DNA of 36,248 bases from a virus, in the IMG/VR virus record IMGVR_UViG_3300035663_000053, positions 1 through 36,248 of that record; one strand, given 5' to 3'. A program made the translations under genes and the position numbers. The notes under the pieces were generated by a model. That model worked only from the letters and a program-made list of their open reading frames with translations, had not been told where the DNA came from and ran no database searches. Below are positions 1 through 36,248 of this stretch, one piece after another; positions within the stretch are counted from its first letter, which is position 1; each line of letters begins with the position of its first letter.

Positions 1-2
1 GG

Positions 3-1106
3 TTCGCGACGTCCGTAGGTGGTACGACAACGGGTATGGGTGGTAGCGCGATTGTGGTGGATGACCCGCACTCAGCGATGGAAGCGCAATCGGACGTTAT
101 ACGAGAAGGCGTGATTGAGTGGTGGGATCAAGCCATGTCAACGCGGCTCAACAATCCTAAGACAGGCAGCAAGGTCATCGTGATGCAAAGGCTGCATGAG
201 CGCGACCTGACGGGACACTTACTAAGGGTGGGTGGGTACGAGCACTTGTGCCTGCCTGCGGAATGGGATGGGGTCAAGCGTAAGACAAGCTTAGGCAATT
301 ACGATCCTAGGACGAAAAAAGGGGAGTTGCTGTGGCCTGAACTCTACGACACAAAAGCACTGGCGCCGATTAAAGCTGCGCTGGGTGAGTACGGTACCGC
401 TGGGCAATTGCAACAATCCCCATCACCAGCAGGCGGTGGTATTATTAAAGTGGACAACATTAAGTTGTGGCCAGCCAAAGAACCTATTCCGCCATTGCAG
501 TATGTCATACAATCTTACGATACGGCGTTCACGGAAAAAACTTCTGGGGACCCTAGTGCCTGCACGGTCTGGGGCATAGTGCAACGTAACGGGGAGAACG
601 TGGCGCTGATGCTGGACGCGTGGGCGGAGCACCTAGGTTACCCAGACCTAAGAAGCAGGGTCATCTCGGAATACGGGGACTCCTACGCGGGTAGCCCAGA
701 CGACTTAGGGAACCCAGGACGGAAGACGGACTTGGTGTTAATCGAAGAGAAAGCAAGTGGGCAGTCGCTGGTACAGGACTTGCGCAGGGCGAACGTGCCA
801 GTGCGAGGTTACAACCCAGGCCGTGCTGACAAGGTGTCGAGGGCACACATGATTGCGCCCATCATAGACATGGGGCTGGTGTACGTCATAGAGAGCAAAA
901 AGAACAAAGGCAAGCCTGTGAGCTGGGCAAAAGAAGTCATCGACGAGATGGAGAAGTTCCCAGCGGGCGAGCACGACGATAGAGTGGACTGTACGACGCA
1001 AGCGTTGATATATTTGAAGGACTCAGGCTTCCTAACACTAGAAGCAGTGGACGAGCTAGAGGAAGAGCACTACGAAAAACCAAAAAGTAACCCCTACACT
1101 GAGTAA
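3..1106 (+). CDS. terL: Terminase large subunit, 5'-truncated by window edge
   Basis: This is the packaging motor that translocates phage DNA into the prohead with its ATPase and cuts it with its nuclease. The reading frame is open back to base 3, so the N-terminal part with Walker A lies outside the window. Visible is the end of the ATPase, with a Walker B-like VVDDP at about 54-68, followed by the coupling segment QRLHERDLTGHLL near 183-222, which is typical of phage terminases. The RNase H-like nuclease carries its acidic residues in SYDTA (Asp codon 519-521), LIEEKASGQ (Glu codons 744-749) and HDDRVD (972-989). 367 residues are present. It is followed by a terminator and lies directly before the portal gene, the usual order. 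Its codons are more G+C-rich than those of the capsid genes. Family assignment is firm; the subfamily is not determined. Confidence 0.95.
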   Translation, partial: FATSVGGTTTGMGGSAIVVDDPHSAMEAQSDVIREGVIEWWDQAMSTRLNNPKTGSKVIVMQRLHERDLTGHLLRVGGYEHLCLPAEWDGVKRKTSLGNYDPRTKKGELLWPELYDTKALAPIKAALGEYGTAGQLQQSPSPAGGGIIKVDNIKLWPAKEPIPPLQYVIQSYDTAFTEKTSGDPSACTVWGIVQRNGENVALMLDAWAEHLGYPDLRSRVISEYGDSYAGSPDDLGNPGRKTDLVLIEEKASGQSLVQDLRRANVPVRGYNPGRADKVSRAHMIAPIIDMGLVYVIESKKNKGKPVSWAKEVIDEMEKFPAGEHDDRVDCTTQALIYLKDSGFLTLEAVDELEEEHYEKPKSNPYTE

Positions 1107-1168
1107 AATGCTTGCAAAAATGATAAAAGTGTGTAACAGTAAGTGGGCATTAGTAAAACTCCTAATTT

Positions 1169-1194
1169 GCCCGGTTAAAAAACGGGCTTTTTTT
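1169..1194 (+). terminator. Rho-independent terminator after terL
   Basis: A 5-bp G+C stem (GCCCG 1169-1173 with CGGGC 1183-1187) and a 9-nt A-rich loop are followed directly by seven T residues (1188-1194). It lies 62 bp past the terL stop and just before a promoter-like sequence, so it probably insulates the terL transcript from the head operon. The stem is short, so termination may be partial. Confidence 0.75.
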
Positions 1195-1203
1195 GTGCTA
1201 GAC

Positions 1204-1231
1204 TTGTAAAAACAGTGTATTATGCTAGAAT
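1204..1231 (+). promoter_or_regulatory. Putative sigma-70-type promoter of the head operon
   Basis: TTGTAA (1204-1209) and TAGAAT (1226-1231) are separated by 16 bp, a fair match to the -35 and -10 boxes of sigma-70 promoters. It lies between the terminator after terL and the portal ribosome binding site (AGGAG, 1263-1267), giving a predicted leader of about 35 nt. TATTAT at 1218-1223 is another possible -10 but lacks a good -35. Confidence 0.5.
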
Positions 1232-1273
1232 TATAGAGCACGATAATCCAAACACCTGCAGTAGGAGCCTTAC

Positions 1274-4021
1274 ATGGCGCAAATTTTTGATAAAGACCCT
1301 GACTTTGGACGCGAAGTACCGGGTATTGTCGACCCTAATTTACTTGAACAGAAGCCTGACGAAGAGTCAGTTGATTTAAACGTGCACGACATGCAAGAAA
1401 ATGCGGATGGGTCAGTCGATATCCCCCTCCTAGACACCGAAATGCCTATAGTAGGTGGTGAATTCCTAGATAACTTAGCTGAAGTCTTGTCAGTACTTGA
1501 GTTAAACGAGATTGGTACAGAGTACGTAGAGCTTGTAGAGAAGGATAAAGAGGCTCGCGAGAAACGTGACAAGCAGTATGAGGAAGGTCTGCGTCGTACT
1601 GGGCTTGGTGATGACGCGCCTGGTGGTGCTCAGTTCGAGGGTGCGAGCCGCGTAGTACATCCTATTTTGGCTGAGGCCTGCGTAGACTTCTCAGCACGTG
1701 CAATTAAAGAATTATTCCCAGCAAACGGCCCTGTAAGGACATCTTTAGAGGGTAAAGTAACGCCAGAAGTACTGGATCGTGCTGAGCTAAAAGCAAAAGG
1801 CATGAACTGGCAGTTAACACGTGGTATTTCAGAATATCGCGATGAGTTAGAGCAATTGTTGACGCAAACCCCGATGGGTGGCAGTCAATATCAAAAATTC
1901 TGGGTAGAAGACGGTGAAATTCGCACGGAGTTTGTGCCGATTGACACCATGTACTTACCTTTTGCAGCAAGTAACTTCTACCGTTCTTCTCGCGTGACCC
2001 ATGCGCAAGATATTACCCGGTTTACGTTTGAGAATCGCGTAAATTCAGGCTTGTATCGTGATATTGAGAACATAGAGTTAGATAAACCAACCCTTCCAGA
2101 CGAAACAGCAGCGCAAAAAGCTAATAATAAGATTGAGGGTAAGGATGATGCCTCAGCTTACAACGATGATGGCCTACGACGCGTCCTAGAAATCTACACA
2201 TGGCTTGATATTGATGATGAGCTAGTAGAAGAAGGCAAAAAAGCACCTTACATCGTCACAATTGACGAACACACAGAAGAAGTGTTGTCTATATACCGTA
2301 ACTGGGAAGAAGGCGACACTAAATACAGAAAACTAGACTGGTTCGTAGAGTACAAGTTCATACCATGGCGCGGTGCGTACGGTATTGGCTTACCACACTT
2401 GATTGGTGGTCTGTCAGCAGCGCTAACAGGCGCATTACGTGCCCTAATGGACTCAGCACACATCAACAATGCAGCAACCATGCTGAAATTGAAGGGTGGT
2501 CGTGTAACTGGTCAAAATACATCAGTTGAAGTCACGCAAGTTAGTGAGATTGAGGCACCAGCAGGTATTGATGACGTTCGCAAGATTGCGATGCCAATGC
2601 CGTTCAACCCACCAAGCCCAGTATTATTCCAATTACTAGGTTATTTAGAGAACGCGGGCCGTAAAGTTGTAGCTACAAGTATGGAAGCGCTTGCCTCAGT
2701 GGGTGACCGTACGCCAGTAGGCACAACAATGGCGTTAGTGGAACAAGGTGCAAGCACCTACGCCGCTATTCACGCACGACTACACGCGTCACAACGTAAG
2801 TCACTAGAGATTATCTCTCGTTTAAACCGTACGTTCCCAGAAGTATTGAACGAGGTTAACGATAATTTAGATACGCCTCTAACACCAGAAGACTTTACAA
2901 ATAATAACGATATTCAACCAGTTTCTGACCCTAACATATTTAGTGAAGCACAACGTTACGCGCAATACCAAGCAATTGTACAGTTGTCGCAAGATGCGTC
3001 AGTAGCTTGGGATAAGACAGCGTTGTACCGTATTGGTATGAAATTGTTGAAATTTCCGTATGCAGACGAAGTGTTGCCATTACCACCTAAACCAGAGCAC
3101 GTAGACCCAATTGAGGAAAACGTACTAGCTACTAAAGCTATGCCACTGGCGGCGCACACAGACCAAGACCATAAGGCGCATTTAATTTCGCATTTAATCT
3201 TTGCAACTTCACCAATCTTTGGCGAAAATCCTTTGATGGGCAACCCTACCGTACCAACGCTTGTACAGCACTGTAAAGAGCATTTAACTATGTTCTACCA
3301 AGAACATGCTAAAGCGGCTATGGCGGCGTTGGCTGAGTTAGGCCCATTATCAGATAACGACCATGAAGACCAAGTGTATAAAGCCGTGGCTTTGGCAGAC
3401 CAACAAATTGCAGAAGATTTGTCTAAAATTATGCCTATGCTTGAAAAAGCAATGCAAACAGCGCAAGCACTTGCACCTAAACCGCCGATGGATCCAGCTT
3501 CACAAGTTGCGCTAGAGTTAGGCCAAGCAGAAATACAACGTAAAACACAGCTTGACCAAGCTACAATGCAACTTAAAGGTCAGGAAAACCAAAGCAAACA
3601 AGTAAATGAACAACAGCAACAGGCCTTTGAGCAACAAAAAGTAACAATAGAGCAACAATTACGTGCAATGGAAGAGCAACGAGCTGAAAAAGAGCAAGAG
3701 TTTGAGCATAAGCAAGCGTTAGCCGACCAACAACTAAAAATGATGGAAGAGCAACGTAAAGAAGACCAGCAAATGTTTGAACAACGTTTGGCGGAAACAA
3801 CTCAAGCATTTGAGCGCCAACGTGAAGACATGCAGCAACAAACTGAAATGATGAAGAACGATGCGGATAACTATCAACATCAAATGACAGAGCTGCTAAA
3901 AAATCGCGAAGACAATGAAACCAAAAAAATCATTGAGCAAATGAAGCTTGAGATTAAATCGGCTTTTGATGAAAAGCAGTCGTTTTTTGATAGGTTTTTC
4001 CCTAAAAACAAGGGGCAATAA
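1274..4021 (+). CDS. Portal protein with long Gln/Glu-rich coiled-coil C-terminus
   Basis: The portal forms the dodecameric ring at one capsid vertex, through which DNA enters and leaves and to which the tail adaptors bind. The protein has 915 residues, long for a portal. Identification rests on its position straight after terL, its size, and a core resembling podovirus portals: an ASRVVHPILAEA stretch near residue 122 and a region from about 350 to 560 suggestive of the stem and crown. From about residue 735 to 905 the chain is almost all Gln, Glu, Lys and Met in heptad-like order, which predicts a long helical coiled coil, longer than the P22 barrel helix. The start is supported by AGGAG six bases upstream. 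The C-terminal extension could be a barrel inside the capsid. Function is firm from context; fine structure is inferred. Confidence 0.88.
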   Translation: MAQIFDKDPDFGREVPGIVDPNLLEQKPDEESVDLNVHDMQENADGSVDIPLLDTEMPIVGGEFLDNLAEVLSVLELNEIGTEYVELVEKDKEAREKRDKQYEEGLRRTGLGDDAPGGAQFEGASRVVHPILAEACVDFSARAIKELFPANGPVRTSLEGKVTPEVLDRAELKAKGMNWQLTRGISEYRDELEQLLTQTPMGGSQYQKFWVEDGEIRTEFVPIDTMYLPFAASNFYRSSRVTHAQDITRFTFENRVNSGLYRDIENIELDKPTLPDETAAQKANNKIEGKDDASAYNDDGLRRVLEIYTWLDIDDELVEEGKKAPYIVTIDEHTEEVLSIYRNWEEGDTKYRKLDWFVEYKFIPWRGAYGIGLPHLIGGLSAALTGALRALMDSAHINNAATMLKLKGGRVTGQNTSVEVTQVSEIEAPAGIDDVRKIAMPMPFNPPSPVLFQLLGYLENAGRKVVATSMEALASVGDRTPVGTTMALVEQGASTYAAIHARLHASQRKSLEIISRLNRTFPEVLNEVNDNLDTPLTPEDFTNNNDIQPVSDPNIFSEAQRYAQYQAIVQLSQDASVAWDKTALYRIGMKLLKFPYADEVLPLPPKPEHVDPIEENVLATKAMPLAAHTDQDHKAHLISHLIFATSPIFGENPLMGNPTVPTLVQHCKEHLTMFYQEHAKAAMAALAELGPLSDNDHEDQVYKAVALADQQIAEDLSKIMPMLEKAMQTAQALAPKPPMDPASQVALELGQAEIQRKTQLDQATMQLKGQENQSKQVNEQQQQAFEQQKVTIEQQLRAMEEQRAEKEQEFEHKQALADQQLKMMEEQRKEDQQMFEQRLAETTQAFERQREDMQQQTEMMKNDADNYQHQMTELLKNREDNETKKIIEQMKLEIKSAFDEKQSFFDRFFPKNKGQ

Positions 4022-4038
4022 ATTTTAAGGAGATAGAA

Positions 4039-4230
4039 ATGGCACGTTTAGCACAATGTAAGCAAGCAGGACAAGTACAACCTGGTGTAAAAATGTATAA
4101 AAAAGGCGGCGCAGTTTGCGCAGATGATGAAGCTCAAGAAAAAATGGAGCTTAAACAAGCTAAAGCATTACAAACAAAAGCTGCACCTAAGAAAAAATGC
4201 GGTGGCGGTGCAATGAAGGGTGGTAAATAA
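4039..4230 (+). CDS. Small Lys/Gly/Cys-containing protein, unknown
   Basis: A 63-residue basic protein that I do not recognise. It starts after a strong AAGGAG site, is rich in Lys, Ala and Gln, and ends in a Lys-Cys-Gly cluster (KKKCGGG) with a Gly-Gly-Lys tail. It has three cysteines (near residues 7, 28 and 54) that are not spaced as an obvious zinc finger. There is no membrane segment or signal peptide. It sits between portal and scaffold, and its stop overlaps the next start (TAATG), so it belongs to the head operon and is likely translated in step with it. A minor capsid or nucleic-acid-binding role is possible but not shown. Confidence 0.7.
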   Translation: MARLAQCKQAGQVQPGVKMYKKGGAVCADDEAQEKMELKQAKALQTKAAPKKKCGGGAMKGGK

Positions 4231-4445
4231 TGACTAAGTTAAAATTAACATACGCAAAAGGTAACGTAGAAGAGTTTGAGTTTGATGGCACTGTACAAGA
4301 GTACATCGATGCAAAATTTGGCGTGGGTGGTTTAAACCCAACGTATGCTACCTTAGAAGAAGTTGCTGCTCCAGTTGTAGAAGCGCCAGCTAAAAAAGTA
4401 GCGGCTGTTAAAAAAGCAGTTGAAGAAGAAACAGCAGACAAATAA
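4230..4445 (+). CDS. Small acidic/Ala-Lys protein, unknown
   Basis: A 71-residue protein of unknown function, coupled to both neighbours by TAATG overlaps. The first 50 residues look like a small folded unit with beta strands (KLKLTYAKGN, then EEFEFDGTVQEYIDAKFG). The last 25 residues are an Ala/Val/Lys/Glu-rich tail with charge repeats (APAKKVAAVKKAVEEE) that should be helical or disordered. It lies in the head operon downstream of the portal. No catalytic motif is visible. Confidence 0.7.
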   Translation: MTKLKLTYAKGNVEEFEFDGTVQEYIDAKFGVGGLNPTYATLEEVAAPVVEAPAKKVAAVKKAVEEETADK

Positions 4446-4645
4446 TGAATGACCGTATAATCGGTGACATTCTAAGGGGTATCAAGGGCAAGCTCGATGA
4501 GCAAGCCCATGGTAGCATGGAATTTCCTAAAGCAGACCCGTTTGAACACGGTGTGCAGGTTGGGATATATAGTGGTCTTCTTGACGCTTTAAGCATCATT
4601 GATGCTGTACTATCTAAAGACGAAGAGGCTGAACGCAACTCATAA
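4445..4645 (+). CDS. Small protein, unknown
   Basis: A 66-residue protein starting on the overlapping TAATG of the previous gene. The sequence predicts two helices (RIIGDILRGIKGKLDE and YSGLLDALSIIDAVL) around a short linker containing His, Met and Phe. There is no signal peptide or clear membrane helix. I do not recognise the family. Co-translation with its neighbours and its place just before the co-chaperonin gene suggest a head-assembly accessory role, which is inference only. Confidence 0.65.
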   Translation: MNDRIIGDILRGIKGKLDEQAHGSMEFPKADPFEHGVQVGIYSGLLDALSIIDAVLSKDEEAERNS

Positions 4646-4664
4646 ACTCTGAAAGGGGTTAGTA

Positions 4665-5072
4665 ATGGCAATAACGAAAGAAGACTACATTAGGGAACAC
4701 TTCCCTGAGGTAGACCCAGGGGTTATACCTTGTGGGGCGCAAGTACTTGTACAATTACGTACAATAAAAAGGAAAGTAGGCAGCATTATCCTATCTTCCG
4801 AAACACAAGATTTTAACAATGGTAATACGCAAGTATCACGGGTTGTTAAAGTGGGGCAAATTGCCTTTCGCAATCGCGAAACAGGTGAGTTGTGGACTGA
4901 GGGCGCATGGGCCAATATTGGCGATATTATCATTGCACCTCGTTGGGGAGGCTTTCGTTTTGAAGTGCCAATCCCAGATTCAGAAGATAAAGCTATTTTT
5001 TGTGTATTCGACGACGTAAGTGTCAAGATGATCATTGATAGTAATTTTGAATCATTTGATCAAATTCTGTAA
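4665..5072 (+). CDS. GroES-like co-chaperonin
   Basis: A 135-residue protein that looks like a viral relative of GroES/Cpn10. The GroES core pattern is readable in order. A first strand GAQVLVQLRTIKRK (24-37) matches the usual start of the barrel. GSIILSS (39-45) with a flexible TQDFNNGNTQ stretch corresponds to the mobile loop that contacts GroEL. VSRVVKVG (57-64) follows, then GDIIIAPRWGGFRFE (86-100) and a last strand VFDDVSVKMII (114-124). Compared with bacterial GroES (about 97 residues) it has N- and C-terminal extensions. T4 gp31 is the known precedent: it replaces GroES so that host GroEL can fold the T4 capsid protein. Position upstream of scaffold and capsid genes, with AAAGGGG before the start, fits capsid folding. 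Homology is inferred by eye. Confidence 0.7.
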   Translation: MAITKEDYIREHFPEVDPGVIPCGAQVLVQLRTIKRKVGSIILSSETQDFNNGNTQVSRVVKVGQIAFRNRETGELWTEGAWANIGDIIIAPRWGGFRFEVPIPDSEDKAIFCVFDDVSVKMIIDSNFESFDQIL

Positions 5073-5083
5073 GGAGAATTAGT

Positions 5084-6004
5084 ATGGCTGAAGATAGAGA
5101 CTACGAAATTGAAGACGACAAAGATGTAGACGTTGGAGATGAGGACGAACAAGATTTTGCTGAAGGTGGTGAAGTAGACGATGGTGATGATAGCCAAGAC
5201 TCTTCAGACGACAGCAATGAGGACGATGACGGTGACAGGGAAAGCATTCGTGCCCGTAGACGTCAAGAAAGACAAGATAAAAAACGTGCAGCGCGTGAGC
5301 GTGAAGATTCACTAAAACGTGAATTAGCAGCCCGTGATGAGATTATTAATCAGTTACAGAGTCGTGTAGCGGTAGTTGAACGTCACCACCAAGGTTCTGA
5401 GGAAGCTCAAATTGAGACTTCTATTCAGGAAGCGGCTGATGCGTATAACTACTTTAAGAATCAAATTGCACTTTCAGCGCAAGCAAATGATGGTGCAGGT
5501 ATTGCCGACGCAACCGAGAAGATGATTCTAGCGCAACGTCGATACGAAGACCTTAACCGTGTTAAAACAACGTATCAACACAGCAAAACCAATACGCAAC
5601 AACCATTAGACCCACGCCTGGTTAACCATGCTAAAGCTTGGATGGAGCGTAATAAATGGTATGACCCAAATGGTGGAGACACAGATTCACGTCGTGCACT
5701 TGAAATTGATCGTGAATTAGCGCGTGAGGGTTGGGTTCCAACTACACCACAGTATTGGGAAGAATTAGAGGCACGTGTGAAGAAAAACTTACCTCACCGT
5801 GGTAAAACTAATTATAATAGTTCTAAATCAGTTGTCACTGGATCTGGTCGCGAAAGCGCACCGTCAGGAAATGGTGGCACATATAAATTGAGCTCTGAAC
5901 GTGTATCAGCTTTAAAGGATAGTGGTATGTGGGATGATCCTAAGCAACGTGCAGAGGCCATTAAACGTTTTAAAGAATATGACCGTGCTAACGGTCAGAG
6001 ATAA
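5084..6004 (+). CDS. Capsid scaffold protein (candidate)
   Basis: A 306-residue protein with the layout of a phage scaffold. The first 55 residues are extremely acidic (Asp/Glu/Ser). A basic, Arg-rich helical stretch (about 56-85) and a predicted coiled coil (about 85-120) follow. The middle (130-235) is helical with Trp/Tyr pairs, and the C-terminus is a short charged helix (QRAEAIKRFKEYDRAN) of the sort that binds coat protein. There is no protease motif. Scaffolds guide coat assembly into a prohead and then leave or are degraded. Location between portal/co-chaperonin and the major capsid gene supports this. It starts after AAGGAG. Scaffolds diverge fast, so the call rests on composition and position. 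Confidence 0.65.
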   Translation: MAEDRDYEIEDDKDVDVGDEDEQDFAEGGEVDDGDDSQDSSDDSNEDDDGDRESIRARRRQERQDKKRAAREREDSLKRELAARDEIINQLQSRVAVVERHHQGSEEAQIETSIQEAADAYNYFKNQIALSAQANDGAGIADATEKMILAQRRYEDLNRVKTTYQHSKTNTQQPLDPRLVNHAKAWMERNKWYDPNGGDTDSRRALEIDRELAREGWVPTTPQYWEELEARVKKNLPHRGKTNYNSSKSVVTGSGRESAPSGNGGTYKLSSERVSALKDSGMWDDPKQRAEAIKRFKEYDRANGQR

Positions 6005-6015
6005 GGAGCAGAGAA

Positions 6016-6579
6016 ATGAGCGATACCAATAAAGTACTAGGTTCAGACGAACGTTTGAAGAAGTCAACTGGTGAGGCTGTTCGTGGCTCCCGTGATAACG
6101 CGGATGCTGACCGCGTAAACAAAGATGGCAGTGCCCTATCCGCAGAAGAACGTCGTGCGATGTTGCGTCGTGACTGGGTACAAGAAGTGCTTCCTACTCC
6201 ACCGAAAATTCCGGGGTTTCATTGCTGCTGGTTGTCTACAACTAACAGTACTGACCCGATATATAAGCGTGTACAGCGTGGCTATATGCCAGTAAAATCC
6301 ACAGAAGTACCGGGTTTTGGTTCGCAGTTTACAGCTTCAGAGGGTGAATTTGAAGGGTGTGTAGCCTGTAACGAGATGTTGTTATTTAAGATTCCTGATG
6401 AGATATATCAAGATTTGATGACTATTTATCATCATGATATACCTAACGAGCAAGAAAACTCGATTTATGATCGCGTTAGTGCTACTCAAGAATTAGATAG
6501 CTCAGGTCGTTCACTAGGCATTGTAGAAGGTGACTTTGAAAAATTGGGTCGTAAATCAGGCCCTACACCAATATTTTAA
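6016..6579 (+). CDS. Unknown head-operon protein with Cys/His/Trp-rich core
   Basis: A 187-residue protein of unknown function. Residues 1-60 are hydrophilic and likely disordered, with Arg/Lys/Asp/Ser composition resembling the end of the upstream scaffold-like protein. From about residue 60 there is a compact segment PPKIPGFHCCWLSTTN, then a Gly/Phe-rich stretch and FEGCVACNEMLLFKIP (two Cys separated by two residues). The two Cys pairs plus His could coordinate a metal, but the spacing matches no family I know. The last 60 residues are mostly helical and acidic. It is cotranscribed between scaffold and capsid genes with AAGGAG before the start, so a head completion or assembly role is the best inference. 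Confidence 0.75.
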   Translation: MSDTNKVLGSDERLKKSTGEAVRGSRDNADADRVNKDGSALSAEERRAMLRRDWVQEVLPTPPKIPGFHCCWLSTTNSTDPIYKRVQRGYMPVKSTEVPGFGSQFTASEGEFEGCVACNEMLLFKIPDEIYQDLMTIYHHDIPNEQENSIYDRVSATQELDSSGRSLGIVEGDFEKLGRKSGPTPIF

Positions 6580-6599
6580 TTTTTTAAAGGATATATATT

Positions 6600-7172
6600 A
6601 TGTCAGCAACACTTGCTCCACAGGGCTTTGTACCTGTGTATCATCCGTCTGGCCTAAGCATGCCGGTTAGTATTTACACACCGACAACTGCAAACGGTCC
6701 GTCAGCTGCGATTTATCGCGGCGATCCAGTTAAATTAACTGGTACTACTGATGTTATCAATATTTCAACTGGTTCAGACGCTATTATTGGCGTATTTGCT
6801 GGTTGTGAATACACTGATGCAACAGGTAAACCAACAGAGTCTCCATATTGGCCAGGTACTACTACTGGTGCAACCAACATTGTGTTCTACGTTAACGATG
6901 ATCCATTCACCGTTTTTGAAGTTCAATCTGCTGGTTCAGTAGCGGTTACTGCTGTAGGTGATTCCGCCGATGCAACTATTGTTGCAGGTAACACTAACAC
7001 AGGTACAACAGGCACACGCTTGTCTGCTACTTTGTCTGGTGCTGCTACTGTTAAACAATGGCGTATCTTGGGTCTTGGCCAACAAACTAATAATGCATGG
7101 GGCGATGCTTACACTATCGTTCGTGTCAAAATTGGTCAAAGCCAAATAATCACTACACCTAACGCTATTTAA
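6600..7172 (+). CDS. Probable capsid decoration or head structural protein
   Basis: A 190-residue protein rich in Thr, Gly, Ala and Val, with alternating beta-strand patterns throughout and only two cysteines. It begins with APQGFVPVYHPSG and contains GVFAGCEYTD, DDPFTVFEVQ and a C-terminal WRILGLG followed by NAWGDAYTIVRVKIG. That arrangement recurs in small structural proteins placed just before major capsid genes in many phages. The beta-only prediction, stable composition and position between scaffold and capsid genes fit a decoration protein on the capsid surface or a head-stabilising protein. No enzymatic motif is visible. The ribosome binding site is AAAGGA. Confidence 0.6.
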   Translation: MSATLAPQGFVPVYHPSGLSMPVSIYTPTTANGPSAAIYRGDPVKLTGTTDVINISTGSDAIIGVFAGCEYTDATGKPTESPYWPGTTTGATNIVFYVNDDPFTVFEVQSAGSVAVTAVGDSADATIVAGNTNTGTTGTRLSATLSGAATVKQWRILGLGQQTNNAWGDAYTIVRVKIGQSQIITTPNAI

Positions 7173-7188
7173 TAAGGAGCTAAACTAA

Positions 7189-8118
7189 ATGGCTATTCCA
7201 ATGAGAAGTACGGATTTTCGTGCCGTTGTAGAACCGATTCTGAACCAAGTGTTCGACGGTGTATACGACCAACGTAAAGACGAATATTCACAAATTTTCA
7301 GTGAAGAAAATGGTATTGCACGTTCTTACCATGAAGAACCAATGTTGTACGGTATGGGCTCAGCCCCAGTTATGCCGGACGGCACTCGCGTTCCTTATGA
7401 CCAAGGCGGTCAATTGTTCATCAAACGTTACCCATATGATGTTTATGGTATGGGCTTTGCATTGACTAAAGTTTTAGTTGAAGACGGCGACCATGTACGT
7501 ATTGGTTCTATTTTCTCTAAACACTTGGCTCAATCAATGACAGAAACGTTAGAAACTGTTACAGCTAACCACTTGAACCGTGCATTTAACGCTTCATACA
7601 CTGGCGGTGACGGCTCTGCATTGTGCGTTAACAACCACCAAGCTGCTTTAGCAGTAACTGCTGGTGATCCTTCAGCCTCTAACTTATTAGCTACTTCTGC
7701 AGCTTTGTCTCAAACATCTCTAGAACAAATGTTGATTCAAATCCGCCAAGCAGCTGATCCACGTGGCAAAAAGATCACTTTAACTCCACAAAAACTTACA
7801 GTTGCACCAGCAAACATGTTGCAAGCTGAAGTATTGTTGAAATCAGTGTTACGCGCTGGTACTAACAACAACGACCTTAACCCAGTTCAATCAATGAACT
7901 TGTTAAGCGGTGTTGTAGTTCTATCACGTTTGACATCAGGTACAGCATGGTGGGTTACAACTGATGCACAAAACGGCTTGAAAGTTTTATGGCGTCGTAA
8001 ATTAGAGAAATCTATGGAAGGTGACTTCGAGACTGACTCTATGCGCTACAAAACAACAATGCGTTTTGGCTCAGGTTGGACTGACTGGCGTACTGTTTTT
8101 GGTACTCCAGGTACTTAA
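7189..8118 (+). CDS. Major capsid protein (HK97-type, Mu gpT-like)
   Basis: A 309-residue protein that builds the icosahedral shell. It lacks a long cleaved delta domain. The pattern fits HK97-fold coat proteins related to Mu gpT: an early helix-rich segment (AVVEPILNQVFDGVYDQRKDE), an extended E-loop-like part around residues 60-90, and a long spine-like helix with a TVTANHLNRAFN stretch. Then comes LTPQKLTVAPAN (about 200-212), which matches the conserved 'preparation of standards'-like strand before the P-domain helix AEVLLKSVLRAG. It ends in SMRYKTTMRFGSGWTDWR. Codons are biased to CGT, GGT and AAC as expected of a very highly expressed gene. A strong AAGGAG (7174-7179) precedes it and a terminator follows, closing the head operon. 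Confidence 0.88.
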   Translation: MAIPMRSTDFRAVVEPILNQVFDGVYDQRKDEYSQIFSEENGIARSYHEEPMLYGMGSAPVMPDGTRVPYDQGGQLFIKRYPYDVYGMGFALTKVLVEDGDHVRIGSIFSKHLAQSMTETLETVTANHLNRAFNASYTGGDGSALCVNNHQAALAVTAGDPSASNLLATSAALSQTSLEQMLIQIRQAADPRGKKITLTPQKLTVAPANMLQAEVLLKSVLRAGTNNNDLNPVQSMNLLSGVVVLSRLTSGTAWWVTTDAQNGLKVLWRRKLEKSMEGDFETDSMRYKTTMRFGSGWTDWRTVFGTPGT

Positions 8119-8144
8119 TAAGTTATTGTAATTTAGTAACTTAG

Positions 8145-8166
8145 ACCCCGCTTCGGCGGGGTTTTT
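8145..8166 (+). terminator. Strong rho-independent terminator with UUCG tetraloop
   Basis: ACCCCGC (8145-8151) pairs with GCGGGGT (8156-8162) around a TTCG loop, followed by a T run. The cUUCGg loop is unusually stable, and this is the best terminator in the window. It lies 27 bp after the capsid stop and should end the head transcript. Confidence 0.93.
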
Positions 8167-8182
8167 ATTTGTATTAAGGTAC

Positions 8183-8211
8183 TATACAAACACTATTAGA
8201 TATGGTATAAA
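8183..8211 (+). promoter_or_regulatory. Putative extended -10 promoter for the tail/fibre/lysis genes
   Basis: TATAAA (8206-8211) is preceded by TG one base upstream (8203-8204), which is an extended -10. TATACA (8183-8188) sits 17 bp away and matches four of six -35 positions. It lies 17 bp after the UUCG terminator and 64 bp before the next start codon. The predicted leader would carry a small GGGCG/CGCCC hairpin (8222-8236) and an AAGGA site (8261-8265). It repeats the terminator-then-promoter layout seen at 1169-1231. Confidence 0.6.
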
Positions 8212-8274
8212 GCATGTATTCGGGCGTGTACCGCCCATTAACCTGAGTGGTTCAAGCCATAAGGAAAAAATAAG

Positions 8275-9024
8275 ATGCAAATTTCAGATGATTTAATGCT
8301 AGGTCCAGTTTACACTGGTACTAACGGCGCTTCAAATACAGCAGGTCCATCACTAATGGAATTAGGCGTAGGCCCTATGGGTCGCGTGTTTATTTGGGAT
8401 GTAGTGCCTTTAACTTTACAAACAGCAGGTTTAGCTGCTTCACAATCACCAACTGGCGCTTCTAACTTAACATTGGTAGCTGGTACAGGTGTTACAGCAA
8501 TTACAAACGACCCAAGCGGTGTTACACGTTACTCACTAGATACACCACGCGTTGTGACTTTAACTTCAGCTACAGCTTCAACTAACGCTGGCGTTACATA
8601 CACAATTACTGGTGTTGACCAATACGGTCAACGTATGACAGAAACAATTATTGGTCCACTAGGATCATCAACTGTAACCAGCGTTAAAACTTACAAATTT
8701 GTAATCTCTATCGCTCAATCAGCTACATCAACAAGCATTACTGCGGGTTATGGCGATGTTTTAGGTCTGCCATACCGTTTACTAAGCCGTGACTATGTAG
8801 TTGGTGCTAACTTCAATGCTACAGCAGTTGCTTTATCAGCATTTACAGTAGCTGATGCAACAACACCATCAGCAACAACTGGCGATGTACGTGGTCGTTT
8901 GACACTACCATCAGCAGCAGACGGTGCTAAACGTGTGGTTGTTTCACTAGCTATCCCTGGTATTGCAGCAGGTCCTAGCGCAACACGTGTTGGCGCATTA
9001 GGCCTAAATCAATTCTCAGCGTAA
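8275..9024 (+). CDS. Virion structural protein, beta-rich
   Basis: A 249-residue protein dominated by Thr, Ser, Ala, Gly and Val, with beta-sandwich-like strand patterns, for example TYTITGVDQYGQRMTETIIG around residues 116-135. It has no Cys and no catalytic signature. It follows the major capsid gene but comes after a terminator and new promoter, so its expression is set separately from the coat. Host-optimised codons (CGT, GGT, GCT) suggest high expression. Likely a capsid decoration or head-tail region structural protein; the exact place in the virion cannot be read from sequence. The start follows AAGGA. Confidence 0.6.
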   Translation: MQISDDLMLGPVYTGTNGASNTAGPSLMELGVGPMGRVFIWDVVPLTLQTAGLAASQSPTGASNLTLVAGTGVTAITNDPSGVTRYSLDTPRVVTLTSATASTNAGVTYTITGVDQYGQRMTETIIGPLGSSTVTSVKTYKFVISIAQSATSTSITAGYGDVLGLPYRLLSRDYVVGANFNATAVALSAFTVADATTPSATTGDVRGRLTLPSAADGAKRVVVSLAIPGIAAGPSATRVGALGLNQFSA

Positions 9025-9032
9025 CTATGATT

Positions 9033-9060
9033 GGGGGCTCTAGGGTAACCTAGGGCTTCC
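9033..9060 (+). promoter_or_regulatory. 12-bp RNA hairpin with GUAA (GNRA) loop
   Basis: Bases 9033-9044 pair with 9049-9060 across the four-base loop GTAA: nine Watson-Crick pairs and three G-U pairs. It fills most of the gap between two structural genes, 24 bases before the next start codon. There is no T run after it (TAATTA follows), so it is not a classic terminator. An mRNA-stabilising, processing or attenuating role is possible. Confidence 0.6.
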
Positions 9061-9084
9061 TAATTATCAGTAAAGGATAAAGAC

Positions 9085-9369
9085 ATGAGCGCAATCTCAC
9101 CTAGGTTAGGTTATGTAGTCGTAACACAAGCAGCAGGCGTACTTGTTAAAGGAAGCCCTGCAGGGTTCTACGGCTTAACAGTAACCGCTTCAACATCTGG
9201 TTCAGTAACTGTTTACGACAATACAGCTGGTTCAGGTACAATCTTATTTACAAAATCATCATTAGCGGTAGGCGATGTCATTCAGTTTGGTGGCGCAGGC
9301 ATAGCAGCTAAAAATGGTTTGTTTGTTGTATGCGGTGGTACGGCCACTGTAAACATTTTATACGTATAA
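9085..9369 (+). CDS. Small beta-rich virion protein
   Basis: A 94-residue Gly/Ser/Thr/Val-rich protein that should fold as a small all-beta domain: YVVVTQAAGVLVKG, FYGLTVTAST, SVTVYDNTAG and FVVCGGTATVNILYV. The pattern of a tissue-like beta barrel with a YDN/AGSGT turn resembles small capsid decoration or spike-accessory proteins found beside adaptor genes in aquatic phages. It starts after AAGGA downstream of the 9033-9060 hairpin. One base separates its stop from the next small gene. Function is inferred from composition and position only. Confidence 0.6.
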   Translation: MSAISPRLGYVVVTQAAGVLVKGSPAGFYGLTVTASTSGSVTVYDNTAGSGTILFTKSSLAVGDVIQFGGAGIAAKNGLFVVCGGTATVNILYV

Positions 9370-9370
9370 A

Positions 9371-9529
9371 ATGCCCAGTAAATCTAAAGCACAAAAAAAG
9401 CTAATGGATGCTGTAGCGCATTCAGAAAAGTTTTCTAAAAAAGTAGGCATCCCAATGGAAGTCGGTAAAGACTTTGTAGCGGCAGATAAAGCTGCAGGGA
9501 AAAGGAAGTTACCTAAACGGAAAAAGTAA
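9371..9529 (+). CDS. Short basic DUF3008-like protein (52 aa)
   Basis: A 52-residue Lys-rich protein beginning MPSKSKAQKKLMDAVAH and containing VGKDFVAADKAAGKRKLP. This resembles small phage proteins of the DUF3008 type, which begin PxKSKAQ and carry a GK-E/D-F-ADK segment. Coding is supported by fit: one base after the previous stop, and its stop TAA is followed immediately by the next ATG. It is found next to head-tail joining genes in other phages, but its job is unknown; the basic charge would allow DNA or capsid-interior contact. The match is by eye. Confidence 0.7.
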   Translation: MPSKSKAQKKLMDAVAHSEKFSKKVGIPMEVGKDFVAADKAAGKRKLPKRKK

Positions 9530-10522
9530 ATGACAACATCAGGGACAATCGGTGCAACCACCGTAGAAACAAGGAAAGTACTTGAACACGCAATTCGCCG
9601 CGTGGGTATTTCTGCTACTGCGCAAACCCCTGAAATTGTCGGTATAGCATTAGATAATCTATATTTGTTAATGTTAAATCTAGCTGCCAGAGGCATTAAC
9701 CTTTGGACAGTAGATAAACAGATTATCCCAGTAGTTGCTGGGCAAGTAGTGTATCCAATGCCTGCAGGTACTATTGATATTCTCAATATGGCTTACGCCA
9801 CGTGCACGTACGTCACAGGAACTAATGGCGCAAGTGCTACTACCTACCAAGTACAATTATCGTCTCCTACAGCGATTGTGCGCGTCGGTTTTACGCTAAC
9901 AGCCCTCCCAACCTCTGATTTGCTTGTACAATCGAGTTCAGATGGTGTAACTTGGACTACAACAACCACAATTGATACCACATTATTCCCAGCAGTTAAT
10001 CAGTTGGCGTATTTTGATGTGGGAACAAGTAATGCAAATGGCGCAACATATTGGCGTCTTTTTGCAAATGGCGCAACGTTTACAGCAACGCAATTATTGC
10101 TAATCAACAAAATTAGTGAGTTACCAGTCCCGCAAATGAATCGCGACGACTATTCAGCACTACCAAACAAGTACATTCAAGGTCGTCCGTCAGTAAACTT
10201 CTACTACGAGAAATTGGTCAACCCGCAGTTTAGCGTATGGCCAGTATCTAATAACTCAACGGATATGTTGGTTATTTGGCGTTACAGACAAATTCAAGAC
10301 ATCGGTAACTTATCCGAGACAATGGAAATACCAGCACGTTGGTACGAGGCCATTATTTGGCAACTCGCGGCTCGCCTATGTTATGAATTGCCGCAAGTCG
10401 ATGCAGCTAAAGCACAACGTGTGATGGGCGAAGCGGATAAATGGTTATCTGTTACAGAAGGTGGCGAGACAGACGGCTCACCAATCTACTTTACGCCAGG
10501 CATCGGTGTGTATAATAGGTAG
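9530..10522 (+). CDS. Head-to-tail adaptor, P22 gp4-like, with inserted beta module
   Basis: A 330-residue protein likely binding below the portal to extend the DNA channel. The N-terminal helices and following strand match P22 gp4-type tail accessory factors: LYLLMLNLAARGINLWTV (about 44-61), then GQVVYPMP (71-78) and TIDIL. The usual continuation, RDDYSALPNKYIQGRP (205-220), then FSVWPV and helices WYEAIIWQLAARLCYELP, only resumes after an extra 95-192 segment. That insert is beta-rich, with VQSSSDGVTWTT and YWRLFANG, which recalls discoidin/F5-F8 type C sugar-binding jelly rolls. Neighbours (zinc-ribbon protein and SU10-type adaptor) support the connector role. Adaptor call moderately firm; insert identity tentative. 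Confidence 0.75.
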   Translation: MTTSGTIGATTVETRKVLEHAIRRVGISATAQTPEIVGIALDNLYLLMLNLAARGINLWTVDKQIIPVVAGQVVYPMPAGTIDILNMAYATCTYVTGTNGASATTYQVQLSSPTAIVRVGFTLTALPTSDLLVQSSSDGVTWTTTTTIDTTLFPAVNQLAYFDVGTSNANGATYWRLFANGATFTATQLLLINKISELPVPQMNRDDYSALPNKYIQGRPSVNFYYEKLVNPQFSVWPVSNNSTDMLVIWRYRQIQDIGNLSETMEIPARWYEAIIWQLAARLCYELPQVDAAKAQRVMGEADKWLSVTEGGETDGSPIYFTPGIGVYNR

Positions 10523-10525
10523 CAT

Positions 10526-10759
10526 ATGCCAGTATATTTACCAGCTAAGAATAAAGGTACAATGGCAATTGCGGTCTGTGGCCGTTGCAATGTTAAAATG
10601 TACCTAGATGATTTAAAAGCGGATGGTAACAGTCCAGGTTTACGAGTGTGTCAAGATTGCTGGGATACAAAAGACCCATGGCGCTTACCAGCACGTAAAA
10701 CTGAAAACATTACCGTTAAATACCCAAGACCTGATACTGATATAGCGACTGAGATATGA
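10526..10759 (+). CDS. Small zinc-ribbon-like protein
   Basis: A 77-residue protein with two CxxC pairs, CGRC (about 18-21) and CQDC (about 42-45), spaced as in a rubredoxin-type zinc ribbon. Between them is MYLDDLKADGNSPGLRV, and after them a Trp-Asp-Pro-Trp motif and a basic/Pro-rich tail. It lies between the two adaptor genes, and its last bases overlap the next start (ATGA), suggesting translational coupling. Similar small Cys-rich proteins occur beside P22 gp4-like genes, but I know of no assigned function; a structural zinc site in the neck is plausible. An internal Met at residue 13 (MAIAV) would still keep both Cys pairs. Confidence 0.75.
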   Translation: MPVYLPAKNKGTMAIAVCGRCNVKMYLDDLKADGNSPGLRVCQDCWDTKDPWRLPARKTENITVKYPRPDTDIATEI

Positions 10760-11391
10760 CAACTGCTGCAGCAATGACCTATGATAGTCTCGTAGAAGAC
10801 ATCAAAACATACGCAGAGCGTAACGATGCCCCATTCGTGGATCAAATTCCACGTTTCATTATGATGGCAGAAAACCGCCTTGCGTCAAGCTTGCGCGGTT
10901 TAGGCATGTTAAAAATTGTGTCTGGTACGTTACTACCGAGCCAATCAACGTATCAAAAACCTGTTAGATGGCGCGAAACAGCGTCATTTAGTATTATGGT
11001 AGGCACCCAACGCCAATACTTGTTTGAGCGTGGTTACGAATATTGCCGTACATATTGGCCTAACCCAAATGATACAGGTGTACCAAAATACTATGCAAAC
11101 TATGATTACGAGCATTTCTTTTTAGCTGCAACGCCTGATTTAGCGTATAATTTTGAATTGAGCTATTACGAGCGTCCACAACCTTTGGATACTGTAACGC
11201 AAACAAATTGGGTTACACGTTATTGCCCACAGTTACTTCTGTATGGTGCTTTGTTAGAAGCACAACCGTTCTTGAAACTACCAGAACGTATTGCTGAATT
11301 TAAAGGGTTTTATGACGAGGCAGTGAAAAACTTCCAACAAGAATCGCAGCGTCGTGCGATTGACCAAGCAAATTTAAGGACTGAAGCATGA
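10756..11391 (+). CDS. Head-tail adaptor, SU10 adaptor family-like
   Basis: A 211-residue protein resembling the SU10-type adaptor that joins the portal to the nozzle. It starts with YDSLVEDIKTYAERND and then IPRFIMMAENRLASSLRG, a typical helical opening for the family. A beta part follows with RQYLFERGYEYCRTYWP and YFELSYYERPQPL-like strands, and a helical C-terminus contains LLLYGALLEAQPFLKLPE. It starts in the ATGA overlap with the zinc-ribbon gene and ends in the ATGA overlap with the fibre gene, so the adaptor and fibre are likely coupled. Two adaptor-type proteins in a row (this and 9530-10522) fit a multi-ring podovirus neck. Confidence 0.75.
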   Translation: MTTAAAMTYDSLVEDIKTYAERNDAPFVDQIPRFIMMAENRLASSLRGLGMLKIVSGTLLPSQSTYQKPVRWRETASFSIMVGTQRQYLFERGYEYCRTYWPNPNDTGVPKYYANYDYEHFFLAATPDLAYNFELSYYERPQPLDTVTQTNWVTRYCPQLLLYGALLEAQPFLKLPERIAEFKGFYDEAVKNFQQESQRRAIDQANLRTEA

Positions 11392-13544
11392 CGAATTTTG
11401 TTGATGTTTTTGGTGGTCAAGTCACGCCACCATCAGAATACGGCTATCAAGCCACTACCATTGCAAGCAATACCACGGCATACTGGCCATACAACTATGC
11501 TGGTACAGGCCTTGTATTGGCCAAAAACAATGACATTACTGCTTCCGCCGCCAGTTTAGCGCTTACGCTACCCAATGCCACAGAGGTGTCAACGGGTGAA
11601 GACTTCATTGTTAAAAATGCAGGCTCTAACAGTTTTGAAGTAAAAGACAATGCGGGTAACACTCTTACTACAATTCTTGCAGGTGTTGCAAAGTATTTTG
11701 TACTGACAAACAATAGCACGGCAGCAGGTGTATACGATGTCACTACTTTTGGTACTGGTACCTCTAGTGCCGATGCTGGTATATTGGCTGGTGCAGGTCA
11801 CCGTGTTGATGGCGACGCCATTGACAACATTGTTGCAAACAATTCAATTGGTGCGTCGTATACCATCAGTGCAACAGACAACGCAACAACACTGGTATAC
11901 AAAGCAGGTACAGCAACGTTAGCATTACCTAATCCAGCAAGCCTATATAATGGATATTACTTCATTTTTATTAATGAAGGAACAGGTACAGTTACCCTAG
12001 ACCCCACAGCATCAGTTACGATTGATAGTAGCCTAACTAAAGATTTACAACCAGGCGAATCATGCATTGTAACCACCGACGGTGTGCTGTACTACACAGC
12101 AGGTTACGGTCGTAGCAATACCTATGTGTGGACGCAATTAACTGTTGATTTAACAGGGTTGTCAGCTTACACAGTTACATCCACACAAGCACAAAATAAA
12201 CTTTGGTATTTCTTCAATACCCCAACAGGAAGCATGACAGTTACTATCCCTGCGGTAGCTAGTGTTTACTTCTTACGAGTAGGAGCAATTGGGGCGTACA
12301 CGCTAACATTTAGTACTGGATCAGGTGCTACAGTAGGGTTAACAGCTAATCAATCCTACATTATTTATTGTGATGGTACGAACATCACAGCAGCACAGAC
12401 AGTTGCAGTAGCTTCAACTTTAAGTCTAAATGATGGTAGCGCCGCAAGCCCGACTTTATACTTTACGCTAGATACTGACACAGGTCTTTACCGCGTAGGC
12501 AATAATCAATTAGGTATTGCAACAGGTGGCGTACAATCCGCTTACTTTGCTACAGATGGCTTACATGGTAATGTAACAGGGGATATTAGTGGTACGGCTA
12601 CTAACGCTACAAACGTAGGCATTACAGACGATACAGCAACAGCATCAACTGTGTACCCAACATGGGTTACTGCTACTACAGGTAATTTACCTGAAAAAGT
12701 AAGCAGTACTAAACTTACATTTCAGCCGTCTACGGGTACTTTAACAGCACCAATTTTTGCAGGTGCAGTAACGGGTACGGCTACTAACGCTACAAACGTA
12801 GGCATTACAGACGATACAGCAACAACATCAACTGTATACCCAACATGGGTTACTGCTACTACAGGTAATTTACCTGAAAAAGTAAGCAGTACTAAACTTA
12901 CATTTCAGCCGTCTACGGGTACTTTAACAGCACCAATTTTTGCAGGTGCACTTAATGGTAATGCCGCTACTGCAGGTAAGAGTACTAATCTTATTGGTGG
13001 ATCTACAGGCGCAGTACCTTACCAATCTGCAGTAGACACCACAACATACTTAACGCCAGGTACAAATGGGTATGTGTTAACTACGCAAGGCCCAGGATTA
13101 CCTCCAGTTTGGTCCGCAGGGGTGCCAGCAGCAACAGCGGGTAATATACTAGGTGGTAGTGCGGGGCGAGTGCTCTATCAAATTGCAACAGATTCTACTG
13201 GTTTTACAACGGTAGGTGTAGCAGGCCAAGTTTTAACTTCAAATGGTACTTCTGCACCGTCTTGGGGGACAATATCATTAAATACCGTTACAGGTTATTT
13301 AGATATATTAGGTACAGCAGTAGAGGGTGCTAACATTAAACTGTATGAAGATACAGATAATGGAACAAACTATGTATCTTTCAAAGCGCCTAACACAATT
13401 GCAACAAATGTAACGTGGACTTTACCGGATGCTGATGGGGTAAGTAGTCAAGTATTAACTACAAATGGCGCGGGTACCTTATCATGGACTACACCGTCAG
13501 TAGGCGTTTCAACAGCTAAAGTTTATTTTATGGGACAATTTTAA
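11388..13544 (+). CDS. Tail fibre/appendage protein with tandem duplicated modules
   Basis: A 718-residue Thr/Ala/Gly/Ser-rich, beta-predicted protein. It starts MTNFVDVFGGQV, possibly the virion-attachment end, overlapping the adaptor stop. Several recurring modules are visible: TVTLDPT-type and TLALPNP beta units near residues 170-220, and a SPTLYFTLDTDTGLYR-NQLGIATGG unit near 355-385. Two nearly identical 59-residue copies follow at 402-460 and 463-521. Then come two GGS-G-V-YQ modules (about 530-570 and 583-630) ending in P-W, and a C-terminal KLYEDTDNGTNYVSFKAP unit. Such repeats form fibre shafts that present a receptor-binding tip. No enzyme or intramolecular chaperone domain is seen. 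Location in the particle is inferred. Confidence 0.75.
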   Translation: MTNFVDVFGGQVTPPSEYGYQATTIASNTTAYWPYNYAGTGLVLAKNNDITASAASLALTLPNATEVSTGEDFIVKNAGSNSFEVKDNAGNTLTTILAGVAKYFVLTNNSTAAGVYDVTTFGTGTSSADAGILAGAGHRVDGDAIDNIVANNSIGASYTISATDNATTLVYKAGTATLALPNPASLYNGYYFIFINEGTGTVTLDPTASVTIDSSLTKDLQPGESCIVTTDGVLYYTAGYGRSNTYVWTQLTVDLTGLSAYTVTSTQAQNKLWYFFNTPTGSMTVTIPAVASVYFLRVGAIGAYTLTFSTGSGATVGLTANQSYIIYCDGTNITAAQTVAVASTLSLNDGSAASPTLYFTLDTDTGLYRVGNNQLGIATGGVQSAYFATDGLHGNVTGDISGTATNATNVGITDDTATASTVYPTWVTATTGNLPEKVSSTKLTFQPSTGTLTAPIFAGAVTGTATNATNVGITDDTATTSTVYPTWVTATTGNLPEKVSSTKLTFQPSTGTLTAPIFAGALNGNAATAGKSTNLIGGSTGAVPYQSAVDTTTYLTPGTNGYVLTTQGPGLPPVWSAGVPAATAGNILGGSAGRVLYQIATDSTGFTTVGVAGQVLTSNGTSAPSWGTISLNTVTGYLDILGTAVEGANIKLYEDTDNGTNYVSFKAPNTIATNVTWTLPDADGVSSQVLTTNGAGTLSWTTPSVGVSTAKVYFMGQF
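12591..12950 (+). repeat. 183-bp tandem duplication inside the fibre gene
   Basis: Copies at 12591-12767 and 12774-12950 are 177 bp long, spaced by 183 bp, and differ at only two positions that I see: GCA to ACA (Ala to Thr) and GTG to GTA (silent). They encode residues 402-460 and 463-521. The unit is a whole number of codons, so copy-number change would keep the frame. Confidence 0.95.
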
Positions 13545-13553
13545 GGATTAATT

Positions 13554-13865
13554 ATGGCTACAGGTATTTTAGGACAATCAAGCCCCGCAGCAACCACAAA
13601 CACAACGGTTTATACGGTACCTGCGGCTACAACAGCAACATTTAACGTGTCAATTGTTAACACATCAATCTCAACTGCTACAGTAAGGTTAGCGATTGCT
13701 GCTACAGGCACACCGACAACAGCAGAGTATTTAGAATACGATACAATATTACCACCTAATGGTGTACTAGAACGAACAGGTATTGTTGCTCAAGCAACAG
13801 AAAATGTTGTAGTTTACGCAAGTGCTACAGGTCTAAGTGTAAGCGTTTATGGATATGAGGAGTAA
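13554..13865 (+). CDS. Small beta-rich appendage/decoration protein
   Basis: A 103-residue protein predicted as an all-beta sandwich: ATNTTVYTVPA, FNVSIVNTS, VRLAIAATG, then YDTILPPNGVLERTG and VVVYASATGLSVSVYGYE. The pattern of an early YTVPA strand, EYLEYD and LERTGI is common in small proteins coded beside tail fibre genes of marine and freshwater phages. It has no Cys. It lies between two fibre-type genes with AAGGA ahead and four bases before the next start, so it probably forms part of the same appendage or caps it. The exact function is unknown. Confidence 0.65.
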   Translation: MATGILGQSSPAATTNTTVYTVPAATTATFNVSIVNTSISTATVRLAIAATGTPTTAEYLEYDTILPPNGVLERTGIVAQATENVVVYASATGLSVSVYGYEE

Positions 13866-13869
13866 TTAA

Positions 13870-16683
13870 ATGGGTCGTTCAATAACAACAAGTAATACAA
13901 CAACAAGTCCACAAATTGGTAATCAAGTAGCGCAAATTTACAGCGCAACAGGTTATCAAGCAGGTGACTTAGTTTATAACGTAAATGGTGCTTATGGCCC
14001 AGTATCTGATACCGCAGTATCTACAGCTACATTCCCAGTTACTGCTACTCAAACTTTTGCTTCAGGCAATACAAACTATGGTTTGTTTGATGTGGTTGAA
14101 GGTAATAACGCAGGTACGCAATTCTCAAATCCAGCAGATTTATTGACGAATGGTAATACTGTTGTTGTGTGGATACAAGGTTCATATACTGGTAGAACTA
14201 CATCTGCTGCATACTTTAAAATTATAGACAGTTCAAATAACGAAGTTGTAGCACCAACAATTATAGCAACAGGATTAGGTGGCAATTCAGTATATGGTCA
14301 AATTGGTGTAGTTGCTTTAACAGGTGGTGGCTTTGCGGTTGCTTATCGTGGTGCTAGCAATACTTTATTTAGGGCAGTATATTCTAATACTGGCGCTGTT
14401 GTTTTTGCAGCAACAGATACAACATACGCATTGAATACTACTTACCTTACATTACGTATGACTGCAACAACTGATGGTAAATTTGCAGTTATTTATGTAT
14501 TAACAACATCTAATAATTGGTTCTTAGATATATATAACGCTGATGGGTCATTAGGTTCTCATATCACATTAGGCGCAACAGCAACCATTAATGAATATTC
14601 TGCTGGTATTGCAGCACGTAACAATGGCGGTACGCATGAAATTGGGTTTTGCTATGTATCAACAGCAGCTATTCTTAGATATGGTGTTTACAATACAGCA
14701 GGAACTGTCCGTTTAGCAGAAACTAGTCTTACCCCAGCAAGTCTTCTTTCAACTGATATGTGTTTAAACACAACAGATAACAATTTTGTTTTACTTTATA
14801 TAAATGCAAGTAATTTAACTTATTTTAGAATTAATACAACCCCAGCACTTGTTTCTGGCGCTACTATTTTTACTAGTGCTAACTTAGCCCCTGTTTTTGC
14901 AAAAGGATTAAGTACAGGTGGATTCTTTGTACTTACAGGTGGAACTTCTACACAAGCAAAATCAGTACCTTATTGGATATTTAATGGCACTTATACAAGA
15001 GTATCAGCAAACCCTGGCTTTATTAGAGGTATTTCTAGTCAAAGTTATAATGGCTATAGTGCAACAGAATCTGGTGGCGTTTTAACTATATATGGCGCAA
15101 CGCAATCAAGTACAGAAAATTCTGGACAACCTACGTATACCTCTTACATGGGTATGATTTATAGATTTAAAGTAAATACAAGCACATACTTACAAGTTCC
15201 TTCCAACACAACTTATAATGCGACTAACGTAGTTGGGAATACAAGCGCACTTGCTGTAAGTGGTTATGCACGTTCTGCTTCAACACCATCTTCTGCTAGT
15301 TTTCTTGCGACAGCATCATCTACACAAAGTATTACATTCCCAGTAACTAGCGGTACAACTGGTTTTGTAGTTCCACAAACGACTATAGATACTGCGTTAG
15401 CAGATTCTATAGATTGCGATACATTGTCAAATGGCAACATTGTAATTGTATATAGATTAAACAATACTTTTCAAGTAAGAATGGCAGTTTATACACAAAC
15501 AGGGGTGTTGCTTAATAACACAACGGTTGGAATAGGAATTTCATCAACAGGCCAATGGCAATCTGCATCTGTAGCAGCATTACCTAATGGTAAAATTGTT
15601 GTCGTATATTATTCAGCAAGCACAACTTTAAGTTATGCTATTTATTCGTCTACTTATACATTATTAAGTTCTGGTACGTTAATAGCAGCATTAGGTGGAT
15701 GGTCAACTGATAGAACCGCACGCATAGCAGGATTAAGTGATAATAGATTTGCTGTAATATACTCATTAACTGGAACAAGTGTTACAAATTATGCTGTTTA
15801 TGATGATACTGGAACAGTTGTACAGTCAGAAACTCAAACTCCAGATGGTCAAACAGCTTCTTATTTTAAAATTGCTGGGGCAACAGATGGTGGTTTTGCT
15901 ATGTGGTATGTTCTAACAGGCAATACTACATACTGTACTCATATTACAAAAACTGGTGCAGATACATATCAACAAGTAGCAGCTAGTGTTACAAGTATAG
16001 GGAGTGTTAGCAATCAAAATGCTACTAATGCAATGGTTGTTGGTCCTGATAATACTATATATGTATATACACCATCATCTGTAAGTGCTTCTAGAACATA
16101 TAAAGTTAATCCTTCAAATGTTCTTTTAAGTAGTCCTACTGCACAGAGTGGAATAAATAGTGGAAATGCGTATGCTTCAATAACAATAACAGGTTCTGGT
16201 CAAGTTGTTGCGTATAATACACAGGATTCTACAGGGGCATATTATGTATATACTGGTAATGGACAAAATGCAACATTTATAACTACTAGCAAATATGCTG
16301 GTGGTATAGGCGCAATAGTTTCAATGACAGGTGGTTTTAATGATACAGCAGTAATTGCTATGTTAAATAGTAGTCAACAACCAACATTTATGATTATTAA
16401 TGTAGCAGCAACTACTTATAGTAGAACAATTACAGCAGGAGTATCAACATCAAATGGTACTACATTAGCACCGTACGGCACTCCCCCATATTATCTAGTT
16501 GGCGTGTCGCAAACAGCAGCACCAGCAGGTGGTGTAGGTACTGTGCAGACTAATGGTTCTGCGGTATTAAATAGCAACTACTCAGCATCAACTACTGGGC
16601 AATTCTTTGATTTTGATACACCTAATACGTTTGGTGTAAAAGGTTCAATCTCTGGTCGCAATGTAACAATGACAAGGACTTAA
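13870..16683 (+). CDS. Large repeat-rich beta (propeller-like) appendage protein
   Basis: A 937-residue protein of unknown exact function that looks like a host-recognition appendage. Repeating units of roughly 45-55 residues run along most of it, each with a G-G/D-G-F/K-F/I-A-V-I-Y core and a V-Y-N/D-x-x-G turn: GGFAVAYRGAS, GKFAVIYVLTTS, GNIVIVYRLNN, GKIVVVYYSAS, NRFAVIYSLTG and GGFAMWYVLTG. Such blades suggest one or more beta-propellers, as in sugar-binding or adhesin proteins. It begins MGRSITTSNTTTSPQIG and ends with a short tail FGVKGSISGRNVTMTRT. Cys are few. Its A+T-rich codons contrast with terL. It lies between the small beta protein and the Gly-rich protein in the fibre block. Receptor binding is inference. 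Confidence 0.7.
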   Translation: MGRSITTSNTTTSPQIGNQVAQIYSATGYQAGDLVYNVNGAYGPVSDTAVSTATFPVTATQTFASGNTNYGLFDVVEGNNAGTQFSNPADLLTNGNTVVVWIQGSYTGRTTSAAYFKIIDSSNNEVVAPTIIATGLGGNSVYGQIGVVALTGGGFAVAYRGASNTLFRAVYSNTGAVVFAATDTTYALNTTYLTLRMTATTDGKFAVIYVLTTSNNWFLDIYNADGSLGSHITLGATATINEYSAGIAARNNGGTHEIGFCYVSTAAILRYGVYNTAGTVRLAETSLTPASLLSTDMCLNTTDNNFVLLYINASNLTYFRINTTPALVSGATIFTSANLAPVFAKGLSTGGFFVLTGGTSTQAKSVPYWIFNGTYTRVSANPGFIRGISSQSYNGYSATESGGVLTIYGATQSSTENSGQPTYTSYMGMIYRFKVNTSTYLQVPSNTTYNATNVVGNTSALAVSGYARSASTPSSASFLATASSTQSITFPVTSGTTGFVVPQTTIDTALADSIDCDTLSNGNIVIVYRLNNTFQVRMAVYTQTGVLLNNTTVGIGISSTGQWQSASVAALPNGKIVVVYYSASTTLSYAIYSSTYTLLSSGTLIAALGGWSTDRTARIAGLSDNRFAVIYSLTGTSVTNYAVYDDTGTVVQSETQTPDGQTASYFKIAGATDGGFAMWYVLTGNTTYCTHITKTGADTYQQVAASVTSIGSVSNQNATNAMVVGPDNTIYVYTPSSVSASRTYKVNPSNVLLSSPTAQSGINSGNAYASITITGSGQVVAYNTQDSTGAYYVYTGNGQNATFITTSKYAGGIGAIVSMTGGFNDTAVIAMLNSSQQPTFMIINVAATTYSRTITAGVSTSNGTTLAPYGTPPYYLVGVSQTAAPAGGVGTVQTNGSAVLNSNYSASTTGQFFDFDTPNTFGVKGSISGRNVTMTRT

Positions 16684-16684
16684 A

Positions 16685-17485
16685 ATGGCTATTCAATCTA
16701 TACAAACAATTAATAATCCTTTTACTGGGGCTTTTGGTACTGGTCAAGTTAGGATTTTTACATCATCAACAAACTGGGCTGTACCAACAGCCATCTCAAA
16801 TGTAAGGGTTCGCTTATGGGGTGGCGGTGGCGGTGCTATTGGCGCATCGCCTTGGTATGGTGGTGGGGGCGGTGGTTTTGCTATGCGTACATTTTCATTA
16901 GCAGCAGGAACTACATCAGTTTCTGTTACAGTAGGTGCGCCTGGAGTAAGTCAAACATCTGGTCCTACATCAGTTACAGCAGGTGGTACTTCATCATTTG
17001 GTTCTTATGTATCAGCTACAGGTGGTGCAAGTGGCGGCACATCTCTTGGTGTAGGAGGTACTGGAGTTGGTGGTGATATTAGTGGTACAGGCGGTCAAGG
17101 TGGGGTAGGTGGAACATCAAATAGTGGTGGTGGTGGTGGCGTAGGTGGTATATTTGGTACTGGTGGAGATGGTGGTAATGTTACTACTGCTGTCGGTAGA
17201 AATGGTAATGCTGGCGGTGGTTCTTTATCATCTGGTAATGGTGGGTCTGGAACATTTGGTGTTGGTGCAATTAGTACAACTAACCCACCAACAACAGGAT
17301 TTTTAACACCAACTATTGATTTATTTGGTGTTGGTGGTGGTGGTAATAACAGTTTTAGTAATGGTGTCAATGGTGGTGGTGGATTTAGTAATGGTGGTAA
17401 TGGCGGTATGCCAGGTGGTGGTGCTGGTGCTACATCTGGCGCAGCAGGTATCCCTGGTGCTGGTTTAGTTATTGTGGAGTATTAA
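16685..17485 (+). CDS. Gly-rich tail fibre tip/adhesin-like protein
   Basis: A 266-residue protein beginning with about 45 ordinary residues (MAIQSIQTINNPFTGAFGTG, then IFTSSTNWAVPTAISNVRVRLWG). From there it is mostly Gly, Ser and Thr, with repeated runs of four to six glycines, and it ends AGAGLVIVEY-like. This resembles phage glycine-rich adhesins such as those of T4-related phages, in which polyglycine II helices pack around a receptor-binding tip; the closing VIVEY strand is also typical. Asn and Ser loops between glycine runs may vary to change host range. It is coded directly after the propeller-like protein and followed by a small fibre-accessory gene. Confidence 0.7.
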   Translation: MAIQSIQTINNPFTGAFGTGQVRIFTSSTNWAVPTAISNVRVRLWGGGGGAIGASPWYGGGGGGFAMRTFSLAAGTTSVSVTVGAPGVSQTSGPTSVTAGGTSSFGSYVSATGGASGGTSLGVGGTGVGGDISGTGGQGGVGGTSNSGGGGGVGGIFGTGGDGGNVTTAVGRNGNAGGGSLSSGNGGSGTFGVGAISTTNPPTTGFLTPTIDLFGVGGGGNNSFSNGVNGGGGFSNGGNGGMPGGGAGATSGAAGIPGAGLVIVEY

Positions 17486-17486
17486 T

Positions 17487-17717
17487 ATGAAATATGCACG
17501 CTTAGTAAATAATACAGCAGTTGAGATTATTACATTGCCAGACGGTTTTAATATTCAAGATTGCTACCATCCTGACCTTATTAAAGACATTGTGTCTGTA
17601 GAAGACGATGTACAGGTAAACTGGGTTCGTCAAGAAGACAGTACGTTTGTAGCACCTGCAATTGAGGAAATTGAACCTGTAGCACCTGAAGTAGTTACAA
17701 CTAAACCTGTTGCTTAG
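17487..17717 (+). CDS. Small tail-fibre-associated protein
   Basis: A 76-residue protein, start chosen at ATG 17487 because GGAG (17476-17479) lies seven bases upstream. A TTG further upstream (17472) would add five residues inside the previous gene. It begins MKYARLVNNTAVEIITLP with GFNIQDCYHPDLIK, a pattern met in small proteins coded just after tail fibre genes in many phages. It has a Trp/Gln segment near the middle and an acidic, Pro/Val/Ala-rich C-terminal tail. It could be a fibre assembly factor or a minor appendage protein. No catalytic motif is visible. Confidence 0.6.
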   Translation: MKYARLVNNTAVEIITLPDGFNIQDCYHPDLIKDIVSVEDDVQVNWVRQEDSTFVAPAIEEIEPVAPEVVTTKPVA

Positions 17718-17726
17718 GGATAAGCC

Positions 17727-17978
17727 GTGGACGAACAAGATAAACGACTAGAGCGCATTGAGTCTAAAGTAGACAGAATGTCAGAGGCCATCGTGTCTTT
17801 GGCGCGTATGGAAGAACGCATGATTACGTTATTCAAACGCATGGATACTTATGATGAGCAACAAAACAAAATAATCACAAAAATGCAAGATATTGAGGTT
17901 AAGCAGGCTTCGTCAGTCTGGGTTGAACGCGTTATGTGGGTATGTGTTGCAGCCATAATATCTTGGCTTTTTAAATAA
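17727..17978 (+). CDS. XhlA-like coiled-coil membrane protein (holin candidate)
   Basis: An 83-residue protein starting with GTG after AGGGA (17716-17720). Residues 1-62 are a charged coiled coil (LERIESKVDRMSEAIVSL, then MEERMITLFKRMD). Residues about 67-82 form one transmembrane helix (RVMWVCVAAIISWLF) ending with Lys at the extreme C-terminus. That topology, a soluble coiled coil followed by a single C-terminal helix, matches the XhlA-type holins/haemolysins. It heads the lysis block directly before the DUF5856-like and M15 endolysin genes. Alternative: a general membrane-anchored coiled-coil protein. Holin call is moderate and based on topology. Confidence 0.6.
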   Translation: MDEQDKRLERIESKVDRMSEAIVSLARMEERMITLFKRMDTYDEQQNKIITKMQDIEVKQASSVWVERVMWVCVAAIISWLFK

Positions 17979-17987
17979 GGACTTTAC

Positions 17988-18356
17988 ATGATTGGTAAAT
18001 TTATTGGCGTACTGTTCTTAAGCCGCGATATCGCCCATCGCGAGCACCTAAAGACCAAAAGCTATTCCCAGCACGTGGCGCTTGGTGCGTTCTACGATGA
18101 AATCACCGACTTGGCAGACTCCCTAACAGAAGCCTACCAAGGTCGTCACGGTATCATTGCGGACATCCCTATCTTTAATGAAGTAAGCGGCTCCACCAAA
18201 ACAACAGCGGCCGATAAGATACAAGAGATTTTGGATTTTATTGAGAAAGAACGCTACGACGCCATTAAAAAAGAAGACACACCGCTTCAAAATATTGTAG
18301 ATGAAATTGTAAGTCTATTCCTTTCAACCTTGTACAAACTAAACAATTTAAAATGA
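17988..18356 (+). CDS. DUF5856-like (ferritin-like helical) protein
   Basis: A 122-residue helical protein that resembles the phage family DUF5856, often compared with ferritin/Dps-like bundles. It has LFLSRDIAHREHLKTKSYSQHVALGAFYDEI (shown only in part: HREHLKTKSYSQH at 17-29) with conserved His and a DLADSLTEAYQGRHG stretch, then helices around residues 72-121. The AxxxHxLT-SY-H pattern mirrors the HWQT-SY-H helix of Dps-like proteins, but a metal centre cannot be confirmed. It lies between the holin candidate and the endolysin and overlaps the endolysin start (ATGA). Its role in lysis is unknown. Family call is by eye, moderate. Confidence 0.55.
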   Translation: MIGKFIGVLFLSRDIAHREHLKTKSYSQHVALGAFYDEITDLADSLTEAYQGRHGIIADIPIFNEVSGSTKTTAADKIQEILDFIEKERYDAIKKEDTPLQNIVDEIVSLFLSTLYKLNNLK

Positions 18357-18790
18357 AGCTATCAGAAAACTTTAAATTAGATGAATTTACCGCATCAGAG
18401 ACAGCACTGCGAAAAGGGATTGACAACACTCCCCCACCCCTCGTTACGGAAAAACTTCGTATGTTGGCTAATACACTTGAGCAAGTTCGTACTTTATTGG
18501 GCAATAATTCCATTCGCATATCTAGCGGTTATCGCTGCCTTGCTCTTAATCGTGCTATTGGAAGTGGTGATACATCTGCGCACGTATTGGGTTATGCCGT
18601 TGATTTTACGTGTCCAAAGTTTGGTACGCCCAAAGAAGTAGCCAACAAGATTGCAGAGTCATCAATTAAATTTGACCAGCTTATCTATGAGGGAACCTGG
18701 ATACATCTAAGCGTAGATCCTCGCAATCGCAGAGAAGTACTTACTGCGCATTTTGGCAAGGGTAAAACAAGTTATACAAAAGGGATTTAA
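18353..18790 (+). CDS. Endolysin, peptidase M15 (zinc D-Ala-D-Ala/L-Ala-D-Glu type)
   Basis: A 145-residue enzyme expected to cut peptide bonds in peptidoglycan at the end of infection. It starts LSENFKLDEFTASETALRKG and IDNTPPP, the usual opening of M15_3 (DUF882-like) peptidases, and holds IRISSGYRCLALN. The zinc ligands fit: His77 in SAH, Asp84 in AVDF seven residues on, and His118 in WIH. No signal peptide is seen, so it would need the holin to reach the wall. It follows the DUF5856-like gene with an ATGA overlap and precedes small membrane genes and spanins, which confirms a lysis role. Bond specificity cannot be told from the sequence. Confidence 0.9.
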   Translation: MKLSENFKLDEFTASETALRKGIDNTPPPLVTEKLRMLANTLEQVRTLLGNNSIRISSGYRCLALNRAIGSGDTSAHVLGYAVDFTCPKFGTPKEVANKIAESSIKFDQLIYEGTWIHLSVDPRNRREVLTAHFGKGKTSYTKGI

Positions 18791-18792
18791 TT

Positions 18793-19059
18793 ATGGATAT
18801 GACAAAAATCACCACAATGCTTTTCCCCGTAATGATTTCAGCTATTGCGTGGTTGCTCGGTCAAATGAGTTCTATGCAAGGTGATTTGATTGACATTAAG
18901 TCTAAGATGCCAGCCCTTATTACCAAACAAGGTGTTCCAACCGACAGCCCAATATCTGCTGAAGCACGTAATAAACTTAAAGAAGAAATGAACAACAAAC
19001 TTGGCGAGCTAAATGTTCGCATCCGAATCCTAGAAGAGCACGAAAAGGATAAAAAATGA
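18793..19059 (+). CDS. Small membrane protein with N-terminal helix and coiled coil
   Basis: An 88-residue protein with one transmembrane helix near the N-terminus (about residues 7-23, TTMLFPVMISAIAWLLG), a short Met/Ser/Gln linker, and a charged coiled-coil C-terminal half (KLKEEMNNKLGELNVRIRILEE). The topology is the mirror image of the XhlA-like protein at 17727. It has no signal peptide cleavage motif. It sits in the lysis block right after the endolysin and overlaps the next start by ATGA. Could be a second holin, an antiholin or a membrane regulator of lysis; no family assigned. Confidence 0.6.
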   Translation: MDMTKITTMLFPVMISAIAWLLGQMSSMQGDLIDIKSKMPALITKQGVPTDSPISAEARNKLKEEMNNKLGELNVRIRILEEHEKDKK

Positions 19060-19253
19060 ACTTTGATAGCGTAGGCGGTAGACGTTTTTTATTTGCGGTA
19101 GGACTGACCCTTGTCTCTGCCGGTTTGTTGCTTTCAGGCAAGTTAGCTAGTGGCGACTTCACTAGCATCGTAAACTTTAACGTAATTGCCCTAGTAGCGG
19201 GTCACACAGCCGATAAGTTCGCAGGGAAAAAGAATGATTCCACTACCGCTTAA
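19056..19253 (+). CDS. Small hydrophobic membrane protein, holin candidate
   Basis: A 65-residue protein with a strong transmembrane helix (about 11-27, FLFAVGLTLVSAGLLLS) and a second, weaker hydrophobic stretch (about 38-50, IVNFNVIALVAGH). The C-terminus is Lys/Asn/Thr-rich. Small proteins with one or two helices coded beside endolysin and spanin genes are commonly class II or III holins. Its start overlaps the previous stop (ATGA), and its last 20 bases overlap the i-spanin start. Which of the three membrane proteins here forms the holes is not decidable from sequence. Confidence 0.6.
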   Translation: MNFDSVGGRRFLFAVGLTLVSAGLLLSGKLASGDFTSIVNFNVIALVAGHTADKFAGKKNDSTTA

Positions 19254-19722
19254 TATAAAAGCCATCGCTATAGGTGTAGTGCTTTTAGCTACGTTCGTAG
19301 CAGGTTGGACAACGAACGGCTGGCGGCACGATGCGCAACTGAAGAAGGCACTGCAAGAGACCATAGAGCTGCAGAAAGCCTACGATGACTACGCTAGAGA
19401 GGTAGCGACTAAGTTTCAAAACCAACAAGCGGAACAAGCTATTGTATATAGAAATTTAAAAAGGAAGATAAACGATGTTACGGATAATCGCATATGTTTT
19501 GCTGACGGCAATGCTCTCAGCTTGTGGAACAGCGCTCTTACAGGGGACGTGCCCAAAACCTCCACAGGAACTACTAAAGAGACCGCCTCTACCAGTACCG
19601 CTATTACAGATGAGCAAGTCCTTACCAACGTCATAGAGAACTTTGAGCAAGCAAAATCAATTCGCGACCAATTGAACGCACTAATTGATTGGTACGAAAA
19701 CAATGAGGCAGTAGGTAAGTAA
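19234..19722 (+). CDS. Rz: Rz-like i-spanin
   Basis: A 162-residue inner-membrane spanin that with the nested lipoprotein bridges inner and outer membranes in the last step of lysis. It shows a single N-terminal transmembrane anchor (about 8-28, IKAIAIGVVLLATFVAGW) followed by a long periplasmic coiled coil (about 33-82). Next is a CFADGNALSLWNSALTG block (88-104), which matches the Rz/LysB-type C-terminal signature with an L-W-N core. The remaining tail is Thr/Ser-rich and helical. The start at 19234 follows AGGGA (19223-19227), six bases away, and lies inside the end of the previous gene. The o-spanin gene is fully nested in its +1 frame. Family call is strong from topology and nesting. Confidence 0.85.
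   Translation: MIPLPLNIKAIAIGVVLLATFVAGWTTNGWRHDAQLKKALQETIELQKAYDDYAREVATKFQNQQAEQAIVYRNLKRKINDVTDNRICFADGNALSLWNSALTGDVPKTSTGTTKETASTSTAITDEQVLTNVIENFEQAKSIRDQLNALIDWYENNEAVGK
19475..19636 (+). CDS. Rz1: Rz1-like o-spanin lipoprotein, nested in the i-spanin gene
   Basis: A 53-residue protein read in the +1 frame wholly inside the i-spanin gene, easy to miss because it is short. It begins MLRIIAYVLLTAMLSACG: a short basic start, a hydrophobic signal helix and the lipobox LSAC, so the mature lipoprotein begins at Cys17. The mature part is Pro-rich and basic (CPKPPQELLKRPPLPVPLL), as in lambda and P2-type Rz1/LysC outer-membrane spanins. AAGGAAG (19461-19467) stands about seven bases upstream of the ATG. 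Length, lipobox, proline content and +1 nesting all agree. It would bind the i-spanin periplasmic coil and fuse the membranes. Confidence 0.92.
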   Translation: MLRIIAYVLLTAMLSACGTALLQGTCPKPPQELLKRPPLPVPLLQMSKSLPTS

Positions 19723-19723
19723 A

Positions 19724-20098
19724 TTGTTACCACAACAAGAAGCCTTAATGTTAAATGGAGCGGATTGTCCGCTTCATTACCATTCATCAGACCGTATCCC
19801 TAACCACGATACGCTAAATGGCTTGCAGGCTATTGCTAAACAAGTATACCCAACTAACAGCACATACATTGTCACAGAAGACGATGACTACATTCTCTGC
19901 AATAGTATCTGCACAGTTACGCTACCCCCCGCTAAAAACGGCAATGAGGTTGAAGTAGTTAAACTTTTTAACGGGAATTATATTATAATACTGCCTACAG
20001 GCACGGACACTCTGCTGGGTGATACATCTGTGATAGTCTATGAACAGTGGACTGCCCTCAGATTTAAAGCTATTGCCGGAGGATGGATTTTAATATGA
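19724..20098 (+). CDS. Small beta-rich fibre/appendage protein
   Basis: A 124-residue protein if the TTG at 19724 is used (AGGTAAG just before it), or 116 residues from ATG 19748, which has a weak site. The second half is a run of beta strands with YIVTEDDDYILCNS, TVTLPPAKNGNEVEVVK and IIILPTGTDTLLG. This is the 'TLP-A-NG-V-V-K ... I-I-PTGTDTI-G' module of phage fibre proteins, ending W-ALRFKAIAGGWILI. It overlaps the next gene's start by ATGA. It lies after the lysis genes, which are thus inserted between parts of the appendage set. Start choice is uncertain; the module assignment is fairly good. Confidence 0.6.
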   Translation: MLPQQEALMLNGADCPLHYHSSDRIPNHDTLNGLQAIAKQVYPTNSTYIVTEDDDYILCNSICTVTLPPAKNGNEVEVVKLFNGNYIIILPTGTDTLLGDTSVIVYEQWTALRFKAIAGGWILI

Positions 20099-21327
20099 GT
20101 TACGTGCCAGGACAAATTACATATAGCAACAGCGTTAGTAATACTAACCTTGATGCTTTTGGACGTCTACGCGTAAGCAACCCATACACACTATTCGATA
20201 GCCAAAACCGCTACGCAATTGACAATCAATTCGATACTAGCACTGCCACAGGCGGTACAACAACGTACCTCTCTAATGAGTCTTCAGTAAACCTAAACGT
20301 TACTACCTCAAGCGGATCAGAAGTAGTCCGTCAGACGTTCCGTTCATTCCCTTACCAACCAGGCAAAAGCTTGCTAGTAATGGCTACTTTTGTAATGAAC
20401 GCACCCAAAGCTAACCTACGTCAACGCGTGGGCTACTTTAATACGAACGACGGTGTATTTTTAGAGCAAAATGATACCGCAGAGCCACGCTTTGTAGTTA
20501 GAACATCCACTAGCGGTACAGCAAGCGACGCGAGGTTCGCAGCGCAAAGTGCGTGGAACGTAGACAAACTGAACGGTACAGGCCCAAGCGGTATTACGCT
20601 AGATTTAACAAAAGACCAAATCATGTGGTATGACTTTGAATGGTTAGGTGTGGGTAATGTTCGTTGTGGCTTTATTATTAACGGTCAATTTATCGTATGC
20701 AATGTTTTCTACACCGCTAACCTTTTAACAAGCGTGTATATGAAGACAGCCATCTTGCCAATACGGTTTGAAATTACTAACACAGGCGCAACAGCATCCA
20801 ACTCTGCCTTAAAACAAATTTGCTCTACTGTCGTATCAGAAGGTGGTTACGGTCAAACTTCTATTGACCATGTCGCACGACGCACTACTGTTTTAGACCC
20901 AATTAACACAACTTTCCTACCCTTAGTTTCTATTCGCCTTAAGTCAACCGCGTTAGGCGCAGTGGTCCTACCAAACAAAGTACAAGTACTACCAACTAAA
21001 ACTCAAAACTATGAGGTAGCCCTTGTTAAGAACGCAACTTTAACTGGCGCTTCATGGGTTACATCACCCAGTGACCCAAACGTTGAATACGATGTGTCTG
21101 CCACAGCAATATCAGGAGGCACAATTGCGCAATCCGATTATGTAACATCAAGTAGCGCTGGTGGCAGAGCTGTTTTAGCAGCGGGTATAGATTATAATTG
21201 GGACTTACAGTTAGGTGCATCATTAGCAGGTGTTAGCGATATCTACACTATTCAAGTTAGAACAGTGTCAGGGGCAACAGCAGGTGATGCTTTTGCAACA
21301 CTTTCATTCTATGATTTAACACGATAA
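20095..21327 (+). CDS. Virion structural protein with DAFGRLRVSNP motif
   Basis: A 410-residue protein starting at ATG 20095, which overlaps the previous stop (ATGA). GGAGG at 20078-20082 is 12 bases upstream and far too close to the in-frame ATG at 20083, so I prefer 20095. After MSYVPGQITYSNS comes LDAFGRLRVSNPYTLFDSQNRY, a sequence pattern (only partly quoted here) that recurs in virion proteins of aquatic phages and giant viruses. Then a beta-sandwich-like region includes KDQIMWYDFEWLGVGNVRCG and a C-terminal domain of repeated Thr/Val/Ala strands. Likely an appendage or capsid fibre protein. No enzymatic motif is seen; partner unknown. Confidence 0.65.
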   Translation: MSYVPGQITYSNSVSNTNLDAFGRLRVSNPYTLFDSQNRYAIDNQFDTSTATGGTTTYLSNESSVNLNVTTSSGSEVVRQTFRSFPYQPGKSLLVMATFVMNAPKANLRQRVGYFNTNDGVFLEQNDTAEPRFVVRTSTSGTASDARFAAQSAWNVDKLNGTGPSGITLDLTKDQIMWYDFEWLGVGNVRCGFIINGQFIVCNVFYTANLLTSVYMKTAILPIRFEITNTGATASNSALKQICSTVVSEGGYGQTSIDHVARRTTVLDPINTTFLPLVSIRLKSTALGAVVLPNKVQVLPTKTQNYEVALVKNATLTGASWVTSPSDPNVEYDVSATAISGGTIAQSDYVTSSSAGGRAVLAAGIDYNWDLQLGASLAGVSDIYTIQVRTVSGATAGDAFATLSFYDLTR

Positions 21328-21328
21328 T

Positions 21329-23329
21329 ATGACCGTATTCGTTAGAAATGCACAAGGTATTAACGTCCCAGTAGACACTGTTGAAGCAGATACTTCTGCG
21401 AGCACTACTACTGCAGATACCGCAACCCCTGCAGTAACCAACCCTACCAAAATAGGTGCTTGGACAACACTAGACCGCACAGTACCTGCCACTATGGACT
21501 ACTCACCGTTCACTTACCGTGGTGGCGTGGACTACAACAAAGTGCTTAGTGCGATGTACGGAGGGCGTACAGGTCTGAACTTCGGTGGGCCTTTCATGGG
21601 CGGTAGTAATGGTATGGGTGCTGCTGGTGGTATAGGTGGTATGGGTGGTATGGGTGGTATGGGCGCTGCTGGTGGTATAGGCGTCTCCCCTGACTATGGT
21701 GCGGCGTCAGGTACTGCCTCGCTTTACGTTGACCCAAACAAAAAAGGTGCAACAGGCAGCCCTATTGCCTTTGCGGATGAAGGCTGGAATCAGATTATTG
21801 ACGAAGCCCGTAAGAAAATCAACAGTAGGCTGTACTCAACTAATTTTGTTATGGGTGAGAGTGGTGGCAGAACACTTAACAACAAAAACTTAGACGTTGC
21901 GTTGCAATACAATGCTGGGCTTACAAACGAAAAAGGCAGGAAGTACGGTCTACCTGACATCGGCGTCATGGGCTTGTCCCCATTGGAAGCTTACGGCGGT
22001 ACCGACGAGCAACAAATCTTGCAGAAAATTGCAGAAAAGTATAATGTCAGCGTTAACGACATAATATCCAAAGACACGCAGTTGCAACGTGCGATGAACC
22101 AATATTACGATCCTGTCAGTGCCAACTGGCAAGACGTCACAGCCTCCCCATGGGCTAAAGACGTAACCACTGGTGTTCAAAAATGGTCAGGTCTTAAAGG
22201 TAAGAAAGACGCAGGCGGTAACACGTATTTCGACAATCTCAATGCCCAGTTAGGTGAGAACCCAGCACTTAGCGCTGAGTACTTCGCACTTCATGGTCGC
22301 CCTGAGCAGATGGGTGGTATAAACAGATCAGGCATGAAGGCCAATGCCTATAAATACACAGGTTGGGAAGATTTCCTACCGTCTGGTGTGAGCGCGTTGA
22401 ACGCTACGCCTGAACAGATATCGGCTGCAGCCAGTGCGTACAATGCACAATCTGACTTACTAAAACCATGGCTAGACCCAACTAAGTACACACAAGACAA
22501 GATTGATAAATCAGGTGGTAGTTACTTTGACTTGTTCAAATCAGAGAAGTTGGCGGTACCTAAAGGTTACTCCTACGCGCCAAACGCAGCGTTAACACGC
22601 TACAACCAGGCCGTCAATGCGGGTGTAAACCCTGAAGACTTGGGCTACGACGCAAGTAAGGTTTATAAGGGTGCGCTTGAGAAAGACTCAGGCATGCTTG
22701 GTGGCACGCTGGGCAAGATTGCGCAAATAGCATCGTTCATACCAGGCCCAATCGGTGCGACTGCTCGCGTGTTAAGTGCCATGAACGCATTCTCTGAGGG
22801 TAACATTGTGGGTGGTGTTACTGGTATGGCTGGCGCAACTGGTCTAACTGGTCAAATTACGAATAGCCTAGGCGAGTCGCTAATGAGCAACTTCCCAACT
22901 GAGCTTGCGGATATGGCGGCTAACTTTAACATGACGCCTGCCAACTTTGCGCAAATGTTGTCGAACACTGCGGTAAACGCGGGTATCAGTGGTGTCAATG
23001 CAGGGGTGAACGGTGGTAATGTGTGGGGCGCGATGTTGGCTGGTGGCAGCATGCCGTTGGTTTCAAGTGCAATTGATGCGCAACTACGTGGCGTGGTAAC
23101 GAACCCGGACTTGCGTAAGTTCATCACAACACAGACTGCTAATGCACTAGCCCGGACAGCGCAAGGCGGTAATATATTACCGTTTGACATTGGCTCGTCA
23201 GGCGGGTCTCAACAACCAAGGCCTACAACAACTACGTCCTCTACAGATACACCAGCAAAAGAAGGCGCTACTAAAATGGCTGGTGGCGTAGAATACACAT
23301 ACAATAACGGCGTTTGGATACCTACATAA
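21329..23329 (+). CDS. Large internal/ejection-type protein with Met-Gly repeats
   Basis: A 666-residue protein of uncertain function, two bases after the previous gene. Residues 1-80 are Thr/Ala-rich. A low-complexity stretch of GGMG, AAGG and GGIG units follows (about 91-118). A central region (150-420) holds ESGGR (Glu177) and GVMGLS (212-217), which faintly recall lytic transglycosylases. Residues about 456-515 are hydrophobic and Gly/Ala-rich (KIAQIASFIPGPIGATARVL), a possible membrane-active segment as in ejected proteins. The last part is Ser/Thr/Pro-rich with a closing EYTYNNGVWIP. Location before the nozzle and other internal proteins, plus hydrophobic helices, favour an ejection protein. 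Enzyme activity is speculative. Confidence 0.6.
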   Translation: MTVFVRNAQGINVPVDTVEADTSASTTTADTATPAVTNPTKIGAWTTLDRTVPATMDYSPFTYRGGVDYNKVLSAMYGGRTGLNFGGPFMGGSNGMGAAGGIGGMGGMGGMGAAGGIGVSPDYGAASGTASLYVDPNKKGATGSPIAFADEGWNQIIDEARKKINSRLYSTNFVMGESGGRTLNNKNLDVALQYNAGLTNEKGRKYGLPDIGVMGLSPLEAYGGTDEQQILQKIAEKYNVSVNDIISKDTQLQRAMNQYYDPVSANWQDVTASPWAKDVTTGVQKWSGLKGKKDAGGNTYFDNLNAQLGENPALSAEYFALHGRPEQMGGINRSGMKANAYKYTGWEDFLPSGVSALNATPEQISAAASAYNAQSDLLKPWLDPTKYTQDKIDKSGGSYFDLFKSEKLAVPKGYSYAPNAALTRYNQAVNAGVNPEDLGYDASKVYKGALEKDSGMLGGTLGKIAQIASFIPGPIGATARVLSAMNAFSEGNIVGGVTGMAGATGLTGQITNSLGESLMSNFPTELADMAANFNMTPANFAQMLSNTAVNAGISGVNAGVNGGNVWGAMLAGGSMPLVSSAIDAQLRGVVTNPDLRKFITTQTANALARTAQGGNILPFDIGSSGGSQQPRPTTTTSSTDTPAKEGATKMAGGVEYTYNNGVWIPT

Positions 23330-25092
23330 TGGCGAACGAAGAAAGATATGTCTATCAGTTTAGCACCAAAGCGGGTATTCAACGCGATGGTACTGACCTA
23401 GATGCTAACTATTTTAACGACGGGCAACACGTGCGCTTCCAGCGTGGTCGACCTAAGAAAATGGGTGGGTACAAGGCGATTGTGCAGACCCTAGTAGGCC
23501 CTATTCGCCAAGTGTACGTTTGGGGTAAGCAGTCGTTCAACAGTATTTTTACGTTCTCCTCAAGCAATGTACAAGTAACGAACGTAGACCAAAACGGGGT
23601 GGGTGCGGTGGTGACAGACCGTACGCCAGTGACTCGCATACTTACCACTACCGCCATCACAGAGGTCGTGGGTCCAGTTGCGGTAAACTATTTAGTAACA
23701 GGCACGACTTCGCTCGCAACTGGTATTGTGGCTAACGTGTCGGGCACTGCGCCAACACTAACGTTGACGCTTTGTTACGTAACAGGTACGTTCGGTGCGG
23801 CTGAAGCGTTAACTTTCACCGCTGCGGGTACGACTATAGCAACGGGTACATCTGGCACCTATACAGTCACAACAATGGCAACAAACACTACGTCGCTATG
23901 GCAAGTAGACAGTATGTACGATGCGGCAGCCAACAGTAACAAGACCATCATCATTGCGCACCGAGCCAACAACTTAGTTAATATTGATGATGCCACTAAC
24001 ACACCTGTGTACATTGGCGACATTACTACGAACACTCCATTAGAAGCCATTGGGCAGTCTGTGTCTGGTGGTGTGGTTGCGACTGCGCCCTACCTTATTT
24101 TGTATGGTGCAGACGGTAACGTTAAGTGGTCAAATGCTAATGAGCCGTTGAACTTTTATACGGGTGACGCAGGTACAGCCCGTATTACAGGTGCTAAGAT
24201 TGTCAAAGGCCTACCAATACGTGGCCAAGGGCAAGCCCCAGCAGCGTTGTTCTGGTCATTGGACTCTGTTATTCGTATGTATTGGGTGGGCGGTAACGCT
24301 ATATTTAAGTTTGATACATTGTCAGCACAATCATCTATGTTGGCGTCAAACAGCGTCATTGAGTACGATGGTGTGTTCTTTTGGATTGGTATTGACCGTT
24401 TCATGATGTTTGATGGGTCAGTTAAAGAGCTACCAAACGACATGAATCAGAACTACTTCTTTGATAATTTGAACTACGATCAAAAACAAAAGATATGGGC
24501 GATGAAGGTATCTCGCTTTGGTGAGGTATGGTGGTTCTACCCATCAGGTGATGCAACCGAGTGTAATCACGCAGTGATTTATAATATTCGCTCACAAACA
24601 TGGTATGATACCGCTTTAGACCGTAGTGCGGGGTACTATTCACAAGTATTCCGTTATCCTGTGATGACAAGCACTGAGCCAGAAGAGTCTGGTACCTACA
24701 CCTTGTGGATTCATGAAACAGGTTATGATAAGATTTCGGGTAATTTGCAAGAAGCAATTCCGTCTTACTTTGAGACAAGTGATTTTGGTTTGCCTACGGG
24801 CGGTCCGACAAGCGAAACCTTGCAAGGGGTTAACCGTTGGACACGTCTAACGCGTATTGAGCCTGACTTTATATTAGAAGGCGATATGGACGTAACCGTT
24901 AATGGTTATGAGTTTGCGCAAGGGACGTATACAACGAGTGCCCCCTATACATTTGACGCAAATACAGATAAAATAGACATGCGTGAACAAAGACGTGAGA
25001 TACGTCTGCGGTTTGAGTCCAATGTTCAAGGCGGTCATTACGAAATGGGTAAAGTGCTTCTGCATTTAGAAGCTGGCGACGTAAGATCATAA
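23329..25092 (+). CDS. Tail nozzle/hub protein, P22 gp10-like
   Basis: A 587-residue protein that closes the podovirus tail below the adaptors. The ATG at 23329 shares bases with the previous stop (TAATG); an upstream TTG would add five residues. The N-terminus (YVYQFSTKAGIQRDGTDLDANYFNDGQ) and the sequence VRFQRGRPKKMGGY match P22 gp10/SU10-type nozzle proteins, where the first strand pairs with neighbours and KxGG is conserved. The body is a beta-propeller: WSNANEPLNF, then FFWIGIDRFMMFDG and WAMKVSRFGEVWWFYPSG with NIRSQTWYDTALDR. A Thr-rich stretch (about 100-180) may be an inserted surface domain. Position well after the adaptors is due to the fibre/lysis insertion. Confidence 0.85.
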   Translation: MANEERYVYQFSTKAGIQRDGTDLDANYFNDGQHVRFQRGRPKKMGGYKAIVQTLVGPIRQVYVWGKQSFNSIFTFSSSNVQVTNVDQNGVGAVVTDRTPVTRILTTTAITEVVGPVAVNYLVTGTTSLATGIVANVSGTAPTLTLTLCYVTGTFGAAEALTFTAAGTTIATGTSGTYTVTTMATNTTSLWQVDSMYDAAANSNKTIIIAHRANNLVNIDDATNTPVYIGDITTNTPLEAIGQSVSGGVVATAPYLILYGADGNVKWSNANEPLNFYTGDAGTARITGAKIVKGLPIRGQGQAPAALFWSLDSVIRMYWVGGNAIFKFDTLSAQSSMLASNSVIEYDGVFFWIGIDRFMMFDGSVKELPNDMNQNYFFDNLNYDQKQKIWAMKVSRFGEVWWFYPSGDATECNHAVIYNIRSQTWYDTALDRSAGYYSQVFRYPVMTSTEPEESGTYTLWIHETGYDKISGNLQEAIPSYFETSDFGLPTGGPTSETLQGVNRWTRLTRIEPDFILEGDMDVTVNGYEFAQGTYTTSAPYTFDANTDKIDMREQRREIRLRFESNVQGGHYEMGKVLLHLEAGDVRS

Positions 25093-25105
25093 AGGATTCA
25101 AAGCA

Positions 25106-28100
25106 ATGGCTGATAATACATACGATATCTATAATGATGATGGCACAACCACCACTTATTCATACGAACCTCTACCAGAAAACACTTTCAATTGGGACGA
25201 TTGGGGTGGCAATCCTGCTGATTACGGCGGCTCTACAAATACCTACACTCCCACAGACACATCAATAGGTACAAACTACAGTGGGTCAGGCGGCTCAGAT
25301 GCGTCTGTCGCTACTTATACCCCCAACTTTGGTTTTACAGCTACAGCTAAGCCAGCAAGTGTTACAGAAATTGTGCAAAAAGCAGCAGGGTCTTTTGATT
25401 TAGGCTCCCTTGCAAGTGGTGCGCTTGATTGGTTGATGGATGGTACTAATTGGCAAAAAGTGCTTGCTGGTGCAGGTGGTCTTGCTGCGTTCCTACAAGC
25501 TAACGGTGCTAAAGAAAAAACACCTACTGAATCAGCGGCCGAGCAATACAAGGCAATGTACAATTTGCTACACAAGCCAATTAAGGTTAATGGTCAAATG
25601 GTGGATATGTATGGTCCACTTGAAGGTATTAAACCGATTGACCGTATGCGCCAAGACGCCACAGGTAAATTTATCCCCCCAACAGTACCTGCAGTATCAG
25701 GTGGCCTTACTACAGATACCACTAAAACTACCACGGCAGCGAATGGCGGCCTAATACAAAGGTACGCTACAGGTGGTCTTGTTCAAAACTACAAAAAAGG
25801 CGGTACTGCCGCAGCGACTAACTTAGCTAACATAGCCGCGATTGGCATGGGTGGGCAAAGCAATACCCCTGGCATGGGTAATATTGCTTCCCTTGCGACC
25901 AATACAAGAACTGCTAGACCAGTAGCAGCCACTATTAATACTGGGACAACGGGTACAGGAACGACTACAGCAGGAACGACTACAGCAGGTACGACTACAG
26001 CAGGTACGGGTTCTGCAACTACAACTGCTAATACGACAGGCGCCGCAAATACAGGCGGTTTAAATGCAATGTCACAAGATACTGCAGTAGACCAAATTGG
26101 TAAAGATTCACTACCACCACCTACTTTTATCTCAGGTAACAAATTAACCGCAGAGCAAAAAGCTGCAAACTTAGAAACTTTAGGTGGTTTTGTAACATCA
26201 GGCATGACCAATGCCCAAATTGCGCAGTTACTTAAAGACAATGGTCTTTCAGCTAATCAACTACCGTCATCTTGGAAAACAACTTTACAAGGTACTCGTA
26301 ATACACTTAATATGGATGCGGCTTTAGCTTCTATTACTGGTACAAGTACCCTATCGGATGTTACTGAAGTACTTAAACAATACGGTTCATTTTTACCAAA
26401 AAACGCCAAAAAAGATTTAATAAACGATTTAACGACTGAACGTACTACCTTCACAACAAACTACGAAGCGTCGCAAAATAATAGCTCTGACTTGCTCAGT
26501 AAACTTACCCCTGGCATGTCTAATGACGAACTAAACACTTTAATTGCCTCGTATGGTGGTAAATTACCCGCAGATATCCAAGCAACGGCCTCTGCTAAAT
26601 TATCAGACATTAACACGCGTTCTGGCTACCTTGATCAATACGGAGATTCGCCATCTTCTTTTGCAGATGTTAATAAGCTTTACAAAACTTATTTAGGGCG
26701 TGAGCCAACTCCGGAAGAAAAATACTACTGGGATAGTAAGTTATTACTAGATGGTAAAATCACGCTTTCAGAGGTAGAAAGTTTTGTAACAGCCTCACAG
26801 GGTGAAAAAGCCTACGCAGGCAGTTCAGCTACTACTGCAGGTGCTAAAAGTTCTTACACTGCTACGGATGTTGCCGCTGCATTTGACAGGTTTATTGCAA
26901 ACCCAGGTAGCGTAAATTCTGCTGACATGCTAATTATTAATGCTGTTGGTGGTGTAGACCAAGCCAATAATATTGCAAACAGTTTATATTCAGGCACTAT
27001 CAAACCAGGTACTGTTATCTCTACAGTAGGTACATTACCAACTGGTACAACAATGTACACGGACCCTGTTACAGGTTTAATTGGTTACAAAGACGCTAAC
27101 GGTAAAATTACATTCGCCACCAATGTGGGGGCAAGCCAACAAATTACGCCAGCGGATGCATGGACTCTTCTTGCAAAAGAACAATCAGGTGTAGACATTC
27201 CTGCAGCAACTTGGGCGCAGTACGGTGGTCGCGATAAAGTAATTGCGGCAGCACGTAATTATACTGGCTCACACGTCGGCGAAGTTACCGTGCGGGATAT
27301 GGAAGCCTATAATCCAGGGAACTACCCAATTAACGTTAAGAAAAACGCAGACGGCTCATACTCAACTACATACATTGATGGTACCGTAGCATACGGCAAA
27401 CCAAGTACTTGGCTTGGTGCTGTGGAAGGCGAAACAGCTGCGGTAGTACCAGCAACTACTGGTGGTGGCAGTACGACTACAAATACGGATACTGTAGCTA
27501 CAAACGTACCACGTTCTCAAAATATATACTCAGGTAACCTTGCTAATTACGGCAGGGCTGGTTCAGGTGGCGAGTTCCAATACTTCAATATGACTAACCC
27601 GCTGACAAATATTGCGGGTGGTTTGATTGACCCATCTGTAACAGGTTCTAATCAAGGTGCTGATGTGTGGACAGGCGTGACCCCAGCTACGGGTACAGCA
27701 ACCGCAACCCCATCAACCACTAACTTAGCAAGTAGTATTTTAGGCGGTACTTCGTATGTACCCCCTGCAACAGGTACTACAGGCTCAACAACTGTTAACC
27801 CTTATAATAACTGGAGCTACGTACCGCCAGTAACTACACAAGCGGCCAATGGTGGTTTAATTAGTCGTTTTGCTAATGGTGGTTTAGCATGGTCTTCAGC
27901 TAGAAACACCATACCAGGTACTGAGTTCTCGTATGCTGATGGTGGCAGTTCTATAATACCCCCACCTTCTCGCCCACGTATGAAAGGTCCAATTAATGGT
28001 GATGGTCATGGACAAGAAGACTTAATTCCTGCACAATTGAGCGATGGTGAATATGTGATAGATGCTGACGTAGTAGCCGCTTTAGGTAATGGTTCTACTA

Positions 28101-28228
28101 AAGCAGGTTCAGCCGCGCTAGATCAAATGCGCGAAGCAATCCGTAAGCATAACCGTTCAGCTCCACATAAAAAAATACCACCTAAGGCTAAGAAGCCATT
28201 AGAATACATTAAGAGAGGTCGAAAATAA
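25106..28228 (+). CDS. Large virion (probably internal) protein with DUF4214-like domain
   Basis: A 1040-residue multi-domain protein. The order is: an acidic Tyr/Asp/Asn-rich start (1-60); a helix-rich region with a Trp-Leu hydrophobic helix (about 110-132); NGGLIQRYATGGLVQNYKKGG (213-233); a Thr/Gly low-complexity run (about 280-310); and helical segments. Next comes a DUF4214-like unit at about 519-575, LYKTYLGREPTPEEKYYW. Further low-complexity Thr/Pro/Gly stretches lead to a second NGGLISRFANGGLAW (915-929) and a terminal LSDGEYVIDADVV (978-990) with a very basic tail. The repeat and the LSDGEYVI ending occur in proteins of other phages' virions. It follows the nozzle and is coupled to the next gene (TAATG), so an ejected or internal protein is the best inference. 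Confidence 0.65.
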   Translation: MADNTYDIYNDDGTTTTYSYEPLPENTFNWDDWGGNPADYGGSTNTYTPTDTSIGTNYSGSGGSDASVATYTPNFGFTATAKPASVTEIVQKAAGSFDLGSLASGALDWLMDGTNWQKVLAGAGGLAAFLQANGAKEKTPTESAAEQYKAMYNLLHKPIKVNGQMVDMYGPLEGIKPIDRMRQDATGKFIPPTVPAVSGGLTTDTTKTTTAANGGLIQRYATGGLVQNYKKGGTAAATNLANIAAIGMGGQSNTPGMGNIASLATNTRTARPVAATINTGTTGTGTTTAGTTTAGTTTAGTGSATTTANTTGAANTGGLNAMSQDTAVDQIGKDSLPPPTFISGNKLTAEQKAANLETLGGFVTSGMTNAQIAQLLKDNGLSANQLPSSWKTTLQGTRNTLNMDAALASITGTSTLSDVTEVLKQYGSFLPKNAKKDLINDLTTERTTFTTNYEASQNNSSDLLSKLTPGMSNDELNTLIASYGGKLPADIQATASAKLSDINTRSGYLDQYGDSPSSFADVNKLYKTYLGREPTPEEKYYWDSKLLLDGKITLSEVESFVTASQGEKAYAGSSATTAGAKSSYTATDVAAAFDRFIANPGSVNSADMLIINAVGGVDQANNIANSLYSGTIKPGTVISTVGTLPTGTTMYTDPVTGLIGYKDANGKITFATNVGASQQITPADAWTLLAKEQSGVDIPAATWAQYGGRDKVIAAARNYTGSHVGEVTVRDMEAYNPGNYPINVKKNADGSYSTTYIDGTVAYGKPSTWLGAVEGETAAVVPATTGGGSTTTNTDTVATNVPRSQNIYSGNLANYGRAGSGGEFQYFNMTNPLTNIAGGLIDPSVTGSNQGADVWTGVTPATGTATATPSTTNLASSILGGTSYVPPATGTTGSTTVNPYNNWSYVPPVTTQAANGGLISRFANGGLAWSSARNTIPGTEFSYADGGSSIIPPPSRPRMKGPINGDGHGQEDLIPAQLSDGEYVIDADVVAALGNGSTKAGSAALDQMREAIRKHNRSAPHKKIPPKAKKPLEYIKRGRK
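25957..26016 (+). repeat. 15-bp minisatellite (three copies plus a partial)
   Basis: Units at 25957-25971, 25972-25986 and 25987-26001, differing by one base (aggaacgac/aggtacgac), followed by a partial copy to 26016. They encode Gly-Thr-Thr-Thr-Ala repeats in the low-complexity linker of the DUF4214-like protein. The unit is five codons, so slippage would keep the frame. Confidence 0.85.
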
Positions 28229-29073
28229 TGGCAACTGCTACTACCGCAAATACAGCGCTATCTGATCTTGGGCAAATGCCCATATCGCCTGATTTCCAAC
28301 TTCAGGCATTGCGAACTATTATTGGTCAAGGTGGCGCAATTGCCGCTTCTCCATATGTAGGCTACGGTGGCCCACGTCTTGCAAACTTAACACCAGACCA
28401 ACTTAATGCACAACAGATGACCCGTGGAATTGCAGCGGGTTCTGTAGTAGACCCTGCGGCAATGCAGGGCGCAATTAACTATGGTTTAAGCGGCTTCGAC
28501 CCAGCACAAGTTAACAAATATATGTCCCCATACACAACAGGTGTTGTGGATGAGATTGCGCGTCAGGGCAACAAAAACTTAATGCGAAACGTGTTACCCC
28601 AAGTAAATACAACCTTTGCAGGTGCGGGTCAATTTGGGTCTACCCGTAATGCTGACTTTACTAATCAAGCTATAGCGTCCAACCAAGCTGAAATTTTAGG
28701 TAAGCAATCTGAAGCTTTAGATACTGCGTATAATAGTGCCCTAGGTCAATATAACACTTGGCATCAAAATGCGCTTACTAACGCTGGTAAAGTGGCAGAT
28801 TTAGGGTCAACTGCAGCGTCTAATTTAGGCCTTGTGGGTACTCAAAATCAACAAGAAACTCAAAAAAGTTATGACTTGGCTTACGGGGATTTTCAAAATC
28901 AACTTAACTACCCTAAACAACAGTTGGGTTGGTTGGCAAGTCTTAACTCTGGTCAAGAGATACCTTCAGCAACTGCTACACCTTCTTACGACTACACAAC
29001 AGCCCCTTCTCCATTAGAGCAAGGTTTAAGTGCTGCATCTAGCATATACGGCACATTTAAAACACTAGGCTAA
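28228..29073 (+). CDS. Helical internal virion protein (candidate)
   Basis: A 281-residue, mostly helical protein starting on the previous stop (TAATG). After a Gly/Pro-rich opening (SPYVGYGGPRL, LTPDQLNAQQ) comes a YMSPYTTGVVDEIARQGN segment (about 91-109). TFAGAGQFGSTRNADF (129-144) follows, then long amphipathic helices rich in Ala, Asn and Gln. That order, Y-P-Y-T/Q-VVD-I-RQGN followed by GAFG-SR, recurs in proteins near the ejection or DNA-transfer genes of other podoviruses. No catalytic residues are visible. Its neighbours are internal proteins, so a structural or DNA-transfer role is the inference. Confidence 0.6.
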   Translation: MATATTANTALSDLGQMPISPDFQLQALRTIIGQGGAIAASPYVGYGGPRLANLTPDQLNAQQMTRGIAAGSVVDPAAMQGAINYGLSGFDPAQVNKYMSPYTTGVVDEIARQGNKNLMRNVLPQVNTTFAGAGQFGSTRNADFTNQAIASNQAEILGKQSEALDTAYNSALGQYNTWHQNALTNAGKVADLGSTAASNLGLVGTQNQQETQKSYDLAYGDFQNQLNYPKQQLGWLASLNSGQEIPSATATPSYDYTTAPSPLEQGLSAASSIYGTFKTLG

Positions 29074-29082
29074 GGTTAAACT

Positions 29083-31191
29083 ATGGCAACTCCACAAGAT
29101 ATTTTAAATGCAGCTAACTTAGGCAGGGGTTCTGGTGGCGGTCTTACAGCCACGGCACCACAACCTCAGGCTGCGCAACAAGGCGCACTTAATTCTATTA
29201 AGCCTTCAGTTAGTGCCAGTGAAGATGTGCGTACACAATTAGAAGACCGCCTTTTAGGTCGTGCATACGGTGATGAGAATGTGGAAGGCAGTCTTGCAAA
29301 ACTAGGCAAGGATACTCAAGACAAATTACAGAAATTATCCGATTTCTACACGGACACAGCCCCTATTAGCGATGGTGAGAAATGGTTGGCAATAGGTCAA
29401 GGTTTAGGTGGGCGTAGACGTCGTGATGGCGGCTCTAGTATTTACCAAGCAGCTACTAGAGTAGGTGAGCAGTTACTACCTATTGCAACAAAAGAAAATC
29501 AATTAAAACAAGCTTACAAAGAAAAAGCTTTAACAATGATGTATGAAAGTTCTCAACTTGCATACAAACAAGCATTACAGGATAAACAGACCGCCGAGAA
29601 GCTATTATTAGCTAAATCTGGTGGTGCTGGTGGTCGCTACGAAATTAAAGTTGGTCCCAATGGCATGATGCGTATTGATAAATCTACTGGCGTTGCCGAA
29701 ATGATTGACCCAAACACTTTCTATCAAGCGCGTATGTCAGCCGAACAACGTGTTCGTGAACGCTTTAATAAGCAAGATACAATTGATCGTTATGCAGAAA
29801 GCTATGGGGCAGACGCAACACGTCAACTTAATGCAGATATGCAAGCAGAGCTTGATAAGTTAACCCCAGCGGCAATTGCTGAATTCGTAGGTACTACACA
29901 AAAACCTAGTGCGCAGGGCCAAGTACCGGGTGCTCCGCAACCTAGTGCTCAGAACGTAGCACCAAGTGCCTTGCCCGTAGCACCAAGCGCTCCGCAACCA
30001 AGTGCTGGGTTTGCTTCTGCGGTAGGTAACGTACTTCCACGTGAAGGCGGTTTTGTTGGTAAAGATGGTCAATCTGGCGCCCCTGCAAACTTTGGTATTA
30101 ACCAAGCAGCTAACCCAGATATTGATGTTAAAAATCTAACAGAAGATAAAGCAAAAGAGATATACAAATCTCGCTATTGGGATGCCATTGACGCAGACAA
30201 ATTAAACCCTGCTGCCCAAGAAATAGCATTTGATGCTGCAGTAAACCAAGGTCAAAGTTATGCTAAAGAGCTAATTCGTAAGACTGGTGGCGACCCTCAA
30301 AAAATGATTGACCAACGTCGTCGTGATTACATTAAAATAGTTGAGAAAGACCCTAAAAAAGTAAACGACTTTAGAGGCTGGATGAACCGCCTTGATGACG
30401 TTGCTGCTAAAGCAGGCGTTACTAGTCCTACGGGCCAAGTACCAGGTACTACAGGTGCGTCAGTAGAAGAACCAGTAGCAGAGACCGTTGCAGGGCCAAC
30501 CGTAGCGCCAAAATTAGAAGTACCAGCTTCTGCTAAAGGTCAAGTACCTGTAGTAACAAGTGCTACGCTTGAGGCCAACAAACAAACTGCTAAGACAGTT
30601 GCTGAAGCGCAAGGTAAGGCAAACGCCCTACTAATCCCAGGATCGCCTGAGTATATTAAACTTAAAGACGCGCAATCTAAAGATAACGAAATTATGCAAC
30701 GTCTTGATGAAACCTCAAAAAATGTAATGGGTGACATTAGTAAGCTGATTGATATTAAAGTTGACCCAAAAACAGGTAAGGAAATGTATAAATTAAAACC
30801 TGGTTTGGCGGCGTCTGTAGGCTCTATGGAGGGTACAGGTATGATTGGCGGGGTTAAAGGGTTCTTTAACCAAGATATTGCCAATCGTAAAGCCTTTATT
30901 GAAGGACTTAAAAACAAACTATCCCTATCTGGTTTAGAAGAACTTCGTAAAGCAGGTACCGCACCAGGCTCTATTACTGAAAAAGAGTGGCCACTTTTCC
31001 AATCATCCCTTGCTACAATGACAGCAACGATGGACGAAAAAGAATTTGCTAGCCAACTTATTAAAGTTAAAAAAGCTTTTGAAAACTTACAGGCAAAAGC
31101 TAAAATTAACTACGCTAAAAAATACGAAAATATTGGTGCTAAACCTGATACAGATGCTACAGATATTCTCGGCATCCGCAAACCAAAATAA
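29083..31191 (+). CDS. Internal virion protein with embedded GH108-type muramidase
   Basis: A 702-residue protein. The N-terminal third (1-230) is helical, with an Arg-rich GGRRRRDGG loop and basic/acidic helices, and a Pro/Ser/Gln linker follows (about 270-310). From about 317 to 440 it reads as a glycoside hydrolase family 108 lysozyme: VLPREGGFVG with the likely catalytic Glu321, then GAPANFGINQAANP, LTEDKAKEIYKSRYWD, IAFDAAVNQGQSYAKELI and DQRRRDYIKI. The remaining third is helical and charged. Such a virion-borne lysozyme would cut peptidoglycan locally while DNA is delivered, unlike the M15 endolysin used for exit. AAGG precedes the start. Domain call good by motif; the ejection role is inferred. 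Confidence 0.8.
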   Translation: MATPQDILNAANLGRGSGGGLTATAPQPQAAQQGALNSIKPSVSASEDVRTQLEDRLLGRAYGDENVEGSLAKLGKDTQDKLQKLSDFYTDTAPISDGEKWLAIGQGLGGRRRRDGGSSIYQAATRVGEQLLPIATKENQLKQAYKEKALTMMYESSQLAYKQALQDKQTAEKLLLAKSGGAGGRYEIKVGPNGMMRIDKSTGVAEMIDPNTFYQARMSAEQRVRERFNKQDTIDRYAESYGADATRQLNADMQAELDKLTPAAIAEFVGTTQKPSAQGQVPGAPQPSAQNVAPSALPVAPSAPQPSAGFASAVGNVLPREGGFVGKDGQSGAPANFGINQAANPDIDVKNLTEDKAKEIYKSRYWDAIDADKLNPAAQEIAFDAAVNQGQSYAKELIRKTGGDPQKMIDQRRRDYIKIVEKDPKKVNDFRGWMNRLDDVAAKAGVTSPTGQVPGTTGASVEEPVAETVAGPTVAPKLEVPASAKGQVPVVTSATLEANKQTAKTVAEAQGKANALLIPGSPEYIKLKDAQSKDNEIMQRLDETSKNVMGDISKLIDIKVDPKTGKEMYKLKPGLAASVGSMEGTGMIGGVKGFFNQDIANRKAFIEGLKNKLSLSGLEELRKAGTAPGSITEKEWPLFQSSLATMTATMDEKEFASQLIKVKKAFENLQAKAKINYAKKYENIGAKPDTDATDILGIRKPK

Positions 31192-31203
31192 TAGGACTTT
31201 TAC

Positions 31204-33624
31204 ATGGCTATTAAAACTTTAAAAGAGTTTCGCAAGCAGTATCCACAGTATAACGATATGTCTGACGTTGAGTTGGCGGATGCTTTGCATGCTAAATATT
31301 ATGCGGATATGCCCAAACAAGAATTTTTGCAAACTATAGAAGTTGCAGCACCTACTATTCAAAAAACACTCCCTGCAAAAAAAGAAGAACGTTCACTTTT
31401 TGGTGTAACGCGTGGCGCTATGGACAAAAGACTGCAAGAACTTGGGCTAGGCGAATTTAGACCCGATTCACCAGCTAGTAGGGGTGGGACGCAGGGTATT
31501 GATGATGTCTTGGCTACCTTACAATCTCCTTTTTACAACATTGGTAATAAGCTTGGTATTACAGATAAAACTGGTGCACAAAACCGCGCTGAAATGTTTC
31601 GTAAAAACACAGAAGGTATCGATATTAATGACCCTTCTTTCACAGGCATGCGTACAGTTGGTAATGTTGCGGCTACTTGGCCTGTCGGTGGTTTTGTGGG
31701 TTCTGGTATTAAGGCACTTGCAGGAACTAATGCGTTGCGAACTCTCGCGCCAGCAGCCTCAAATGTACTTTCTAAATTAGGTACGGCTACTGGAACAGGT
31801 GGCTTATCTTCTTTGGGTGGTGTTACTACTGGTGAAAAATTAGCTAATGCGGCAATTAGAGTAGGTGGCGGTGGGATTAGTGGAGGCGCTATAACAGGCG
31901 CAATTAATCCTGATGATTGGTTAGAGGGCGTAGGTATTGGTGCTGCAATTCCAGTAGGTGGGGCGGCACTTAAAGGGTTATATAACTTTGGCGCAAACGC
32001 AACTGGCCCTTTACGCGAAGCTTGGCGTACTGCTAAAGTACGTGAGTTACTTGCTAAAGAACTTGGGGGTTCCAAAGGTGTTCAAAGAGTAATTGATGCT
32101 GTTAAATCTAACGTAGGCGACTTCCTACCAGGCACACCTCAAACACTTGCTGACCGAATAGCAGCTGCTAATGTGGGTAAAACTACTAAAGCTGGCGCAC
32201 CACTAATTGCCATGGAGAATGCTCTTGCAGTAGATCCTAAGTCAGGCGCTGTGGACTTGTTGAAATCGATTAAAGCTACACAAGAGGCGGGGCGTGCTCA
32301 AGCAATTGGTAATATTGCAGGTAGCCCAGTATTAAAAGATGCCGCTGAACGTGCTCGTCGTGCTATTACTGCACCAATGCGTGAAGAAACATTTGCACGT
32401 GCGGATGTTGGTGAGCAAATACCTAAAGTATTAAGCCCATTAAAAGCAGCAAATGAAGCCGCCGCTACTGAGGCAGTAGGTGATGTACGTCGCTTTACTG
32501 CTGCGGGTGAACGTGCCAAAGACCTTTCTAAAACTTGGACAAGTAGTGTTGATAAGGCAGAGGGCGTAGTACGACGTCCTATCCAATACACATACCCAGG
32601 ACAATTAGCTGGTAAAGCCGAAGAAGTTGCGCAAGGCGCTGCTGACCAATCATTGGTGTCGGGTAATCTTGCTAAAGTAAATCAAGCACAGTTAGAAAAT
32701 TTACAGGCTTTGGGTATTAAACCAATTGACCTAAATGGCTTTATAAGTAAGATTGAGCAATTAAAAAATGAGCCTGGTTCAAGCGCTGTTACTGAGATTC
32801 AAAGCTTGTTACAACGTATCCAAAACAAAGCACAAGAGTTAGTACAACGGGGCGGTGGCGTAGCAAACGTGCGTGACATTGACGCCATCCGTAAGTCTGA
32901 GTTATCTAACATTGTAAATGAGCTTGCCAACGCTAAAGGCGTAGGCGGTGACAAATCTCACATGGCTGGCGTGGTTGGTAAGCTTAAAGATGACTTAATT
33001 AATATCATTGATGAGTCTGCTGGTGGTGGTTATAGAAACTACTTACAAACCTTTGCTAACTTGAGCAAACCTATTAACGAGATGGAAGTTGCTGGTGGTT
33101 TGAAAGCGGCCTTACGCCCACCTACAGGTACTGAAAATCCAACAGGCTTTCTACAGGAAGTTAATCGTTTAGAAAACGAAATTGATCCTGAATCAGGTCT
33201 AGCTTTGATTCATAAATTATCTCCTGAATCAAAAGTAAAAGTAACACAAACTGCTAATGAGCTTGCACGTGACGTAGAGCGTGGTGGCTTAGCACAAGGT
33301 GTTCAGACCGACATCCGTAGAGATGTAATGGACGAGTCAGCTTCACTACCTGGGCTAATCAACAAAGTAATCTCAACTGCTAACTTTGTTGGTAAAATGT
33401 TAGCTAGGGATGCTCGTGGTCAAATAAATACCGATATGATTAATTTGATGGCTAGAGACCCAAATGGGTTTATAGCTAAATATTTAGAGCAGGTACCCCC
33501 CAGTCAACGAGAATTATTTATGAATACTGTAAAAGATGCGGCCTTAAATACTGCACGTGTGGTTATACCAGCTTCAAATGCACCTACTGATACAGGTGAA
33601 CAAGTTTGGCAGGAGGCACAATAA
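31204..33624 (+). CDS. Large ejection (internal virion) protein
   Basis: An 806-residue protein starting after AGGA. Residues 9-41 read FRKQYPQYNDMSDVELADAL then ADMPKQEF, an N-terminal motif found on other phages' internal proteins and on some virion enzymes. Residues 50-140 are hydrophilic. Residues about 145-265 are Gly/Ala-rich with several hydrophobic segments (WPVGGFVGSGIKALAG, GGISGGAITGAI, GVGIGAAIPVGGAAL), consistent with membrane-active sequences. The last 500 residues are helical, with a coiled-coil look and many charged repeats. No catalytic motif is seen. Large size, hydrophobic centre and position in the block with the GH108 protein fit a channel-forming ejection protein. The next start lies on its stop (TAATG). 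Confidence 0.7.
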   Translation: MAIKTLKEFRKQYPQYNDMSDVELADALHAKYYADMPKQEFLQTIEVAAPTIQKTLPAKKEERSLFGVTRGAMDKRLQELGLGEFRPDSPASRGGTQGIDDVLATLQSPFYNIGNKLGITDKTGAQNRAEMFRKNTEGIDINDPSFTGMRTVGNVAATWPVGGFVGSGIKALAGTNALRTLAPAASNVLSKLGTATGTGGLSSLGGVTTGEKLANAAIRVGGGGISGGAITGAINPDDWLEGVGIGAAIPVGGAALKGLYNFGANATGPLREAWRTAKVRELLAKELGGSKGVQRVIDAVKSNVGDFLPGTPQTLADRIAAANVGKTTKAGAPLIAMENALAVDPKSGAVDLLKSIKATQEAGRAQAIGNIAGSPVLKDAAERARRAITAPMREETFARADVGEQIPKVLSPLKAANEAAATEAVGDVRRFTAAGERAKDLSKTWTSSVDKAEGVVRRPIQYTYPGQLAGKAEEVAQGAADQSLVSGNLAKVNQAQLENLQALGIKPIDLNGFISKIEQLKNEPGSSAVTEIQSLLQRIQNKAQELVQRGGGVANVRDIDAIRKSELSNIVNELANAKGVGGDKSHMAGVVGKLKDDLINIIDESAGGGYRNYLQTFANLSKPINEMEVAGGLKAALRPPTGTENPTGFLQEVNRLENEIDPESGLALIHKLSPESKVKVTQTANELARDVERGGLAQGVQTDIRRDVMDESASLPGLINKVISTANFVGKMLARDARGQINTDMINLMARDPNGFIAKYLEQVPPSQRELFMNTVKDAALNTARVVIPASNAPTDTGEQVWQEAQ

Positions 33625-34343
33625 TGGGCTTACAAATTATTAAAACAATTACTGAAACTATTGCAAAGCCTAAAAAAGCGGCTAAAGCATTTGACGAGCA
33701 CAAGACCTGGTACAACGAGGCGATGCCCGTAGAGCTAAGTGCCAAGCACCCCGAACTAGGGCGTGCCCGTGCTGTGGGTTCGCCGCGTGACACTGCTGCG
33801 GAGTATGCGGGTGCCATGGACTGGGCACAACGTTCTCCGTTCGGCGAAACTACGGACAGTGCTTTGGCAATCATTTATCAATTGCTAAACAATGGTCTTA
33901 CTAAGAATGCGCGGGACAACATGCAACAAGACTTGGCAGCTATTAAAGCTGCTAAGGGTAAAGACTATTCACAAAGTGACTTGCTTGATATTGCGGCCAA
34001 GTATGCTAAAGAGCACTCTTACGGCACACCTGCTACGGATGTACTACCGGAGGAAGAAGACACACCTAAGACACAATTATACGCAATGGGTGGTCTAGCT
34101 ACTGCTATGCCTCAGCAAGGCGCACCTTCACCATCTATGAATATGTTGGGCGGTATGCCACCTCAAGGCACCCCCTCACCAGCTATAAATATGATGAGCA
34201 GTATGGGTGGTATGCCTCCGCAAGCAAATGCACAACCTAACCCATTAGCCTCAATGGGTGGTATGCCTCAGCAACCTAAGAATTACACAAACCCATTTGG
34301 GCAATACGCATTAAACGCAGCGCCCGGTGAAAACTTAATCTAG
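33624..34343 (+). CDS. Last late gene: Met/Pro/Gly-rich C-terminal protein
   Basis: A 239-residue protein. ATG 33624 is chosen because AGGAGG (33611-33616) lies seven bases upstream; an earlier TTG (33606) would put six residues over that site. The first 150 residues are helical and soluble (VELSAKHPELGRARAVGSP, then YAGAMDWAQRSPFGE). The C-terminal 90 are low complexity, with repeats of GGMP and Pro-Gln-Gly: MGGLATAMPQQG, LGGMPPQGTP, SMGGMPPQ and SMGGMPQQP. The repeat style resembles the GGMG stretch of the internal protein at 21329. It closes the rightward gene set; its stop shares bases with the minus-strand stop in CTAG (34340-34343). Probably a virion protein; function unknown. Confidence 0.65.
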   Translation: MGLQIIKTITETIAKPKKAAKAFDEHKTWYNEAMPVELSAKHPELGRARAVGSPRDTAAEYAGAMDWAQRSPFGETTDSALAIIYQLLNNGLTKNARDNMQQDLAAIKAAKGKDYSQSDLLDIAAKYAKEHSYGTPATDVLPEEEDTPKTQLYAMGGLATAMPQQGAPSPSMNMLGGMPPQGTPSPAINMMSSMGGMPPQANAQPNPLASMGGMPQQPKNYTNPFGQYALNAAPGENLI

Positions 34344-36247
34344 AACTTAGAAACCTTACCCATTGCCTCGGAAGGGCCGAACACTTTGTCTACGTGTTCG
34401 CGCACTGTGTCAGGTTTAGCGTTCAACCACAAATCCTCGTTACGTAACACGTAGAAGCGTTGTTTTCCGAATGTGTCTGTCCGTGTCTGAGGCAGTGTCT
34501 TCGCCCCGCAACGGCTCATCTCACGACCTAGACCATTAGACGTCACACGCTTGTTGTCGTTAGGGTCGTACAGCCATTTCAAGTGCTTGTTCAAGACAAG
34601 GTCAAGGTCTTTAACATCCACCCCTAAGTACTCAGCCAAGCGTGGCAACTCTAGGTCTAGGTTCTCTAGGAACGAGTGCACCCATTGGTTCAAGTCAGAA
34701 CGACCATGGTCAATCAACTCTAGCTTACTTGCCGTTGTTGGTGCCCTAGCTGTTGGGTTAAACGTCGACAAGTCTAGGTTCAAGAAGTAGTCGAACAGCG
34801 CCTCTGTACCGCCATTGTTCTTCCAACGTATGTACTTGTCGTAGAACTCAGGCGCCTCGGCTCTCTTTTGCGCCGTGCGATGTATCATGAAACGACGGTC
34901 TTGGTCATCCAAGAAGAACGCAGCAGGATGGTTAGACGTAAAGTAATAGTTAATGCAGTCAGGCACTGTGTAGGTGGGCAGGTTCTTCATGTTGATGCGT
35001 AGCAACTTCTGCGTAATCATCGCCTTGATTTTGTCGGCCTCCGTACGGCGGTCACTGCCTGTAATCTCGTCGCCCATCACGAACTGGCGATTGATTGCCC
35101 ACTCGTTAAAGGTGCTGTGCAACTCAGCATTACCAATCTCGGTAAAGTTGTCGCCATACATAGCGCCAATCGTGTAGCCCAACAAGGACTTACCTGTGCC
35201 TTGTTCCGGACCCCAAATCACTACGCTGGTAAACATCTTCGCACCAGGGTTCTGCATAGGGTAGGCAATCCATTGCTCGAACCAATCACGCGCCAATACC
35301 TCGTCACCGAAAATATGGTCTAGCAATTCTGTCCATGGTTTGATGTTGCCCTTCTTAGGTTCGATAGGCCAACCTGACCAGGTGTTGTACTCTTGGTCTT
35401 CGATTTCAGGCTTACCGGGTTTGAACGTCATGGTCTGAACGTCTGTTCGGGCAGTCCAACGCAACCACTCCATCGGAACCTTCACTTCTACCTTCTTGAC
35501 GTTACCATTTCCTGAGGCAATGTACTCTGTGATGTTATTATTGGCAAAATGACCGTTGCAGAAAGATTCGCGCTTTATACGGCGCCCGTTAACGCGTTCA
35601 ACGATGAGGTCTTGGTCTATGACATAGGCAAAACGTGAATTCAGCTCTGAGAGCCTCTCACCTAGCGCCAAGCCCCTAGTGTCTTTTAAGACTTCCTCAA
35701 TATCGCCTCCAGAGACCAAAAAGTCGTCTAAACCTTGCTTTTCGCCTGAACTTGTCGTCGGTAGGGATGCAATACGGGGCAACGCGCCAAGTGCGAGGAG
35801 CTTTTTCGCTAAAGTCACTTGGGCAAGCGCAACGTTCGGATTGCTCGCGGCATCACTATCAAAGATAATCGTAACGTTACGACCCATCCAGTTGAGCTTA
35901 GGTAGCGGTTCGAGCAAGTCGATGTTACGTTTTGAGCTTGACCAGGTGTTGACCCCTCCGAGCGCAATACATGGCACTCCGCTCTTCGTACCTTTGGCGC
36001 CTTTAAGCTCGCCCTCTGTAATGACAATACTAATGTCAGGACGCACTGCGATGGTTGACCAAGGTGCCAAGGGTGCGAGGTAGGCTTCGTTCAAGGTGCC
36101 TGCTGCTTGGGCATAACGTTGAGGCTTGGCTACTTGCCCTGCAAAGCCACTGGGCTTGTCTAAGTAGCGGATGCGGTAGAAGGCAGTCTGTTTACCGTCT
36201 ATGTCAAAGTAAGGTATGAAGATACCACGCACTTTTAGGAACTGTGA
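34340..36247 (-). CDS. Primase-helicase, 5'-truncated by window edge
   Basis: A replication protein on the opposite strand, read back to the right edge and open beyond it (a GTG at 36232 is only an internal codon). About 635 residues are visible. The N-terminal part matches DUF3854/TOPRIM-like primase domains: IVITEGELKG (about 35998-36027), a GGVNTWSS stretch and VTIIFDSDAASNPN with GLDDFL. The C-terminal part is an SF3-type helicase of the DUF5906 kind: Walker A GPEQGTGKS (35180-35213), Walker B VMGDE (35066-35080), a TSN sensor (34931-34939) and DRRF (34889-34900). Together they would unwind DNA and prime it. An N-terminal zinc or primase part is probably outside the window. Codons are G+C-rich like terL. 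Confidence 0.88.
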   Translation of the reverse strand, partial: SQFLKVRGIFIPYFDIDGKQTAFYRIRYLDKPSGFAGQVAKPQRYAQAAGTLNEAYLAPLAPWSTIAVRPDISIVITEGELKGAKGTKSGVPCIALGGVNTWSSSKRNIDLLEPLPKLNWMGRNVTIIFDSDAASNPNVALAQVTLAKKLLALGALPRIASLPTTSSGEKQGLDDFLVSGGDIEEVLKDTRGLALGERLSELNSRFAYVIDQDLIVERVNGRRIKRESFCNGHFANNNITEYIASGNGNVKKVEVKVPMEWLRWTARTDVQTMTFKPGKPEIEDQEYNTWSGWPIEPKKGNIKPWTELLDHIFGDEVLARDWFEQWIAYPMQNPGAKMFTSVVIWGPEQGTGKSLLGYTIGAMYGDNFTEIGNAELHSTFNEWAINRQFVMGDEITGSDRRTEADKIKAMITQKLLRINMKNLPTYTVPDCINYYFTSNHPAAFFLDDQDRRFMIHRTAQKRAEAPEFYDKYIRWKNNGGTEALFDYFLNLDLSTFNPTARAPTTASKLELIDHGRSDLNQWVHSFLENLDLELPRLAEYLGVDVKDLDLVLNKHLKWLYDPNDNKRVTSNGLGREMSRCGAKTLPQTRTDTFGKQRFYVLRNEDLWLNAKPDTVREHVDKVFGPSEAMGKVSKF

Positions 36248-36248
36248 G

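Follow-up and report, generated by a model that had tools for sequence, protein, structure and literature searches.

The lysis cassette of the window, the 36,248-base IMG/VR virus record of an uncultured phage that was analysed here at its full length, encodes with a probability of about 0.95 a two-component spanin of embedded +1 architecture, made up of an Rz-type i-spanin and an Rz1-type o-spanin nested within its gene (Table 1). Both reading frames, their conservation, the constraint acting on the two frames, the lipobox and the position in the cassette are observed directly. The initial annotation had described a 53-residue +1 frame with an AAGGAAG site, a signal peptide, an LSAC lipobox and a proline-rich mature part inside an Rz-like gene, and all of these are present. 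The pair has the familiar layout of lambda Rz/Rz1 and is an ordinary new member of an established spanin architecture, rather than the unusual case that had been suggested, as embedded two-component spanins occur in 182 of the 677 phages of Gram-negative hosts surveyed in SpaninDB (Kongari et al. 2018, PMC6139136) and o-spanins are often left unannotated (196 of 528 systems, PMC6139136). The window is apparently a fragment of a phage genome, with an ORF running past its left end.

Table 1. Lysis cassette of the window and elements of the embedded o-spanin gene.
Feature	Position	Strand	Evidence
Endolysin, peptidase M15 type	18353..18790	+	phrog_894 E 2e-39; PF08291 E 3.1e-18
Small protein with an N-terminal TM segment, encoded between endolysin and spanins; candidate holin or accessory protein	18793..19059	+	One hydrophobic segment; only in some relatives
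65 aa membrane protein encoded directly upstream of the i-spanin gene, whose start it overlaps; candidate holin	19056..19253	+	Hydrophobic segment; adjoins i-spanin in many relatives
i-spanin (Rz-type), 162 aa, 162 codons	19234..19722	+	phrog_1403 E 1.3e-15; phrog_1152 E 1.6e-7; phrog_2466 E 5.9e-5
Shine-Dalgarno-like AAGGAAG of o-spanin	19461..19467	+	Read from sequence; 7 nt before ATG
Embedded o-spanin (Rz1-type lipoprotein), 53 aa, ATG start	19475..19636	+	ORF; +1 frame of i-spanin gene; kept in 51/51 loci
Lipobox LSAC, putative lipidated Cys17	19514..19525	+	Sequence; Cys17 invariant in alignment
Proline-rich core CPKPPQELLKRPPLPVP with second Cys, C26	19550..19600	+	o-spanin alignment; lambda Rz1 translation

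The o-spanin ORF lies wholly within the i-spanin gene and out of frame with it, at an offset of 241 nt that places it in +1. Its product (MLRIIAYVLLTAMLSACGTALLQGTCPKPPQELLKRPPLPVPLLQMSKSLPTS) has an Arg at position 3, a hydrophobic stretch, the LSAC motif ending in Cys17, which fits a PROSITE-type lipobox pattern (the pattern alone was used for this assessment), and eight prolines among 37 mature residues. The i-spanin consists of an N-terminal TM segment, marked by a single hydropathy peak (KD 2.07 at residue 4), a periplasmic region whose helical content is predicted from a low-confidence AlphaFold model alone (pLDDT 38, unusable as a model), a variable Thr/Ser linker and a conserved C-terminal segment. 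Each protein has an invariant periplasmic Cys, C26 in the o-spanin and C88 in the i-spanin; a periplasmic Cys is found in at least one component of 507 of 528 known systems (PMC6139136).

Relatives were gathered by IMG/VR searches with the i-spanin and its alignment, giving 51 loci that cover the site (a first set of 29, of which two break off within the ORF at the contig end, and a further 22), several of which are duplicate contigs. Across these loci i-spanin identity falls from 97% to 26%, and the +1 lipoprotein ORF is retained in every one that spans the site, preceded in relatives by Shine-Dalgarno-like variants (AAGGAAG, AAGGTAAG or AAAGGT). Stop codons in the +1 frame or loss of the lipobox Cys, put forward in the initial annotation as evidence against the nested gene, were looked for in the 51 loci and found in none. 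Total o-spanin length varies from about 40 to 86 aa, and a few loci have GTG as their nearest start codon. Among the 22 closer members the invariant residues are M1, L2, L9, L10, L14, C17, C26, P27, P29, P30, Q31, E32, L33, L34, K35, R36, P37, P40, P42, L43 and K48, while distant members preserve variants of the motif C-x-P-x-P-x-x-L-L-x-R-P. Three distant loci have unusual residues before the lipobox Cys, namely LWSC (L059), LPAC (L063) and TQLGC (L062), the Trp of LWSC being in the same place as in the experimentally verified AWAC lipobox (PMC6139136). An apparent loss of the lipobox in these three loci was an artefact of a strict pattern, the ORF and the Cys being present when the frames are read. 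This comparative evidence is decisive for the nested gene being real.

The length of the ORF is by itself weak evidence, because 5.8–8.3% of 20,000 recodings of the i-spanin gene with synonymous codons contain, in another sense frame, an ORF of 53 aa or more. That the +1 ORF is an untranslated frame left open by chance would agree with this figure and with the antisense frames being open too, but it is very improbable, as only one to six of the 20,000 recodings produced an ORF that reaches 40 aa and combines a basic N-terminus with a PROSITE-type lipobox, the +1 ORF is found in all 51 loci, and strong third-position constraint is limited to the overlap. Conservation and phase-specific constraint effectively refute a chance origin.

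The constraint was measured as Fitch parsimony changes per codon, counted over a set of 22 distinct sequences. In the +1 geometry the third and first codon positions of the i-spanin coincide with the second and third positions, respectively, of the o-spanin. For i-spanin positions 1, 2 and 3 the changes per codon are 1.60, 0.90 and 4.56 upstream of the overlap, 2.02, 0.92 and 1.73 within it, and 1.19, 0.93 and 4.30 downstream (Fisher p about 1e-12). The comparison of synonymous-site variation among related phages that had been proposed as a check thus finds third-position change in the i-spanin reduced in the overlap, from about 4.5 to 1.7 per codon. A tree built from non-overlap sites only gave the same outcome, with a position 3 to position 1 ratio of 0.85 in the overlap against 2.8–4.6 in all remaining windows of 49 codons; third-position change was as low in none of 100,000 permutations drawing random codon samples. 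The fall at third positions combined with the rise at first positions within the overlap is the signature of a second coding frame, as a translated +1 frame would predict.

RNA structure, or an antisense ORF of 123 aa that overlaps the region (19416-19787), might also reduce synonymous change in place of a +1 protein, but this is extremely improbable: first-position changes go up as third-position changes fall, which is expected of a +1 protein but not of an RNA element; antisense open lengths differ between relatives; and third-position change is back at background right after the overlap, still inside the antisense ORF. Moreover, what is conserved is a lipoprotein whose proline-rich core is invariant.

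Counts of invariant columns in the i-spanin and o-spanin alignments indicate how the two proteins share the overlap. The invariant o-spanin residues (CPxPPQELLKRPPxPxPL) overlie the variable Thr/Ser linker of the i-spanin, so that i-spanin residues 104-123, a Thr/Ser-rich segment with indels, have one invariant column in 20 while o-spanin residues 24-43, encoded by the same DNA, have 14 in 20. Over the o-spanin signal peptide the relation is reversed, with 14 of 22 columns invariant in the i-spanin segment VTDNRICFAD...NSALT against 5 of 22 in the o-spanin. A variable i-spanin linker over the o-spanin core is also what lambda genetics describes, mutagenesis having shown that the parts of Rz in which mutations are silent overlie the part of Rz1 that is essential, and conversely (PMC5295617).

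Profile comparisons relate both proteins to known spanins, through phrog_1403 for the i-spanin (E-value in Table 1) and phrog_456 for the o-spanin set. The o-spanin members match the Rz-like spanin families phrog_456 (21 of 22 members), phrog_1267, phrog_2425 and phrog_812, with weak and partial matches of which the best has an E of 6.8e-5; the window o-spanin alone reaches only E 0.03 against phrog_456. Lambda Rz1, used as a control, matches the same four families as well as its own phrog_3198 (E 1.5e-29), the latter being matched by none of the 22 o-spanin members at E ≤ 1. The i-spanin and lambda Rz have matches to phrog_1152, phrog_2466 and, marginally, phrog_13 in common. Pairwise, hhalign gave probabilities of 10.8% to lambda Rz1 and 19.7% to lambda Rz, so that the lambda pair has no clear pairwise sequence homology with the present one; weak pairwise profile matches are expected because more than 40% of families in the spanin class are singletons (PMC6139136).

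In gene layout the pair resembles that of lambda (NC_001416; Rz 45966-46427, Rz1 46186-46368), Rz1 being likewise wholly embedded in the +1 frame. The o-spanin begins 0.49 of the way along the i-spanin gene, against 0.48 in lambda, and ends at 0.82, against 0.87; the start lies at 0.4-0.5 L in about 70% of embedded o-spanins (PMC6139136). In both, the mature o-spanin is proline-rich and has a second Cys, with xKPP after it, nine residues beyond the lipidated Cys. Unlike lambda Rz1, the present o-spanin has no penta-proline run and is 53 rather than 60 aa long, and the endolysin is of the M15 type here whereas lambda has the R transglycosylase. The Rz1-type reading of the initial annotation is supported by the conserved lipobox Cys and proline-rich core, by the coding constraint proper to the nested frame and by the Rz-like spanin matches that it has in common with lambda Rz1.

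Short phage lipoproteins can have other roles. The nested ORF might accordingly encode a real lipoprotein acting, for example, in superinfection exclusion, while the Rz-like protein pairs with a different o-spanin, but this is very unlikely in view of the pairing with the Rz-like protein in every relative examined, mostly beside an endolysin, of the spanin PHROG matches shared with lambda Rz1, and of an embedded position and frame that are the same as in lambda.

Among cultured phages, the i-spanin of locus L064 used as query matched the Rz-like spanin of Bordetella phage vB_BbrM_PHB04 (NC_047861, HOS14_gp115; 30.5% identity, E 5e-9), whose gene contains an unannotated +1 nested lipoprotein-like frame (MVLSACGTVPSGLTCPPPPASLLVRPAEP...), although PHB04 is a much larger phage (94 kb) with another cassette order. 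A direct search of 50,697 phage records with the 53-aa o-spanin gave no match, the i-spanin gave marginal matches only, and no near-identical DNA was found there for positions 8000-20400 of the window. Scans of bacterial and archaeal genomes with the o-spanin protein and alignment yielded no relative, and the i-spanin profile found no significant match in the PDB. A crude motif search of two capsid relatives (Caulobacter phage RW and MW202545) found no embedded Rz1 of the present type. Phage RW has a separate lipoprotein-like ORF (L032:12970-13275, RW_GP071c; LLPCAACLPKRLPTPTP...) near an M15-like endolysin-type gene, with matches to phrog_2425 (E 7.7e-10) and phrog_456 (E 0.023), so related phages may have exchanged the module that acts on the outer membrane.

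Directly before the endolysin gene of the window lies a gene for a small protein (17988-18356; DUF5856 E 3.5e-21, and phrog_858, 'starvation-inducible transcriptional regulator'), and a similar-looking gene, RW_GP074c, is in the same place in phage RW. A 702-aa protein with a central GH108 domain (29083-31191; PF05838 E 6e-17, phrog_315), encoded within the structural gene block, is probably a virion-associated murein hydrolase. The ORF at 4665-5072 is located like the annotated GroES-like co-chaperonin gene of phage RW, and itself matched neither Pfam nor PHROG profiles at the thresholds applied. At the right end, a primase-like protein on the opposite strand (34340-36247; phrog_1156 E 2e-37, DUF3854, DUF5906) marks the border of the late gene block.

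The anatomy of the spanin pair fits each step of the lambda mechanism. By analogy, the i-spanin would be inserted in the inner membrane via its N-terminal segment and the o-spanin lipoprotein would reside in the outer membrane (PMC5295617, PMC6139136). After the holin and the M15 endolysin had removed the murein barrier, the periplasmic parts of the two proteins, bound together and probably stabilised by Cys disulfides, would pull both membranes together and fuse them, allowing the virions to escape. The initial annotation took the nested gene as showing an intact outer-membrane step, which is too strong for a function whose elements (translation, localisation, complex formation and membrane fusion) we infer from lambda.

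The odds are about even that the nested pair is old and has stayed continuously embedded in the same frame while i-spanins diverged to about 26% identity and endolysins and neighbouring genes changed; if so, the relatives could serve to assign the shared bases to one frame or the other. At one locus (L020:4492-5000) no M15 endolysin was found in the fetched flank, and after the spanin genes comes an endolysin of the GH108 type (PF05838 E 3e-26, PF09374), an instance in which the endolysin changes and the spanin pair stays.

Caulobacter phages RW, GB2A, RLK and KcrB have major capsid proteins 64% identical to the likely one of the window (7189-8118), and phages of Roseobacter, Pelagibacter, cyanobacteria and Alcaligenes gave weaker matches. 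The hosts of these phages are all diderm. The Gram-negative host of the initial annotation is plausible, since the nearest cultured relatives by capsid infect Caulobacter, though inferred. A diderm host is likely on two grounds, the capsid relatives and the o-spanin, which completes the lysis cassette of this uncultured phage group. The case again shows that short embedded o-spanins need to be searched for by hand (196 of 528 unannotated, PMC6139136), and the relatives provide support from natural sequences for the result of lambda mutagenesis that two frames divide the DNA they share.
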